A stretch of DNA of 64,000 bases, taken from assembly GCA_945787715.1 (NCBI GenBank), contig CALZJE010000005.1:62001-126000 (forward strand), in the 5' to 3' direction. Positions 1-64,000 of this stretch are shown one piece after another. Numbering within the stretch: position 1 is the first letter of the stretch; each line of letters starts with the position of its first letter. The notes beneath the pieces are model-generated. The model was given only the letters and a program-made list of their open reading frames with translations, did no database searches and was not told the origin of the DNA. The translations under genes were made by a program, and so were the position numbers. This DNA is from an uncultured Ectothiorhodospiraceae bacterium. GTDB lineage: Bacteria; Pseudomonadota; Gammaproteobacteria; S012-40.

Positions 1-232
1 AAAGCTAAGATTAGTTCGTATCCCGTAAACGGTTGTAACAATTTATAATGTTGCTAGTCCATTTTTCATTAGAGTAAAAATTAGACCAATCGCAACTGGA
101 GTTCCTCACAAAAGATTAACTATTACTCTTCATTCTGCGTTGTTGGAAACAGGATGACCTCGCTCTATTGAGGAAACTAATGCGTGATGGGGGAGAGGAG
201 CAAGGGACAGGCTGTGTTAAGGATACATAATC

Positions 233-979
233 ATGAAGCAAAAGTGTACATTACTAATTCTGGTTTTTTCGATGTTATTATCGGCCAATAGTCTTGCTAA
301 AGAGCCTGATTGGTCTGCTTATGCTAATATCTTGTCAAAATATGTGCAGCCGGGTGTTAAAAACGGAGTGGCATTAATGGTTGTAGATTATCAGGCGATG
401 AAAGCCGATCCACTATTTAAAAAGGCCATTGATAGAATAGAAGCATTCAGTCCTCAACAACTAACAGACAAAAATGAAAAGCTTGCATTCTATATTAATA
501 TGTACAATATCTATGCAATTAAAATGGTTGCTGATCATTTGCCTTTGAAAAGTATTAAGGACGTTGGAAGTTTTTTTTCTCCCGTTTGGAAGAAAAATAT
601 TGGTCGAATTGAAGGTGAGGCAATTTCGCTTGATGAAATCGAACATGCTATTCTGCGTAAAATGGGCGAGCCAAGAATTCATATGGCAATTGTTTGTGCA
701 TCTGTTAGTTGCCCCGATCTCAGGAACGAACCTTATACCGCTGCGAGAATACAAGAACAGCTTGACGACCAAGCCAATACTTTTTTACACAACCCCGGTA
801 AAGGGATAAAAATAAAAGGTAATGAGCTTTTTATTTCTAAAATTTTCGATTGGTTTGAAGAGGATTTTGAGGCAATGGGTGGGGTTAAATCATTTGTTTT
901 AAAATATCGAAAAACACTAAATCCCTCTGTTCGGATGGACTCTTATTTAATATATGACTGGAATTTGAATTCAAACTAG
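233..979 (+). CDS. DUF547 domain-containing secreted protein
   Basis: 248-residue protein with a clear N-terminal signal peptide (about residues 1-22, hydrophobic core LLILVFSMLLS), so exported. The body has the DUF547 hallmarks: an AFYINMYNIYAIKM segment around residue 85 and a PRIHMAIVCASVSCPDLRNEPY segment around residues 147-168. The family's biochemical role is not established. It is the first gene of a same-strand group with an ArsS-like radical SAM enzyme and two glycosyltransferases; DUF547 genes recur beside such arsenosugar genes. The start is set by AAGGA about 9 bases before the ATG. Family assignment is firm; function is open. Confidence 0.85.
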   Translation: MKQKCTLLILVFSMLLSANSLAKEPDWSAYANILSKYVQPGVKNGVALMVVDYQAMKADPLFKKAIDRIEAFSPQQLTDKNEKLAFYINMYNIYAIKMVADHLPLKSIKDVGSFFSPVWKKNIGRIEGEAISLDEIEHAILRKMGEPRIHMAIVCASVSCPDLRNEPYTAARIQEQLDDQANTFLHNPGKGIKIKGNELFISKIFDWFEEDFEAMGGVKSFVLKYRKTLNPSVRMDSYLIYDWNLNSN

Positions 980-1063
980 TACCCTTTCAACTAGGCCCTG
1001 ACAGGAGGCTTGTTTCGAAAATGGTTCTGCATGATGAAATGTTCCGTGAAAAGGAGAATATAA

Positions 1064-2029
1064 ATGCACGCTACTTTACCCTTGTTAGAAGTCACGGATT
1101 TTCCAGCTATTCAGCGAGGGAAGTTAGATACTCTACAAGTAAACCTGGGTTATCGTTGTAATCAACAGTGTCTTCATTGTCATGTCAATGCAGGGCCAAA
1201 ACGTAAAGAAAATATGACAAGAGAGACGGTAGATCAAATTCTATCTTTTATTAAAAACTCAAATGTGAAGAAAGTCGATTTGACGGGTGGTGCACCTGAA
1301 ATGAATCCGAATTTTCGTTATTTTGTTGAGTCTGCTCGCAAACTGGGTATGCACATTATTGATCGATGCAATTTAACAATTTTGGAAGAGCCTGGTCAAG
1401 AAGGTTTGGCTGAGTTTATAGCTGAAAATCAAGTTGAAGTTGTTGCCTCGCTTCCATGTTATTCTCAAGAAAATGTTGATTCACAACGTGGGAAAGGTGT
1501 TTTTGAAGCAAGTATTCGCGGATTGAAGAAATTGAATTCCTTAGGTTACGGAAAAGAAGAATCTTCATTAATGATAAATCTTGTCTATAATCCTACGGGC
1601 CCATTTTTACCACCATCTCAAATTGAGCTTCAGCAAAATTTTAAAGAAATACTAAAAAAAGAGTTTGATATTGAATTCAATCAGCTTTTTACAATTACTA
1701 ACATGCCCATAAAGCGTTTCGGCAGTATGCTTATTTCAAAGGGCGAGTTTAACGGTTATATGCAATTGCTTCGGGATAATTATTCAGAAGCCAATTTAAA
1801 CACAGTTATGTGTCGAAATCTTGTAAGTGTTGATTGGAATGGATATCTATTTGATTGTGATTTCAATCAAATGCTCGGGCTTCCTATGATGAACGAGCAG
1901 AGAAAAAAGATGCATATTAGTACTCTATCAAAACCGGAGCTAGATAATAAATCAATTGTTATTGCCGATCATTGTTACGGATGTACCGCCGGGCAGGGGA
2001 GCAGCTGTGGCGGAGCTTTGGAAGTGTAA
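1064..2029 (+). CDS. arsS: Arsenosugar biosynthesis radical SAM protein (ArsS-like)
   Basis: 321-residue radical SAM enzyme. The 4Fe-4S/SAM motif CxxxCxxC is seen as C32, C36, C39 (CNQQCLHC) after the strand LQVNLGYR, followed by the glycine-rich DLTGGAPEMNP. The C-terminus has the Cys-rich CYGCTAGQGSSCGG motif of the ArsS/DUF3641 family. ArsS proteins act after arsenic methylation in arsenosugar synthesis, joining a deoxyadenosyl group to dimethylarsenic. The AAGGAG ribosome site sits 8 bases before the ATG. The glycosyltransferase gene follows 9 bases after its stop. No arsM methyltransferase lies in this window, so the methylating partner must be elsewhere or absent. Confidence 0.88.
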   Translation: MHATLPLLEVTDFPAIQRGKLDTLQVNLGYRCNQQCLHCHVNAGPKRKENMTRETVDQILSFIKNSNVKKVDLTGGAPEMNPNFRYFVESARKLGMHIIDRCNLTILEEPGQEGLAEFIAENQVEVVASLPCYSQENVDSQRGKGVFEASIRGLKKLNSLGYGKEESSLMINLVYNPTGPFLPPSQIELQQNFKEILKKEFDIEFNQLFTITNMPIKRFGSMLISKGEFNGYMQLLRDNYSEANLNTVMCRNLVSVDWNGYLFDCDFNQMLGLPMMNEQRKKMHISTLSKPELDNKSIVIADHCYGCTAGQGSSCGGALEV

Positions 2030-2038
2030 ATTTCGAAT

Positions 2039-2716
2039 ATGAAACTTAGTATTATTATTCCTGTTCTTAATGAAGAAAATTCAATTGCAGCTTTTCTCCA
2101 AAGTTTGCAGCGGCTAAGAGAAGCCGGAAACGAATTGATTGTTGTTGATGGCGGAAGTCATGATAATACTATGACTCATGCTACTGGATTGTGTGATATG
2201 CAGTTAATCTCAGAAAAAGGGCGAGCACTACAGATGAATGCGGGGGCTAAAGCTGCATCCGGGGATGTGTTGTTGTTTCTTCATGCTGATACGTTACTAC
2301 CAACAATCGCTAGTGAGAAAATATTAAAGAGTATTACTGATGGTAAAAGATGTTGGGGGAGATTTGATGTAAAACTTTCGGGCAAAGCATTTCTCTTCTA
2401 TCTAATTGCTAGCTTAATGAATTTGCGATCCCGAGTGACAGGCATTGCAACAGGTGATCAGGCTATTTTTGTTAGAGCTGATATTTTCTCTCAGATTGGT
2501 GGATTTCAAAATATCCCTTTGATGGAAGATATTGCTATTTCGAAGCAATTAAAAAATATTAGCTCTCCCATTTGCCTGCGTGAAAAAGTGATCACCTCAA
2601 GTCGTCGATGGGAAGAGCATGGTTCCTGGAAAACAATTGTTTTAATGTGGCGACTGCGGTTGGCCTTCTTTTTAGGAGAAGATCCAAAAGTGCTGGTTAC
2701 CAAGTATTACCATTAA
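2039..2716 (+). CDS. Family 2-type glycosyltransferase of arsenosugar cluster (TIGR04283-like)
   Basis: 225-residue GT-A glycosyltransferase. It opens with the nucleotide-binding strand KLSIIIPVLNEENSI, then VVDGGSHDNT at about residues 34-43, the DxD-like LFLHADTLLP at about residue 80, and a downstream GDQAIFVRADIF segment with PLMEDIAISKQL. This pattern fits the glycosyltransferases regularly found with arsS, which presumably add the sugar or alcohol part of the arsenosugar. It lies 9 bases after arsS and its stop TAA directly abuts the next ATG, so the genes are co-transcribed and probably translationally coupled. The exact substrate is inferred only from context. Confidence 0.85.
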   Translation: MKLSIIIPVLNEENSIAAFLQSLQRLREAGNELIVVDGGSHDNTMTHATGLCDMQLISEKGRALQMNAGAKAASGDVLLFLHADTLLPTIASEKILKSITDGKRCWGRFDVKLSGKAFLFYLIASLMNLRSRVTGIATGDQAIFVRADIFSQIGGFQNIPLMEDIAISKQLKNISSPICLREKVITSSRRWEEHGSWKTIVLMWRLRLAFFLGEDPKVLVTKYYH

Positions 2717-3337
2717 ATGAAGCCGAAAAAAAAACAAGCCGTGATTGTTTTTGCAAAACCGCCTGTTCCTGGCTTGGCAAAAACCCGCCTCGCTCCGGCG
2801 CTTGGAAAAGATGGTGCTGCGGAACTTCATCGACGGTTAGTTCTCGATACCCTTAAAAGCATTGAGCAAGTTCAATCTTGGGATCTCCAAATTTGGTGTG
2901 TGGGTGATATTAATCATGCATTCTTTCAGGAATGTGCAAGGAAATTTAATGTTTCGCTTTATTCTCAATGGGGCGATACTCTCGGCGATCGAATGTTTAA
3001 TGCATTTGAATACACACTAAAAGAATATGAAAAGGTGCTTATTGTTGGCACTGATTGCCCATTACTCAATCAATCAGTGATAACTCAAGCATTTCAATGT
3101 TTAGATGAGAACCTTGCAGTGATTAATCCGGCTGACGACGGTGGGTATGTACTGTTAGGATTGAAAAAAGTCGATGAGAAAATATTTAATTCTGTTGACT
3201 GGGGAACATCAACTGTAGCCGAGCAAACATTTACACGCATGTCAGAATTAGGTTGGCAATACGCCCTGTTACCTCCTTTGTGGGATGTCGATATCCCCGA
3301 AGATTTAATCAAACTCCGAGCTTTAGATAACTTTTAA
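2717..3337 (+). CDS. DUF2064 glycosyltransferase of arsenosugar cluster (TIGR04282-like)
   Basis: 206-residue GT-A fold protein of the DUF2064 family. Visible are the N-terminal VIVFAKPPVPGLAKTRLAPALG nucleotide-binding segment (given in part), VGTDCPLL around residue 115 and NPADDGGYVLLGL around residue 137. These match the second glycosyltransferase that accompanies arsS in arsenosugar clusters. The ATG follows the previous stop with no gap. The gene is convergent with flgN and their stop codons overlap by three bases (positions 3334-3337), so the arsenosugar operon and the flagellar locus are packed tail to tail with no room for a conventional terminator. Confidence 0.85.
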   Translation: MKPKKKQAVIVFAKPPVPGLAKTRLAPALGKDGAAELHRRLVLDTLKSIEQVQSWDLQIWCVGDINHAFFQECARKFNVSLYSQWGDTLGDRMFNAFEYTLKEYEKVLIVGTDCPLLNQSVITQAFQCLDENLAVINPADDGGYVLLGLKKVDEKIFNSVDWGTSTVAEQTFTRMSELGWQYALLPPLWDVDIPEDLIKLRALDNF

Positions 3338-3825
3338 GCTTTTGCAAGAGAATGACCTCCATTATTTGTGGCTTTTTGATTGCCATGAGTATCATATGTT
3401 GAGTTTTCACTGGATTGACCGCGTAATATGGAGAGAATTTGGTTTGCGGCTTGGTTACGCAGAATAATTATCGTACCGTTTATGGTATTTAATCGCTGGC
3501 ATTTGCGAGCTTGGTCTTGCAATGATTTCCATATTTTGAATAACTTAGTGTTATTCTTTGCATCGTAATATTTCAGAAAACGATGCACTCTATCAGTGCT
3601 TAATGCCTTAACCTGCTGCTCTACTAATGCCAGCCAGTCTTGATGATGATTATCAAGCGTTGTCATGATCAAATCTTTTTCACTTGCAATGCTTTTAAGA
3701 GAAGATGTATCGATAGATTTTAATACAGCTTTCTCTTTTTCTAACAGCTCGTTTAACTGAATCGTTAAAGCAGTAGTTTTTTCCAGCAATGGTTTTGCGA
3801 TATTGTGAAATAGTTGATCAGACAT
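3334..3825 (-). CDS. flgN: FlgN, flagellar type III export chaperone
   Basis: 163-residue helical protein matching FlgN: the heptad-rich N-terminus (LLEKTTALTIQLNELLEKEKAVL, given in part), a middle alpha-hairpin, and the conserved NTINGTIIILRNQ segment at about residues 112-124 followed by a YDTHGNQ tail. FlgN binds the hook-junction proteins FlgK and FlgL in the cytosol and delivers them to the export apparatus. It lies 12 bases after flgM and is transcribed with it, as in Pseudomonas. The ribosome site is weak (AAGAGAAAA). Sequence identity to well-studied FlgN is low as usual; the neighbourhood makes the call. Confidence 0.85.
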   Translation of the reverse strand: MSDQLFHNIAKPLLEKTTALTIQLNELLEKEKAVLKSIDTSSLKSIASEKDLIMTTLDNHHQDWLALVEQQVKALSTDRVHRFLKYYDAKNNTKLFKIWKSLQDQARKCQRLNTINGTIIILRNQAANQILSILRGQSSENSTYDTHGNQKATNNGGHSLAKA

Positions 3826-3837
3826 AATAGTTTTCTC

Positions 3838-4164
3838 TTATATTAAACGTTTGTTTATTGCCGATTCGATTTGAATCATTTTATCGGCAACCTGCTGAGA
3901 GTTAATTTCATATGAACCGTTTGCAATTTCTCGTTTAATTGAATCCACACGTTGTGCATCTACAATTGGTTGGCTAGCTAATTGTTGCTCAAGCGAACGA
4001 AGTTGTGATGCTGTACCCGTGAGGTTGACTGTATCAGTCGCCACAGGATGCGTAGAATTTTGCGCATTTTGACGATTGTTTGTATTAGCACCAACACCCT
4101 TTAGATTCTCATTAACCAATTGAGGATTATTGCTGGCATTATTTGAAATTGAATTTATTGACAT
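3838..4164 (-). CDS. flgM: FlgM, anti-sigma-28 factor
   Basis: 108-residue small, largely disordered protein. The N-terminal half is rich in Asn, Ser and Thr; the C-terminal half has the sigma-28 binding helices (DTVNLTGTASQLRSLEQQL, then VDAQRVDSIKREIANGSYEIN and ADKMIQIESAI). FlgM holds FliA (sigma-28) inactive until the hook-basal body is complete and FlgM is exported. TTAAGGAG lies before the ATG. A sigma-28-like promoter is seen upstream at 4202-4228, giving the usual auto-feedback, and flgN follows at once. Confidence 0.92.
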   Translation of the reverse strand: MSINSISNNASNNPQLVNENLKGVGANTNNRQNAQNSTHPVATDTVNLTGTASQLRSLEQQLASQPIVDAQRVDSIKREIANGSYEINSQQVADKMIQIESAINKRLI

Positions 4165-4201
4165 TTGTTAGCTCCTTAAAAAACGAATTGTCCCACCACG
4201 A

Positions 4202-4228
4202 TTAACGACCTTAAGAGAGGAAGCTTTA
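4202..4228 (-). promoter_or_regulatory. Candidate sigma-28 (FliA) promoter of flgM-flgN
   Basis: On the minus strand the bases read TAAA, 15 bases, then GTCGTTAA, against the FliA pattern TAAA-N15-GCCGATAA (6 of 8 in the -10 box, exact spacing). It sits about 40 bases before the flgM start, where class III flgM promoters are found. Confidence 0.6.
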
Positions 4229-4295
4229 GGAATTATTTCTATTTAAGTTTCCTAAAGTTTAGACGAAGCGCCTCGGGTCGTCCAGGAATTGGTAA

Positions 4296-5000
4296 TTATA
4301 GACTAACTTTTACTAAACCAGGCTTAATAACGGTGGCTTGTAGCATTCGTTTTGATGATAAGTTTGTCACTTTAATTTGTTCACCCATCGCGCCCGCATT
4401 AAGTGCCTTACCAGTCATTCTTATTTCAATTTCCCCCGTCTTAGCGAGTATGTCAACTTTATCCCCTTTCTTGATTATTAAAGGGGCGCGAATATGGGAA
4501 TTAGCCAGAATAGTGCCAACGCGAATATTTTTTTTTGCCACCATTCCTACAACATCATCCGCTTTGTCAAAATATCCCGATCTCAGTTTAAGAATATCAA
4601 CGGAAACTTTTTGTAAGTGGCCATTATCGATCGTATTGCCCTTACTTACTGATTCTGAAGAAACATACACTTCAGCATATCTTTGTAGTTTTACTGGGAC
4701 ATAGAGAGACCACGAAGTGGGAGTTTCACATTGCACATGTATAGAAACACGTGAACGAATTGTTGAAAGTGCAGGAGAAGCTGTGGTTTTTATTGGCTGA
4801 TTACACTTTGTTAATTTTAATCTGCGGTCAATTTTACCAACTTGTATATTGATTTCGGTATTTTCAATTTTCGTGATGTTGTTCTCAATATAGGTATGAA
4901 TGTGTTGTGTGAGTGATTTATGTGATTCTAGCTCAGCTTCTGCGCGAACATTAATCACAGTACATAAAGAACAAAATAAAAACAGCAATTGTTTATACAT
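4296..5000 (-). CDS. flgA: FlgA, P-ring assembly chaperone
   Basis: 234-residue periplasmic protein with a signal peptide (about residues 1-20, MYKQLLFLFCSLCTVINVRA). The SAF-type domain is seen from about residue 110: VSKGNTIDNGHLQ, then GMVAKKNIRVGTILANSHIRAPLIIKKGDKVDI (given in part) and the C-terminal AMGEQIKVTNLSSKRMLQATVI. FlgA helps FlgI monomers assemble into the P ring around the rod. It is upstream of flgM on the minus strand, divergent from cheV, with a sigma-54 type promoter at 5045-5060. Its leader carries a 15-bp tandem duplication. Confidence 0.92.
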   Translation of the reverse strand: MYKQLLFLFCSLCTVINVRAEAELESHKSLTQHIHTYIENNITKIENTEINIQVGKIDRRLKLTKCNQPIKTTASPALSTIRSRVSIHVQCETPTSWSLYVPVKLQRYAEVYVSSESVSKGNTIDNGHLQKVSVDILKLRSGYFDKADDVVGMVAKKNIRVGTILANSHIRAPLIIKKGDKVDILAKTGEIEIRMTGKALNAGAMGEQIKVTNLSSKRMLQATVIKPGLVKVSL

Positions 5001-5005
5001 GAGCT

Positions 5006-5035
5006 TACCTATGGTTTTAATACCTATGGTTTTAA
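5006..5035. repeat. 15-bp perfect tandem duplication in the flgA leader
   Basis: The 15-mer TACCTATGGTTTTAA occurs twice head to tail at 5006-5020 and 5021-5035. It lies just before the flgA start on the minus strand, where each copy contains an ATAGGTA stretch. The start-proximal copy supplies the weak AGGT ribosome site of flgA, so the duplication doubles that site and lengthens the leader. Confidence 0.85.
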
Positions 5036-5044
5036 TAAAATATA

Positions 5045-5060
5045 TGCAATATAGGTACCA
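5045..5060 (-). promoter_or_regulatory. Candidate sigma-54 promoter of flgA
   Basis: Minus-strand sequence TGGTAC-CTATA-TTGCA matches the -24/-12 pattern TGGCAC-N5-TTGCA with one change. The GG and GC doublets are 10 bases apart as required. It is about 45 bases before the flgA start; flgA is a FleQ/sigma-54-dependent gene in Pseudomonas. Confidence 0.65.
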
Positions 5061-5135
5061 TGAAAGCGGAAGGATTGAAACAACATATCTGCTTACACGC
5101 GGATAATAAGGTAGAAAAACAATGTAATCAGGATG

Positions 5136-5163
5136 TAAAGGAGAATAAGGGGATTGCCGATAG
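5136..5163 (+). promoter_or_regulatory. Candidate sigma-28 promoter of cheV
   Basis: TAAA at 5136-5139 and GCCGATAG at 5156-5163 match the FliA pattern (7 of 8 in the -10 box), but the spacer is 16 rather than 15 bases. It lies 36 bases before the cheV start. Chemotaxis genes are typical sigma-28 targets. Confidence 0.55.
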
Positions 5164-5198
5164 TTACCAAGTGATTCGAATAATTAGGCAATTGTAGG

Positions 5199-6170
5199 AT
5201 GAGTAGAACAAATACTGGCATGCTCCAGGGTATTGATGCGAGGACTCAGCTAGTTGGTCATAATCGATTGGAGCTTTTACTATTTCGTTTAGCAGGAAAG
5301 CAACGTTACGGGATAAATGTATTTAAAGTTCGTGAAGTGATTAATTGTCCTAATTTAAGCTCCTTGCCTAATTCTCACTATGCAGTTATAGGTATTGCCA
5401 ATATACGGGGTAATACTTTTATGGTTATTGATCTGCGGTTGGCTTTGGGTATGGAAGCTGTTGTTGATGCCAGTAAATGTTCGGTTATTATTACTGAATA
5501 TAATCGAAGAATGCAGGGTTTTTTAGTGCCTCAAATCGAACATATTATTAATAAACATTGGGAGGAAGTACTTCCACCGCCAGCAGTGACAGGAAAGGGT
5601 CACTATTTAACAGCAGTAACGCAGATGGATAATGAGCTGATCGAAATTCTGGACGTTGAAAAGGTGTTGTTTGAAATTACTGGAACATCAGAAAACAATG
5701 ATGCAGATGAGCCGGATGAAGGTGGCAGTTTTTCTACCGATGTGGCAAGTCGTTGCCATATATTAGTCGCAGATGATTCCTCAGTTGCCAGGAATCAGAT
5801 AAAACGGACTTTGGAAAAATTGAATATTCCATGCACTTTATGCCGCGATGGTAAATCAGCCTTAGATACGCTAATCAACTGGGTGGAAACAGATGCTGAA
5901 GAGATGAAACGCTTGGCATTAGTAATTTCCGATGTGGAAATGCCAGTTATGGATGGCTATACGCTGACCAGTAATATCCGCAGTAATCCTGATTTAAAAA
6001 ATCTCACTGTTTTATTACACACATCCTTGAGTGGTGTATTTGATTCCAAATTGTTGGAGACTGTGGACGCAAATGGTTTTTTATCGAAATTTGATAAGGC
6101 AGAGCTCGCTGAAGTGATAAAGAAATACACTGAAGACTTTGCTCCGTTGTTGGTCGAAAGAGGTCTGTGA
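5199..6170 (+). CDS. cheV: CheV, CheW-receiver hybrid chemotaxis coupling protein
   Basis: 323-residue cytoplasmic protein. An N-terminal CheW-like domain (about residues 20-165; RLAGKQRYGINVFKVREVI and GIANIRGNTFMVIDLRLALG, given in part) is followed by a response-regulator receiver domain (about residues 185-310) with acidic ADDSSVARNQIK, the phospho-acceptor in LVISDVEMPVMDGY, and conserved HTS and K positions. CheV couples chemoreceptors to CheA and tunes signalling through phosphorylation. It is divergent from flgA and followed by cheR, the order seen next to flgB in Pseudomonas and Vibrio. The ribosome site is poor; the ATG at 5220 is an alternative start. Confidence 0.92.
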   Translation: MSRTNTGMLQGIDARTQLVGHNRLELLLFRLAGKQRYGINVFKVREVINCPNLSSLPNSHYAVIGIANIRGNTFMVIDLRLALGMEAVVDASKCSVIITEYNRRMQGFLVPQIEHIINKHWEEVLPPPAVTGKGHYLTAVTQMDNELIEILDVEKVLFEITGTSENNDADEPDEGGSFSTDVASRCHILVADDSSVARNQIKRTLEKLNIPCTLCRDGKSALDTLINWVETDAEEMKRLALVISDVEMPVMDGYTLTSNIRSNPDLKNLTVLLHTSLSGVFDSKLLETVDANGFLSKFDKAELAEVIKKYTEDFAPLLVERGL

Positions 6171-6203
6171 GCTAAAAATGATAACAAAAGGGAGTGTAGG
6201 CAG

Positions 6204-7049
6204 TTGAACGAAAGAGTTATTTCCGCAAAGGAATATGATGATTTTCGTCAATTTTTAATTGATGTAACCGGAATTGTATTGGGAGATAATAAACATTATT
6301 TGGTGAGTAGTCGATTAAACCGGTTGATGGAAGAGCAACAATTTGGTTGCTATGGTGAGTTATTAAGGAGTGTTGAGTCATCTGCAAATATGTCGTTGCG
6401 TGCAAAAGTCATTGATGCCATGACGACTAATGAAACGATGTGGTTTCGAGATGTTTACCCTTTTGAAATACTACGAGAAGAACTACTTCCTGAATTTGCT
6501 AAGCAAAAAAAATCTTCAGTTAGAGTATGGTCTGCAGCGTGTTCCTCTGGTCAAGAACCATACTCAATAAGTATGATCGCCAGTGAGTTCGCGTCAAATA
6601 ATCCCAGCAGGATTACGTCGGGTGTCGATATTCTTGGTACTGATATTTCGTCGATGATGTTGATGTACAGTAAACAGGCAATTTATGATGCTAGTGCTGT
6701 AAATCGCGGATTATCAGATGAACGGCGAAAAAAGTTCTTTAAAGAGACTCCTGGTGGATGGGAGCTTAATCATGATATTCGTTCCCATGTAACGTTCAAA
6801 GCACTGAATTTAAAAAATAGCTTTGCGGGACTTGGTAAGTTTGATGTCATATTTTGCCGGAATGTATTGATCTATTTTTCCAGCGAATTTAAAACAGAAA
6901 TCTTAACGCGGATGTCAGAAATCTTGAACCCGGGTGGTTATCTACTACTTGGTAGTTCGGAGACACCAACCCGATATACAACATTATATAAAATGGTACG
7001 TACTTCCAAAGGAGTCATCTATCAGCTCACAAAGCCAGATAATTCCTGA
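6204..7049 (+). CDS. cheR: CheR, chemoreceptor methyltransferase
   Basis: 281-residue SAM-dependent glutamate O-methyltransferase acting on chemoreceptors. An N-terminal helical domain is followed by the CheR core: TTNETMWFRDVYPFEILREE, then VWSAACSSGQEPYSISMI (SAM-binding loop), ILGTDISSMML, and FDVIFCRNVLIYFSSE near residue 215. The start is TTG, with GGGAG 9 bases before it; no better in-frame start is present. It lies 33 bases after cheV, so the two are likely one transcript. Confidence 0.93.
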   Translation: MNERVISAKEYDDFRQFLIDVTGIVLGDNKHYLVSSRLNRLMEEQQFGCYGELLRSVESSANMSLRAKVIDAMTTNETMWFRDVYPFEILREELLPEFAKQKKSSVRVWSAACSSGQEPYSISMIASEFASNNPSRITSGVDILGTDISSMMLMYSKQAIYDASAVNRGLSDERRKKFFKETPGGWELNHDIRSHVTFKALNLKNSFAGLGKFDVIFCRNVLIYFSSEFKTEILTRMSEILNPGGYLLLGSSETPTRYTTLYKMVRTSKGVIYQLTKPDNS

Positions 7050-7201
7050 AGTTTTATTTTCCTACCCTGCGGAGACTCCTTGCCGTTCTTTCTCTCCATT
7101 CATGTGATAGTTCAATGTGACTTCTTTTTCTTCATAATACTAAATCTCTAAGTTATTGAAAATAATAAACCTCAGTTTTTAGATTAATGATTGTCATGTA
7201 A

Positions 7202-7217
7202 TGGCATAAGCTTTGCT
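7202..7217 (+). promoter_or_regulatory. Candidate sigma-54 promoter of flgB
   Basis: TGGCAT-AAGCT-TTGCT fits the -24/-12 consensus with one mismatch and correct GG-N10-GC spacing. Predicted transcription starts near 7229, about 25 bases before the ATG at 7254, which also argues against an upstream TTG start at 7191. Confidence 0.78.
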
Positions 7218-7253
7218 CAATATCTTTCAAAGAGTTATTTGCCAAGGAAGATT

Positions 7254-7655
7254 ATGAGATTTAATTTAGATAAAGCGATGGGCATACACGAATCGGCGCT
7301 TTATGTGAGAGCGAAACGAGGTTCAATTTTGGCTTCAAATCTCGCAAATTCCGATACGCCAAACTATAAAGCACGTGATATTGATTTTAAATCTGTGTTG
7401 AAAAATGCGGCTGGTGTTAGTTCTGCCTCAAATCTCAAAACAACCAGTACGAAGCATATTATACCTGGCGGTAATAGTGCAGCTTCAGCCGACTTATTAT
7501 ACCGCCATCCTCATCAAGCAGCGATTGATGGGAATACAGTGGATGCTCAAATAGAGAAAACCAAGTTTGCTGAGAATGCTATGCATTATCAAACAACGTT
7601 GAGTTTTTTGACTGGAAAGATAAAAAACTTAACTTCGGCAATTAAAGGAGAATAA
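7254..7655 (+). CDS. flgB: FlgB, proximal rod protein
   Basis: 133-residue proximal rod subunit. It shows the conserved N-terminal helix and LASNLANSDTPNYKARDIDF motif (residues about 27-46, in-frame NLAN/TPNYKA signature) and the C-terminal helix ending with the flagellar axial pattern. An upstream in-frame TTG at 7191 would add 21 unrelated residues, but AAGGAAG lies just before the ATG at 7254 and the sigma-54 promoter at 7202-7217 falls inside the longer version, so the shorter start is used. First gene of the flgBCDE transcript; flgC starts 2 bases after its stop. Confidence 0.93.
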   Translation: MRFNLDKAMGIHESALYVRAKRGSILASNLANSDTPNYKARDIDFKSVLKNAAGVSSASNLKTTSTKHIIPGGNSAASADLLYRHPHQAAIDGNTVDAQIEKTKFAENAMHYQTTLSFLTGKIKNLTSAIKGE

Positions 7656-7657
7656 TA

Positions 7658-8071
7658 ATGTCTTTAATGAGTGTGTTTGATATTTCTGGCTCTGCACTGA
7701 GCGCACAATCAATTCGATTAAATGTGACATCGAGTAATCTAGCCAATGCTGAGACCGTTAGCAGCAATCGGGAGCAAACTTATAGAGCGCGGCATCCAGT
7801 TTTTGCAGCTGCAATGCAAGGCTTTTCCGATAAGGCGGCATCTGTTGGGGTAAAGGTCAAAGGTGTTGTTGAAAGTCAGGCGGAACTGAGAATGCGATAT
7901 CAACCAGAACATCCACTGTCTAACGAAGATGGTTATATTTTCTTGCCAAACGTAAATGCAATCGAAGAAATGGCAAATATGATTTCAGCATCAAGATCAT
8001 ATGAGTATAATGTTGAAGCGATGAATACATCAAAACAGTTGCTTCTGGCAACACTTCGATTAGGACAGTAG
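7658..8071 (+). CDS. flgC: FlgC, proximal rod protein
   Basis: 137-residue rod protein. The N-terminus has the axial motif FDISGSALSAQSIRLNVTSSNLANAETV, given in part, and the C-terminus the matching helix NVNAIEEMANMISASRSYEYNVEAMN, given in part, near residues 95-120. With FlgB and FlgF it builds the proximal rod. AAAGGAG precedes the ATG by 7 bases and overlaps the end of flgB, so the two are coupled. Length and ends are normal for the family. Confidence 0.95.
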   Translation: MSLMSVFDISGSALSAQSIRLNVTSSNLANAETVSSNREQTYRARHPVFAAAMQGFSDKAASVGVKVKGVVESQAELRMRYQPEHPLSNEDGYIFLPNVNAIEEMANMISASRSYEYNVEAMNTSKQLLLATLRLGQ

Positions 8072-8095
8072 TAGAGAACGCTCTGGAGCACAACT

Positions 8096-8788
8096 ATGGC
8101 CGACAGCATTAATTCAAATAATCCCTTACTTGATCAACTTGGTATCCAAAAGAAAAAGGACGCTAACAAAACTGATCAAAATGGAATGGCGCAAGCTGAT
8201 TTCTTGAAATTAATGGTTGCTCAAATTCAAAACCAGAGTCCCTTAAAACCACAGGAAAATGGTGAGTTTTTGGGGCAAATGGCGCAATTTAGTACAGTTC
8301 AAGGTTTACAAGATATGCAAAAAACGTTGGATACTCTGAGTAGTTCCATCGTTTCAAATCAGGCATTGCAAGCATCGAGTATGGTTGGTCGGTTTGTGAG
8401 AGTACCGGGTGACGAGGGTTTTTTACCCGAGGGTGAAGGTGATCGATTTTTTGGCGCAGTGGAGCTAGATCAAACTGCTAGCAATGTGAAATTTGAAATT
8501 CTATCTCCGAGTGGGGAAGTGATAAAGACAATTGGAAAAGGACAGCAACAAGCAGGTGTTGTGAATTTTGCTTGGGATGGCGAGAATGATAAAGGCGAGA
8601 TGATGCCTGAAGGAAATTATTCATTTCGTGCCGTCGCAAATCTTGGCGGTAAAACCCAGTCGTTAGATACACATTCAATTGCACTTGTTGAAAGCGTGAC
8701 ACTTGGAAGAAGTGGAGAGCAGATGAAACTGAATATTACCGGGATAGGTGAGCGTAATATGGCTTCCGTGCGGGAGATTCTTTCTTAA
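8096..8788 (+). CDS. flgD: FlgD, hook cap / scaffolding protein
   Basis: 230-residue hook cap protein. It has the conserved N-terminal QADFLKLMVAQIQNQSPLKPQENGEFLGQMAQFSTVQGL region (given in part, about residues 34-70). The C-terminal FlgD Ig-like and Tudor-like parts include PSGEVIKTIGKG and FAWDGENDKGEMMPEGNYSFRA. FlgD caps the growing hook, directs FlgE polymerisation and is replaced by FlgK. It is 24 bases after flgC with GGAG before the start. Confidence 0.95.
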   Translation: MADSINSNNPLLDQLGIQKKKDANKTDQNGMAQADFLKLMVAQIQNQSPLKPQENGEFLGQMAQFSTVQGLQDMQKTLDTLSSSIVSNQALQASSMVGRFVRVPGDEGFLPEGEGDRFFGAVELDQTASNVKFEILSPSGEVIKTIGKGQQQAGVVNFAWDGENDKGEMMPEGNYSFRAVANLGGKTQSLDTHSIALVESVTLGRSGEQMKLNITGIGERNMASVREILS

Positions 8789-8984
8789 ATAGAATCATTC
8801 TGATGCTATATATACAGCCTTAATTGAGGTGAACATATTTCTTGTCATTTAACTATTGTGGTTGATTTATTGTTGTAAATTCTCATTAATCTATCGGATT
8901 AATTTTAGGGTGATCAAAAGAGTTCTGTTATTCATCGCATTAACACAGGTCTCTTTGCTGTGTTTCAATATTAAGGAGTAAGTT

Positions 8985-10412
8985 ATGCCGTTTCGAATTG
9001 CATTAAGTGGGTTGCACTCGTCATCAACGGATCTGAAAGTGACAGGTAACAATATCGCCAACTCGGCGACGACAGGATTTAAGCGATCCAGGGCAGAGTT
9101 TGTCGACGTATATGCTGCGGCATATGGGGCAATAACTTCGGTAACTAATGGCAGTGGTGTGAGAACTCCAAATATTCGGCAAATGTTTGCCCAGGGTAAT
9201 ATTGAATATACTGATAATAGTACTGATTTAGCCATCACCGGCCAGGGATTTTTTGTTGTAGAAGATACAAAAGGTCGTTATTTAACAAGAAACGGTACCT
9301 TTGGTTTGGATAGGGATGGTAATGTTGTTAACTCAACCGGGCAAACTTTGCAGGTCTTTCCGCCTGTTACGGTGGGCACTCAAACAACGTTTAATACCGG
9401 CTCGCTTGTTGATGTACAGTTAAACAATACCATCGGCGCTCCCGTGGCAACAACACGTGCCGATATTAATGTTAATCTGGATGCTAACATTCTGCCTACG
9501 AGCTTTTTTAACACCAATGCTTCAGCCATGCCGACGCCTGCAGTTCCTGCCATGCCCCCTGCGTCAGGTGGTGTTGGTAACGTCTACGACCATACTGCAG
9601 GACCAATTCCATTTAATCGAACTGATCCTACGACATTTCATCACGTGACAGCGACCACAGTTTATGATTCATTAGGTGGTGATCATGTTGCCCAGATGTA
9701 TTTTCGAAAGGTAGACAATGATTCCTTGGCTACTCCTCCTGCTGTTAATGATCTATGGCAGGTAATCAGTTACATAGATGGCGTTGAAGTGCCACCAAGT
9801 TCCACGGGTGTGGCTGGTGGTCCACCTCCGGCAAATGGGCAGGGTGTTGTGTTGGAATTTAATAGTGATGGCACTATGGCGAATGCTATGTATGATGGAA
9901 TTGCTGCGGCAGCGTTACCCAATACAGAAATCGCTTTCTCTTCTTTTACGCCGAATACCGGTGCAAACCCAATAGATATCACAATAGAATTTGCGAGAAC
10001 AACACAATACGGTGATGACTTTGCTGTGAATCTACTTTCCCAAGATGGATTTACAACAGGGCGATTGACTGGCTTTGATGTAGAAGAGAACGGAACTGTT
10101 TTTGCGCGTTATACTAATGGTAATGCCGAAGTACTAGGTATGGTTGCGTTAGCGAATGTTGCGAATCCTGAAGGCTTAAGGCAAAGAGGTGATTCTTTAT
10201 GGGTTGAGACGTTTGATGCCGGTGATACGGTGCTTGGTGAACCAGGAACGGCAAGTTTAGGCCTCATTCAAGCAGGGGCGCTGGAGTCATCGACTGTTGA
10301 AATTGCTGATGAGTTGGTAAATATGATTGTTTCGCAGAGGAATTATCAAGCCAATGCTCAAGTGATAACCACAGCTGATCAGTTAACTCAAACATTACTT
10401 AATATCCGCTAG
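8985..10412 (+). CDS. flgE: FlgE, hook protein
   Basis: 475-residue hook subunit. N-terminal axial motif FRIALSGLHSSSTDLKVTGNNIANSATTGFKRSRAEF (given in part), the FlgE/F/G-family segment ITGQGFFVVEDTKGRYLTRNGTFGLD, and the C-terminal ELVNMIVSQRNYQANAQVITTADQL helix (each given in part). The central insert is rich in Pro and Ala, as is common in surface-exposed hook domains. TAAGGAG precedes the ATG. A 196-base gap separates it from flgD; it contains TGGTTG-ATTTA-TTGTT, a near miss for a sigma-54 site lacking the GC doublet. A strong terminator follows the gene. Confidence 0.95.
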   Translation: MPFRIALSGLHSSSTDLKVTGNNIANSATTGFKRSRAEFVDVYAAAYGAITSVTNGSGVRTPNIRQMFAQGNIEYTDNSTDLAITGQGFFVVEDTKGRYLTRNGTFGLDRDGNVVNSTGQTLQVFPPVTVGTQTTFNTGSLVDVQLNNTIGAPVATTRADINVNLDANILPTSFFNTNASAMPTPAVPAMPPASGGVGNVYDHTAGPIPFNRTDPTTFHHVTATTVYDSLGGDHVAQMYFRKVDNDSLATPPAVNDLWQVISYIDGVEVPPSSTGVAGGPPPANGQGVVLEFNSDGTMANAMYDGIAAAALPNTEIAFSSFTPNTGANPIDITIEFARTTQYGDDFAVNLLSQDGFTTGRLTGFDVEENGTVFARYTNGNAEVLGMVALANVANPEGLRQRGDSLWVETFDAGDTVLGEPGTASLGLIQAGALESSTVEIADELVNMIVSQRNYQANAQVITTADQLTQTLLNIR

Positions 10413-10436
10413 TTTTTTCGACACTAAAAATTTAAG

Positions 10437-10463
10437 GCGGGCTATTTATAGCCCGCTTTTTTT
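10437..10463 (+). terminator. Rho-independent terminator after flgE
   Basis: Perfect 8-bp GC-rich stem (GCGGGCTA / TAGCCCGC) with loop TTTA at 10445-10448, followed by seven T residues. It ends the flgBCDE transcript before the separate flgF promoter. Confidence 0.9.
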
Positions 10464-10477
10464 ATTTCATCAATATT

Positions 10478-10493
10478 AGGCAAGGCGATTGCA
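10478..10493 (+). promoter_or_regulatory. Candidate sigma-54 promoter of flgF
   Basis: AGGCAA-GGCGA-TTGCA has the essential GG-N10-GC spacing and a full TTGCA -12 box. It sits directly after the flgE terminator and about 40 bases before the flgF start, so flgF-flgL appear to be a second transcription unit. Confidence 0.68.
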
Positions 10494-10531
10494 CTACTCT
10501 AAGTCAACAAGATTTATACAAGGCTTAAGTT

Positions 10532-11272
10532 ATGGATCGAATGCTTTATATTGGAATGTCTGGCGCGAAAGAAGTTATGTTGTCGCAAGGAATGAACGGC
10601 AACAACCTAGCAAACGTAAGCACAACTGGTTTTCGTGAAGATCTCGCTCAACAGCGTAGTATGTCTGTGTTTGGTCTGGGTCATCCTACTCGAGTTTATG
10701 CAATGACTGAAAAGGCCGGCGTGGATTATTCCCCTGGCCCCATTGAAAGTACCGGTCGCGATATGGATCTTGCTATTAAACAAGATGGTTGGTTCACCGT
10801 TCAATCGAAAGATGGAACAGAGGCATATACGCGTGCTGGAAATTTGCGAATAACTCCTCAAGGGATTTTGACGACTGGTGCGGGATTGCCAGTGTTGGGA
10901 AATGGTGGGCCAATAAGTTTACCTCCTTCAGAGAGCGTCACTATTGGTGTTGATGGGACTATAACGGTTCGACCTTTAGGCCAAGGTGCTGCCGCGTTAG
11001 CAGTCGTTGATCGGATTCGACTAGTTAATCCAAAGTTGTCAGATCTTGAAAAGAGTCGAGATGGATTGTTCCGGTTAAAAAATGGCGGGGAAGCCGATCC
11101 CGATGCCACTGTTAGAGTGATGCCGGGAATGCTCGAACGAAGCAATGTCAGCGTGGTTGAAGCGATGGTTAGAATGATTACCTTAACACGTAATTTCGAT
11201 ATGCAAACCAAGGTCATGAGCACTGCTGAAGAAATTGATAAATCTACAAACACCCTAATGCGGATGTCATAG
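10532..11272 (+). CDS. flgF: FlgF, proximal rod protein
   Basis: 246-residue rod protein. It begins MDRMLYIGMSGAKEVM and carries the axial motif QGMNGNNLANVSTTGFREDL, then DLAIKQDGWFTVQSKDGTEAYTRAGN (given in part) and the C-terminal SNVSVVEAMVRMITLTRNFDMQTKVM (given in part). Part of the proximal rod together with FlgB and FlgC. AAGG lies 10 bases before the ATG. The end of the gene is followed by an unusual heptamer repeat tract before flgG. Confidence 0.95.
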   Translation: MDRMLYIGMSGAKEVMLSQGMNGNNLANVSTTGFREDLAQQRSMSVFGLGHPTRVYAMTEKAGVDYSPGPIESTGRDMDLAIKQDGWFTVQSKDGTEAYTRAGNLRITPQGILTTGAGLPVLGNGGPISLPPSESVTIGVDGTITVRPLGQGAAALAVVDRIRLVNPKLSDLEKSRDGLFRLKNGGEADPDATVRVMPGMLERSNVSVVEAMVRMITLTRNFDMQTKVMSTAEEIDKSTNTLMRMS

Positions 11273-11300
11273 TGGTATGTTGATTGCAAATTCACTAAAA

Positions 11301-11398
11301 GTTAAAAGTTAAAAGTTAAAAGTTAAAAGTTAAAAGTTAAAAGTTAAAAGTTAAAAGTTAAAAGTTAAAAGTTAAAAGTTTAAAAGTTAAAAAGTTAA
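11301..11398. repeat. Heptanucleotide tandem repeat between flgF and flgG
   Basis: GTTAAAA is repeated perfectly eleven times (11301-11377), then twice as 8-bp variants (GTTTAAAA at 11378, GTTAAAAA at 11386) and once partially (GTTAA at 11394). The tract fills nearly the whole 138-base spacer and stops 3-4 bases before the flgG ribosome site AGAGG. Such arrays change length readily by slipped-strand mispairing; here it is non-coding, so a change would alter leader length or spacing rather than reading frame. Confidence 0.95.
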
Positions 11399-11410
11399 TC
11401 AGAGGTTGTT

Positions 11411-12196
11411 ATGGACAGAGCATTATGGATTTCTAAAACCGGTCTTGAAACACAGCAAACACGAATGGCCATAATCTCCAATAACCTGGCTAACGTAAGT
11501 ACAACAGGTTATAAAAAAGGCCGAGGTATTTTCCAGGATCTTATCTATCAAAACGTTCGTCAACCAGGGGGGAAAACGAGTGAGGATACACTGTTACCTT
11601 CAGGTTTGATGCTGGGCAGTGGCGTAAGAACTGTTGCGACAGAAAAATTACATGCTCAAGGTAATTTTATTCAAACAGAAAATAGTTTTGACGTTGGAAT
11701 ACAGGGTAAAGGTTTTTTACAAATACTTATGCCTTCAGGAGAGGTTGGATATACACGTGATGGTTCTTTTCGGCTGGATGATCAAGGTCGGTTAGTGACA
11801 GCCAGTGGTTATCCTGTTGAGCCAGGTATTAGCATCCCCGCAAACGCATTATCTGTGAGTATCTCAGGCGATGGTTTGGTAAGTGTTGCATTACCTAATC
11901 AGCCAGATGGAAGCCAGGTGGGCAATCTTCAATTGGCAGATTTTATCAATCCTTCTGGTTTGCAGCCCATGGGCGAGAACTTATTTATAGAAACTGTTGC
12001 GAGCGGTGCACCTCAGGTCGGGACACCAGGATTAGATGGGATAGGTTCGTTAATTCAAGGTTCTTTAGAAAGTTCCAATGTGAATGTTGTTGAAGAGCTG
12101 GTTAATATGATTGAAACCCAACGTGCTTATGAAATGAATTCCAAAGCAGTTTCCGCTGTTGATGGAATGTTGAGAAACTTGAGCCAAACTTTGTAG
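11411..12196 (+). CDS. flgG: FlgG, distal rod protein
   Basis: 261-residue distal rod subunit, the family's usual length. Features: MDRALWISKTGLETQQ start, IISNNLANVSTTGYKKGRG axial motif, FDVGIQGKGFLQILMPSGEVGYTRDGSF (given in part), and C-terminal SSNVNVVEELVNMIETQRAYEMNSKAV, given in part. It forms the part of the rod that crosses peptidoglycan and the rings. The AGAGG ribosome site immediately follows the heptamer repeat tract, which is the odd feature of this gene's context. flgH starts 6 bases after the stop. Confidence 0.95.
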   Translation: MDRALWISKTGLETQQTRMAIISNNLANVSTTGYKKGRGIFQDLIYQNVRQPGGKTSEDTLLPSGLMLGSGVRTVATEKLHAQGNFIQTENSFDVGIQGKGFLQILMPSGEVGYTRDGSFRLDDQGRLVTASGYPVEPGISIPANALSVSISGDGLVSVALPNQPDGSQVGNLQLADFINPSGLQPMGENLFIETVASGAPQVGTPGLDGIGSLIQGSLESSNVNVVEELVNMIETQRAYEMNSKAVSAVDGMLRNLSQTL

Positions 12197-12202
12197 GCTA
12201 AC

Positions 12203-12871
12203 ATGAAATTATTATTGCTAATTTTTATGATTTTTCTTGCAGCATGTGCGACCAAACCAGCCATGCAGCCCGCACCTGATTTTGTTCCTGTTCGGCCAAT
12301 TATTTCCGCTCCTCCGCCTCAAGATAATGGGGGGATCTATCAAACTGGATATGGTGTTTCACTTTTTTCAGATGTATCTGCAAAACGAGTTGGTGATCTG
12401 ATTACGGTTATTCTGAGTGAGCGCACAAATGCCACAAAGAAGGCTAGCACCAATACATCGAAGGATAGTAGTGTGGACATGCCAATACCTTCAGTGTTAG
12501 GTGGCGGTGTTTCGCTAAATGGTCGGAGTTTGCTTTCTTCTTCCGTCGATGCATCCCGTTCGTTTGCAGGCGCTGGCGACTCCAGTCAAAGCAATAGTTT
12601 AACAGGACGAATTACAGTAACTGTATCTGAAGTATTGCCTAACGGTTATTTGATGGTGCAGGGTGAGAAGCGTTTAACGCTGAATCAGGGTAATGAACAT
12701 GTGCGATTTTCAGGAATCGTTCGCCCAGCAGATATAAGAAGTGATAATACGGTGGAATCGAGCAGTGTGGCAAATGCTCAAATTATTTATGCGGGAACTG
12801 GCGCTTTAGCGGATGCGAATACTGAAGGTTGGTTATCTCGATTTTTTAGCAGTCAATGGTGGCCATTTTAA
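12203..12871 (+). CDS. flgH: FlgH, flagellar L-ring lipoprotein
   Basis: 222-residue outer-membrane lipoprotein. The signal peptide ends in the lipobox LAAC with C15 as the lipidated residue ([19 protein letters not shown]). Family motifs are [20 protein letters not shown] at about residues 66-85, [22 protein letters not shown] and [16 protein letters not shown]. FlgH forms the L ring around the rod in the outer membrane. It ends overlapping the possible upstream start codon of flgI by one base. Confidence 0.95.
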
Positions 12872-12882
12872 TGGGGATTTTA

Positions 12883-13983
12883 ATGAATTCAAAGCGTAGT
12901 CTGTTATTGCTTGTAATAGTTAGTTTGGCTACGCCAGTTTTTGCTGATAGAGTTAAAGACCTTTCTTCTATTGCTGGTGTGCGGACTAATCAACTAGTAG
13001 GTTATGGTCTGGTTGTTGGTCTTGATGGATCAGGTGATCAAACAGCGCAGACACCATTTACGGTGCAAAGTTTAAAGAGCATGCTCGCGCAATTTGGTAT
13101 AACATTGCCACCCAATGTTTCCCCGCAATTAAAAAATATTGCCGCCGTATCTGTTCAAGCAGAGCTGCCGCCCTTTATTAAACCTGGGCAAAAAATTGAT
13201 ATTACTGTTTCTTCTATTGGTAATGCAAAAAGTCTTAGAGGTGGAAGCTTAATTATGACTCCACTAAAAGGTGCTGATGGAAATATATACGCAGTTGGGC
13301 AGGGCAACCTCGTTGTCAGTGGTTTTGGTGCAGCTGCAGATGGCTCTCGTGTTACAGTTAATATTCCTAGTACGGGGCGTATTCCGAACGGTGCAACAGT
13401 AGAGCGTGGTGTAATGTCAGGGTTTAATAACGGTAGTCACATTACGCTCAATCTTCACAGGCCAGATTTTACAACTGCGAATCGTTTATCAGTAGCCATT
13501 AACAAAGAGCTTGGTGAAGGTACGGCTGCCCCCGTTGATGGTTCTTCCATCAAAGTGACTGCACCACGAAATCCATCACATCGAGTTGCCTTTATGTCAA
13601 TGGTTGAAAATATTAACGTGGAGCCAGGTGATGCTGCTGCTAGAGTGATTGTGAACTCCAGAACTGGAACTGTTGTCATTGGCTCTCATGTGAGAGTTGC
13701 GGCATCTGCTGTGACCCACGGAAGTTTAACCGTGAGCATTAAGCCGAAAAAAGATGTGATACAACCAGAGCCTCTCACTGATGGCGAAACTATCGTTGTA
13801 CCTAATACTGAAATAGAAATAGTTGAAGAAAATAATCGCATGTTTAAATTTGCGCCAGGAGTATCGCTGGATGAAATTGTCCGTGCGATAAATGAAGTTG
13901 GTGCAGCTCCCGGTGATCTGGTTGCGATTCTTGAAGCACTTAAAGAAGCTGGTTCGTTAAAAGCTGAGCTAATCATCATATAA
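12883..13983 (+). CDS. flgI: FlgI, flagellar P-ring protein
   Basis: Periplasmic P-ring subunit of 366 residues with a cleavable signal peptide ([21 protein letters not shown], given in part). The mature part starts [33 protein letters not shown] and includes [25 protein letters not shown] and the C-terminal [34 protein letters not shown] (all given in part). Three in-frame ATGs exist at 12856, 12871 and 12883. The last is chosen because GGGG lies 6 bases before it and it gives a standard signal peptide. FlgI assembles with help from FlgA. Confidence 0.94.
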
Positions 13984-14184
13984 TATTATGTCTTGAGATT
14001 TATTCTTTTTCGCATATTTATTGTAGTAACACTACCTCTCGTCTTGCTTTCTTTCAGCCTTCCTTTCAGCTTTCTATTCAGCTTTCTATTCAGCAACGTA
14101 TAAAGCGAATAATATTCTATTCGTTTTATTGGCATATTTATTGAAGTTACTCTGTTATACCCTTTATTGGATTAATCGGAACTC
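13984..14184. other. flgI-flgJ spacer with imperfect direct repeats
   Basis: About 200 bases without a gene. An imperfect direct repeat of roughly 30-35 bases is seen around 14002-14032 and 14118-14152, with a nearly identical core (GCATATTTATTG followed by AGTNAC). Between them are four degenerate copies of a 12-base CTTTCNTTCAG-type unit (about 14046-14095). A weak CGAATA/TATTCG hairpin with a short T run lies at 14106-14127. No gene is recognisable. Confidence 0.6.
14130..14145 (+). promoter_or_regulatory. Weak sigma-54-like site before flgJ
   Basis: TGGCAT-ATTTA-TTGAA matches the -24 box well but has GA in place of the critical GC in the -12 box. It resembles the fleS site (AGGCAT-ATTTA-TTGCT). 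It may be a degenerate or inactive promoter about 40 bases before flgJ. Confidence 0.3.
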
Positions 14185-15099
14185 ATGATAAACGCGTCAC
14201 AACAAAACTATCTCGATTTTGATGCTTTGAGTCAGCTTAAAACAGAAGCAAAAAAAGATGCTAAATCAGCACTTAAAGAAGTTGCGAGTGAATTTGAAAC
14301 AATTTTCGTTAAGATGATGATGAAGTCAATGAGATCGGCATCATTTGGTGATGAGTTATTTGATTCCGAATCGGCAAAGTTTTACCGTGATATGTATGAT
14401 GACCAATTATCGCAGAACTTATCAAAAAATGGAGGCATTGGTTTGGCCGATGTCTTGGTCAAACAGTTAGAGCGTTATGTTCCAGATCAAACTGCAGAGC
14501 ATTCAGAAGACAAAATTTCAAAAAGTAAAAAAGCAGAAGAATCTATAGCGGTAGGCATTATTGAAAAAGAAAATTCAGAAGAGATGGTGTTTTCATCACC
14601 CAAAGAATTTGTTCATAAACTATGGCCACTCGCAGAAGATGCTGCAAAAGAGCTTGGCACATCGCCTAAGGTCATCATTGCTCAAGCTGCATTAGAAACA
14701 GGTTGGGGTAAACACATAATTCGCAATTCTGATGGCTCAAGCAGCAACAATATTTTTAATATAAAAGCAGATAATCGTTGGCAAGGAAAATATTCAAGCA
14801 TTGATTCTGTCGAGTATATCGGAAATATTCCGCGTCGTGAGACGGCTAATTTTCGCTCTTACCAATCAGTTGATGATAGCTTTAAAGATTATGTTAGCTT
14901 TCTTAAAACCAATTCACGTTATGATAAAGCGATAGATGTAGAAAAAAGAGAATCTCGCTATATTGAAGAGATTCATGCCGCAGGCTATGCAACAGACCCG
15001 AATTATGTCAAAAAAATTGACCGTATCATAAACGATAAACCGCTCGCAGACGCCATGAAAACTTTACCATCTGATAGACAAAATGGCGGCTTGGGTTAA
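14185..15099 (+). CDS. flgJ: FlgJ, rod-capping protein with peptidoglycan hydrolase domain
   Basis: 304-residue two-domain FlgJ. The N-terminal rod-cap domain (about residues 15-95) shows EVASEFETIFVKMMMKSMR and the SESAKFYRDMYDDQLSQNLS segment. After a charged Lys/Glu linker the C-terminal domain (about 140-295) is a glucosaminidase fold, with the catalytic Glu at about residue 171 in AQAALETGWGKH, and NIFNIKADNRWQGK. It caps the rod while opening the peptidoglycan layer. The ribosome site is weak (CGGAA). Not all bacteria have the fused form; this is the gamma/betaproteobacterial type. Confidence 0.94.
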   Translation: MINASQQNYLDFDALSQLKTEAKKDAKSALKEVASEFETIFVKMMMKSMRSASFGDELFDSESAKFYRDMYDDQLSQNLSKNGGIGLADVLVKQLERYVPDQTAEHSEDKISKSKKAEESIAVGIIEKENSEEMVFSSPKEFVHKLWPLAEDAAKELGTSPKVIIAQAALETGWGKHIIRNSDGSSSNNIFNIKADNRWQGKYSSIDSVEYIGNIPRRETANFRSYQSVDDSFKDYVSFLKTNSRYDKAIDVEKRESRYIEEIHAAGYATDPNYVKKIDRIINDKPLADAMKTLPSDRQNGGLG

Positions 15100-15136
15100 C
15101 TTAAAATGAAAAATGATATGACCATAGGAGCCTGCT

Positions 15137-17134
15137 ATGCCATCTGGTGATATGCTAAAAGTAGGAATATCTGGGTTACAAGTATTTCGAAGAACCCTCA
15201 GTACCATTGGGCACAATATTTCCAATGTAAACACCGAGGGCTACTCTCGACAGATTGTTGATTTGACATCTCGATACCCCACGCCATCAGGTGATGGATT
15301 TATCGGAAATGGTGTACGTGCCACAACAACCAAAAGATTGTTTGATGAGCACGCTGCGGAACAAGTTCGATCAAGAACAACGACGACTCAATTTTTTTCC
15401 GAATATCATGAATTTGCCTCTCAGGTTGATAATTTGATTGCTGATCCAGATGCTGGATTAGCACCAGCGATTGAAGAATTTTTTGATTCCATGCAAGAAA
15501 TTGCCGATGACCCCTCTTCAATTCCCTCTAGAAATGTGATGATAACCAATGCACAAAGTTTAGTAGCGCGTTTTGATACGATGGATTCGTGGTTTTCTGA
15601 TATTCAGGGCGCGGTTAATGACAAAATAGTTAATGAAGTAACTGTTGTCAATCAGCTGGCATCATCAATTTCAGCGTTGAACAATGACATCATCGTAGCA
15701 ATTGGTATTGGCGGCAATCAACCGCCAAATGATCTTTTGGATAAACGCGATCATCTTGTTGATGAGCTTTCTAAACATTTGAGCGTTTCTCTTAATGAGA
15801 ATAGGGATGGAACCATCAATGTTTATGTGGGTAACGGACAGAGCTTAGTGTTATCGACCAAAGCGATGGCACTCACGGCTCAGAGAAATCCTGAAGATCC
15901 AGTAAACTACGAGGTTGCTTATAACGATCCAACATCAGGTACTTCTTCTTCAATATCAAAAATGTTATCAGGTGGAGAATTGGGTGGCGTGCTCGCTTTT
16001 CGAGAGGAAGTTCTGATACCATCGGTCAATCATTTGGGACGGCTTGCGGTTGGAATCGCGACAGAATTTAATACTCAACATAATAAGGGATTGGATCTAA
16101 CAAATAGTATTGGTGGTGATTTTTTTAATATTCCCATGATTACCGCATTAGTTCCTACTGATCCCCCTGTTGCTGAGTTATTTTCAACTGAAAGTGTTAA
16201 TAACTTAAGTGCTGAAACTGTAACAGTGCGTTTAAATGATATTAAGAATCTAACAACGGATGAATATCAGCTTACTTATGATGGTGCAAACTATATTCTG
16301 AAAAATCTTGCAACAAATAAACTTGATACATTGACTGTGGCATCAGGCCCAGCACCAACTCGTTTTAATGCAATATATGGTATGGACATCGAACTGAGTA
16401 ATACACCGGCAATTAATGATAAATTTTTTATTCGGCCAAATCGTCAAGCTGCTAGAGACATATCGGTTGCCATAACTGATCCCAATTTAATTGCAAGCGC
16501 ACATCCATTACGTACTGAGATGGATGTCACGAGTAATTCAGGATTTGGATCAATTTCTGACGCAACAATAAACGATTATACCAACGTTGATTTATTGCAA
16601 CCTATCACGATTACATTCAGAAATTCTGGCGGCTTGCCGCCACCGGCAGCGGCAGATGTCTATGATGTTACAGGTGTGGGTGTAGGTATTCCCGCTGTTG
16701 GTGTTGCCTATGTAGCTGGAGCGCCAATATCATTTAATGGTTGGGATGTTGTTGTTGATGGTGTTCCTGAAGATGGTGACATCTTTTTGGTAGAAGGCAA
16801 TATAAATGGTGTCAGTGATAATAGAAACGCGCTGGCATTAGCGGAATTACAACTTACAGGAACAATGATCGGCGGAAGTGCTTCTTTTCACGACGCTTAT
16901 AGCGAGGTCGTTGTGCTTGTAGGGAATTTGACGCATCAGGCTGATCTTTCGTATGAAGCTCAGAGCGCACTATTAAGCCAGGCCCAGCAACTTAAAGACT
17001 CATTATCTGGTGTTAATCTAGATGAAGAAGCAGCAAATCTTCTCTCTTACCAACAAGCGTATGCGGCAGCAGCACAAGTAATTTCAGCATCAGATGAATT
17101 ATTCCAAACTTTGTTAAACGCTATTAGGAGATAG
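15137..17134 (+). CDS. flgK: FlgK, hook-filament junction protein (HAP1)
   Basis: 665-residue hook-associated protein 1. N-terminal axial motif KVGISGLQVFRRTLSTIGHNISNVNTEGYSRQ (given in part), RSRTTTTQFFSEYHEFASQVDNLIADPDAGLAPAIEEFFDS region (given in part), and the C-terminal SGVNLDEEAANLLSYQQAYAAAAQVISASDELFQTLL helix (given in part). It forms the first junction layer between hook and filament, exported by FlgN. The long middle part is family-variable. AGGAG precedes the ATG; flgL starts 2 bases after its stop. Confidence 0.94.
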   Translation: MPSGDMLKVGISGLQVFRRTLSTIGHNISNVNTEGYSRQIVDLTSRYPTPSGDGFIGNGVRATTTKRLFDEHAAEQVRSRTTTTQFFSEYHEFASQVDNLIADPDAGLAPAIEEFFDSMQEIADDPSSIPSRNVMITNAQSLVARFDTMDSWFSDIQGAVNDKIVNEVTVVNQLASSISALNNDIIVAIGIGGNQPPNDLLDKRDHLVDELSKHLSVSLNENRDGTINVYVGNGQSLVLSTKAMALTAQRNPEDPVNYEVAYNDPTSGTSSSISKMLSGGELGGVLAFREEVLIPSVNHLGRLAVGIATEFNTQHNKGLDLTNSIGGDFFNIPMITALVPTDPPVAELFSTESVNNLSAETVTVRLNDIKNLTTDEYQLTYDGANYILKNLATNKLDTLTVASGPAPTRFNAIYGMDIELSNTPAINDKFFIRPNRQAARDISVAITDPNLIASAHPLRTEMDVTSNSGFGSISDATINDYTNVDLLQPITITFRNSGGLPPPAAADVYDVTGVGVGIPAVGVAYVAGAPISFNGWDVVVDGVPEDGDIFLVEGNINGVSDNRNALALAELQLTGTMIGGSASFHDAYSEVVVLVGNLTHQADLSYEAQSALLSQAQQLKDSLSGVNLDEEAANLLSYQQAYAAAAQVISASDELFQTLLNAIRR

Positions 17135-17136
17135 TT

Positions 17137-18498
17137 ATGCGCATCTCTACCAGTTTACTCACAAAAATATCACTAGATGCAATGTTAAACCAGCAAGCAC
17201 AGCTAAGCGATACCCAACTGCAGGTAACCACTGGAAAGCAAATCCTATCCCCATCAGATAATCCGTATGGTTCAGCAAGATCTTTGGATCTTCAAGAGGC
17301 AATTGGATTAAATGAACAGTACCTAGCTAATGCAGGCTATGCTCAAAATCGATTGACGCTAGAGGAAAGTAGTTTAGTTGGAGTTGGAAATGCAGTACAG
17401 CGTATAAGGGAGTTAATGATTTACGCAAATAACGATAGCCAAACTGCAGAGAGTCGACGTTTTATCAAAGAAGAGGTGGATCAGCTTCTCGACCAGGTTC
17501 TTTCATTATCCAACGCGACAGACAGCAACGGTGAATATATTTTTGCAGGTTATCAAGGGAAAACAAAACCATTTGCAGTGGATGGTGCTGGAAATTATAG
17601 CTACTTTGGTGATAAAGGTGCGCGCCTGATTAAAATGAGTGGCTCTACTTCCGTAGCTATGGGTGATTCTGGTGAAGGGACCTTTTTAAGTATTAAAAAT
17701 GGAAATGGTACTTTTAAAACTAAAGATCTAGCAACCAATACCGGCACTGCTATCGTAGACCCTGGAACGGTATACGGAACCTATGTCCCCGACAATTATC
17801 AAGTGAAGTTTATACCTCCACAATCTGGGGATTTAAAAGACCCGCTTGAGTATTATGTTCTCGATGGTCAAGGAGATATCATCGTTCCTGCGGCAAACGC
17901 GGGTAATGCTGAGGCCGCATACTTGGGCGGCGTTGCAATTCGTGCGAATGTTGGAATCCCATATCAAGAAGGGGCTGTTATACAGGGATTGGATGCATTA
18001 GGTATAAAAATATCAATATCAGGTACGCCAGTTATTGACACTAATCCTCCAATTACCGAAACCAGCCCTTTTCCTCCAGCGTCTGGTAATTTTCTTTTCG
18101 TTAACCCCGGAGATGGATTTGATATTAATCCCAGCAATTTTCAGAGCCTATTTGCTACAGTAAAAAACTTTTCAGATACGCTTGCGAGTTCACAGGGTAC
18201 AGATACCGACTTAACGCGATTTCACAATGCAATGAATAGAGCATTGATTGATATGGATCAATCGTTAGGACGAGTGTTGGACATAAGATCTCGTATTGGT
18301 GCTCGTCTGAATACAGTTGATAAACAAATGGAAATTAATGAATCTTTTAGTTTGCAAATGAATGAAACACTTTCATCGATTCAAGATTTAGATTATGCAG
18401 AAGCCATAACTCGAATGAATTTACAACTCACCGGCTTGCAGGCCGCACAAAACGCATATACAAAAATACAAGATTTATCGTTATTCAATTATATTTAG
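17137..18498 (+). CDS. flgL: FlgL, hook-filament junction protein (HAP3)
   Basis: 453-residue hook-associated protein 3. The flagellin-like N-terminus (MRISTSLLTKISLDAMLNQQ, then LQVTTGKQILSPSDNPYGSARSL) and C-terminus (LDYAEAITRMNLQLTGLQAAQNAYTKIQDLSLFNYI, given in part) are both complete. It forms the second junction layer on which flagellin polymerises. TTAGGAG precedes the ATG and lies over the end of flgK, so they are coupled. It is the last gene of the flgF-L unit. Confidence 0.94.
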   Translation: MRISTSLLTKISLDAMLNQQAQLSDTQLQVTTGKQILSPSDNPYGSARSLDLQEAIGLNEQYLANAGYAQNRLTLEESSLVGVGNAVQRIRELMIYANNDSQTAESRRFIKEEVDQLLDQVLSLSNATDSNGEYIFAGYQGKTKPFAVDGAGNYSYFGDKGARLIKMSGSTSVAMGDSGEGTFLSIKNGNGTFKTKDLATNTGTAIVDPGTVYGTYVPDNYQVKFIPPQSGDLKDPLEYYVLDGQGDIIVPAANAGNAEAAYLGGVAIRANVGIPYQEGAVIQGLDALGIKISISGTPVIDTNPPITETSPFPPASGNFLFVNPGDGFDINPSNFQSLFATVKNFSDTLASSQGTDTDLTRFHNAMNRALIDMDQSLGRVLDIRSRIGARLNTVDKQMEINESFSLQMNETLSSIQDLDYAEAITRMNLQLTGLQAAQNAYTKIQDLSLFNYI

Positions 18499-18916
18499 TC
18501 GTTCTTAATTCGAAATATTTAGACTCCATGAGATTGTAAATAGCGCCTCATTTGAAGCATTATTATTTAAGAAAATTGTAAGTCTATGTCCACTTTGAAT
18601 GAATTGATTTTCGGAAGTTTACTGATGTTCACTCAAACATATGATCAAGGCGACTATAAAATTATGGACAATTTATTCAGTCGGCAAATATTGCCGTTGA
18701 ATCTGGGGTGTGGAACGTGGTTGCCAGCAATATTGATGAATAGCTGATTGAAATTAGAAAATTTCGATTAAATGACAGTTGTTTAAGCTATTGGTAACAG
18801 AAAAACAATTATTGGCAAGCCAGTTGCAATTATCTTAATAAATAAAACAATCAGCAATGGATTACTGATTTTAACATTCTATATTTATAACCATTGCTAG
18901 GTGTTAGGAGATCGTT
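18499..18916. other. Spacer between flgL and flagellin 1
   Basis: 418 bases with no convincing gene. A 53-codon open frame at 18586-18747 lacks a ribosome site and family features. The main signal is the sigma-54 promoter at 18813-18828, leaving an untranslated leader of roughly 75 bases before the flagellin start. Confidence 0.5.
18813..18828 (+). promoter_or_regulatory. Candidate sigma-54 promoter of flagellin gene 1
   Basis: TGGCAA-GCCAG-TTGCA is a near-consensus -24/-12 promoter with exact GG-N10-GC spacing. No FliA-type box is seen in this spacer, so this flagellin gene looks sigma-54-driven, unlike the second copy. Confidence 0.78.
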
Positions 18917-20359
18917 ATGCCACAAATTATTAACACAAATATCATGTCTTTAAATTCCCAACGGAATTTAAATCGATCACAAGGAGCGTTACAAACTTCT
19001 TTGCAGCGTTTGTCTTCTGGTTTACGTATTAATAGTGCGAAAGATGATGCGGCAGGTCTTGCGATTTCCGAGCGTTTTACGTCACAGGTTAGAGGATTAA
19101 CGGTAGCCGCAAGAAATGCAAATGATGGGATTTCTTTAGCTCAAGTAGCTGAAGGTGCCTTGCAGGAAGCAAGCAATATTTTACAACGAGTGAGAGAGCT
19201 TGCAGTGCAGTCTATTAACGCGACGAACTCTCCAAGCGATAGAACTGCATTAAATCTTGAAGTTAGCCAGCTAACTGCTGAGCTAGATCGAATTGCACGC
19301 TCTACCGAATTTAACGGTCAAAAGATTCTGGATGGAACATTTGGGACGGCGCTATTTCAAGTTGGATCTAACGCCAATCAAACGATCGTTGCGTCGACTG
19401 GAAACTTTAAAACCAAACAATATGGTGATTACCGTATTCAAGGGTATGACAATAATGTAGCAAATGTTCATCGCCTTGATGCAAATGGCAGCCTAACCGT
19501 TAGTGGTGGTGCTGGTACTGCTTCAATATCTTATGCTACTTCAGATAGTGCAAGTTCGGTTGCGGCTGCAGTGAATCTTGCGAATGAAAATACTGGGGTA
19601 ACAGCTTCGGCATTAACCCAATTTGATGTTAAATTTGCCGCATCAGGTTTTTATAAATTTGATCTATTCTCTGAGAACGCCAGTGCTGTTTCTGTAGGCT
19701 TTAATATATCTGAAGCAACAGGTATAGAAGCATTGTCCGTTGCTGCCTCTGCATTTAATGATATAACATCAAAGACGGGTGTGGTAGCAACTGTTAAGGA
19801 GGATGGTACTGGGATTGAGTTAAGTCACTATACTGGAGAGAATATTACTATTCAAGATACTAGTTTTGCAAACAGTGGTGCGGTGACATTAGCAACATCA
19901 AATTCAACGTTGGTGTTGACTGCAGATACCAATGTAAATACCGCTGTTATATCAGGTCAAGTTACATTTGATGCATCCAAAGCCTTTACCATACAAGGTT
20001 CGGCAACAGAAGTAATGTCTGCCGCTTCAGAAGCTTCAGTACTTCAAAAAGTCGCTGATATTGATATTTCAACAGTTGATAACTCAAATCTGGCTCTGAC
20101 AGTTGCCGATGCTGCATTGGCGCAAATCAGTTCTCAACGTGCAAAATTTGGTGCGCTGCAAAATAGGTTTGGTTCCACTATATCAAACCTTGAAACTGCG
20201 GTTGAAAACCTCAGCGCTGCACGCTCTCGCATAATGGATGCAGATTTTGCGGTTGAAACTGCAGAACTCACACGTACACAGATACTGCAACAAGCAGGTA
20301 CTGCTATGTTAGCTCAAGCAAATCAAATACCTCAAAATGTCTTAAGCTTGCTTCAGTAG
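18917..20359 (+). CDS. fliC: Flagellin 1
   Basis: 480-residue filament subunit with both conserved ends: N-terminal [40 protein letters not shown] and C-terminal [52 protein letters not shown] (the last given in part). The variable centre is rich in Ser, Ala, Thr and Asn, with ample hydroxyl residues for O-glycosylation. Same length as the second flagellin at 24260 and clearly a paralogue, most alike at the ends. The promoter is sigma-54 type; TTAGGAG precedes the ATG. Confidence 0.95.
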
Positions 20360-20377
20360 TAGATCATTACCAATGAT

Positions 20378-20415
20378 TAATCCTTGCAGCTCAGATTTCT
20401 GCAGGGATTATCTTC
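20378..20415 (+). terminator. Probable terminator after flagellin 1
   Basis: Inverted repeat TAATCCTTGCAG / CTGCAGGGATTA (one G-T type mismatch) with a 9-base loop at 20390-20398, followed by a short TCTT. It lies between the convergent flagellin 1 and TPR gene ends and may act in both directions. The weak T run lowers confidence. Confidence 0.5.
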
Positions 20416-20423
20416 AATAAGAT

Positions 20424-22103
20424 CTAAGAATAAAGGCTGATTTTCTCGGATAAATACTGTTGGATTTGATCGAAAATACTTTTCCAGTCGCCCGGATTTT
20501 TTTGTCTAAAGAGTGTTACATCTTCGTACCAATAGCTTTTTGTATCATCAAATGCCCAGCGCCAGTCAGCGCTGAAAGGTAATAGGCATAATGTTTCTTT
20601 TCCCAATGCGCCAGATAAATGTGTGACTGAATTGTCTACACTGATAATCAAATCCAGCTCGTGAATAACAGATGCGACGAAATTCAGATCATTATTTAAG
20701 TCATCTTTATCGAGATAGGATATGTTATTATTTGAATATTTATTGAGAAATTTTCGATCTTGTTCTGTCATGGAAGGTTGTAAACACCAGAAATGACAAT
20801 TGGATGTGTGAAAAATGTCCTTCCAGTCGCGAATGTGGCTAGAGCGGCGAATTCTTTCTTTATACTCGGTGCCTCCTTTCCAACTAAACCCGATGTTTAA
20901 AAGTTTATCGTTTTTCTTGATCTTGCTTGGGGGCGTATAATTATTAGGAAGATGTAACGATACTTTCTTTTCTGTCATGTCTGAGTTGAAATATTGTGCA
21001 ATGCTACCGGCAGTAATGACAAAGTCATAAGTTTGATTCTTATTTAATGGCATATCTCGGCTACAGAATTCAGCGTCAGGAAACGAAGTTTCTAGTAACT
21101 CTGTTAACCTGGGTTCGCATATGATGGTACACAACGCTGAAGAGGTATATATTTCGTCATAAAATAGTGAGAACATTATTTCATCACCTATACCTTGTTC
21201 GTTTATGATCAAAATATCTTTTCCCTCTAGTGGTTCTCCTCTCCAAGCGCTTATATTTTTATGTGAACTTGTAAATCGTTGTTTGACTAAAAAGCCAAGA
21301 TCATATAATTTCCAACCCGCTTGGAATGATTTGTTTTTAAGATGCATCAAACTCAAATTCCAGTTTGCGATTATATTATTTGGGTCTGCTGAAAGAGATG
21401 CTTGAAGATTTTCAATGACAGAAGTAGGTTGATTGTGTTCTCCCTCAATCATTGCTTGCCAAGCAAAACACTCGGTTCGAAAGCTTCCGGTTTTTCTCAG
21501 GATATCAATGATTGATTGCGCTTTGTCGAACTTCATCACTTCAATATATAGATCGACTAAATTAAAAAGTATTTTTTGCTGTCCTGCTGTCACACTTGTC
21601 AACGAGTTAAATAGAAAATTAATCGAACGATTTGGTCTTTGTAAAAGTTGATAACAGTGAGAAACGGTGAGATAAGCTGGAATAAAGTTTTTGTCTATGC
21701 TAATCGCGATAGAAGCTTGATTAATTGAATCGATGAATTGTTTCTGATCAATAAAAATCTTTGCTTTGCGATGATGAAAGTGAGGTGAGTTTGGATTGAT
21801 ATCTATCGCTGAGTCAATAAATTCATGTGCGGCATCTAACTGATCATTTTTTTGATAGTTAATGGAAAGTGCATTGAATAAATCGGCATTATCAGTTAGG
21901 TAGGGTAATGCGCGTTCCAGATAAATTGTCGATTTAGAATATTCTTTTTGCTGACTAAGTAAGATACCGAATAGATAATTGGCTTGGGGGTGATAAAATT
22001 CTTTGCTTAGGATCTGTTTATAGCTAATACCAGCGAGATCCCAATTACCTGATTGGTGTAATTTTAATGCCTCTGACAGACTTTCTTTATTATCGACACT
22101 CAT
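20424..22103 (-). CDS. TPR-glycosyltransferase (GT-B/heptosyltransferase-like), likely flagellin-modifying
   Basis: 559-residue cytoplasmic protein. TPR helices fill residues 5-260. The C-terminal half is a GT-B domain of the heptosyltransferase-like type seen in TPR proteins: NEQGIGDEIMFSLFYDEIY (about 301), IGFSWKGGTEYKERIRRSSH (about 405) and IISVDNSVTHLSGALGKETL (about 487) ahead of DWRWAFDD and LFRQ. The VDNSVTHLSGALGK segment is close to the common form of this family, unlike the six-gene array further right. It lies between the two flagellin genes, convergent to flagellin 1, and overlaps the upstream TPR gene by 14 bases. Role as flagellin glycosyltransferase (cf. Caulobacter FlmG) is inferred. 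Confidence 0.75.
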   Translation of the reverse strand: MSVDNKESLSEALKLHQSGNWDLAGISYKQILSKEFYHPQANYLFGILLSQQKEYSKSTIYLERALPYLTDNADLFNALSINYQKNDQLDAAHEFIDSAIDINPNSPHFHHRKAKIFIDQKQFIDSINQASIAISIDKNFIPAYLTVSHCYQLLQRPNRSINFLFNSLTSVTAGQQKILFNLVDLYIEVMKFDKAQSIIDILRKTGSFRTECFAWQAMIEGEHNQPTSVIENLQASLSADPNNIIANWNLSLMHLKNKSFQAGWKLYDLGFLVKQRFTSSHKNISAWRGEPLEGKDILIINEQGIGDEIMFSLFYDEIYTSSALCTIICEPRLTELLETSFPDAEFCSRDMPLNKNQTYDFVITAGSIAQYFNSDMTEKKVSLHLPNNYTPPSKIKKNDKLLNIGFSWKGGTEYKERIRRSSHIRDWKDIFHTSNCHFWCLQPSMTEQDRKFLNKYSNNNISYLDKDDLNNDLNFVASVIHELDLIISVDNSVTHLSGALGKETLCLLPFSADWRWAFDDTKSYWYEDVTLFRQKNPGDWKSIFDQIQQYLSEKISLYS

Positions 22104-24063
22104 TACTATTTAATGTGTGTAAGTCTTGAGCTATAGTTTCTATGATGGAACCCCAGTCATTATTGTCTGTTTGCCGATACAGTTTTACGCTTTCATACCA
22201 TACTGAATGTTCTCCTTTCTCCATCCACCTCCAACTTGGTACTTGGGGGATGAGACTCCAGGCTGGAATGTTTTGAGAGCCTGCTATATGAACATTTGTA
22301 TTAGCAACAGATATAATTAAATCTAGGGCTGCAATTTTTGCAGAGAAATCATCAATATTCTTTAATGAGTCGCTATCTTTCCATTCATATATTGTTATAC
22401 CGTGGTTTTTTCTAAAATCCTCGATTTCTTTTTCGACATCACCATATTGGAGATTGATAAAATTAACGCTAGCTGAACTCAATATCGGTAACCAATCGTC
22501 TAAATTTATGCTACGCTTTTCATGTTCGACTTTAATCCCAGCTTTCCATGAAATTCCGACATTTAATCCAGTTCCTGCATCTTTGTATCGATTCCTCCAT
22601 TTAGCAATACTTTTCTTATTTGATTGGATGTAATGAGGTGAGTGAGAAAAATTTTCAAGTTTTCTTCGAAAGAAGAATGGTAGACTTCCAATTGGTAAAT
22701 GATATTTAATATTTGAATAATTTTCCAGCCAACTCATATCGCTATTTTGATGGGAGCCAATAATCTCTATACCTGGAAAGCTTCTTCTGAATAAAGGTGC
22801 TAAGCGCTGATCACATTCCAAAATGACATTTTTATTAACTTTTAGCAAGTCAGGCAAACACGAGGAAAACATTATTTGATCACCTATCCCTTGTTCGGCG
22901 GTTATTAGTAGTACAGAGTTATTATCCAGTTTATTCCATTTTTTGAACGGAAAGACTCTGTTACCTCGCTCTTGATTAATTAATCCGTATTCATAGTCAT
23001 CCCAAGCGATTGAAAAATTCCCTAATAGAAGGTGGGTAAATGAGCGATAGAAGTGGCCGTTAACATCTGTTGGGGAGAGAGCAATTGCCTCATCAAATAT
23101 TTCCAATGCCTTTGAATATTCACCTTTTAGATGAAGTGTAAATCCCAGGTTGTTATAAGCATCGATATAGGTAGGTTTTAATTTTATCGCTTTTTGAAAA
23201 TTAATTATCGCAGATGATAAGTTGTCTTGTTTGAGAAATGCGTATCCAAGGTTGTTAATAGCTTCCGGATAGTTTGGAATAATTAGCAAGGCTCGTTGCG
23301 CGTATTCTTTTGCGGTTTCATAGTTTTCACATAGATTCAGTAGTGCGGAATAATTTGACAATGTTTTCGCATTTTTGGGGTTTAAATTTATGGCCTTTTT
23401 AAATAGTTTTTCACTTTGTTCAAAAGTGTCTTGCTGAGATAGAGATATTGCCAAGTTAACAATACTTGCTTCAAAGTCATTATCAATTTTTAACGCGGCT
23501 TGAAATTGTGCGATGGCCTGAGTGAGTTTTCCTGTCTTCCTGTAGAGGTCTCCCAAGTCATTGTGAATATATTTGGAATTCGGAAGCTGTTCTATTGCAT
23601 TTTCAAGTATCGATGTTGCTTTTGAAACTTGGTTGTTTAATTCGCAAGCAAAAGAAAGATTTCTGTATGCTTCTTCGTGATTGTTTTTTAGCTTGATGAC
23701 TTTAGACAGAGTGGAAATTGAATTTTCATATTGCTGTGACTGCCCATAGAGAGTACCGAGCAGAAAAAGCGCGTTTGTGTTTTGAGGTGAGCTTTTAATA
23801 ATTGCCTGATAAAGCCTTTGAGCATTGGCGAAATCTCCAGTTTGATGGCTTTTTAATGCTTTTTGTAGCTGTGAGTTTTCTTCCAATGGGGCAATCCGTA
23901 GCATGAGTATTGATAGGTATAGAGGATTGCCACAGATGGCAATACTTTTCCGCACTTTTCCGCTTAACAGCAATATTATTGCCAGAAATTGCTGATAGAG
24001 CTGTAACAAAGGGACTAAATGCGAATGTCTTTTTATAATGATCATATTTGATTGACTATTCAT
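22090..24063 (-). CDS. TPR-glycosyltransferase with N-terminal hydrophobic extension
   Basis: 657-residue protein: about nine TPR units (from about residue 63 to 340) then a heptosyltransferase-like domain with ITAEQGIGDQIMFSSCLPDL (about 392), NVGISWKAGIKVEHEKRSIN (about 505) and DLIISVANTNVHIAGSQNIP, followed by SWRWMEKGEHSVWY and LYRQ. The last segment has NTN where its neighbour has DNS, similar to the six-gene array. The first 55 residues include a hydrophobic stretch not expected in a TPR protein; an in-frame ATG at 23904 would remove it, but neither start has a good ribosome site. It is divergent from flagellin 2. Flagellin modification is inferred from place and architecture. Confidence 0.72.
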   Translation of the reverse strand: MNSQSNMIIIKRHSHLVPLLQLYQQFLAIILLLSGKVRKSIAICGNPLYLSILMLRIAPLEENSQLQKALKSHQTGDFANAQRLYQAIIKSSPQNTNALFLLGTLYGQSQQYENSISTLSKVIKLKNNHEEAYRNLSFACELNNQVSKATSILENAIEQLPNSKYIHNDLGDLYRKTGKLTQAIAQFQAALKIDNDFEASIVNLAISLSQQDTFEQSEKLFKKAINLNPKNAKTLSNYSALLNLCENYETAKEYAQRALLIIPNYPEAINNLGYAFLKQDNLSSAIINFQKAIKLKPTYIDAYNNLGFTLHLKGEYSKALEIFDEAIALSPTDVNGHFYRSFTHLLLGNFSIAWDDYEYGLINQERGNRVFPFKKWNKLDNNSVLLITAEQGIGDQIMFSSCLPDLLKVNKNVILECDQRLAPLFRRSFPGIEIIGSHQNSDMSWLENYSNIKYHLPIGSLPFFFRRKLENFSHSPHYIQSNKKSIAKWRNRYKDAGTGLNVGISWKAGIKVEHEKRSINLDDWLPILSSASVNFINLQYGDVEKEIEDFRKNHGITIYEWKDSDSLKNIDDFSAKIAALDLIISVANTNVHIAGSQNIPAWSLIPQVPSWRWMEKGEHSVWYESVKLYRQTDNNDWGSIIETIAQDLHTLNSNECR

Positions 24064-24118
24064 ATCAATATGTTATGTCTGTTTCATGAACTAAATTGTA
24101 ATTAATATTGGCGACTCG

Positions 24119-24145
24119 TTAAGATTTTCTGAAGGTAGCCGATAA
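24119..24145 (+). promoter_or_regulatory. Candidate sigma-28 promoter of flagellin gene 2
   Basis: A perfect FliA -10 box GCCGATAA at 24138-24145 with TTAA 15 bases upstream at 24119-24122 (consensus TAAA). It lies about 115 bases before the flagellin 2 start. No sigma-54 match is seen in the same spacer. Confidence 0.68.
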
Positions 24146-24259
24146 ATTTTTCGGGAGCGGTAAATATTTCGTTATTGTGTAGAAATATATCCGCTGAAAA
24201 ATGAGCTTAATGCGTATGCTATGCACAGCGTATCGTTAAGATTGTTAGGAGACATGTAA

Positions 24260-25702
24260 ATGCCTCAAATTATTAATACTAATGTCATGTCGTTGAACTC
24301 TCAACGAAATCTAAACAAGTCTCAAGGTGGTTTAGCTACCGCATTGCAACGTTTATCTTCTGGCCTACGAATTAACAGCGCAAAGGATGATGCTGCAGGC
24401 TTGGCGATTTCTGAAAGATTTACTTCACAAGTTCGTGGTTTAACCGTTGCAGCTCGAAATGCAAATGACGGAATATCTTTGTCACAAGTTGCTGAAGGGG
24501 CATTAACTGAAGTTGGTAATATCTTACAGCGTGTTCGTGAGTTATCAGTACAATCTGCAAATGCAACCAACTCTGCCTCAGATAGATCTGCGTTACAGCT
24601 TGAGGTTGGTCAGTTAACTGCTGAACTTAATCGTATCTCAAAAGCGACTGAGTTTAATGGGCAGAAACTGCTAGATGGAACGTTCGGTACAGCCTTGTTT
24701 CAGGTTGGTGCTAACGCTAATGAAACTATTGTTGCAACAACGGCTAACTTTAAAACTGATCAGTACGGTGATTACCGCGTTTCAGGGCAAGATGACTCAG
24801 TTGCTGGGGCATCGAGAATTGCTAATGCGGGTACGGTTATCGTAAGTGGGTCTGGAGGCACTGCCACAATTGGCTATGCGGCAAGTGATAGCGCAGAGAC
24901 AATTGCGGCGGCTGTTAATCTTAAATTGGATGATACAGGGGTAACAGCGTCTGCGATCACTCAAACTGATGTTAGTTTTGCCGCCTCAGGTACTTATCGT
25001 TTTACAATGACATCGGAGAACTCATCAGCGGTTGAGATAGGTTTTAAAATTGACGCGACTACTGGTACTGATGCTTTGTCTCAAGCAGTAAATGCGTTTA
25101 ATGATGATCAAGCGAAAACGGGTGTGGTTGCAAGTTTAAAAGCTGATGGTTCAGGTATTACACTGACAAATTATGATGGTAAAGATATTAACTTGATGGA
25201 TACTGCTTTTTCCAATGCAGGGATAGCAACGGTATCGGCTGGCGCTGCGACTGTAGCTTTGGCGGCAGATACCAACGTTAATAGTGCACGTGTCACTGGG
25301 CAAGTGACATTCGATTCAGATAAAGCCTTTACAGTTTCCGGTAGCGCTGGCATGGTAGTTTCTGCTGCTGCGGAAGCTTCTACTTTGCAGAAAGTCGCTG
25401 AAGTTGATATTTCGACAGTTTCCGGTGCAAATCTCGCGATGTCAATTGTCGATGCAGCAATTTCGCAAGTGAGTAATCAACGCGCGAAGTTTGGTGCATT
25501 ACAGAGTCGTTTCTCATCAACTATTTCTAATCTGGAAACCAGTGTGGAAAACTTGAGTGCGGCAAGGTCGAGGATTAGAGATGCTGATTTCGCGGTCGAA
25601 ACAGCAGAGCTAACGAGGACGCAAATCTTGCAGCAAGCCGGCACGGCAATGTTAGCACAGGCGAACTCAATTCCACAAAATGTATTAAGTTTGCTCGGCT
25701 AG
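24260..25702 (+). CDS. fliC: Flagellin 2
   Basis: 480-residue filament subunit with complete conserved ends ([40 protein letters not shown]; ending [10 protein letters not shown]). Paralogue of flagellin 1 with the same domain boundaries; differences concentrate in the central Ser/Ala/Thr-rich exposed region. It has its own sigma-28-like promoter and a strong terminator, whereas flagellin 1 looks sigma-54-driven. GTTAGGAG lies before the ATG. The two TPR-glycosyltransferase genes sit between the two flagellins on the other strand. Confidence 0.95.
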
Positions 25703-25709
25703 AGCTAGT

Positions 25710-25742
25710 AAAAGGAGCGGAATAAAAATTCCGCTCCTTTTT
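25710..25742 (+). terminator. Rho-independent terminator after flagellin 2
   Basis: Perfect 14-bp stem AAAAGGAGCGGAAT / ATTCCGCTCCTTTT with an AAAA loop at 25724-25727, ending in a T run. It separates the high-level flagellin message from flaG. Confidence 0.9.
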
Positions 25743-25765
25743 AAGCTTGAGAAGAGGTATCAAAA

Positions 25766-26179
25766 ATGACGATTTCAGTAAAACCTTCATTTGGTAATAT
25801 AACGCCGGATACTAAGGGGCCTTCTGATTCGTTATCCCCAGCAATTAAAGATAATGTCGAATTAAAGATTAAAGATTCACTAAGGTCACAAAAAAATCGC
25901 GAACTAGACGTAGGAAATGAAGAAATTCAACTTACTGAACTAAAGGAAGCGAAAGTTTCGATAGATATATTAGAAGCAGCAGTAAACAGGTTAAACGAAT
26001 TTGTAAAAGCCAGTGAGAGAAACATCAATTTTTCTATCGATAAGGATACGGGAAAAACAGTAGTTAAACTCACGGATAAAGATAACAACGTGTTGCGACA
26101 GATACCGTCGGAAGAAGTATTGCGATTAATAAAAAATTTAGAAACGAATAAAGGAACGATAATAGAAGATCATGCTTAA
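25766..26179 (+). CDS. flaG: FlaG family protein
   Basis: 137-residue small protein with the FlaG C-terminal domain: INFSIDKDTGKTVVKLTDKD, then NNVLRQIPSEEVLRLIKNLE (about residues 90-130). The N-terminal half is charged and variable. FlaG proteins lie between flagellin and fliD in Pseudomonas and Vibrio and influence filament length; the mechanism is poorly known. AGAGG precedes the ATG. It lies after the flagellin 2 terminator, so it depends on read-through or an unseen promoter. Confidence 0.9.
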   Translation: MTISVKPSFGNITPDTKGPSDSLSPAIKDNVELKIKDSLRSQKNRELDVGNEEIQLTELKEAKVSIDILEAAVNRLNEFVKASERNINFSIDKDTGKTVVKLTDKDNNVLRQIPSEEVLRLIKNLETNKGTIIEDHA

Positions 26180-26341
26180 CCCGTATTTCTCACAGGATTT
26201 ACGAAATCTCGCTTGATCTTTGATTCCACAAATTTTTTTCTTCCATCGGAAATACAATGAGTATTCCACTCAGTCAGAAAATATTTGTGAAAACAAATCT
26301 CTGCGCGATATTACCGCAAGCCTGTGAAAAATGCGGGTTAA

Positions 26342-26357
26342 TGGCTTGATAGTTGCT
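26342..26357 (+). promoter_or_regulatory. Candidate sigma-54 promoter of fliD
   Basis: TGGCTT-GATAG-TTGCT fits the -24/-12 pattern with exact GG-N10-GC spacing, about 75 bases before the fliD start. fliD operons are FleQ/sigma-54-dependent in Pseudomonas. The rest of the 250-base spacer (26180-26429) shows no gene. Confidence 0.7.
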
Positions 26358-26429
26358 TTTGTTATTAATAGATATATTTCAACTAATTTGAACGAAACAA
26401 ACTATTTCATAACCATAGAGGTGTAAGCT

Positions 26430-28535
26430 ATGGCTGCTATTTCATCATTAGGTATAGGGTCCGGGCTTGATATTCAAGGGCTTGTTTCAGGTCTTATTGA
26501 GGCCGAAGGTGCCGCAAAAGGTGTTCGGCTAACGCGAAAAGAAGCGGTTTACGAAGCGAAGCTTTCAGCGCTTAGCGCTGTTAAAAGTGCGTTGTCCGAT
26601 TTTCAGAGTACGTTTTCCAAGCTAAAGCTCACCTCTACATTTAACAGTTATTCTGCCACATCCTCCAGTACATCAACTTTTACCGCTTCGGCATCGAATG
26701 GTGCGTTGGAAGCAGCCTATGATGTTGAAGTCAATCAACTTGCACAATCACAAAAAATTGTTTCTACAGCAATTGCTGACAAAACTACAGCTGTTGGTAC
26801 AGGAACGCTTGTCGTTAAGTTCGGAACTTATACTTATGATGGTGTGGGAGTTGAAACTGGCTTTTCTGAGGATGTCAGTAATACAAATTCTGGGACTGAG
26901 ATAGATATAATTGATGGTAGTATGGAAGGTATTCGCGACGCGATTAATGATGCCAATATTGGTGTTACCGCAAGTATCATTAATTCTGGCTCTGGTTATC
27001 AATTAGTGATGTCGTCTGAAACAGGTGAAGCTAGTGCGATAAATGTGACAGTTAAAGCAGGTACGGATAGTGATGGCAATGAACAGAATGCAACAGGCCT
27101 ATCTGCGTTTTCTTATGATCCGACTAATAACTCTGGTGCTGGTGCCGTTACGAGTATGTCATATACTCAGGCTGCAGAAGATGCACTTTTATTAGTTGAT
27201 GGCGTCAGTATTCAAAACTCTTCGAATACTATAGCGGATGTTATAGAAGACGTAACATTGAATCTCAAAAGTGCAGATCCAGGTGTAACACAATCACTTA
27301 CGGTGGATAGGAATACTGCTGGTGTCGAAAGCGCTGTCCAAGAATTTGTGGATGGCTACAACACGCTAATGGCAATCGTCGATCAGACTTCGTTTTATGA
27401 TAGTGAGAATGGTAACTCAGGAATTTTGATAGGTGATCCCACTGTTCGCGGTGTTGTTACACAAGTACGTAATGTATTAAATAACTTAACTAATGATCCA
27501 CTTTCTGAATATAACTCGCTGGCAAGTATTGGGATTCTAACTGCCAGAGATGGAACATTTGAATACGATTCTACCAAATTATCTGTAGCATTAGCTAGCA
27601 AACCTGATGAAGTTAAGCACTTACTGGCAGGTGGGGCCGCCAAGACGAGTGACTTAAACATAGATATCCTAAGTGTTACGGATAATATTGGGGCAGGTAC
27701 GTATGGTGTAAATATTACGCAAATGCCAACACAAGGTGCTCATGTGGCACCGACGTTTGCCATTGCTCCAGCAACAATGTTTGATTTGGCGGGTGCTCAT
27801 AGTATGCAACTCAGTGTTGATGGTGTTGCGACTAATTTACTCTCATTAGCTAATTCTAATTATTATACTGACAATGGCAATGACACTCTTCTTGCCGGTC
27901 AAGCGATGGCTACTGATCTACAGACGCTAATAAATAGTGATTCTAATCTTGTCGCTGCAGGTGCAAGCGTTTTAGTGGCATATATTGAAAGTGGCGGCGG
28001 TGTCAATGGTCAATTTACTATCACATCAAACAAATATGGTAGTAATTCTTCGGTGGAAGTTACAACTTCTGCAACTGGACTTAGTACATCCTTCAATATT
28101 AATGTAGATGCTGCCGCTAATACTGGTGTGAGTGGCGTAGGAACAATTGGCGGAGAAGCTACAACCTTCGATGGTCAAAGCATGACAGGAACAGGTTTGT
28201 ATGCTGGCTTTGTTTTGAATATCACGGGTGGAACAGTGGGGGAGAGATCTGGAATTCAAGTTTTCGGTGGTAATATCACTTCTCTCAGTAGTTTATTGGA
28301 TAGCTTTCTCGATAGTGATGGTTTTATCGATGCGAAATCGGACGGTCTTAATGCTTCGATGGAAGATATACAGCAACAAAGAGAAAATTTAACACTGCGG
28401 TTAGAAAAGCTGGAAGAGAGATATATAAAACAGTTCAGTGCGATGGATGCGTTAGTTGCTAAGCTAAATTCAACAAGTAGTTTTCTATCAAGTCAGTTAG
28501 ATTCAATATCGAATATTTCGATAGGTAAAAAATAA
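26430..28535 (+). CDS. fliD: FliD, filament cap protein (HAP2)
   Basis: 701-residue filament cap. The N-terminal FliD domain shows SLGIGSGLDIQGLVSGLIEAEGA (given in part) and LTRKEAVYEAKLSALSAVKSAL (given in part). The C-terminal domain has LASIGILTARDGTFEYDSTK (about 365) and the ending coiled coil DIQQQRENLTLRLEKLEERY with FSAMDALVAKLNSTSSFLSSQL. It is longer than Salmonella FliD because of a Ser/Gly/Asn-rich insert in the exposed region. AGAGG lies before the ATG. First gene of fliD-fliS-fliT. Confidence 0.94.
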   Translation: MAAISSLGIGSGLDIQGLVSGLIEAEGAAKGVRLTRKEAVYEAKLSALSAVKSALSDFQSTFSKLKLTSTFNSYSATSSSTSTFTASASNGALEAAYDVEVNQLAQSQKIVSTAIADKTTAVGTGTLVVKFGTYTYDGVGVETGFSEDVSNTNSGTEIDIIDGSMEGIRDAINDANIGVTASIINSGSGYQLVMSSETGEASAINVTVKAGTDSDGNEQNATGLSAFSYDPTNNSGAGAVTSMSYTQAAEDALLLVDGVSIQNSSNTIADVIEDVTLNLKSADPGVTQSLTVDRNTAGVESAVQEFVDGYNTLMAIVDQTSFYDSENGNSGILIGDPTVRGVVTQVRNVLNNLTNDPLSEYNSLASIGILTARDGTFEYDSTKLSVALASKPDEVKHLLAGGAAKTSDLNIDILSVTDNIGAGTYGVNITQMPTQGAHVAPTFAIAPATMFDLAGAHSMQLSVDGVATNLLSLANSNYYTDNGNDTLLAGQAMATDLQTLINSDSNLVAAGASVLVAYIESGGGVNGQFTITSNKYGSNSSVEVTTSATGLSTSFNINVDAAANTGVSGVGTIGGEATTFDGQSMTGTGLYAGFVLNITGGTVGERSGIQVFGGNITSLSSLLDSFLDSDGFIDAKSDGLNASMEDIQQQRENLTLRLEKLEERYIKQFSAMDALVAKLNSTSSFLSSQLDSISNISIGKK

Positions 28536-28577
28536 TAGATAGCATTAAATTGACCATGTATTAAGAGGAGTCAAGTT

Positions 28578-29042
28578 ATGAGTTCTGCCAAAGCGCAGAG
28601 TGCGTTAAAAGAGTATGGCAAAATTAGTGTTCAATCGGGTGCCTCATACGCAACTCCACATAGATTGATTACTATGCTACTTGAAGGCGCGCTTGAAAAA
28701 ATCTCCGCTGCAAAAGGTTTTATGCAGAGAAAGGAGATTGCAAATAAGGGTAATTACATCAGTTGGGCAATTTCTATCATTGAGGGGCTTCGAATGAGCC
28801 TGGATAGTGACAAAGGAGGAGAAATTGCAGCGAACCTGGATAACTTATACGACTACATGGAAAGAAGATTGGTTGAAGCAAATGCGAAGAATGATGAAGC
28901 TATTCTGGATGAGGTCACTGAGCTGTTAACAACCATAAAGTCCGCTTGGTTGGAGATTCCCACGGATATTCATGGCGCATCTACTATAGATGCTCAGAAT
29001 TTAGCAACTAAAAACAGCGCAGAAGATCAAATAAAGGTCTAG
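28578..29042 (+). CDS. fliS: FliS, flagellin export chaperone
   Basis: 154-residue four-helix chaperone that binds the flagellin C-terminus and prevents early polymerisation. Family features: YGKISVQSGASYATPHRLITMLLEGALEKISAAKG (given in part), ISWAISIIEGLRMSLDSDKGGEIAANLDNLYDYMERRL (given in part). The C-terminal tail is longer than in enteric FliS. AGAGGAG precedes the ATG; fliT follows 5 bases after its stop. Confidence 0.94.
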   Translation: MSSAKAQSALKEYGKISVQSGASYATPHRLITMLLEGALEKISAAKGFMQRKEIANKGNYISWAISIIEGLRMSLDSDKGGEIAANLDNLYDYMERRLVEANAKNDEAILDEVTELLTTIKSAWLEIPTDIHGASTIDAQNLATKNSAEDQIKV

Positions 29043-29047
29043 GATAT

Positions 29048-29338
29048 ATGAGTCGGCTGAATGAGGCACTTGCGATCACGCATCAGATGTTAGTATTTTC
29101 AAATGATGGGGATTGGGATAGGGTTGTCAATGCTCAACAAAAAAGAGATCAACTTTTTAAAGTTATGCATGAGTCTACTTCGTCTTTATCTCTTGCGGAT
29201 GAAAAGTTGATTCAAGAAATACTAAATATAAACAGAGAGCTTGCTAACTTAGCAAATTTGGAAAAAGAGCGGTGCTTGAATTTGCATGCATCGCTTAAAT
29301 ATGGAAAAAAAGCACGAGATGCGTATAGCACTGGTTAG
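29048..29338 (+). CDS. fliT: FliT-like flagellar chaperone
   Basis: 96-residue all-helical protein in the fliT position directly after fliS. The ALAITHQMLVFSNDGDWDRVVNAQQKRDQL segment (given in part) and the INRELANLANLEKERCL helix fit FliT/FliT-like chaperones, which bind FliD and keep it export-competent. Identity is low in this family, so the position is the stronger evidence. CTAGGA precedes the ATG. The gene is convergent with a TPR-sulfotransferase, only 4 bases apart. Confidence 0.8.
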   Translation: MSRLNEALAITHQMLVFSNDGDWDRVVNAQQKRDQLFKVMHESTSSLSLADEKLIQEILNINRELANLANLEKERCLNLHASLKYGKKARDAYSTG

Positions 29339-29350
29339 AGTGCTATTCGC
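29321..29350. terminator. Hairpin spanning the convergent stops of fliT and the TPR-sulfotransferase
   Basis: A 12-bp stem with one mismatch (GCGTATAGCACT / AGTGCTATTCGC) and a 6-base loop (GGTTAG) covers both stop codons. There is no T run on the plus strand; on the minus strand a T run follows about 9-10 bases later. It may be a bidirectional transcription end or an RNA 3' stabiliser. Confidence 0.45.
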
Positions 29351-30806
29351 TAAGCATGTTCAGCTCTTGAATGAGATCTTCTAGAAACTCAAGGTAGTTT
29401 TGATGCTTGCTTACAGATGATTTATATATTGGTTGTCGTGTTTGCCATTTACTTGCTGTGCTTATAATATTTTTAGAATGATAGAAGCTTAGATAGTCAT
29501 CAGACCACTCCAATCCGCATTTTAAAATCAATTCTCTCGTTTTCTCTTCCTGATTCAATATCAATTCTTCATATTTTATGTCAATAATTTCATTAGAAAA
29601 CAATTTCTCCCAATGGCTCATTAATCGATGATATTGGGTGTAAAATTGTCCTAGCGTACGAAGATCATATGTGTACTGATGCTGAGTTTCAAAATTTTGA
29701 AAGTAACATGAAAGGCAGGTGGCAATGGGGTCTCTTTGTGTGTGAATTACGATACTGTTGGGAAAAAGTATTTTTATAAACCCTATGTGTAAAAAATTCA
29801 CGGGTGATTTATCAATGATATATTCAGCAAAATTACATTGTGTTTTTGTTAGTGATAATATCTTATTCGATATGTCTTCTAAGACAGAACTATTAGCACT
29901 TGATATACAACTTGGGTAAGAGTCTGGGGCATATAATAAGTCCGAAATATCATCGACTATTTCCCCAATGAACCCAACTTCTCCGGCACTATGAGCTCTT
30001 GGGTGACATGAAATTATTTGTTCAATCAGCGTGCTTCCAGATCTCGGCATACCTACAATAAATATAAATTTTTGTTCTTTTTGTCTCTTTACTTCTAGTT
30101 TTTTTACTAAATCGTCATCAAAAGTATCAATTATTTTGTCAATATAATGGCTATAAGCTTTTATGTTAAAATCATGATTTTTCAGTGAGTTTCCTTGTTT
30201 GTAATTCTCAAATGCGAATTTATAATTCCCTAAATCGTTATATGCCTTTCCCAGTGTAAAGTGAATTTTAATTTTATCTTGTTTTGACATTGATGGAAGG
30301 TTGAATTTTTCTTCAAGTGTTTTGACCAATTGATCATCATCTCTTGAAAAACTATGTGATTGTGCATAGTTAAAGTATGCATCGAAGCAATTTGAATCAA
30401 TATCAATGGCTTTTTTAAAGCACTTATTAGCTTTTTTTATGTCCCCTATGTGTTGGTAGGAGATGCCAAGATTGTTCATCGCGAGTGAAAAATCGGGTTT
30501 TAAGGATATAGCGGCAGTATAATAGTTTATCGCCAGATGGAGTTCTTTCTGCTGTTGATATGCATACCCCAAGTTGTAGTAACTGTTAGGATTGCTTGGC
30601 TCTAGGTTTATAGCATTTGTGAGGAGGGGAATTGCACTATCACTTTTTCCAGAGGTAATATATAAGTAGCTTAACTTAAGAAGTACTTCAATATTGTTTG
30701 GGGATATATCGAGTAATTCTCTGTACAAATCTTCTGCTAGTCGGTAGTCACCACTTTTGTACGCGATATTTGCTTTTTCTATAAAGTCTGGAATTGGAGC
30801 AGTCAC
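29343..30806 (-). CDS. TPR-sulfotransferase (PAPS-dependent)
   Basis: About 487-residue protein: N-terminal TPR units (five or six, through about residue 215) joined to a sulfotransferase domain. The 5'-phosphosulfate loop is seen as FIFIVGMPRSGSTLIEQIIS and the 3'-phosphate motif as IVIHTQRDPIATCLSCYFQ, with IIDKSPVNFLHIG between. Such proteins transfer sulfate from PAPS to protein or glycan hydroxyls. The GTG at 30806 is used because AAGAAGG lies 7-8 bases before it; a longer form from a TTG at 30863 has no ribosome site. Placed directly behind fliD-fliS-fliT and sharing TPR architecture with the glycosyltransferases, it may sulfate flagellin or its glycan (inference). Confidence 0.8.
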   Translation of the reverse strand: MTAPIPDFIEKANIAYKSGDYRLAEDLYRELLDISPNNIEVLLKLSYLYITSGKSDSAIPLLTNAINLEPSNPNSYYNLGYAYQQQKELHLAINYYTAAISLKPDFSLAMNNLGISYQHIGDIKKANKCFKKAIDIDSNCFDAYFNYAQSHSFSRDDDQLVKTLEEKFNLPSMSKQDKIKIHFTLGKAYNDLGNYKFAFENYKQGNSLKNHDFNIKAYSHYIDKIIDTFDDDLVKKLEVKRQKEQKFIFIVGMPRSGSTLIEQIISCHPRAHSAGEVGFIGEIVDDISDLLYAPDSYPSCISSANSSVLEDISNKILSLTKTQCNFAEYIIDKSPVNFLHIGFIKILFPNSIVIHTQRDPIATCLSCYFQNFETQHQYTYDLRTLGQFYTQYHRLMSHWEKLFSNEIIDIKYEELILNQEEKTRELILKCGLEWSDDYLSFYHSKNIISTASKWQTRQPIYKSSVSKHQNYLEFLEDLIQELNMLSE

Positions 30807-30916
30807 ATCCAGGCCTTCTTTGTGAGCATTCTGTATTTCCTTGTATGAATCGTCTATCCCCAATATTTTATATCGACTTAGCGAGGTCCAATCTTAAACA
30901 TATATCAATCAGCATA

Positions 30917-30932
30917 TGGCATCAAACTAGCA
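30917..30932 (+). promoter_or_regulatory. Possible sigma-54 promoter of the FkbM methyltransferase gene
   Basis: TGGCAT-CAAAC-TAGCA keeps the GG-N10-GC doublets and a strong -24 box but has TAGCA in place of TTGCA. It lies 80 bases before the chosen start at 31012. Confidence 0.42.
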
Positions 30933-31011
30933 GCTTACAACGATTATTTACTAACATTTGACGCATCGAGCATCAGTTTCGTTTTGAAAGTTCGGGCGTT
31001 TGGAGATTACT

Positions 31012-31776
31012 ATGGGCCTGACAATAGAAGAAATTGAAAATATTAATCCTGTAGCAGAGCTGGATTATCAAGGGACGAGATTACGATTTTCTTCTCCTAA
31101 TAGAATGACACTATGGAGAGCACAATCGTTAATGACTAAAGAACCTGATACATTGGAATGGATAAATGGTTTTTCTAGTGATGATGTGATGTTAGATATT
31201 GGTGCAAATGTTGGAATGTACACAATAGTTGCGGCTAAAGTTTATGGTGTAAAAGTGTTCGCGTTTGAACCTGAATCCTCAAACTTCGCGTTATTGAATA
31301 AAAATATATTTATAAATAATCTTCAAGGTGTCGCTAAAGCATTTCCTGTTGCAGTGGCAGAGAAAAGTGGATTTGGTGATCTAAATTTAAGTCAGTTTAA
31401 GCCAGGGGGATCATGTCATAATTTTGGAGAGGCAATCGACTTTAAACATGAGCCGTTTAATGCCTCATATGTGCAAGGGGCCTATTCTACAACGATAGAT
31501 GATCTTATTAATATGCAGGCTATACCTATGCCCCAGCATATTAAAATTGATGTAGATGGTATTGAAGAAAAAGTTATTGCAGGAGGAAAAGAAACGTTAA
31601 AACGAACAGAATTAAAGTCTGTACTTATCGAAATTAATACCAACTTGGCACCACATCGTGAAATTGTCCAATATATGTTAGATGAAGGATTTACCTATTC
31701 CGATGTACAAGTGAATAAATATTTGAGAAAGGAAGGGGCGTTCGAAGGCGTTGGAAACTACATATTCTATCGGTAG
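31012..31776 (+). CDS. FkbM family SAM methyltransferase
   Basis: 254-residue class I methyltransferase of the FkbM family, which O-methylates sugar or polyketide hydroxyls. Seen are the SAM loop DVMLDIGANVGMYTIVAAKV, the acidic VFAFEPESSNFALLNKNI, and the family-specific IKIDVDGIEEKVIAGGKETL at about residue 180. The ATG at 31012 has TGGAG 6 bases upstream; a TTG 12 bases earlier overlaps that site and is less likely. It is the only plus-strand gene between fliT and the methyltransferase at 35036. FkbM genes are common in flagellar glycosylation islands, where they methylate the glycan. Confidence 0.85.
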   Translation: MGLTIEEIENINPVAELDYQGTRLRFSSPNRMTLWRAQSLMTKEPDTLEWINGFSSDDVMLDIGANVGMYTIVAAKVYGVKVFAFEPESSNFALLNKNIFINNLQGVAKAFPVAVAEKSGFGDLNLSQFKPGGSCHNFGEAIDFKHEPFNASYVQGAYSTTIDDLINMQAIPMPQHIKIDVDGIEEKVIAGGKETLKRTELKSVLIEINTNLAPHREIVQYMLDEGFTYSDVQVNKYLRKEGAFEGVGNYIFYR

Positions 31777-31791
31777 CAGAATCAATTGAAC

Positions 31792-31830
31792 TACGCGAAT
31801 ATAGGCCCCGACTTCATCGCGTATTTATTT
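31792..31830 (+). terminator. Possible terminator after the FkbM gene
   Basis: Stem TACGCGA (31792-31798) / TCGCGTA (31817-31823) with an 18-base loop, followed by TTTATTTTT. It sits between the convergent FkbM and oxygenase genes. The large loop makes it uncertain. Confidence 0.4.
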
Positions 31831-31833
31831 TTA

Positions 31834-32589
31834 CTAGCCGTCTAGAATATTTACATTATAAATAAGTAAATCCCTTTCCATATTATCATCTGTAATCAGG
31901 TCTACTCCATGGAAGGAATTATTAGTCTTGAAAAAGCAGAACATAGAGTTAGGGCTGAATGGAGCCGTAAGTACTTTGTTGAACTTATCAAATTTATAGT
32001 GAGGTCCACCCTCACAAATGAATCTATCACCTTTCGGTTTATAGATAGAAGTTCCTAAGTGGGATAAATCATTGTTGGTAGGTAAATAGAATAGTAGAGT
32101 TAACAGTTTTCGTGGAGCATCAGTATGAGGACCAATGGAATATCCAGTTTTGTCCCGTGTGATCAAGCCAGTAGCTTTGACCTTTTTGTGTCCTTGAACC
32201 CCCTGCATTCTTTTTTCAATGTATGGTTTAAACTTTATTAATAAAGAATTTAGAAGATATTCACCTAAAAACCAATCACTAAATTGAATCCAGAAGTCAC
32301 GTTTATTTTCTGGAAGTTTAATTAAACTTGCAGTTTCCATTTCAATGATGAATCGATCTTTATAGGTGTCTAACTTTTTTGTAGGTTCGTTTGGATCTGA
32401 CGCGACGGAACCCGTACGCAATGTTTCATTGAGTGCCATATAATTATCATCATTTGGGATATTTCCCAAAATTTTACTGTATGTTATATCGTCGAATACT
32501 GAATGAACATGGAAATGTGGGTAAGGATAGTCATAAATAGGTGCATTCATTAGTTTGTAGATTACATGCTCTTCACTACTCACATTCAT
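31834..32589 (-). CDS. 2-oxoglutarate/Fe(II)-dependent oxygenase-like protein
   Basis: 251-residue protein with the iron-binding HxD...H facial triad: HTD in YSIGPHTDAPRKLLTLLFYL (about residue 155), the distal His in NNSFHGVDL (about 232), and a following Arg in MERDLLIYNV that would bind 2-oxoglutarate. Such enzymes hydroxylate sugars or proteins. The ATG at 32589 is chosen because AAAGGAAAG lies upstream. The longer TTG version adds residues that are only an out-of-frame reading of an overlapping methyltransferase relic. A role in tailoring the flagellar glycan is inferred from its place. Confidence 0.75.
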   Translation of the reverse strand: MNVSSEEHVIYKLMNAPIYDYPYPHFHVHSVFDDITYSKILGNIPNDDNYMALNETLRTGSVASDPNEPTKKLDTYKDRFIIEMETASLIKLPENKRDFWIQFSDWFLGEYLLNSLLIKFKPYIEKRMQGVQGHKKVKATGLITRDKTGYSIGPHTDAPRKLLTLLFYLPTNNDLSHLGTSIYKPKGDRFICEGGPHYKFDKFNKVLTAPFSPNSMFCFFKTNNSFHGVDLITDDNMERDLLIYNVNILDG

Positions 32590-32755
32590 TGTGTTTCTTT
32601 CCTTTGATAAATTTCTCAAAATACTCAATTCGTTGTCGCTCAATTATCGATCTATTTATTGTTGGTTTTATCGTGCAATGTGCATTCCCGTTGTTGGGAG
32701 ACATGCAATGTTCCAAATACAGATAGAGATAAAAATGAAAATAGCTCATCATTAG
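32576..32755 (-). pseudogene. Relic of a class I methyltransferase (C-terminal part)
   Basis: Minus-strand remnant related to the intact methyltransferase at 35781-36449. Block one: 32664-32755 aligns with about 35932-36038, reading DELFSFLSLSVFG where the intact gene reads DGLFSFSKLFVFG. Block two: 15 bases at 32626-32640 are identical to 35807-35821, reading IIERQRIEYFEKF where the intact gene ends AIQRQRIANFEN. Between them roughly 90 bases are missing, a further deletion of about 19 bases lies inside block one, and the N-terminal part is absent. The relic's stop at 32576-32578 overlaps the oxygenase start, so the two were once coupled. Confidence 0.75.
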
Positions 32756-32853
32756 TTCTTATAATTCATGCAATTTAGAAAATGGGGGTAAAATAGAATA
32801 TATATTAACGTAAATCAAATTCCTAACATTGGTATAAATACCTTATAAGATAT

Positions 32854-33855
32854 TTAAAGAGTTTTTAAGGCCGCTTCCCATTGCTTAGCTATCACTTTTG
32901 GACTGTGATGCTTTTTAATATATGCTTGTCCTGCTGATATCCGATCTGTATTCTCATTTTCTGAATATGATAAACACCTGAAAATACCTTCTATAATATC
33001 TCTTTCAATTATTGCGTAATCCTGAAACTTTAAATATGTTGGAAGCGGATGAGCAACTACCATTTTTCCTGCCCATATTGATTCAACTAATCTATTAGGG
33101 CTTTTTACGTTATTTTTACTGTTGTCAATACTTGGGATAACAACAATATCAGTTGAACTGAACGCATGCCAAACGGCGTTGACAGACCAAGGTGTGAATT
33201 TCAGCTTGACCTCTCCATCATGTGAGGAGTTGTAACTAGTGCAGGATTCCCTAATGTTGTCGAGTTCTGACGAAATTATTTCTAGTTCGACTGTTTGCTG
33301 GAAATCAGCATTTGGTAAGTTAAGGACTAACGGGTTAATTGTTTCTATGTTGATGATATGACCAAACCAAAGTAGGCGCAATGTTCCGTTTGGAAAAAAC
33401 TTTGGTGGTTTTCTTGTACCTTCATATGGATCAGATATTTCGACGATAGGAGCGGAAAAGTATTGTGATATAACTTCCTTTAATTTTGGTGTGCTGGCTA
33501 CGATCAAGTCGGTGTTTTTAATTATTCTATTTAGCGGCTCTATAACTTCCTTTCGATCAAAATGTACATCGCAAAAATCAATAACGATTTTTTTTCCAGA
33601 TTGTTTAGCAATTGAAATGAGATTTTCAGCTTTAACATAATCTACTTTAGATACTATAATCACATCAATTCTATTTATTGTTTTTATAAAATCATCAACA
33701 TCACACCCTTCCACGGTAAAAATGCGAACTTGATGTCCTTGTTTTAATAGTTGAAATGCAGGAATTAAACATCGATATCTGACACTGGCAGTTTTAGAAG
33801 TGTATTTACCACTCGTAGTCTCGAGATTATGTCGAATTAGCCACAAAATATTCAT
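32854..33855 (-). CDS. Glycosyltransferase, GT-B fold (GT1/GT4-like)
   Basis: 333-residue protein. The N-terminal half has VRYRCLIPAFQLLKQGHQVR and IIVSKVDYVKAENLISIAKQ with VIDFCDVHFD, and the C-terminal half RLLWFGHI, a diverged donor-binding VKLKFTPWSVNAVWHAFSST and SPNRLVESIWAGKMVVAHPL, the last resembling the NR/E motif of GT4 enzymes. Donor and acceptor cannot be told. The ATG at 33855 is preferred over a TTG at 33873; neither has a strong ribosome site. It probably adds a sugar to the flagellar glycan given its neighbours, but this is inference. Confidence 0.72.
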   Translation of the reverse strand: MNILWLIRHNLETTSGKYTSKTASVRYRCLIPAFQLLKQGHQVRIFTVEGCDVDDFIKTINRIDVIIVSKVDYVKAENLISIAKQSGKKIVIDFCDVHFDRKEVIEPLNRIIKNTDLIVASTPKLKEVISQYFSAPIVEISDPYEGTRKPPKFFPNGTLRLLWFGHIINIETINPLVLNLPNADFQQTVELEIISSELDNIRESCTSYNSSHDGEVKLKFTPWSVNAVWHAFSSTDIVVIPSIDNSKNNVKSPNRLVESIWAGKMVVAHPLPTYLKFQDYAIIERDIIEGIFRCLSYSENENTDRISAGQAYIKKHHSPKVIAKQWEAALKTL

Positions 33856-33997
33856 TAATACTTTCTTTGTCAATTGTAAGAAATCTTGTATTGTATAAAA
33901 GATGATAAATAGAATTTATTTGTTTCGTTTGATAATATTAGTTTGTAATTTGATATTCTGCATAGTTTAAGATTTATAAGCGTTCATATTTGGTAAA

Positions 33998-34636
33998 CTA
34001 TAACTTGATGTAAAATCCGTCAGGTGCGAATGTGAAGCCGAACTTTGATTCTCTTTTTTTGTCTGCCAGTAATTGATTTGGATTAAGTTCGATATACTCC
34101 TTAATTGCTTCCCATGGGCCTTCTCCGAACTCAGGGTATATTGGATGTCCATTTACACAGCTATCTTCAACAATGAGATAGTCGCCACTCTTTAAAAGAG
34201 GAACAAGTGCATTTAGTTCACTTAATACATGCTGTTTTGTATGATCAGAATCGAGAATCATGAAAATATTTTCCGTTCTGTGTTCTGGTATCATTGACTT
34301 AATGGTATCTACCATTACGGGAGAACAACTACTGCCGATTAGAAATTCTAAACGTGGATGAGATGGGGCGTAGTTTGAAGCAGAATCAATATCTACACTG
34401 ATAACTTTTCCTTCAGCATTTTTTGCTTCTAATGTGTCAGCAAAAAAAAGTCCTGAACCACCATGCCTGCTCCCTGTTTCTATGACCCAACCAATGTTGT
34501 GAGCATGAAATATTTCTTGATAATTCCACATGTCACTAACACTTTTTAGTGTTCTTATTCCGCGATAACTAACGGTTTTCCAAATATTTTCGTCAAAATA
34601 CCAACGCATGTAATCTTCGCTAGCTTTTTCAAACAC
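33998..34636 (-). CDS. CmcI/cephalosporin hydroxylase-family methyltransferase
   Basis: 212-residue protein matching the CmcI family (a SAM-binding Rossmann fold despite the hydroxylase name). It has WKTVSYRGIRTLKSVSDMWN, YQEIFHAHNIGWVIETGSRH with GGSGLFFADTL, VISVDIDS, FMILDSDHTKQHVL and YLIVEDSCVNGHPIYPEFGE. CmcI-like proteins occur in rhamnose and surface-glycan gene sets, where they are thought to O-methylate sugars. A sigma-54-like site (34681-34696) lies about 45 bases before the ATG, so it may be co-expressed with flagellar genes. The substrate is unknown. Confidence 0.78.
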   Translation of the reverse strand: MFEKASEDYMRWYFDENIWKTVSYRGIRTLKSVSDMWNYQEIFHAHNIGWVIETGSRHGGSGLFFADTLEAKNAEGKVISVDIDSASNYAPSHPRLEFLIGSSCSPVMVDTIKSMIPEHRTENIFMILDSDHTKQHVLSELNALVPLLKSGDYLIVEDSCVNGHPIYPEFGEGPWEAIKEYIELNPNQLLADKKRESKFGFTFAPDGFYIKL

Positions 34637-35035
34637 TTTGCTTATCCTTGTCGTGGCTAATTTAGAATAATCAAGTTACGGGCATGTATTATGCCACTGT
34701 TATTGTATCTGGATTAGCGACGGATTTGAGAGTAAGTCATGTATTAAAAATATTAAAAATAGAGCACAGTTGAAAAATATTTATCTGTACAGATTTGAAG
34801 AGAAGCTGGTTAAAACTCAATGGTGCTCATATTGCATGTTTTCACTTTCTAGATTTAGGAATCTGTTGTTTACTTTAGTCATTTAATATTCCGATGTGTG
34901 TAATGGAATATCACAAGCGGAGTGCAATATATTTAGCTAGTTTTGTACGCGATCTATCCGCCCATTTAATATCGTGTAAGTAAACTTAGTATTGATGACA
35001 ATCGCTGCACTGGTTATGACAGTAAAGGAAGTAAA
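34637..35035. other. Spacer between divergent methyltransferase genes
   Basis: About 400 AT-rich bases with no recognisable gene. It holds the sigma-54-like site for the CmcI-type gene at 34681-34696 and a small TATTAAAAA direct repeat near 34741-34758. No clear promoter for the rightward gene is seen. Confidence 0.45.
34681..34696 (-). promoter_or_regulatory. Candidate sigma-54 promoter of the CmcI-family gene
   Basis: Minus-strand TGGCAT-AATAC-ATGCC has a near-perfect -24 box and GG-N10-GC spacing, with ATGC in place of TTGC. It lies about 45 bases before the start at 34636, a normal distance. Confidence 0.52.
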
Positions 35036-35617
35036 ATGGGAGATATAAATCAAACCATTTATCTAGATCGTTACCTGCAAGGAGATATTGTAGGGGCAGT
35101 TCTGGAGATAGGAAGTAAAGATTATGGAAATACTTCAAGCTTTCGAAATATCTACCCTGAAAACGAGTATGTTGGATTGGATATGGAAAGTGGAAAGGGC
35201 GTTGATATTATTCAAGACTTGACTACAGGCATTGGTGAGCTACAAGAAAAATATTTTGATTTGATAATATGTTGTTCTGTACTGGAGCACGTTAAAAAGC
35301 CTTGGGTTATGGCAGAAAACTTACAGAGGTTACTTAAGCCTGGAGGAGTTTTGTATATATCGGTTCCCTGGGTTTGGCGCTATCACGCATATCCTGATGA
35401 CTATTTCCGTTTTTCGTGGAGAGGTATTATTGAATTGTTTCAAGACTTGGAATGTAAAAACGCATGCTATTCTACAAATGTACAAGGAGAGATCGTAGAA
35501 ATTACGGGGGATAACAAATACTTTGATAACAACATATCAGCAATGGTTGAAACTACAAGGGGTAAACGTAAATATCTCCCTTATCTGATGGTTAATATGC
35601 TCTGTTATAAAAAGTAA
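35036..35617 (+). CDS. Class I SAM methyltransferase
   Basis: 193-residue methyltransferase of the Methyltransf_11/UbiE type. SAM loop AVLEIGSKDYGNTSSFRN (about residues 22-39), acidic EYVGLDMESGKGVDII, and post-core FDLIICCSVLEHVKKPWVMA with LLKPGGVLYISVPWVWRYHA. The ATG follows AAAGGAAG by 6 bases. It stands alone on the plus strand within the modification island. Likely a glycan or sugar-intermediate methyltransferase; substrate unknown. Confidence 0.8.
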   Translation: MGDINQTIYLDRYLQGDIVGAVLEIGSKDYGNTSSFRNIYPENEYVGLDMESGKGVDIIQDLTTGIGELQEKYFDLIICCSVLEHVKKPWVMAENLQRLLKPGGVLYISVPWVWRYHAYPDDYFRFSWRGIIELFQDLECKNACYSTNVQGEIVEITGDNKYFDNNISAMVETTRGKRKYLPYLMVNMLCYKK

Positions 35618-35780
35618 ACAAGATGCTCTGAGTATGAACTTAAGTGCCCTGGGAACTCTTAGAGTAGTAATGAACAACAAATAAATTTGTAAATAGTTGT
35701 GTATTAAAGACTACCGAGTAAGAGTAGACTAAACTTTAAATGAAGACTATGAATTCTAATCATTCTTCGAAAACGTTACA

Positions 35781-36449
35781 TTAGAATTTTGAATTTTCGA
35801 AATTCGCAATTCGTTGTCGCTGAATTGCAGGCCCGTTTTCTGTGTCTATTTTCACATCCAGTAAAAACTCAAATAAGCGGCCGGGATATTTATTGGCGGA
35901 TTTCTGTAAATAGCTAATCCACCACTCGCCGGGTTTAATTGTACAATGTGCGTTCTCGCCATTGGGAAGGTGTTTTTTTGCGGGGTAACATGCAATATTC
36001 CCGAATACAAATAACTTTGAAAACGAAAATAGCCCATCAATAATCCATTCAACATCATCTTCAGGGCAATGTTCAAGTACATCGGTAGATATTACCCCAT
36101 CGAATTTATCAGTTGGTAACTGACTATAGGGTTCGTAACACGGATCATAACAAGTGATACTGTCAACGCCCCAATACTCCTGTATACCGGTGTATTGTCT
36201 GTCTTCACCTTCAATATTTAGTGGCCTGGGTTGATACTGTTTACCTTTTCCAGAGCCATAATCAAGAATAGTCCGTGCCCCAGTTGCATCAATAAGTCGT
36301 TTAATTGATGGTGCGTGTGGCGGTAAACTCTGCCCCGGAAATGTATTCTCTGGAGCCAGCCCAAGGGATTTCTCGCCTTCTATGTGCAGTTGTTTATACT
36401 GACTCAGCAGCTCTTTATATCTCGCACTTGGATTTTCTTGCGTGTACAT
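35781..36449 (-). CDS. Class I SAM methyltransferase (intact relative of the relic at 32576)
   Basis: 222-residue protein with SAM loop ARTILDYGSGKGKQYQPRPL (about residues 57-76), VDSITCYDPCYEPYSQLPTD, FDGVISTDVLEHCPEDDVEW and LFVFGNIACYPAKKHLPNGE. A methyltransferase of this pattern is found in glycan and surface-polysaccharide clusters. The start at 36449 is chosen because GGAG lies 6-7 bases upstream; a TTG at 36464 overlaps that site. A decayed copy lies next to the oxygenase gene about 3 kb to the left, evidence of past duplication and loss. Substrate unknown. Confidence 0.78.
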   Translation of the reverse strand: MYTQENPSARYKELLSQYKQLHIEGEKSLGLAPENTFPGQSLPPHAPSIKRLIDATGARTILDYGSGKGKQYQPRPLNIEGEDRQYTGIQEYWGVDSITCYDPCYEPYSQLPTDKFDGVISTDVLEHCPEDDVEWIIDGLFSFSKLFVFGNIACYPAKKHLPNGENAHCTIKPGEWWISYLQKSANKYPGRLFEFLLDVKIDTENGPAIQRQRIANFENSKF

Positions 36450-36509
36450 TAATTTCTCCAACAATTTTATACCTGTATAACTAGCTAGAAGATGATGAAA
36501 AAACTGGGC

Positions 36510-37493
36510 CTAATTCAGATAAGTGCATGTATTGCACGGACTCTCAGTCGTTTTTCGATTCGGAAGATACAAACGTAACATTTCCAATTTTGTCTGGCGA
36601 TAAATATCCAGTACGTGTTGTTCGTTGACATCGCCTTTTGAATAATCCGCATTCCCATCCATACAGCATTTTGCCACTTTTCCGGTTGCGGTTATTGATA
36701 AATCAAACCAGCGCAAGCATGGTGCATTTGGAATTTGATGTTTTTTGTCCTCAAGATCTATGGTTCCAATCCAGTCGTTTCTTCTGTTTATGTATGGGAG
36801 AAATAATGGATAACGCTGATTAACAAGGTTTAGAAATTCAAGATCGGTTTGTGGTGTATCTGCAACCCGTGTAATATTAATAGGAATCTTCATTATTCCC
36901 TTCAATACGTATGAGTGCAATACATCAAGTCGCCTTAGGGTTTTCTCCAAGGGTATTTTCATTACATTCTCGTACTCAATAGGATCTAATGTGTTAAGAG
37001 AAACTTTGATTGGTGCAAACCGTTTATGATCTAAGAATGAAAGCTTTTGAATTTTTTTCTCAGTTAAGGGAGAGCCATTAGTAATAAAACCAATAGCTGC
37101 TTTTGGAAGCTTCTCAAGTATTAATTCGAGTATATCAAATAACCTAGGCTCCAGAAAAGGTTCACTGACTTTGTACGGATTTATTTGAAAACGATCATTT
37201 GCGGGTAAGTCACTAAGATCTGAGATTACTTTTTCTATCAGTTTGTCAGACATCTTGACATCTTTTCTATCCATTGTAGTGTATGGACAAAAATTGCATT
37301 CGGCATTGCATTTTGCCATGGTTTCAAGATGTATTAATATAGGGTGGTCTAAGTGTGATAAACGAAGTTTTTCGCAGGAGTTTATCATCTTTTTTTCAAG
37401 GCGTTCTTGATCGTGCTTTTCGATGACAACATCTTGATTAAATTGTTCTGCAGGTTTCAAATTGATGAAACTGATTTTGCTAGGCATAAACAT
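36510..37493 (-). CDS. Radical SAM/SPASM domain protein
   Basis: 327-residue enzyme with the radical SAM CxxxCxxC motif at C62, C66, C69 (KCNAECNFCPY) and a C-terminal SPASM auxiliary-cluster region: APCLRWFDLSITATGKVAKC followed by CMDGN, and a final ESPCNTCTYLN. PYKVSEPFLEPRLFDILELI and FITNGSPLT are typical of the radical SAM barrel. Such proteins in glycan islands may act on sugars or on protein side chains, but I cannot name the reaction. Two ATGs, 37493 and 37487, are both possible; GGAG is present. It is in the same orientation as the methyltransferase to its left. Confidence 0.8.
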   Translation of the reverse strand: MFMPSKISFINLKPAEQFNQDVVIEKHDQERLEKKMINSCEKLRLSHLDHPILIHLETMAKCNAECNFCPYTTMDRKDVKMSDKLIEKVISDLSDLPANDRFQINPYKVSEPFLEPRLFDILELILEKLPKAAIGFITNGSPLTEKKIQKLSFLDHKRFAPIKVSLNTLDPIEYENVMKIPLEKTLRRLDVLHSYVLKGIMKIPINITRVADTPQTDLEFLNLVNQRYPLFLPYINRRNDWIGTIDLEDKKHQIPNAPCLRWFDLSITATGKVAKCCMDGNADYSKGDVNEQHVLDIYRQTKLEMLRLYLPNRKTTESPCNTCTYLN

Positions 37494-37637
37494 AAAACTC
37501 CATGCGCTTAGATGGATGTTAACTAAAAACTATTTTTTCTAATATGGGTAACACCTAAGAAAAATCTTGATCGAATTCGTATCCAGCAAATTTGTAAATA
37601 GTGTTTTAGATTGTACTCTCTTATTTCCTGAATGACT

Positions 37638-38177
37638 TCACCACCCTAGTTCACGTATATCCGTTTTTATATTTTCCAAGTCAATACCCTCTTGATCGGT
37701 GAGATTCAGCTTTGAGCACATACGATTGAAGTTACTATAAGCGCTAGAAAATTTGCCGAGTAGTCCTTCTAGGAAAAGAATATTTAGCATGTTGAACAGT
37801 GATAAATCTTCTTCCAGTTTGCTGAGCGCTTCACCATAAATTATTTGCAGTTCACTATTACCGTTGAGTTCCCAGCCTAAATTTTTAAAGAGAATAGGTA
37901 GCCATAATAGTTTTAACGGAAAATCATGACTACTACTTGCATGGATAACACGTTTGTAGGTATTCAACCAAACAATAGGAATAATGTTAAAAATGAGATT
38001 GTTTTCCGAGAAAACATGAATTATGTCCTCAGACATAAAGTCATCCATAATTAAATCTATCTCGTCCACGGTATTGGCTTGAGATAGTAGGAGAATCGTA
38101 TAATCAAGAAAGTTTAGTAATTCTTCATTAACGGTTGGAGTAGTTTCCATATCTTGAGTTCTTTCTGCAGTAATCAT
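37638..38177 (-). CDS. Uncharacterised acidic helical protein coupled to a GT8-like gene
   Basis: 179 residues, acidic, rich in Leu, Ile and Asn, predicted mostly helical, with no signal peptide or membrane segment. I do not recognise a family. Its ATG overlaps the stop of the upstream glycosyltransferase (ATGA type, 38174-38177), so it is translated with it and may be a partner or stability factor. The ATG at residue 10 is an alternative start. Confidence 0.6.
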   Translation of the reverse strand: MITAERTQDMETTPTVNEELLNFLDYTILLLSQANTVDEIDLIMDDFMSEDIIHVFSENNLIFNIIPIVWLNTYKRVIHASSSHDFPLKLLWLPILFKNLGWELNGNSELQIIYGEALSKLEEDLSLFNMLNILFLEGLLGKFSSAYSNFNRMCSKLNLTDQEGIDLENIKTDIRELGW

Positions 38178-38851
38178 TTTCTTTGCTCACAATGTTTCAT
38201 GCTACTTAGTTCATCTTGCCACTCTTTGGAATATTCACAATCAGTGTATTCCTTAAAATAGGGGCCCCCAGTTGTGTAATGCACAAGTGAAGCATTCGGG
38301 TTGGGCTTATCGTAGTCCACTAGATGATTCCATTTATGGGGGATTTCACCAATGCTGTCATCTGAATCCAACCACTTAAATTGATGTAGCTCCAAGCCTG
38401 TGGCTGAGTTGATATATTCTGGGGTGAGTGCTTTACACTTAGCATTGTTAAACAGCATGACGCTAGACCAATTTTTCTTTTCATACTTACTTTGAGGTGC
38501 ACCTAAAAATTTTACTTCTTCCTCAGGCACATGATTGTGTTTTACAACCATAACGGCATATCGATCGTCTGCCAATGCAAATAGATTCTTTATGTCCTCC
38601 AGTACAATCATGTCGCAATCCATAAAAACTGACCACCCTTCATAGTTGGATAGATAGGGTGTTAAAAAACGTGTAAACGAAAAGTCAGTGGATTGCAGGT
38701 TATTTTTTTCTCGATGGTAAATGGAATCAAGTTGATTGAGTGATAATGGAGTAATTGATACAGGCTCAGAAGCTCGGCGTTGAATGCTATGCGATAAAAC
38801 ACTATAAGCGATGGATTCTCTTGGGTCGTAGCCAATAAATACTTGTAACAT
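38174..38851 (-). CDS. Glycosyltransferase, GT8-like GT-A fold
   Basis: 225-residue protein opening MLQVFIGYDPRESIAYSVLS, a GT-A Rossmann start, then FSFTRFLTPYLSNYEGWSVF and the metal-binding DxD in MDCDMIVLEDI (about residue 78), FNNAKCKALTPEYI, and HKWNHLVDYDKPNPNASLVH with YTTGGPYF. The pattern fits small GT8/glycosyltransferase-like enzymes using nucleotide-sugars. The start at 38851 has GGAG 6-7 bases upstream. A sigma-54-like site at 38892-38907 lies 41 bases before the start. It is coupled to an unknown small protein and is in the modification island. Confidence 0.75.
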   Translation of the reverse strand: MLQVFIGYDPRESIAYSVLSHSIQRRASEPVSITPLSLNQLDSIYHREKNNLQSTDFSFTRFLTPYLSNYEGWSVFMDCDMIVLEDIKNLFALADDRYAVMVVKHNHVPEEEVKFLGAPQSKYEKKNWSSVMLFNNAKCKALTPEYINSATGLELHQFKWLDSDDSIGEIPHKWNHLVDYDKPNPNASLVHYTTGGPYFKEYTDCEYSKEWQDELSSMKHCEQRK

Positions 38852-38891
38852 TGCTGTCTCCAATCATATTGCGTTTGTTTTTAATACAGAA

Positions 38892-38907
38892 TGCATGGGC
38901 CGTGCCG
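38892..38907 (-). promoter_or_regulatory. Candidate sigma-54 promoter of the GT8-like gene
   Basis: Minus-strand CGGCAC-GGCCC-ATGCA has GGCAC of the -24 box, TGC of the -12 box and exact spacing, 41 bases before the start at 38851. Confidence 0.48.
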
Positions 38908-38953
38908 AGATTTCGCTATAAAAACTACAGAATAAAAACAGCGAGTTATGTAG

Positions 38954-40594
38954 TTATTGTAGATTCTGCTGACAAAGTTTTAGAGCTTCTTTCCATTGCC
39001 CGGCCAAGTCTTGCCGGTATAATTTGAATTCCGGGAACCAGGGGCTTGTCTCTCCTTTATATAACCAACGCCACTCAGGTGGGTGAGGAATAAATACAAA
39101 AGCGCTCTTTCTTAGGCTTGCCATGAGATGCATGTTAGTGTTACTGACGCCAATGTAACTATCAACAATTGAAAGCAATGCGAGTGTATTCTCCAATGAG
39201 TCATTGATATAAGAATAATTGAAGACCTTTCGTTTTAGTCCTTTCTCCAACATCTTAATATCTTTAGCATTGGGATTGCGTTGTAGGATGATGATATTTG
39301 CGTTGATATTCGACAGCATATGGCCGAGATCAGCAGGAGAAATGCGCTTGAAGAGTTTATTGTCTCCCTGAACTCCCGCCTGCCATGTGATCGCAATGTT
39401 GGGTAATTTATTGTTCGGTAGATGCAAGCAAACTTCATCTACACGTGATGTCTCAGGTTGTAATGTTATGGGTAACGGTATGTCTGATTGATGTGAAACA
39501 AATCGTGGTAAGTCAGCGATGGGTATCTCTATGTCGAAGTTTTCTTTATCGGGCATAGTTCCGATGAATTGACAGTAGGATATATTTCTTGATAACAGAG
39601 GCTGAAGTTTATCATCACAATAATAGACTATTTCACTCACATGCTTTTGTAGTTCAGGAAGAAATCGCAGAAAAAACAGTTCATCGCCAATGCCCTGATC
39701 CTTAACGAGTAATATGCGCTGCGATTTTTCTATCTCCGTAATATTAGTTCGCGCGGTCTTATTGTTATTGCGAATACTTGGTCGGTATTGATAATAATCC
39801 CAGCCCTGTACATAATTTTCACGACTCAATTCCAGATGCGCAATATTGTGATTAGCTTGGAAAGCCAAGCGTGGAATTTTGCTGGCTTTCTGGAAATATA
39901 TTTTTGCAGACTCTAGGTCTCCTGTGGCTTGTAGAACCAAACCGATGTTAAGGAATGCATCATGAAATTCAGGAATGATCTCTAGCGCTTTATAGAGCAA
40001 ATTAAGCGCGTCTTGATATTCGTGATTGCGATAAAGAGTGTATCCAAAATTGTTTAGAATTTCGGGGTCATTTGGTGATGATTTTATTGCGCTAATGTAG
40101 TATGTTTTAGCTTTATTGGTATATCCTGTAGATTGATAAAGCATTGCGAGATTGTTTAAAGCTTTCACATACTCAGGTTGAAATTTTATTGCAAGTAGAT
40201 AGTGTTCAATTGCATTGTCGATTAGACCGTTACTTTGCAGCATTTGCCCCAAATTATAGTGTGCGCTGGCATAATCGGGTCTCTGTTTTAATGCATTTCT
40301 GTAACATTTTTCTGCTTCGGTATCATTATTCAGTGCTTGATTCACCACCCCAAGGTTATTGTATGCATCTGGATAATTATTTTGATATTTTATTGCATTC
40401 TCAAAATCCTGCTTTGCTTTTTCCAAATTAGAATTCTGAAGATGGATGGTTGCTAATAGAAACCAAGCTTGAGCATTGTCATTCCAATGATCAAGGATTT
40501 CAAGAAGACAGCGGACTGCCAGATCAAGTTTCCCTTGTTGGAAGAGATCTATCGCTGACTGCATATTGGGTTTTTTTACCTTTTTATTAGCCAT
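38954..40594 (-). CDS. TPR-glycosyltransferase array, copy 6
   Basis: 546 residues: seven or so TPR units to about residue 265, then the heptosyltransferase-like domain with VKDQGIGDELFFLRFLPELQ (about 297), IAITWQAGVQGDNKLFKRIS (about 405) and YIGVSNTNMHLMASLRKSAF ahead of HPPEWRWLYKGETSPWFPEF and YRQ. The SNTNMHL signature is shared by all six genes of this array. It overlaps the previous gene by 8 bases and ends the leftward operon. Expected in the cytoplasm, where the TPR domain could bind flagellin; the sugar donor is unknown. The signature GK of its relatives is RK here. Confidence 0.75.
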   Translation of the reverse strand: MANKKVKKPNMQSAIDLFQQGKLDLAVRCLLEILDHWNDNAQAWFLLATIHLQNSNLEKAKQDFENAIKYQNNYPDAYNNLGVVNQALNNDTEAEKCYRNALKQRPDYASAHYNLGQMLQSNGLIDNAIEHYLLAIKFQPEYVKALNNLAMLYQSTGYTNKAKTYYISAIKSSPNDPEILNNFGYTLYRNHEYQDALNLLYKALEIIPEFHDAFLNIGLVLQATGDLESAKIYFQKASKIPRLAFQANHNIAHLELSRENYVQGWDYYQYRPSIRNNNKTARTNITEIEKSQRILLVKDQGIGDELFFLRFLPELQKHVSEIVYYCDDKLQPLLSRNISYCQFIGTMPDKENFDIEIPIADLPRFVSHQSDIPLPITLQPETSRVDEVCLHLPNNKLPNIAITWQAGVQGDNKLFKRISPADLGHMLSNINANIIILQRNPNAKDIKMLEKGLKRKVFNYSYINDSLENTLALLSIVDSYIGVSNTNMHLMASLRKSAFVFIPHPPEWRWLYKGETSPWFPEFKLYRQDLAGQWKEALKLCQQNLQ

Positions 40595-42455
40595 ATGTTT
40601 TTTGGAGATCTTCCTTCAGCTCAATTAACGCAGCTTTCCAGTTATCGTCATGAGTTTGGCGAAAAATTCTAAATTCTGGAAACCAGGGTGACTCATTTTC
40701 AAACATCCAACGCCACTCGGGTGGATGAGGTACAAGTACGTGGGCAGATTTCCCTACTGCAGAACGTAAGTGCATATTGGTATTGCTTACTCCAATATAA
40801 CTATCCACTATTGATAATAAAGCTAGCATCTTGGGTAAATCATCATTAAGCGCGGTTAAATCAAATATTTTTCTGTCTTCTGAAAGTGTTTCAAGTTCAG
40901 ACATTTCTTCATTTGTTGGTTTTCTCTGGATATTAATTAACGTGCCGGGTAACTCATATAGAACGCTCCATAAGTCTTTAAGTGAAATATTCTTATGAAG
41001 GAAGTTTTCTATTTTTTGTCCCCCTTGCCAAGTAAACACGAAATAAGGCGGTGGTCCAAAGCCCTTCAGTATCTCATATATATACCCTAAATCATCTTGT
41101 GATGCTGATAGTGGAATTGTTTCTGGTATATTTTTGTTATCAGTAACAAGTAGACTAGGAAGATCTCCTATTGATAAACAATAGTCATATTGATTGGAGA
41201 TATTTGAAACATCCCCTGTGTAAACATTATCGATGTATGGAAGTGGATCAACAAAAACTGAAATTTTCTGAGATGTTTGAATATCGATTTTTTGGGTAAA
41301 TCCAGCCAGTTGACGAGCAAAGCGTAAGAAAAATAGTTCATCCCCGATACCTTGCTCAGACAATAATAGAATAGATTTATCTTTTAATGAATCGATTGAT
41401 AGGCGCTGGGGATTCATAGCAAGGTTACTTCTAATCGTAGGCCTCGCATAGTAGTTTTTCCAGCCTTCTACAAAATCACCACTAGCTAATGAATAAGTCG
41501 AAAAATTATACCTTGCTTCAAGAGAATCTGGATTTGAATCTATTGCTTTTTTGAAGTACCTTGAAGCTTTGCTGTATTCTTTTTTATTATAGAGTAATAA
41601 TCCGTAATTATTATTTGCTTCTTCATAATCTGGATTTAGGAATAGCGCTCTTTGGTAATAGTGCTCGGCACGACTGAAGTTAGATTGAGTCTTGAAGACA
41701 TTAGCCAAATTTGTCAAAGCCTCAGTGTATTCTTCATCGAGAGTGAGGGCTAATTTGAAATGTTCGATTGCTTTTTCATTCTCACCGAGCGAATGAAATG
41801 CTATCGCTATATTATTATGTATCTGTGGTTTATCTAGTGAGTTTGAAAGTCCATTTTGATAATGCTGAATAGCTTGGTGATAGCCACCTATACAGTAATA
41901 ACAATATCCCAGGTTGTTGTAGACATCCGAATCCCTGGGCGAGATATTAATCGCTTGTTGGTAGTAGTTAATTGCCTCATTATAGTGTTGTTGACTCTGG
42001 TAAATTAATGCAAGATTGTTTAAGGCTTTAACGTGGTGAGGGTCTTGGTCTAAAGCTCTTTTGTATAGCTCAATGGCCTTGATGTTGTCTTTTGTATTCT
42101 GCTTAATATTGCCTAGATTAAAAAGTGCACTGGCATATAATGGGTTCTGATCAATGGCTTTTTTATAAGCCGTTGCTGAATTTTCAAGTTTGTTTAACGC
42201 TTCATAGGCAACCCCTAGGTTGTTGTATGCGTCAGGATAAATGGGCTGTAGTTTTATTGAATTTTTGTATTCTGTGACTGCCTTTTCAAATTGTCCTTTT
42301 TGTAGATGAATTGTTGCTAACAGAAACCAGGTCAATGGGATATTTTTTTGATATTTTACTATTGTATTTAGTTCCTTCTCTGATGAATCGATATCTCCTT
42401 GTTGAAAATATTGAATGGCATTCTGTATTCGTTGCATTTCCTTTTCAGTTGCCAT
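40587..42455 (-). CDS. TPR-glycosyltransferase array, copy 5
   Basis: 622 residues with about ten TPR units (residues 10-330; the repeated YNNLG and ALNNLA helices are clear) and a C-terminal glycosyltransferase-like domain: LLSEQGIGDELFFLRFARQL (about 365), FVFTWQGGQKIENFLHKNIS, and YIGVSNTNMHLRSAVGKSAH with PPEWRWMFENESPWFPEFRI (neighbouring pieces given separately). It starts inside the end of the preceding gene (11-base overlap) and ends inside the next (8 bases), so translation is coupled throughout. Role as flagellin glycosyltransferase is inferred from domain design and location. Confidence 0.75.
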   Translation of the reverse strand: MATEKEMQRIQNAIQYFQQGDIDSSEKELNTIVKYQKNIPLTWFLLATIHLQKGQFEKAVTEYKNSIKLQPIYPDAYNNLGVAYEALNKLENSATAYKKAIDQNPLYASALFNLGNIKQNTKDNIKAIELYKRALDQDPHHVKALNNLALIYQSQQHYNEAINYYQQAINISPRDSDVYNNLGYCYYCIGGYHQAIQHYQNGLSNSLDKPQIHNNIAIAFHSLGENEKAIEHFKLALTLDEEYTEALTNLANVFKTQSNFSRAEHYYQRALFLNPDYEEANNNYGLLLYNKKEYSKASRYFKKAIDSNPDSLEARYNFSTYSLASGDFVEGWKNYYARPTIRSNLAMNPQRLSIDSLKDKSILLLSEQGIGDELFFLRFARQLAGFTQKIDIQTSQKISVFVDPLPYIDNVYTGDVSNISNQYDYCLSIGDLPSLLVTDNKNIPETIPLSASQDDLGYIYEILKGFGPPPYFVFTWQGGQKIENFLHKNISLKDLWSVLYELPGTLINIQRKPTNEEMSELETLSEDRKIFDLTALNDDLPKMLALLSIVDSYIGVSNTNMHLRSAVGKSAHVLVPHPPEWRWMFENESPWFPEFRIFRQTHDDNWKAALIELKEDLQKTYG

Positions 42456-44544
42456 ATTTTAATTCCAGCGATTGTTTAAGCTGTGAAGCTGCCATGCTCC
42501 AATCACCATTTGCTAACTGACGATATATAGAAAAACCAGGAAGCCAGGGTGAGTTCTCACCGGATACCAACCAACGCCAATCAGCAGGGTGAGGCACTAA
42601 TACTCTTGCGGTCTTACCAATCGACGCATATAAATGCATATTGGTATTACTAACACCAACATAATCATCGATGAGTGAGAGAAGGGAGTGCATCTCGCGC
42701 AGATTTTCATTGTAGTGGGATAAATCAACTACCGGATTATTTAAGTTGTGTTTTATATAATCCAGATGTTCTTGCTTAGGGTTACGTTGTAGAATTACTA
42801 CAGTAATATTTAATGTATTGAGTATATTGACCAGTTCTTCGATCCGGAAACTTTTAGCTAATTTTCGCGTTGTTGATTTCCTGCTTTGCAGCTCTTCTGG
42901 CGTTCCCGCTTCCCAGGTGATACCAATTACGGGTGATTTAATTCCGCTAAAATGCTTATTCCTTAAATTACTTTGTGTTTGAATATCAATTGGAATTTGT
43001 AATGGAGAGGTGATTTTCTCTATCGAGTTGATATCCAAGATCAGCGGTAGATCATCAATGGTAAAATAGTAATCAGCTTTTGGTAAGGGAGAATTTTCAT
43101 CGAGTAGATGGTCGATATCTCGATTATATTGCAACAATGGGTATATTTTGTTTGATGCACGATAACTAATGACAACATTTTCTTGCTTGAGCAATTTCAA
43201 GAATCGTAGAAATAGTAGTTCATCTCCAATCCCTTGACTTTTCGTTAAGTAAATGTGGCTATTAGATAATTTCATTCCGGGAGTGATTAGAGATAGTTGT
43301 TCCTCTCCAATAGTTCGCTCTCTCTTGAAATAGTGTCGCCAACCAGATTGAAAATTACCAAGCGAAAGTTCGGTTAATCCAAGATTGCTCTCTGCATCCG
43401 CATAGTTTGGATCAATTTCAAGGCATTTTCGCAAGTAATTACATGAACTTTCATAGTTACCGCGCTTTCTTGCGTTGTATGAAAGATTGAAGTAGGGAAG
43501 TTTGTTAAAAGGATCTAATGAAATCGCTTTAAAATAGCAATTATCAGATGCTTCGTATTCTTCATTGTAGGATTTGAGTCTTCCCATGTTGATATTACTT
43601 GCGATGTGATTTGAATCGAAATTTAACGCAATTTGCAGATGTTTTTCGGCTAAGCTGCTCTGATCTAGGTTTGTATAAATATTTCCCAGAATGCTATGTG
43701 CTTCAACATCATTTTCATTGATTGCGAGGACTTGATTTAAATAATCGATTGCTTCATCCGTGGACTCTACTGCATCGTATGCCATGGCCAGATGAGTCAT
43801 GATATTTATATTGTCAGGTGTGTGGGTAAGTAGCTCGCTGTAAATATCAATAGCTAGGTAGGCATAATGGTTGGCCAGCAAATGGTTAGCTAAAGAAAAT
43901 AATACACTGGTATTTTTAGCCTTTTTATTCCTCAACGGCTCAAGCAGTTCAGTAATGGCGGTGAGATCACGGTTGTTGATAAAAGCGGTTAGTAATCCTA
44001 AATTTGCTTTTGTGGAACTAGCGTTACAAGAAATTATTGTTTGATAACTTTTAATTGCCGACGAAAAGTCCTCAATTTTAAGATAACAATCTCCAAGTAT
44101 CGTGAGTGCAATTTCATGGTTATGATGTTTTTCAATAAACCTAGATAATAGAGGAATGGCGTTGAAGAACTGCTTGTTGTTGTAATACAATAATCCTAGA
44201 TTATATTCTGCCGATGTGTAACCAGGTTTTATTTCAAGTGCCTTGTTGAGGTAGTGCTCGGCCTGATCATACTCTCCGAGTTCAACAAAGATAGATCCCG
44301 CTAAATTGTTTAGTTCTTCATCAAAGTGTGAGAGCTGCTCAAGCGTTTTTATATATTCAGCGGCCCTACGATATTCTTTTTGATGAGTAAGAATTGTGGC
44401 AAGGAGCTTAATGGTGTCTGGCTGATTTGGCGTTTTTTGTAATTGTTTATTGGCATATTGAATTGAAATGTCTAGATGACCAATTCTAAACTCAGATACA
44501 GCTTGATGGAAATATTCTAGCGACATTATTCTATCAAGCACCAT
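42445..44544 (-). CDS. TPR-glycosyltransferase array, copy 4
   Basis: 699 residues, the longest of the array. TPR units run to about residue 410, then YLTKSQGIGDELLFLRFLKL (about 430), GITWEAGTPEELQSRKSTTR and DYVGVSNTNMHLYASIGKTA with HPADWRWLVSGENSPWLPGF. The second-domain pattern is the same as its neighbours. Its start codon shares a base with the stop of the upstream gene (TAATG at 44544), a tight coupling; the in-frame ATG at residue 7 is a second option. Closest in motif wording to copy 2 (YRASNKIYPLL versus YRPSPKIYDLL), which suggests these two are sister copies. Confidence 0.75.
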   Translation of the reverse strand: MVLDRIMSLEYFHQAVSEFRIGHLDISIQYANKQLQKTPNQPDTIKLLATILTHQKEYRRAAEYIKTLEQLSHFDEELNNLAGSIFVELGEYDQAEHYLNKALEIKPGYTSAEYNLGLLYYNNKQFFNAIPLLSRFIEKHHNHEIALTILGDCYLKIEDFSSAIKSYQTIISCNASSTKANLGLLTAFINNRDLTAITELLEPLRNKKAKNTSVLFSLANHLLANHYAYLAIDIYSELLTHTPDNINIMTHLAMAYDAVESTDEAIDYLNQVLAINENDVEAHSILGNIYTNLDQSSLAEKHLQIALNFDSNHIASNINMGRLKSYNEEYEASDNCYFKAISLDPFNKLPYFNLSYNARKRGNYESSCNYLRKCLEIDPNYADAESNLGLTELSLGNFQSGWRHYFKRERTIGEEQLSLITPGMKLSNSHIYLTKSQGIGDELLFLRFLKLLKQENVVISYRASNKIYPLLQYNRDIDHLLDENSPLPKADYYFTIDDLPLILDINSIEKITSPLQIPIDIQTQSNLRNKHFSGIKSPVIGITWEAGTPEELQSRKSTTRKLAKSFRIEELVNILNTLNITVVILQRNPKQEHLDYIKHNLNNPVVDLSHYNENLREMHSLLSLIDDYVGVSNTNMHLYASIGKTARVLVPHPADWRWLVSGENSPWLPGFSIYRQLANGDWSMAASQLKQSLELKYGN

Positions 44545-46526
44545 TAACTCGGAGATAAATCTTCAAGGAGTTCATGAATTGCATCGTCCCAGTTTCGATT
44601 TTTAGATTGGCGATAGATGGTACATTTTGAAAACCAGTGGCTGTGTTTTCCATTTTCCATCCATCGCCATTCAGAGGGATACGGAACAAGGACGTGAGAT
44701 TGTTTACCCAAGCCGGCTCTTAGATGGATGTTTGTATTACTCACTGCGATATAACGATCAAGTAAATTCAAAATGCATAACATTCTTTCAAGATCATTGT
44801 TATATTCGTCTACATTCAGTATTGGACGATTCAATGTTTTAGACATTGCATCTAATTCGCCTGATGTAGGATTTCTTTGCAAGCTTACTAAGGTGCCTTC
44901 TGTATTCGCAAGGATGCTCTGCATATTATTGAGATCAAAAACTTTGAAATATGACCCAATATTTTTGTTATTTAATAAACCTCCAGCTTGCCAACTAAAG
45001 CCGATATAGGGTGGTGGGCCGAACTCTGACAAACGCGTAGTTATTTCATTGAGTAATGTCGGGTGACAGGTTAGAGGAAACGGAGGAGGGCTATCGTGCT
45101 CTGACTGATGATGACAAATATAGGGTAAATCGCCGACGGAGAGCGAGTAATTATATCCTGATTTATCAAGCTTACCAAAGCTAAGTTTCTCAAAATAGTT
45201 TGAGCGTGAAAGAAGGGATAGAAGTTTATGGCAGCAATGGTAGGAAACAGCTGCACCGCGTTTGGATAACTCTGGAAGAAAACGAAGAAAAAATAGCTCA
45301 TCGCCAATACCTTGGTCTTTAATCAATAATATTGATTTTCCTGTAAGATCTTGAGGTAATGACTCTGGGCACAGGTCTGCTTCATTTTCAAATACTGATT
45401 GCCGAAAGCGATAATAATTCCAGGCATCGCCATAATCACCTAATAGCAACTTTGTTAGTGCAAGGTTAGTCGAGGCACTTTTGCTGTCAGGTCGAATGTT
45501 AATTGCCTTTTGAAAATATTCGAGGGCTGCGTTCGGGGCGCCTTCCTTTCCGATTAGATTGCCATAGTTGTTTAATGCTTCCACAAAATCCGGTTTATAT
45601 TCGATTGCTTGCAAATAGGATTGTTTTGCTGCTTCTATATTACCCAGTTCATGCAGCACAAGACCTCTGGTGTTGTATGCATCCGCAAATTCTTGCTGCA
45701 TCTCTATAGCACTGTTAAGTTGTTTCAAAGATTCTTCATACTCCCCACTAATGTGAAGAGCAGCGCCAATTGCATTTTTAACATCAGGCTGATTATTATC
45801 CAAACTCAATGAATGCTTGAGGTACTTTAAAGCTTCTGTTGCGTGTTTATTATTGTTGAATATTGAAATTCCAAGTAGGTAATTAGCGCGGATGTGGTCG
45901 GGGTTTAAAACGATTATTCTACGTAGTAAGTCTTCTGAAGCTCCGTATTCACGATTGTCGTACTTTAAACTAGCAAGACCAAGAAGCGATTCAATATAAT
46001 TTGGCTCTATAAGCAGGACTTGATTATAGAGCTCGATTGATTGATCTATCTCGTCTTGCTTTCGAAAAACATCGGCCAGGTTGTTCAGTGCTCGTATATG
46101 CCGAGGATTTAGTTTTACGGTTTTTTCGTACCATGCCTTAGCATCAGCATAATCTTCTTTGCGATAACAAATATTGCCTAAATTATAGAGTGCTTCTGTA
46201 TAGTTAGGATCGAACGAAATGGCTTGATTGAGATAATTAACTGCAGCTTCAAGTTCTTCAAGATCAATATAAGTTGTTGCGAGATTTGTACAGAGTTCCG
46301 GACTTTCTGGTGTGATTTTTAACGCGGTGAGAAAGAACTTAGTGGCTTGCTTTTTCTTCCCCAACTTGTCGTAAATAATGCCTGACAGGTTAAGCGCATT
46401 AACTTCTTTAGCGTTGTTTTTAAGAATTGTTTTACAGATGCCAAGCGCAGCTTGGTAATCTGAAGAATAAAACTTTTGAGCGGCGGATTCTATTAGTCCC
46501 AGTTGCTGTTTGTGTTTTTTAGCCAT
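44544..46526 (-). CDS. TPR-glycosyltransferase array, copy 3
   Basis: 660 residues. About eleven TPR units to residue 380, then LIKDQGIGDELFFLRFLPEL (about 400), YIGFSWQAGGLLNNKNIGSY and RYIAVSNTNIHLRAGLGKQS with PSEWRWMENGKHSHWFSKCT. First gene of a four-gene overlapping operon: a 160-base gap separates it from copy 2, and that gap holds a sigma-54-like promoter (46609-46624). The SPWFP motif of the other copies reads SHWFS here. Flagellin glycosyltransferase role is inferred. Confidence 0.75.
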   Translation of the reverse strand: MAKKHKQQLGLIESAAQKFYSSDYQAALGICKTILKNNAKEVNALNLSGIIYDKLGKKKQATKFFLTALKITPESPELCTNLATTYIDLEELEAAVNYLNQAISFDPNYTEALYNLGNICYRKEDYADAKAWYEKTVKLNPRHIRALNNLADVFRKQDEIDQSIELYNQVLLIEPNYIESLLGLASLKYDNREYGASEDLLRRIIVLNPDHIRANYLLGISIFNNNKHATEALKYLKHSLSLDNNQPDVKNAIGAALHISGEYEESLKQLNSAIEMQQEFADAYNTRGLVLHELGNIEAAKQSYLQAIEYKPDFVEALNNYGNLIGKEGAPNAALEYFQKAINIRPDSKSASTNLALTKLLLGDYGDAWNYYRFRQSVFENEADLCPESLPQDLTGKSILLIKDQGIGDELFFLRFLPELSKRGAAVSYHCCHKLLSLLSRSNYFEKLSFGKLDKSGYNYSLSVGDLPYICHHQSEHDSPPPFPLTCHPTLLNEITTRLSEFGPPPYIGFSWQAGGLLNNKNIGSYFKVFDLNNMQSILANTEGTLVSLQRNPTSGELDAMSKTLNRPILNVDEYNNDLERMLCILNLLDRYIAVSNTNIHLRAGLGKQSHVLVPYPSEWRWMENGKHSHWFSKCTIYRQSKNRNWDDAIHELLEDLSPS

Positions 46527-46608
46527 GGTGTCAGGAAATTCTCTAAACTATCAATGCATTGATTTATTAGCGGGTAAATAAAATCACGTTGGTCCGAACA
46601 GACTGAGG

Positions 46609-46624
46609 AGCATGATATATGCCA
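46609..46624 (-). promoter_or_regulatory. Candidate sigma-54 promoter of the four-gene TPR operon
   Basis: Minus-strand TGGCAT-ATATC-ATGCT has a full -24 core and GG-N10-GC spacing, with ATGC instead of TTGC. It lies in the only sizeable gap of the six-gene array, about 83 bases before the start at 46526. Confidence 0.52.
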
Positions 46625-46686
46625 GTAGAAGTGAGAGTCGGATTATCTTACTGCCGGCAAAGAGTATTATTTTTAATCAGAACAAT

Positions 46687-48774
46687 TTAGCATGAGAGTT
46701 CATTTTGCAGTCGAGAAAGGGCCTTACCCCAATCTCCATTTTTACATTGTCGATAAATAGTGAAGTTAGGCATCCATGGGGAATAGTTACCGTCTGCCAT
46801 CCATCGCCATTCTGGGGGTGATGGTATTAAAACTCTGCCACTCTTACTTTGTGATGCCAGAAGATGGACGTTGGTATTGCTGACTCCTATATAATCATCG
46901 AGTAGCTTGAGCAAAGCTTGCATTTCCAGTAGTGAATTGTTGAGTTCAGACATATCAATTACGGGTTGTTGTAATGTTTGTTGGAGCATTTCAATTTCGC
47001 CGGGTTGTGGATTTCTCTGCAGTATTATAATTGTGCCTTTGGTCGACTGTGCGATGTTTATTAATGCGTCAAGTGGAATATGTTTTGATAAAAGTCGTTG
47101 ATTATTTCTTGAATGATGTTCCATTGACTCTGCTCCCGCACGCCAAGCAATGCCGATATAGGGTCTGGGAAAATCTTTCATAATTTGAGAATATTTTTCA
47201 GAAATTGTTGGATCTGGCATTAAACGAATTGGTGGGGGAAGATTGCTCACATCAACTATGTTTAAAAGTAGAGCAATATCATCAATAGAAAAATAGTAGT
47301 CAGATTGAGGTAATTCGCTGTCCTTAGAGAGAAGTTGATCAATCTCGGGCGTATTGATTAATAAATCATAAATTTTTGGTGAGGGTCGATAGGATATATG
47401 AACATTGTGGTGTTGTGTTTTTATTAGAGTAAAGAATCTGATAAAGAAAATCTCGTCGCCAATGCCCTGGCTGCTAATAAAGCAGATACGTTTGTTTTCC
47501 AGTGATATGCCTGGTGTAATTGGTGATAAGATTTCATTTTCTTTGAGGTGGCGAATGCGTTTGAAATAGTGTCCCCAGCCATGTTTTAAATCACCAAGTA
47601 CTAGCTCATTGATTCCTAGGTTAAACTCCGCATCTGCATAGTTAGGATCAACTGAAAGGCATTGTTTGTAGTAATTAATTGATAGTTCATGTTCACCTTG
47701 CGCATGATAAATATTACCAATATTGTAACTGATTAGCGGGTTCCCTAGGGTTTCATTCTGCTCAGCGATTTTATAATACTGAAGTGCTTGTTCGTAATTA
47801 TTTTTACGTTCCATTAATCGACCATAATTGATATTTATATTTACGTTCTTAGGTGCAATCGTTAATGCTTTGTCGAGGTATTTTTTTGCATCCTTAAGTC
47901 GATTTGATTCAGTAAGAATTTTGCCAATATTGTTCAAGGCGGTAGTGTAATTAGGATCTTTGTTGAGTGCATTTTCAAAGTAGTTAATCGCTTGTTTAGA
48001 TTTCCCCAGGTTATCCAATGCTGAGCCCATGTTGCTCAACAGAAGAGGAGTTTCGCCATATTTCTCCATTATGTTGCTGTAAAGATCAAAGGCTTCTTGG
48101 TTGAAACCAGCTTGCATAAGGTTAGTAATAATGTCGAATTGGGTGTTGTATGTATTTTGATTTAGATGTTGTAATTGATCGATAACTTCCCGAACTTTGA
48201 ATGGCTCTTGTTTAAATATAAGACATTGACTATAGTCGAAGTAGAATTCTAATCTATTAGGATCATTTTTCAATAATAGAAGATAGTATTGTATGGCTTC
48301 TTGAATGTTTCCCGTTTGTTTTTCAATATCAGCAAGATTAATCAAGGCATTTATATGAGTTGGATTCAATGATAAAACATGTGTTAAAGCCAATCGAGCG
48401 TTATCCAGAACACCAAGCTGAGCATAAGATGCACCTAAAAAGAAATGGGCATCTAACAGGTCTTCCTTTGATTCTACACAATACTCGAAGTAGGGGATTG
48501 CTTGTTTATACTCCTTTAAATCAAACAAGCAGCAGCCCAAAAAGTAGTTAACTTCTAGATCATCCAGTTTCTGTGCAGTAAATCTAAAAAAATATTCTAC
48601 CGCTGCTGAAAGATTTCCCAGCTGAAGTTCTGAATATCCTAAGAGTTTTAGCAGTTGCAAATCTTGGGGGGAGACATTTATTAATTGAACTAATATTTTT
48701 TTAGCAGAGGCTGGTTGATTACGATCCAAATGGTTAATGGCCGTTTGGACTGAGTTGATAGCGCTATCAAACAT
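46687..48774 (-). CDS. TPR-glycosyltransferase array, copy 2
   Basis: 695 residues. TPR units to about 400, then FISSQGIGDEIFFIRFFTLI (about 425), YIGIAWRAGAESMEHHSRNN and DYIGVSNTNVHLLASQSKSG with PPEWRWMADGNYSPWMPNFT. Overlaps the upstream copy by 8 bases. It has LASQSKSG where most relatives have a GK pair. Inferred flagellin-modifying enzyme; its closest sister by motif wording is copy 4. Confidence 0.75.
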   Translation of the reverse strand: MFDSAINSVQTAINHLDRNQPASAKKILVQLINVSPQDLQLLKLLGYSELQLGNLSAAVEYFFRFTAQKLDDLEVNYFLGCCLFDLKEYKQAIPYFEYCVESKEDLLDAHFFLGASYAQLGVLDNARLALTHVLSLNPTHINALINLADIEKQTGNIQEAIQYYLLLLKNDPNRLEFYFDYSQCLIFKQEPFKVREVIDQLQHLNQNTYNTQFDIITNLMQAGFNQEAFDLYSNIMEKYGETPLLLSNMGSALDNLGKSKQAINYFENALNKDPNYTTALNNIGKILTESNRLKDAKKYLDKALTIAPKNVNININYGRLMERKNNYEQALQYYKIAEQNETLGNPLISYNIGNIYHAQGEHELSINYYKQCLSVDPNYADAEFNLGINELVLGDLKHGWGHYFKRIRHLKENEILSPITPGISLENKRICFISSQGIGDEIFFIRFFTLIKTQHHNVHISYRPSPKIYDLLINTPEIDQLLSKDSELPQSDYYFSIDDIALLLNIVDVSNLPPPIRLMPDPTISEKYSQIMKDFPRPYIGIAWRAGAESMEHHSRNNQRLLSKHIPLDALINIAQSTKGTIIILQRNPQPGEIEMLQQTLQQPVIDMSELNNSLLEMQALLKLLDDYIGVSNTNVHLLASQSKSGRVLIPSPPEWRWMADGNYSPWMPNFTIYRQCKNGDWGKALSRLQNELSC

Positions 48775-50419
48775 TTTTCAAATTGTTCAAATAGTGCTTG
48801 GATTCTTCGATAACACTTTCCCAATTATCATTTTTATTTTGCCGAATAATATCAAAATCAGGATACCATGGAGAAGAGCTCTCGTCATACATCCATCGCC
48901 ATTCGCCTGGATATGGAGTTATTACACAGCCCCTTTTGCCTAACGATCCGTATAAATGCATATTGGTATTGCTAACACCAATATAAGCATCCAAAAAAGT
49001 TAATGTATTTAGCATGACTGGAAGATTATCATTCAAGTCGGATGCATTAATGAATTTGATGTGGCTCAGAGAATCAATCAGCTCTTGAAATTCTGAAATC
49101 TTCAGATCCCTTTGAAGTATGACAATAGTGCCGTGAAAGTGAGAGAGAATTTCTTTGATAACATAAAGCGGGATCTCCTTATTCAAAAATTTCTCTGCTG
49201 AACTGGATTTATCAAGTAATCCAGCTTTCCAGCTCAATCCAACTATTGCTTCATTTGCCTTTTTTTGATCGCTCCAGTTTCCCTCCTTTTTTTCTGAATA
49301 GCCGATTTTAATCGGTGGCGGAAGAGCGTCTGTATTGTCAATTTCAAATATAATAGGTAAATCCATTAACGAGAATTCTATATTATAATCATTTGTATCA
49401 CATTCTCCGATTAATACCTTATCTATCGATGGAATAGTAGAAAGTAAATCTGCAAGTTTTGGCGACGTTAAATAGGAAATATGATTATTTTGCTCTTTTA
49501 ACTGAGGAATGAAGCGGAGAAACATGAGTTCGTCACCAAGACCTTCTTCTCCTTTGATAAGAATGTTTTTGTTTTTCAATTCTGATCGACAGGGTAGAGA
49601 GGAACTACATTGGGGCCGATGCCTTAAATGGGCCCAGCCATTTTTGAAGTCCCCATAGCCGAGTTCTATCAATGCAAGATTGTAATAGACGCGTTGTAAA
49701 TAATTTTCACGGCAAGCATCATTAAAATTTTCAATTATCTCTAGATAGTGTCGTTTTGCATCGGGTAACAATCCTTGATCCTGCAAAAAAGACGCGAAGT
49801 TGAGTTTTGCATGAAAATGATTCGGATCGAGGTTTAATGCTTGTGAAAATGAATGTTTTGCTTCGGTTACTGCTCCTAAATTTGATTCGATTAATCCTGT
49901 AAGATTCCAAACGTCTGGATTGTGAGGGATAATGTGTTGTAGTATTAATACTGAATCTTTTGCGCGAGAATAGTCTCTTAAGCGCATTAATAGATGGACC
50001 AACTTAAATAACCCATCAATGTTTCCCGGTGATTGATTTAAGAAAGATTCTAGCGTGGAAGCGGCTTTTTCTGCGTACCCAGATTGTTCAAGCAAGCGGC
50101 AAGCTTCAAATAGTAAGTTGCGTTGCTCTGGATTTGATTTGTAGGCAATTTCAAAATAGTGGATGGCTTGTTCATATTGTTTTAACTGCTCGTAACTGCT
50201 TGCTAACGCAACAAGCGCGTCAATGTTATTAGGGGCTAGCTCAATGGTTCTATGAAAATATGTAATTGCTTTATCGAACCCCTTTTTTTCATAATGAATA
50301 ACCCCCATTAAATGATAAGCAGAGCTATTTTTCGGCTCTTTCTTTAATAATTTTTTGCATAACATTTCTGCACTCTTATAATTTTTTTGTTGATAAAGTG
50401 CGGCTGCTTGCTGAATCAT
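48767..50419 (-). CDS. TPR-glycosyltransferase array, copy 1
   Basis: 550 residues. TPR units fill about residues 1-265, then IKGEEGLGDELMFLRFIPQL (about 288; LGDE replaces IGDE), IVGLSWKAGLLDKSSSAEKF and AYIGVSNTNMHLYGSLGKRG with PGEWRWMYDESSSPWYPDFD and IIRQ. First gene of the array, divergent from fleQ across a 559-base spacer. No good ribosome site precedes the ATG, and a sigma-54-like site at 50664-50679 lies about 245 bases upstream. Confidence 0.75.
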   Translation of the reverse strand: MIQQAAALYQQKNYKSAEMLCKKLLKKEPKNSSAYHLMGVIHYEKKGFDKAITYFHRTIELAPNNIDALVALASSYEQLKQYEQAIHYFEIAYKSNPEQRNLLFEACRLLEQSGYAEKAASTLESFLNQSPGNIDGLFKLVHLLMRLRDYSRAKDSVLILQHIIPHNPDVWNLTGLIESNLGAVTEAKHSFSQALNLDPNHFHAKLNFASFLQDQGLLPDAKRHYLEIIENFNDACRENYLQRVYYNLALIELGYGDFKNGWAHLRHRPQCSSSLPCRSELKNKNILIKGEEGLGDELMFLRFIPQLKEQNNHISYLTSPKLADLLSTIPSIDKVLIGECDTNDYNIEFSLMDLPIIFEIDNTDALPPPIKIGYSEKKEGNWSDQKKANEAIVGLSWKAGLLDKSSSAEKFLNKEIPLYVIKEILSHFHGTIVILQRDLKISEFQELIDSLSHIKFINASDLNDNLPVMLNTLTFLDAYIGVSNTNMHLYGSLGKRGCVITPYPGEWRWMYDESSSPWYPDFDIIRQNKNDNWESVIEESKHYLNNLKNV

Positions 50420-50663
50420 TGTTTTGAAACGGGCCTTTTGGAGATGAATGAATGAATCTTGATTTACACTAGAAAAAGTAGTTGATCTGCGGAATATTCC
50501 TCAAGGAGTTTTCCTTAAGGGCGTAACGTAGCCTCTTGTTTTGTCTAGCGGTATAAAAAAAGCTTGCTTAAGCAACCAGGCGAAGACACATAATCATGAC
50601 GCTATTCAAAATAATATTCACTGTTTTATTTTCTCGCTAAACTGCTTTTTCTGAATTTATTCC

Positions 50664-50679
50664 AGCAGAATATATGCCG
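50664..50679 (-). promoter_or_regulatory. Possible sigma-54 promoter of TPR array copies 1-2
   Basis: Minus-strand CGGCAT-ATATT-CTGCT has GG-N10-GC spacing and resembles the site before copy 3, with mismatches at the first base of each box. It would give a leader of about 235 bases, which is long; weak support. Confidence 0.33.
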
Positions 50680-50855
50680 GCGGGATATAAAAAGAATCAA
50701 TGAAACTCCTGATGCTGAGTGGTTGATTTAGATTGGATTTTAGTCGAATCGCTGTAATAGGTTGTAAATCGGATAATAGAATTTTATTATTTTTTAAAAA
50801 ATTGCGCCGATATTTTGACATTCTCACTTCTTCGTGCTTTACTTGTTTTATGCTT

Positions 50856-50877
50856 AAATGTGACCCGGTTAACACAA
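50856..50877. promoter_or_regulatory. CRP/Vfr-like site upstream of fleQ
   Basis: AAATGTGA-CCCGGT-TAACACAA: the left half equals the CRP/Vfr consensus half-site, while the right half matches 4 of 8 positions. In P. aeruginosa Vfr represses fleQ, so a site about 100 bases before fleQ is plausible but unproven here. Confidence 0.33.
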
Positions 50878-50978
50878 AAAATTAGTTGGAAAGTGATTTT
50901 ATCGAATTGATTATCACTTGGTTGATGGGGCAATAGTTATCCAGAATTTCTATAGACTTACACAACAAAGGGAGTCTT

Positions 50979-52463
50979 ATGTCTAATCCATCCACAGTAC
51001 TTATTATTGAAGAAGACAGCCAAAAACGTCAGATTTATAAAAGTATTTTAGAGTTTGTTGAGCAAGAAGGACGTATAACCGATTGTCGACATTGGAAAGA
51101 AACACTGACTCAATCTAATACTATCAGTGCAATTATATTAGGTGATTGTGGTAATGATGAAACTGTACGTAAGGTTTTTGATGGCGTTACTGAAATCGAT
51201 CCTAACTTACCGATAATTCGTCTTGTCGAGAAATCCAAAAAGATTCCAAAAGATCAATCCGAAACAGAAGCCTTTATTCAAGCAGAATGTTTCAATCATA
51301 TCGACCTTCCTTTGAAATATACGCAATTAACAGATGTGCTTCATCAGGCAACAGTGTTTCGCATGAGTAAAGAGACGCCCAGAGATAGCCGCTCCACCGA
51401 ATTATTTAGAAGTTTAGTGGGTAATAGTCGGAGTGTTCGTGCTGTTCGAGAAATGATGGCACAAGTTGCCGATTCTGAAGCGACAGTACTTATTTTAGGT
51501 GAGTCGGGAACGGGTAAAGAAGTTGTTGCTCGTAATTTGCACTATAATTCCAGTCGAAGAAATAAACCTTTCGTACCTGTAAACTGTGGCGCAATCCCTA
51601 GTGACTTGTTGGAAAGTGAGCTTTTTGGACATGAAAAAGGCGCGTTTACTGGTGCCATCAGTGCTCGCCAAGGCCGTTTTGAGTTAGCGCAAGGTGGCAC
51701 ATTATTTCTTGATGAAATCGGTGACATGAGTCTGCATATGCAGGTTAAGCTACTTCGTGTTTTGCAGGAGCGCACATTCGAACGCGTTGGTAGTAACAAG
51801 ACAATTAAGGCGGATGTGAGGATTGTTGCTGCGACACATCGAAACCTTGAAGAGCATATTAGTAAAGGCAGTTTTCGTGAGGATTTGTTCTATCGTTTAA
51901 ATGTATTCCCAATCGAAATGCCACCATTGTATGAGCGTCTTGATGATATTCCATTACTTGTTAACGAATTAATTGCGCGTATGGAAGCTGAGAAGCGTGG
52001 TTCTGTACGGCTAACTCCATCCGCTGTCATGGCGCTTTGTCAATATCGATGGCCAGGGAATGTGCGTGAGTTAGCAAACCTTATTGAACGTCTTGTGATT
52101 ATGTATCCTTATGGTGTTGTCGATATTTCAGACCTACCTGAAAAATTTCGCCCCAAAGGTAAAATAGTGATTGCAGATGAAATCGCAGAAGAGAGTGCGC
52201 ATTCAGCGTCCGTGGTGGAAAATATTGCCTCTCAGCAATTGTTTGATAAACAGCCATTATCCACGCCCAGATTACCCAGTGAAGGTTTGGATTTGAAAGA
52301 GCACTTGAGTAATTTAGAGATTGATTTAATTAAACAAGCGTTGAGTGATGCTGAAGGTGTCGTTGCTCATGCCGCAAAAAGGCTAAAAATGCGCAGGACA
52401 ACGTTGGTTGAAAAACTGCGTAAATATGGACTACAACGCCAAGGTGAGTCGTCAATGGTTTGA
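50979..52463 (+). CDS. fleQ: FleQ, sigma-54-dependent flagellar master regulator
   Basis: 494-residue enhancer-binding protein. A FleQ-type receiver-like N-terminal domain (residues 1-125) is followed by an AAA+ domain with Walker A GESGTGKE (174-181), the sigma-54 contact loop GAFTGA in FGHEKGAFTGAISARQGRFE, Walker B GGTLFLDEIGDM, and a C-terminal HTH (LIKQALSDAEGVVAHAAKRL, MRRTTLVEKLRKYGL). In Pseudomonas FleQ activates flagellar genes with sigma-54 and responds to cyclic di-GMP and FleN. AAAGGGAG precedes the ATG. fleS and fleR follow. Confidence 0.94.
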   Translation: MSNPSTVLIIEEDSQKRQIYKSILEFVEQEGRITDCRHWKETLTQSNTISAIILGDCGNDETVRKVFDGVTEIDPNLPIIRLVEKSKKIPKDQSETEAFIQAECFNHIDLPLKYTQLTDVLHQATVFRMSKETPRDSRSTELFRSLVGNSRSVRAVREMMAQVADSEATVLILGESGTGKEVVARNLHYNSSRRNKPFVPVNCGAIPSDLLESELFGHEKGAFTGAISARQGRFELAQGGTLFLDEIGDMSLHMQVKLLRVLQERTFERVGSNKTIKADVRIVAATHRNLEEHISKGSFREDLFYRLNVFPIEMPPLYERLDDIPLLVNELIARMEAEKRGSVRLTPSAVMALCQYRWPGNVRELANLIERLVIMYPYGVVDISDLPEKFRPKGKIVIADEIAEESAHSASVVENIASQQLFDKQPLSTPRLPSEGLDLKEHLSNLEIDLIKQALSDAEGVVAHAAKRLKMRRTTLVEKLRKYGLQRQGESSMV

Positions 52464-52513
52464 CGAGCCATGAATTACACCTTCTAACATATTGATTACA
52501 CTAAAAATAGTAC

Positions 52514-52529
52514 AGGCATATTTATTGCT
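52514..52529 (+). promoter_or_regulatory. Candidate sigma-54 promoter of fleS-fleR
   Basis: AGGCAT-ATTTA-TTGCT keeps GG-N10-GC spacing and a full TTGCT -12 box. Predicted transcription start is near 52540, inside the left arm of the inverted repeat at 52528-52569. fleSR is FleQ/sigma-54-dependent in Pseudomonas. Confidence 0.66.
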
Positions 52530-52569
52530 CCAATGATGAAGCTAAGTAGAATTAGCTTCATCATTGGAG
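52528..52569 (+). promoter_or_regulatory. 18-bp perfect inverted repeat covering the fleS promoter -12 box and ribosome site
   Basis: Left arm CTCCAATGATGAAGCTAA (52528-52545), loop GTAGAA, right arm TTAGCTTCATCATTGGAG (52552-52569). The right arm ends in GGAG, the fleS ribosome site. There is no T run on either side, so it is not a typical terminator. RNA reading through from fleQ would form the full stem and hide the site; RNA from the sigma-54 promoter would start within the left arm and could not. Confidence 0.9.
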
Positions 52570-52575
52570 TGGAAT

Positions 52576-53787
52576 GTGCCGAAAGTTAAGCCTCATCTCA
52601 TATCGGAAGACAACACGCAAAAAAACGCAATTCGCGGAATTTGTTCTAGTACCGATGAAATTTTCCCTTCATATAACGAGCTTGAGTCTGAAGTAAACAG
52701 GCTTAATGACGAACTCGCTCGCGAAAAAAATAAAAGTCATCTTCAATTGGAAGAGAAAGAGCGATATGCCAGTCGCTTATCTCAATTATTGTCCGCTCTA
52801 CCAGCAGGTGTCATTGTGTTGGATAACCGTGGGCGAATTCAGGATTGTAATCCAGCAGCAATAGAACTATTGGGCGAGCCTCTTGCTGGAGAACTTTGGC
52901 GAGAAGTTATCGCACGCGCATTTGAGCCAAGCACTTTTGCAGGCCAAGAGGCGAAGTTAAATAATGACCGCACAGTTAGCCTTTCTACTTGCCCGCTTGG
53001 CAACGAGCCTGGGCAAATTATTTTGTTAATGGATGTTACAGAAACTCGTTTTTTACAGCAGTCATTAGAACGCCACCAACGTTTATCGGCGATGGGGGAG
53101 ATGAGTGCAAAACTCGCACACCAAGTTCGAACACCGCTTGCTTCTGCATTATTGTATATATCCAACCTATCAAAGCGAAATTTAGCGGAAGTTGATCGCA
53201 CCAAATTTATTCAAAAAACTTTATCAAGGCTTCAGCACCTAGAAAATGTTGTTGAAGATATGCTCTCTTTCAGTCGAGTTGGCGATCAGAATCACGACAT
53301 AATCGCTGTGTCTGAATTACTTGATGAGCTACAGCATGCTATGGAAATACATTTAGAGACTGATGGATGTCGAATGTATGTAAAAGAGCATTCAGATAAT
53401 TTTGCATTAGCGGGGAATAGAGATGCATTGCTCGGTGTATTTCAAAATATTGTAAACAACGCAATTCAGGCTTGTGGCGAAGGCGGGATTATCTGGTTGG
53501 AAACTAAACCTGTCGATTTCCATCACGGTATTCCTTCAGTGGATATTATGTTTCGCGACAATGGACCCGGCATCAGTGAAGAAAATCGTGAGAAGATATT
53601 TGATCCTTTTTACACAACTCGCTCACAAGGAACGGGCTTGGGATTAGCAGTTGCTCGAGCGGTTGTTGAAAATCATGGTGGAAGCATTTGGATTGAACCA
53701 CCATCCAGTAAAGGAACTTCAATTATTATTCGCTTGCCTTTAGTGAAACAGAGTGATGCAAGTAATCAAAAAAATGTAAATATGTAA
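52576..53787 (+). CDS. fleS: FleS, flagellar two-component sensor kinase
   Basis: 403-residue cytosolic histidine kinase; no membrane segment is seen. An N-terminal coiled region (residues 30-70) leads to a PAS domain (LLSALPAGVIVLDNRGRIQD), then the H-box GEMSAKLAHQVRTPLASALL with the phosphorylated His at residue 182, the N-box FQNIVNNAIQAC, and G-boxes DNGPGISEENREKIFDPFYT and GTGLGLAVARAVVENHGGSI. The kinase acts on FleR to turn on hook and basal-body genes. The start is taken as GTG at 52576 with GGAG 6 bases upstream; a TTG at 52564 would lie inside the hairpin arm. Confidence 0.92.
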   Translation: MPKVKPHLISEDNTQKNAIRGICSSTDEIFPSYNELESEVNRLNDELAREKNKSHLQLEEKERYASRLSQLLSALPAGVIVLDNRGRIQDCNPAAIELLGEPLAGELWREVIARAFEPSTFAGQEAKLNNDRTVSLSTCPLGNEPGQIILLMDVTETRFLQQSLERHQRLSAMGEMSAKLAHQVRTPLASALLYISNLSKRNLAEVDRTKFIQKTLSRLQHLENVVEDMLSFSRVGDQNHDIIAVSELLDELQHAMEIHLETDGCRMYVKEHSDNFALAGNRDALLGVFQNIVNNAIQACGEGGIIWLETKPVDFHHGIPSVDIMFRDNGPGISEENREKIFDPFYTTRSQGTGLGLAVARAVVENHGGSIWIEPPSSKGTSIIIRLPLVKQSDASNQKNVNM

Positions 53788-53901
53788 CTTAGAAAAATTA
53801 GTTGATTCATGATTTAGAGCACGCCTACTGTTGGTAAATTTTATCTTCACGTCCAACTGATTTTTCTTGGTTTATCGAAGTAAACTGATAAGGAAAAATC
53901 T

Positions 53902-55281
53902 ATGAGTAAGTCAAATGTTATGATCGTTGAAGACGATTTTGACTTAAGAGAAGCACTGAGTGATACCTTAAAACTCGCAGGATACACCGTACTTGAAGCG
54001 AGCAATGGAAATGTAGCTCTCGATATGCTGGCCAACGAAGAGATTAATATGATTGTCTCGGATGTGCAAATGGATGGTATGGATGGTCATACGCTTTTAA
54101 AACGGGTTAAAAGTCAATTCACAGAAGTGCCCATCGTGCTCATGACTGCATATGGAACGATACAGAAAGCTGTTGAAGCTATGCAATCGGGTGCAGTGGA
54201 TTATCTAGTGAAACCCTTTGAAGCTGAAGTGCTTGTCAATATGGTAAGTCAATATATCGTTTCTGAAGACCAGAGCATGGAATTGGTAGCGGAAGATCCA
54301 AAAACAAAAGATGTCGTTGCCCTTGCTCAACGTGTAGCAGATAGTGATGCATCTGTATTGATAAATGGTGAAAGTGGTACAGGTAAAGAAGTATTTGCTC
54401 AGTTGATTCATCGATTTTCATCTCGTAACAACGGTCCATTCATCGCAATAAACTGCGCGGCTATTCCTGAAAATATGCTAGAAGCGATGTTGTTTGGATA
54501 TGAAAAAGGTGCGTTTACCGGTGCATACAAATCGTCCCCTGGTAAATTTGAGATGGCAGACTCAGGAACCATACTACTTGATGAAATTTCAGAAATGGAC
54601 TTGGGTTTACAAGCTAAACTGTTGCGCGTTCTGCAAGAGCGTGAAGTTGAAAGATTAGGTGGAAATGCACTAATTCCTTTGGATATCCGCGTTGTTGCGA
54701 CAACAAATAGAGATATGAAAAAAGAAGTTAAGGAAGGACGCTTTAGAGAAGACCTTTATTATCGACTAAATGTTTTCCCAATTACTCTACCCCCGTTAAG
54801 AGAGCGAAAAGCTGATATCGTTCCTTTGTTTAACTATTTATTGAGAAGACACCTTGAAGGAACCAGTAAGCCAGTGCCAAATCTGACAATGGATGCTAGT
54901 ACTTATCTCATCACTCATAATTGGATTGGAAATGTACGTGAACTCGATAACGTAGCGCAACGTGCATTAATTCTTCAAAGTGATGGTGAGATTAATAAAA
55001 GCCATATCATGTTTGAACCGGAGCAAGTTAATGGGATGGTTACTTCAGAAGCAGTTGACACTGTAACTGAGAATTGCCAGGTTTCAGTGCAGTCGTCTGA
55101 ATTGCTAGGGGATAATTTGAAAAATCAAGAATATCGACTAATTCTTGATGCACTTAATGTATCAAATGGTAGTCGGAAAAATGCAGCGGAGCAGCTTGGT
55201 ATTAGTCAACGAACGCTACGCTACAAGCTCGCAAAGATGCGAGAAGTTGGTATGGCTGTGCCAGCGGCGTATGGGAATTAA
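53902..55281 (+). CDS. fleR: FleR, sigma-54-dependent response regulator
   Basis: 459-residue NtrC-type regulator. Receiver domain with acidic pocket E10/D11/D12 and phospho-acceptor D54 (IVSDVQMDGMDGH), AAA+ domain with GESGTGKE (about 155), GAFTGA in FGYEKGAFTGAYKSSPGKFE, Walker B GTILLDEISEM, and a Fis-type HTH (LDALNVSNGSRKNAAEQLGI, SQRTLRYKL). It is phosphorylated by FleS and activates class III genes such as flgBCDE and flgFGHIJKL in Pseudomonas. AAGGA precedes the ATG; fliE follows 18 bases after the stop. Confidence 0.94.
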   Translation: MSKSNVMIVEDDFDLREALSDTLKLAGYTVLEASNGNVALDMLANEEINMIVSDVQMDGMDGHTLLKRVKSQFTEVPIVLMTAYGTIQKAVEAMQSGAVDYLVKPFEAEVLVNMVSQYIVSEDQSMELVAEDPKTKDVVALAQRVADSDASVLINGESGTGKEVFAQLIHRFSSRNNGPFIAINCAAIPENMLEAMLFGYEKGAFTGAYKSSPGKFEMADSGTILLDEISEMDLGLQAKLLRVLQEREVERLGGNALIPLDIRVVATTNRDMKKEVKEGRFREDLYYRLNVFPITLPPLRERKADIVPLFNYLLRRHLEGTSKPVPNLTMDASTYLITHNWIGNVRELDNVAQRALILQSDGEINKSHIMFEPEQVNGMVTSEAVDTVTENCQVSVQSSELLGDNLKNQEYRLILDALNVSNGSRKNAAEQLGISQRTLRYKLAKMREVGMAVPAAYGN

Positions 55282-55299
55282 CGAAGGAGGAATGAAACT

Positions 55300-55632
55300 A
55301 TGAATAAAATTAGTCCGAGTAGCGCTCTACTTGAAATGCAACAAATGGCATCTCAGTCCAGAGTAAAACCACCCTCTCTATCAAATCCAAACCAGCCGAC
55401 GAATGCCCCTCAAGACTTTGCAGAGCTATTAAAAATGGGAATGGATAATGTTAATCAAGCCCAAAAAACATCTGGATCCCTAAAAAAGGCATTTGAAATG
55501 GGAGATCCTAATGTTGATTTACCACAGGTTATGATGGCTTCCCAGAAATCTGGGCTTGCCTTTAAAGCAATGTTAGAAGTGCGCACAAAGCTTATGACTG
55601 CATATAAAGACATAATGAGTATGCCAGTCTAA
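55300..55632 (+). CDS. fliE: FliE, MS-ring/rod junction protein
   Basis: 110-residue basal-body protein with the FliE core NAPQDFAELLKMGMDNVNQAQ and the C-terminal MMASQKSGLAFKAMLEVRTK LMTAYKDIMSM pattern (given in two pieces). It links the MS ring to the rod. Excellent ribosome site (AAGGAGG). First gene of the fliEFGHIJ set; no separate promoter is visible in the 18-base gap to fleR. Confidence 0.94.
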   Translation: MNKISPSSALLEMQQMASQSRVKPPSLSNPNQPTNAPQDFAELLKMGMDNVNQAQKTSGSLKKAFEMGDPNVDLPQVMMASQKSGLAFKAMLEVRTKLMTAYKDIMSMPV

Positions 55633-55658
55633 CTATAACAAATAGGTGGTAAGTAATA

Positions 55659-57443
55659 ATGGCCGTTGCTAGTACAGGTGAAGAAAATGCGCCACAGCAA
55701 AATGTTGTAGTAGCAGATCCTAATGCAGACCCAAATGCAAATATGCCTGCGGCAATCGATAACAACAGTTTACCTGCTGAAATAGAGGATGGAGATTCAA
55801 ATGTTATTGTAAATCGCTTTCGTGGTCTTTCTCGGCCACGCCAAATCCAACTCATTATTGCTGTTGCAGCCACTGTTGCGATGGTTGTTGCAATTCTTAT
55901 GTGGTCGTCTGATCCGAATTATAAATTACTCTTTGGTAAATTATCAGATCAGTCTGCTGGAGAAATTGTTCAGGTTCTACAGCAACAAAATATAGATTTT
56001 AAGTTAGATGAAACAACGGGGGAAATAAAAGTCCCTGCACGTCAGATACATGAAACACGTATTCTTCTGGCATCTCAAGGCTTACCTAAAACCGATGGCG
56101 CTGGCTTCGAATTGCTCGATAAGCAACAAGGATTCGGTACAAGTCAGTTTATGGAGAAGGCGCGTTATCATCGGGCCTTAGAAGGTGAGCTGGCACGATC
56201 AATTGCTGGTTTATCTTCCGTAGAATATTCTCGGCTCCACTTAGCAATCCCAAAGCAATCCGTATTTGTTCGTGATAAAACTGATCCTAGCGCTTCAGTT
56301 ATGGTGAAGTTAGTTCCCGGTAAAGTGCTTGATGAAAGCCAAGTCTCTGCTATCGTACATTTAGTTGCTTCGAGTATACCCAACCTTAAACCAGGCAAAG
56401 TAACGGTTATTGATCAACACGGAAAATTGCTGAGTAAAAAAGAGCTTGACGGTGATATGGCGTTATCTACCGCCCAGTTTGACTATAAAAGAAACCTTGA
56501 AGAGTATTACATTTCTCGAATCGAACGCATATTAATGCCAATAGTTGGGTTCGAAGGTGTTCGTTCTCAAGTAGATGCAGAAATTGATTTTACAGTAGTT
56601 GAACGAACACAAGAGAGTTTCAATCCCGACCTACCAGCATTGCGTAGTGAGCACACAATAAATGAAGAAACAAACGGTGGTGATGTGGGCGGTATTCCCG
56701 GCGCGCTTACGAATCAACCTCCCGGTGTTGCTACCGTTCCTGAAACCAAACCTGGTCAAGTTAATCAAACACCGAGTGGCCCAAGCAGAAAAAGTCGGCA
56801 AGAGACTTTTAACTACGAATTAGATAAAACAATTAGCCATAGCAAACGTTCTCCAGGCACATTAAATCGTCTCTCCGTTGCTGTTGTTGTTGATGATAGA
56901 GTTAGCTTTGATGAAGAAGGCGAAATAGTAAGAACATCTCTAGCACCAGAGGAGATAGCACGACTGGAATCCTTAATAAAGGATGCAGTCGGCTTCAGCG
57001 CATCTCGTGGTGATAGTTTGAATGTAATTAATGCGACTTTTCAAACTACACAAGCCATACCACCACCACCCAAGCTTCAAATTTGGGAAGAAGAGTGGGT
57101 TATCGATATGGCAAAACAGGCCGTTGGAATACTACTTATTCTATTCTTTATTGTCATTGTCTTGCGCCCAGTTATTCGTGAGCTTACATACAAAGAGCCC
57201 GAGCCTGAAATTGATGAGCAGGCGCTACTGACTGACGAAGAGATTTCAGAAGCAGAACAAGCAGCACAAGCCGCAGAGGCAGAGGCAATGGGTGGTCTGA
57301 CTTCCAGTGAATGGGAAGAGCTTGGAATGAGTTATGAAGAATACGAAAATATGTTAAGGACACTAAAAGAGATGGCTGCAGATGATCCACGAATTGTTGC
57401 TCAAGTTGTAAGAACATGGGTAGCAATTGATGAAGAAGGTTGA
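55659..57443 (+). CDS. fliF: FliF, flagellar MS-ring protein
   Basis: 594-residue inner-membrane protein with two membrane segments, about residues 63-82 (IQLIIAVAATVAMVVAILMW) and near residues 478-500 (AVGILLILFFIVIVLRPVI). Between them are the ring-building motifs: DPNYKLLFGKLSDQSAGEIV, PKTDGAGFELLDKQQGFGTS, YHRALEGELARSIAGLSSVE, and RKSRQETFNYELDKTISHSK. The acidic C-terminal tail is the FliG-binding part. The ring anchors rotor and export gate. Confidence 0.95.
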   Translation: MAVASTGEENAPQQNVVVADPNADPNANMPAAIDNNSLPAEIEDGDSNVIVNRFRGLSRPRQIQLIIAVAATVAMVVAILMWSSDPNYKLLFGKLSDQSAGEIVQVLQQQNIDFKLDETTGEIKVPARQIHETRILLASQGLPKTDGAGFELLDKQQGFGTSQFMEKARYHRALEGELARSIAGLSSVEYSRLHLAIPKQSVFVRDKTDPSASVMVKLVPGKVLDESQVSAIVHLVASSIPNLKPGKVTVIDQHGKLLSKKELDGDMALSTAQFDYKRNLEEYYISRIERILMPIVGFEGVRSQVDAEIDFTVVERTQESFNPDLPALRSEHTINEETNGGDVGGIPGALTNQPPGVATVPETKPGQVNQTPSGPSRKSRQETFNYELDKTISHSKRSPGTLNRLSVAVVVDDRVSFDEEGEIVRTSLAPEEIARLESLIKDAVGFSASRGDSLNVINATFQTTQAIPPPPKLQIWEEEWVIDMAKQAVGILLILFFIVIVLRPVIRELTYKEPEPEIDEQALLTDEEISEAEQAAQAAEAEAMGGLTSSEWEELGMSYEEYENMLRTLKEMAADDPRIVAQVVRTWVAIDEEG

Positions 57444-57455
57444 GGATAATAAATT

Positions 57456-58484
57456 ATGGCTGAAACTGATAACAATGCAGCAGATAAAAGTGAAGAGCTA
57501 ACGGGAATTGATCGATCTGCAATTCTGTTACTTACACTAGGTGAAGAAGAGGCCGCAAATGTGATGCAGTTAATGGAGCCAAAGGAAGTGCAAAAGATTG
57601 GTATTGCTATGGCTTCACTTAAATCTGTTAGCAAGGTACAAGTCACAAAAGTGGTTAAAGAATTTTACGATATTGTGAGGGGTGCCACTTCACTAGGATT
57701 AGATACGGACGATTATATAAGAAACGTACTAGTTAAAGCCCTGGGTGAGGATCGTGCTGCAGGATTAATAGATCGAATATTGCTTGGTGGGCATATCAAG
57801 GGATTAGAAGCGTTTAAATGGATGGATCCACGTTCCATTGCTGATGTCATTAGAAATGAACATCCACAAATTATTGCTATTGTTTTATCTTTTCTTGAAC
57901 ATGACCAGGCGGCCGAAGTACTGACGCAATTCCCAGAGCCAGTGAGGATTGATGTCATATTGCGTATTGCAACATTAGAAGGTATTCAGCCATCAGCTTT
58001 ACAAGAGTTAAATGATATTATGGAAAAACAATTTGCTGGTAATGCGAATGTTAAATCCTCATCTGTGGGTGGTGTTAAAACCGCTGCAAACATTCTTAAT
58101 CTATTGGATAGCTCCATGGAAAGTGACATTATAGATGGGGTTAAAGATGTGGATGGTGATCTTGCAGAAACTATTCAAGAACTTATGTTTGTATTTGATA
58201 ATCTGGTTGAAGTTGATGATCGCGGTATTCAATCGTTGCTTAAAGAAGTTTCTAGTGATGATCTCGTTGTTGCACTTAAAGGTGCTGACGATCAGATCAA
58301 AGACAAAATATTCCGCAATATGTCCAAACGTGCTGGTGATATTCTTAAAGATGATCTTGAGTCAAGAGGACCTGTTCGTATTAGTGATGTGGAATCTGCA
58401 CAAAAAGCCATTGTTGCTATTGCTCGCCGCATGGCGGAAACCGGTGAAATAATTCTAGCGGGCGGCGGCGAAGACTTTGTCTAG
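57456..58484 (+). CDS. fliG: FliG, flagellar motor switch protein
   Basis: 342-residue rotor protein with all three FliG domains: N-terminal (LTGIDRSAILLLTLGEEEAA), middle with EHPQIIAIVLSFLEHDQAAE, and C-terminal with LMFVFDNLVEVDDRGIQSLL and the charged torque helix DQIKDKIFRNMSKRAGDILK. It connects FliF to FliM and meets the stators. GAGGA precedes the ATG. Its end overlaps the TTG start of fliH by 8 bases. Confidence 0.95.
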   Translation: MAETDNNAADKSEELTGIDRSAILLLTLGEEEAANVMQLMEPKEVQKIGIAMASLKSVSKVQVTKVVKEFYDIVRGATSLGLDTDDYIRNVLVKALGEDRAAGLIDRILLGGHIKGLEAFKWMDPRSIADVIRNEHPQIIAIVLSFLEHDQAAEVLTQFPEPVRIDVILRIATLEGIQPSALQELNDIMEKQFAGNANVKSSSVGGVKTAANILNLLDSSMESDIIDGVKDVDGDLAETIQELMFVFDNLVEVDDRGIQSLLKEVSSDDLVVALKGADDQIKDKIFRNMSKRAGDILKDDLESRGPVRISDVESAQKAIVAIARRMAETGEIILAGGGEDFV

Positions 58485-59229
58485 TAAAGTTATTCCCAAG
58501 GGCGAAAGTGAAGCGTTAACTTTATGGGATCTCCCCATAGTCGGTGAAGGTGATACTCCAACTGTTGTAGCTCAAGCCGAAAAAATGCTGCCGACGACTG
58601 CTGATATTCAAGCAATACAAGAGCAAGCATATAAAGAAGCTTATGATGCTGCTTTTGCAGAGGCGCAAGCAAAGGGATTTGAGCAAGGAATGCAAGAAGG
58701 ACAGGCGCAAGGATTGGAAGCGGGAAAGGATGAAGGCTATAAACATGGCTTAGCGGAGGGTCAGGAAGTTATCAATGAAAAAGCATCGCAACTTTCTTCA
58801 ATCATCTCTACGCTTACTGTTCCGCTCAATGATTTAGACAATGAAGTGGAGGAGGAGCTGGTTGCGTTGGCGATGACTGTTGCCCGTCATCTACTCCGTC
58901 GTGAACTTAGAACAGAACCATCGCATGTGATATCAGCTGTGCGCCAATCAGTAGAATTGCTACCCATGTCTGCACAAAATATTCGTGTTGTTTTACATCC
59001 TGAAGATGCAGTCATTGTTAGAGAAGCGTTAGCGGTGAGTGATGAAGAGGGGCAGCGTTGGAAGATAACTGAAGATCCAATGTTAACTCGAGGTGGGTGT
59101 ACCGTAGAGACAGAGAATTCTCGAATTGATGCCACGGTTGAGACAAGATTAAATGCGGTTATATCCCAGGTATTAGGCGGAGAGCGAGAAAATGACAACA
59201 CTACAAAGTCTGGATACGAACCGAACTAA
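58477..59229 (+). CDS. fliH: FliH, negative regulator of the export ATPase
   Basis: 250-residue peripheral export protein. A central coiled region with Gly-x-x-x-Gly-like repeats ([20 protein letters not shown] and [13 protein letters not shown]) is typical of FliH, followed by the C-terminal FliI-binding domain ([40 protein letters not shown]). It binds FliI and docks it to the export gate. Start codon TTG within the end of fliG, with no in-frame ATG nearby; overlaps fliI by 38 bases. Confidence 0.92.
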
Positions 59230-60571
59230 CATATTGTTGAATCGTCTCAAAAAATATCATGCAGTAATTAACGATAGCCACCCAGTTTGTGTTGAGGGAA
59301 AGCTTACGCGCATGGTTGGATTAACTATGGAAGCGATGGGTTGTCAGGCGCCTATTGGCGCAAGATGCCGTATTGTAGATCCTAGCGGTGATGAAATAGA
59401 AGCCGAAGTTGTTGGCTTTAGTGGTGACAAACTTTATCTTATGCCTACCGGTGAGCTTCGCGGTATTGTTCCTAATTCCCGAGTTATTCCAACAAATCGA
59501 GTCTACCAAGCGCCAGTCGGTGAGTGTCTACTAGGCCGCGTTATTGACGGTGCTGGAGAACCCTTAGATGACAAAGGGCCTTTAAAAACTATAGAAACAG
59601 TTCCAATTCATGGTAAGACGATTAATCCACTTTCTCGCCAGCCTATCTGCGAGCCTTTAGATGTAGGAGTACGCGCAATAAATTCTCTACTGACAGTAGG
59701 TCGTGGCCAACGAATGGGGCTTTTTGCCGGAAGTGGGGTTGGTAAGAGTGTGCTGCTGGGGATGATGACTCGTTTTACTGAAGCCGAAGTAATTGTGGTT
59801 GGTTTAATTGGAGAGCGGGGAAGAGAGGTTAAAGAGTTTATTCAAAACATCCTGGGCGAAGAGGGAATGTCACGCTCGGTTGTGGTTGCCGCCCCTGCGG
59901 ATGCCACACCTGTTTTACGAATGCAAGGCGCAGCGTTATCTACAAGTATTGCAGAATATTTTCGTGATCAGGGTAAGAATGTGTTGTTATTGATGGATTC
60001 ATTAACACGCTATGCACAAGCTCAGCGCGAAATTGCGTTGGCAATTGGAGAACCACCGGCGACTCGTGGCTATCCTCCTTCAGTTTTCGCAAAATTACCA
60101 CAGCTAGTTGAGCGTGCGGGAAATGGTGACGAAGGCGGCGGTTCGATCACTGCGTTTTATACTGTATTGACAGAAGGGGATGATCAACAAGATCCTATCG
60201 CAGATTCAGCGCGCGCCATTCTCGATGGCCATATTGTTTTATCTCGTCAAATAGCAGAATCGGGTCGCTATCCAGCAATTGATATTGAAGCTTCAATTAG
60301 TCGGGTAATGACAGAAGTAGTGGATCAAGATCACCTGCAGGCCACGAATCATTTTAAACAGATGTACTCAACTTTCCAACAAGCAAGAGATCTGATTAGT
60401 GTTGGTGCATATAGTACTGGGAGTGATCCAAAGATTGATGAGGCTATTCGACTGTATCCACAAATTACAGAATTCTTACAGCAAGGTATTAATGAGCCGG
60501 TAAATTATGACGATAGCCATGAATTGCTAATGGCATTAATGCAAGCTCCTCAGGCCGCAGTAACGCAATAG
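59192..60571 (+). CDS. fliI: FliI, flagellar export ATPase
   Basis: 459-residue ATPase related to F1-beta. Walker [16 protein letters not shown] (about residue 180), [20 protein letters not shown], Walker [21 protein letters not shown], and [20 protein letters not shown]. It powers or unlocks type III export with FliH and FliJ. GGAGAG precedes the ATG, which lies inside the end of fliH, so the two are coupled. Confidence 0.95.
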
Positions 60572-60587
60572 TGTTGAGATTCTAAAA

Positions 60588-61022
60588 ATGAAACAATCCA
60601 CCCGATTACAACCTATCTGTGATTTTAAAAAACGCGAGGAAGATGAAGCGGCAAAAAAGCTGGCGAAGGCCACACAGGAACTTTTTCAGCAACGTCAACG
60701 ATTAACTGAATTAGAGAGCTATCGGGCGGAATATGGCCAACAATTTACTGCATTAGGTAGTGGTGGTATGAGCGCGCAGAAATTACGAGAATTCCAAGGT
60801 TTTGTGCACAAGCTTAATACTGTAGTTGATCAGCAAAAAACTGCGATTGAAAATCTACAGTATGATTATGAGAGCACAAAGCGGCAATGGCTAGCCGCAC
60901 GAAACCGCACCAGCGCGCTTAATAAAGTTCAAACTCAATATCAGGAGCGGGAGCAAAAGGTCGAAGAGAAAAAGCTTCAAAAAGAGCAGGATGACCGCAA
61001 TAATAGACGTTCATCTCTTTGA
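60588..61022 (+). CDS. fliJ: FliJ, export chaperone-escort protein
   Basis: 144-residue strongly coiled-coil protein, Lys/Glu/Gln-rich, with the FliJ motifs RLQPICDFKKREEDEAAKKL and QKLREFQGFVHKLNTVVDQQ. FliJ binds FliI and FlhA and cycles chaperones. Starts 16 bases after fliI with only a weak GAGA ribosome site. Charged C-terminal tail (QEREQKVEEKKLQKEQDDRN). Confidence 0.9.
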   Translation: MKQSTRLQPICDFKKREEDEAAKKLAKATQELFQQRQRLTELESYRAEYGQQFTALGSGGMSAQKLREFQGFVHKLNTVVDQQKTAIENLQYDYESTKRQWLAARNRTSALNKVQTQYQEREQKVEEKKLQKEQDDRNNRRSSL

Positions 61023-61102
61023 TTTGTAAAATACAATACCACTTCAGTATATCCGTTAAAAACGCTTGCTTTGGGGCATTATCCTAATCTGAATTTCCTT
61101 AT

Positions 61103-61118
61103 TGGCATTTGCCTTGCT
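61103..61118 (+). promoter_or_regulatory. Candidate sigma-54 promoter of fliK
   Basis: TGGCAT-TTGCC-TTGCT is a near-consensus -24/-12 site with exact spacing, about 46 bases before the fliK start in a 142-base gap after fliJ. Confidence 0.75.
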
Positions 61119-61164
61119 GATATATTGCATTGGCAATAATTAACAGTGACAGGGCAGCATAGCG

Positions 61165-62850
61165 ATGATTGATAATAACGCTCAATTTGTGGTGGAGATG
61201 CAGCAATCTCAATCACAGGCTAATCGTACAAAAACATTTCAAACTGTAACACCTAGCGATCAATCTTTTTCTGGATATCTTGATGAGTCACAAAAAAGCT
61301 ATAAAGATAACAATAAAACATCTGATAATGGCTCACGTAGTCAAGATAACAATAGTAATCGGGCCCCAGAGCAACAAGCACAATCTGCTGTAGCTAGGAA
61401 ACCTGAATCAAGAATCACAAAGCCTGTAGAAAACAAAGATTCAAATAAAATATCCGAAACCGCGGAAACAACCAAAATCACCGAAGCCACCGAAACCAGT
61501 GAAACCACTGAAACAAATGAAAGTCGTACAAAACACATCGAATCTGAAAGTTCACAACCTATATCGACGAGCGAAACTGAAAAAGGGTCGGATGAACTAA
61601 TCAAAGAGGCCATTGCCGAAATTGTAGAAGAAACGGGAGCTGTAAAAGAAACAGATATCGTGTTGAAGGATGTCGTTGATAATGAAACTGAGAGTAGTTT
61701 AAGTGATTTAATAAAGCTAATTATACAACGTGATTCGAATTTAAAACTCGACAACCCTACTGAAATTGATAGTGAAGTAACCGGCGGAAATGAAAAATTA
61801 ACAGCTGCTCAGATTGTTTCACAACGTGCAATAAATGAAAAGCCGATCAATTTTCAGGACGCAGCAGATAGTAAAAAGCTGACGGAAGAGTTAGCAGCAA
61901 AAATAGTGGGTCAGAAAACTCATGTTGACCAAGCGGTCAATAAATTAGTTGACGATAAACCAGAGCCAGAAGATGCACAAATTCGCCTGTTGCCCGATCT
62001 TGTAAAGCGGATTCTTAATGAAAAAGAACCGCAAGCTGTGGAGGAGGGTAAGCAGAATAAACTTCATGCCATAGCCAATGTCTTAAACGCAAATATTAAG
62101 CAAGGCTCACTTAACGAAGTAAAGCTAGATAACATTTCAACTATGTTGGGGTTGGAAGAAGGCGACCTAACAACAGATATGGATACAGAGGCATTGTTTG
62201 CAAAGTTGGTGGAGCGGCTGGATTTTAATAAAACCAATGGCGAAGCGCTTTTACAACACAAAATTACCGGTAACAAGAATTCAATGATGTCAGATTTTGT
62301 TGATCAACTAACAACAAAAAGCAACACCGAATCTCTTGACCGAACCTCTATGATGAGTAGCTTAAGCTCAACGGCAAGGACGACAACGACAGCACTGGCG
62401 ACTCCACAACAAATGACGCTTCAAACACAGATCAACAATCCAGAATGGGGATCAGACTTCAGCAAGCGTATTCAGTTTCTTGTTAAAAATAATATGCAAC
62501 ACGCTGAGCTTCGACTTGACCCACCAGATATGGGGAAAATTCATGTGAGGATTAACCTGTCACAAGATCAAGCAAGTGTGTCTTTTGCTTCAGGGCATAG
62601 TAATGTACGAGACGCCATCGAACAGGCGATGCCTCGCTTAAGAGAGCTACTCAATGAATCTGGTATTCAGTTGGGAAATACTGATGTTGCTTCTCAATTT
62701 CAACAAAAGAATGAGAACCATGCTGGGCAAGATCCAAAATCATCCAATCCTGCACACACGACAGATTATGATGAAGAGATGGAGTCAGAACTGATTCAGC
62801 ATGCGGCGATGGAGTATTCTGTTGATGGGATGATTGATTATTTTGCTTGA
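61165..62850 (+). CDS. fliK: FliK, hook-length control protein
   Basis: 561-residue secreted ruler. The N-terminal two thirds are hydrophilic and disordered, with a Thr/Glu-rich run of degenerate TE/ET repeats (about residues 95-120). The C-terminal FliK hook domain is clear: LRLDPPDMGKIHVRINLSQD (about 450) and SFASGHSNVRDAIEQAMPRL followed by RELLNESGIQLGNTDV. It measures the hook and switches export from hook to filament proteins. It lies alone after its own sigma-54-like promoter. The usual fliLMNOPQR genes do not follow. Confidence 0.93.
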   Translation: MIDNNAQFVVEMQQSQSQANRTKTFQTVTPSDQSFSGYLDESQKSYKDNNKTSDNGSRSQDNNSNRAPEQQAQSAVARKPESRITKPVENKDSNKISETAETTKITEATETSETTETNESRTKHIESESSQPISTSETEKGSDELIKEAIAEIVEETGAVKETDIVLKDVVDNETESSLSDLIKLIIQRDSNLKLDNPTEIDSEVTGGNEKLTAAQIVSQRAINEKPINFQDAADSKKLTEELAAKIVGQKTHVDQAVNKLVDDKPEPEDAQIRLLPDLVKRILNEKEPQAVEEGKQNKLHAIANVLNANIKQGSLNEVKLDNISTMLGLEEGDLTTDMDTEALFAKLVERLDFNKTNGEALLQHKITGNKNSMMSDFVDQLTTKSNTESLDRTSMMSSLSSTARTTTTALATPQQMTLQTQINNPEWGSDFSKRIQFLVKNNMQHAELRLDPPDMGKIHVRINLSQDQASVSFASGHSNVRDAIEQAMPRLRELLNESGIQLGNTDVASQFQQKNENHAGQDPKSSNPAHTTDYDEEMESELIQHAAMEYSVDGMIDYFA

Positions 62851-63854
62851 TGTTATTTAGATAGGCGTAATCGCTTATTCAATCTCCCTTAACTCCTTCT
62901 GACGAGCAGCGCCTCTTGGGGTATAGCCATGGGTGAGTGGCTATATCTAGGATTTTGTTCTCTGGATGTGCAAGGCTTGAGGCAACAACTAAAATTCAAC
63001 CAGGTCAGGAAGTATTTCACCGTGCCGAGCACATTGGTTCCGTAAGAAACTAATTATCTGATAAATCCCAACCATCCTGATTTTCAATATTTATTCGTTG
63101 GAGATGTTGAATCGGTAGATTTTTATCCAAGGCTTTCTGCCGCCTAATGTAAATTGTATTCCATAATTCATCTCAGGATAGTGTCAAGCTACAATGGGAA
63201 CCGGCCATTATTCTCTTTAATCTCCATGCCCAGAGCTTGTGGAGGCTTTAAATTAAGAGGGGCCAACAGAAGGAGGGATAAAATATTTTAAGGGGAAAAT
63301 GTTCGGAAATCATCTATAGAGCATGTACGACAATTCGCATACTAAGTATTTCTACTTACGTGTGACAAAGATACTACACTCATCACTTCATTTGTAAAAA
63401 ATAGCTTTAATAACTATCGTAATTAACTTTCTTGATAATGTAGTAAAGATAAATGTGCATTGTAACTATAGTTACATCAAAGAGCACAATTTCCTTGTTA
63501 TAATTATGTTAGTTTCACGTATCAATTGCTTTTTCTAGGATAAATGTTGCTAATATTTTTTTTGCTCATGGAGAGGAATTTAGATATACAACAACATTTC
63601 AAATACTATAATTAAAATTGTAGAGTGTTTTAATAAGCTTTAAATATCATACAATTTTCTCTCAAAAGATGACAAAAACCCAATTTCGAGCTATCTTCAA
63701 TAGGTAGGTTTTAGAATTCACAGTGGCTAATTTAACAATCGAAGTTAAAAAATAATTATAATTGGTAGTGCAGAAAATTATACATTTTATGCGATCCTTA
63801 ATATTTTAGTAGGAATGATCGCTTCTGATTTATTGGGAAAAGGGATATTCAGTG
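62851..63854. other. Gene-free kilobase after fliK
   Basis: About 1 kb with no open frame worth calling, increasingly AT-rich to the right. It contains a perfect 8-bp hairpin (TATAGCCA at 62922-62929 / TGGCTATA at 62938-62945, no T run) and a 16-bp perfect palindrome at 63461-63476. No tRNA, terminator with T run or insertion-sequence ends could be identified. Confidence 0.55.
63461..63476. promoter_or_regulatory. 16-bp perfect palindrome, operator-like
   Basis: TGTAACTATAGTTACA reads the same on both strands. It lies in the AT-rich spacer, about 380 bases before the partial HTH gene. A dimeric regulator could bind it, but nothing identifies which. Confidence 0.4.
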
Positions 63855-64000
63855 ATGAATAGAAATATTAACCTTGATAAGAAAGTTAACCAAGAGTCAA
63901 TTACTGATACGTCAAATCAATTATCCGAAATTCGTTTTCAGCATCGGCTTCATTGTGTAACACTGATAGAGCAGGGCTGTAGTTATTCTCAAGTATCGAA
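63855..64000 (+). CDS. Partial HTH protein, possibly transposase or recombination-related
   Basis: Open frame of 48 codons running off the window. It begins MNRNINLDKKVNQESI and includes RLHCVTLIEQGCSYSQVS, which looks like the first helices of a helix-turn-helix of the kind found at the N-terminus of IS transposases and similar DNA-binding proteins. AAAAGGG lies about 11-12 bases before the ATG. Too little is present to decide the family. Confidence 0.45.
   Translation, partial: MNRNINLDKKVNQESITDTSNQLSEIRFQHRLHCVTLIEQGCSYSQVS

Follow-up and report, generated by a model that had tools for sequence, protein, structure and literature searches.

The closest described counterpart of the genes analyzed here is FlmG of Caulobacter crescentus, a TPR-glycosyltransferase (TPR-GT) of 596 residues whose TPR domain is a flagellin-binding module essential for flagellin modification, and which requires pseudaminic acid supplied via NeuB (PMC7591256). 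In the literature searched, with subscription papers outside its scope, FlmG was the sole characterised TPR flagellin glycosyltransferase found, and no array of such genes was described. Other known systems share parts of this design. Family GT9 contains WaaC, WaaF and TibC, the last being a protein heptosyltransferase in which Asp-110 is a candidate catalytic base (PMC4358343). OGT and SPINDLY (family GT41) have the plan of a TPR domain with a GT-B domain. Maf proteins glycosylate flagellin in the cytoplasm ahead of export (PMC4065374), as the proteins considered below may also do.

The locus lies in a window of 64,000 nucleotides, the whole stretch of DNA that was analyzed, from an uncultured Ectothiorhodospiraceae bacterium. 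An earlier note, made from the sequence alone, had described a tandem array of six minus-strand TPR-GT paralogues. All six open reading frames were found where it placed them, with the lengths it gave and no internal stops. They are numbered T1 to T6 in the order of transcription:

48767..50419, minus strand: T1, TPR-GT of 550 aa that opens the array; clade A of the tree described below, without clear orthologue
46687..48774, minus strand: T2, TPR-GT of 695 aa; pairs with T4 and the second gene of relative G003
44544..46526, minus strand: T3, TPR-GT of 660 aa; its orthologue is the first G003 gene
42445..44544, minus strand: T4, TPR-GT of 699 aa; pairs with T2 and the second G003 gene
40587..42455, minus strand: T5, TPR-GT of 622 aa; its TPR half is 44% identical to that of T6
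38954..40594, minus strand: T6, TPR-GT of 546 aa; its orthologue is the third G003 gene

The overlaps of 1–11 bases proposed for the junctions were measured as 8 nt (T1/T2), 1 nt (T3/T4), 11 nt (T4/T5) and 8 nt (T5/T6), and the single gap, of 160 nt, separates T2 from T3. TPRs score far above the Pfam cut-offs in all six proteins. The C-terminal domains are 33–47% identical in pairwise comparisons, which is far beyond chance, and the TPR halves 20–29%, with T5/T6 as the exception. The motifs G(I/L)GDE, SNTN(M/I/V)HL and P.(E/D)WRW are present in every copy as claimed, but the YRQ ending that had been ascribed to all is restricted to T2, T3, T4 and T6; T1 reads IRQ and T5 reads FRQ at this place. 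Recent duplication of the array is ruled out by the level of identity between C-terminal domains together with orthologues in another genus, an assembly artefact by shorter syntenic arrays in relatives, and pseudogenes by the intact reading frames and retained conserved residues.

The count of six, correct for the array, turned out to be an undercount for the genome. The same catalytic domain is encoded by two genes on other contigs (C74 and C65) and by two more genes in the window, which thus holds eight TPR-GTs. The latter two lie between flagellin genes:

22090..24063, minus strand: T7, TPR-GT lying between flagellins; in the tree, on the FlmG side
20424..22103, minus strand: T8, TPR-GT lying between flagellins; in the tree, on the FlmG side
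18917..20359, plus strand: flagellin, candidate acceptor, identified from its translation and a flagellin match at that genome position
24260..25702, plus strand: flagellin, candidate acceptor, with PF00669 and PF00700

T7 probably starts later than listed, at an in-frame ATG at 23904 that follows a sigma-54-like site at 23984-23969. A third flagellin of this genome is encoded on another contig.

Searches of the GT domain against Pfam, NCBIfam, PHROGs and PDB sequences returned TPR matches, sub-threshold GT9 matches and one PHROG of unknown function. With Pfam GT9 (PF01075), the scores were 18.4 bits for T8 and 11.2 bits for T4 (cut-off 22), and the other GT domains gave no match. The GT41 catalytic domain (PF13844) was not matched by the GT domains of T1–T8; GT41 proteins are encoded by separate genes in this genome and its relatives. 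Because sequence searches gave so little, folds were compared. An AlphaFold2 model of the T6 GT domain, built from 117 aligned sequences, had a mean pLDDT of 94.1 and a pTM of 0.92. It is a predicted GT-B domain, and a Foldseek search of the PDB placed GT9 enzymes first (3tov, E 1.9e-8, TM 0.61; WaaC; the autotransporter heptosyltransferase TibC). The model of full-length T6 (pLDDT 93.6, pTM 0.89) contains fourteen TPR-type helices, equivalent to about seven TPRs, ahead of the GT-B domain; its PDB fold matches were SPY, OGT and other TPR proteins, the likeness to GT41 enzymes being aided by the TPRs. The term heptosyltransferase-like used in the earlier note is therefore apt at the level of fold but not of profile, Pfam GT9 staying below its cut-off in every copy. 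The conserved Asp in the first loop is a further likeness to GT9, whereas identity in the fold alignment is only about 12% and the array proteins carry an additional TPR domain.

The phylogeny of the C-terminal domains was also determined. A maximum-likelihood tree of catalytic domains separates clades A and B with support of 100/100. Clade A comprises T1–T6 and their relatives; clade B comprises T7, T8, the two other copies of this genome and presumed FlmG orthologues. The latter are Caulobacterales copies presumed to be orthologous because their size and flagellin neighborhood match those of FlmG, and the set was assembled without CCNA_01524 itself. Most domain-bearing Caulobacterales genomes among those searched have one copy, and the copies of about 600 aa adjoin flagellin clusters in 9 of the 14 stretches read. 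Since the presumed FlmG orthologues group with T7 and T8, these two are, by this tree, FlmG-side members of the family, and the array T1–T6 is a sister subfamily. In the GxGD motif, the Asp (D304 in T6) is conserved in 100% of the clade-A and FlmG-set sequences. In contrast, the clade-A residues R310, K416, R439, N487 and H489 differ in the FlmG set, where R439 and H489 are replaced by Tyr and Asn/Gln, respectively.

The analogy to FlmG drawn earlier thus holds for the design (an N-terminal TPR domain, a C-terminal GT-B domain, a homologous catalytic domain) and for the link to flagellin, but the six-fold array stands outside the presumed FlmG clade, in a genome without NeuB. No NeuB (PF03102) was found in this genome, which is 100% complete, while control genomes were positive. 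Nor was it found in the TPR-GT-bearing relatives G001, G003, G005, G010, G013 and G034, all drafts, of which G001 and G010 are incomplete. All three flagellated family members without a TPR-GT of this type (G002, G007 and G009) gave strong NeuB matches, and two genomes (G004 and G008) have both. Within the family, the inverse association of NeuB and TPR-GT is regarded as a trend (Fisher p = 0.045, without correction for relatedness). Maf (PF01973) is missing from this genome and, among the relatives searched, was found only in G007. Since neither NeuB nor Maf is present in a 100%-complete genome, a nonulosonic acid is unlikely as donor, and the array, judged by gene content, probably uses another sugar; the lack of NeuB also means that the donor chemistry of FlmG is not simply transferable to it. 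The genome has a likely HldD gene and separate GT9 enzymes beside LPS-type genes. Given these and the GT9 fold, ADP-heptose would be a possible donor by analogy.

The surroundings of the array are conserved in the bacterial family. The following genes of the window are relevant:

50979..52463, plus strand: sigma-54 activator of FleQ/FlrA type, oriented divergently to the array; landmark of the conserved slot
38174..38863, minus strand: GT8-like gene directly after the array, with a weak PF01501 match; position kept in relatives
37638..38177, minus strand: 179-aa gene adjoining the GT8-like gene; family unassigned
29343..30863, minus strand: TPR-sulfotransferase, with TPRs and a PF13469 (Sulfotransfer_3) match of E 2.2e-41

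The order in this slot is a divergent fleQ, a variable number of TPR-GTs and the GT8-like gene. Six TPR-GTs are found here, three in G003 and two each in G004, G008 and G010; the fleQ orthologues at the slot in these four relatives are 76–81% identical. The 179-aa gene follows in three of the four. It is retained beside the GT8-like gene in several relatives, and its product has no match in Pfam, NCBIfam or PHROG. In G003 the slot continues with fliS, fliD and flagellin. Flagellin genes enclose TPR-GTs in the window and in G001, G004 and G008; in G012 a TPR-GT adjoins one flagellin.

Trees, as well as BLAST scores of both the TPR and the GT domains, pair T3, T2/T4 and T6 with the first, second and third G003 genes, respectively; T1 and T5 have no clear G003 partner. 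Because T2/T4, T3 and T6 are matched by orthologues from a different genus, the array, as judged from sequence relationships, is an old and maintained expansion that predates the split of these genera and has kept at least three types. The suggestion that the copies represent several distinct enzymes rather than one is upheld by their being old paralogues, ortholog-specific in both domains and with conserved residues retained.

Genes between 31000 and 38863 form a glycan island that encodes an FkbM methyltransferase (sigma-54-like site at 30917), a CmcI-type O-methyltransferase, a radical SAM/SPASM protein and further methyltransferases and GTs. Subsets of these genes reappear near distant TPR-GTs (L048, L069, L080, L089 and L090). 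The TPR-sulfotransferase is possibly a further modifier of flagellin guided by a TPR domain; proteins related to its catalytic half are encoded near flagellar genes in G001, G004, G012 and G002. G002, which has no GT9-like TPR-GTs, encodes TPR-GT41 (OGT-type) proteins beside flagellins (L169, 3149-7183 and 14247-16148), one of these frames being 1345 aa long with a weak C-terminal sulfotransferase match.

On balance we favor, with somewhat better than even confidence, the view that T1–T6, together with T7 and T8, are cytoplasmic, TPR-guided, nonulosonate-independent glycosyltransferases, specialised paralogues that act on flagellin or some other filament protein. Enzyme activity, acceptor, donor and division of labor are what we infer for these proteins, as follows. 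T1–T8 would modify their acceptor in the cytoplasm ahead of export; the TPR superhelix would grip it, and the GT-B domain of GT9 fold would move a sugar other than a nonulosonic acid from a nucleotide donor. Elongation or decoration of the glycan may fall to the nearby GT8-like and GT4-like enzymes, methyltransferases and TPR-sulfotransferase. The array members would most likely split the labor by site or step, because the old expansion keeps distinct pairs of TPR and GT domains.

The same genes could instead form one assembly line, in which paralogues successively build a single flagellin oligosaccharide; most of them would add sugar onto sugar, and only one or two, for example T7/T8, would attach the first sugar to the protein. 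The adjacent GT8-like and GT4-like genes, the two clades with their different active-site residues and the placement of FlmG-side members between flagellins are consistent with this arrangement. However, each member retains a long TPR domain, which is not obviously needed for sugar-to-sugar steps, and two or three slot copies suffice in other genera. We regard this alternative as possible but doubtful.

Specialised transferases for flagellin also have to be weighed against a different acceptor. Among 37 genomes, flagellin was found in 11 of the 12 with the domain and in 12 of the 25 without it (one-sided Fisher p = 0.011, relatedness uncorrected). In G032, a TPR-GT is present and flagellin was not found. 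At distant TPR-GT loci, a flagellin gene was present in 7 of 79, which exceeds the approximately 1% expected from position alone by our own rough estimate. Since flagellin is far from universal at these loci, the wider family is not exclusively flagellar, and other members may serve other acceptors. TPR-GT genes also occur in a Chlamydiales MAG (L096, L103 and L105), the L103 copy beside a GT8-like gene.

Promoter-like sites were searched as well. The sigma-54-like promoter proposed for the gap between T2 and T3 is there: TGGCATATATCATGCT, at 46624-46609 on the minus strand, matches 10 of 11 consensus positions and lies 83 nt upstream of T3. The window contains 11 sites with at least 10/11 consensus positions, compared to a mean of 3.0 and a maximum of 8 in 40 dinucleotide shuffles of the window. 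Judged from the table of open reading frames, ten of the 11 are upstream of a gene in the correct orientation, and the genes behind them include T3, T7, a flagellin and fliD. Upstream of T1 there is a weaker site, which alone is not significant:

50664..50679, minus strand: sigma-54-like site CGGCATATATTCTGCT, 9/11 consensus positions

Sites with 8–10 of 11 positions precede the first slot TPR-GT in G003, G004, G005, G008 and G010, which is no more than suggestive, such sites being not rare at this lower threshold. A sigma-54 scan allowing 3 mismatches was at chance level, while the stricter core was above chance; scans for sigma-70 promoters and terminators were at chance level.

The flagellar context claimed for the array was thus found in the conserved slot beside fleQ, the flagellin neighbors and the sigma-54-like sites. 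It bears on the alternative that the acceptor is LPS, capsule or another surface protein and that proximity to flagellar genes is a matter of position only. GT9 enzymes build the LPS core, flagellin is missing near the majority of distant TPR-GT loci, and G032 carries the domain with no flagellin found. On the other hand, separate GT9 enzymes stand beside LPS-type genes in this genome, the flagellar slot is retained across genera, and sigma-54-like sites are common to the array and flagellar genes, so that a non-flagellar acceptor appears unlikely. That the paralogues are mostly redundant, one or two of them active and the rest a reservoir for antigenic variation or escape from phages, is very improbable even though slot copy number ranges from 2 to 6, since all six are intact with conserved residues, orthologues of at least three types occur in a different genus for both domains, and divergence is too high for recent amplification.

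Returning to specialised TPR-guided transferases, a more far-reaching version of this reading can be put forward tentatively. In it, the locus would write a nonulosonate-independent flagellin code, with the TPR domain as a reusable adaptor on interchangeable GT9-like, GT41 or sulfotransferase domains and each of the eight TPR-GTs having its own site or sugar. FlmG set the precedent of a TPR domain that directs a sugar transferase to flagellin, in a system of a single enzyme and a single donor. The locus described here offers eight enzymes of this kind, from two clades, as a natural set in a genome that lacks the pathway to the FlmG donor, and it makes the acceptor and sugar specificity of cytoplasmic protein O-glycosylation testable by domain swaps in a laboratory strain.
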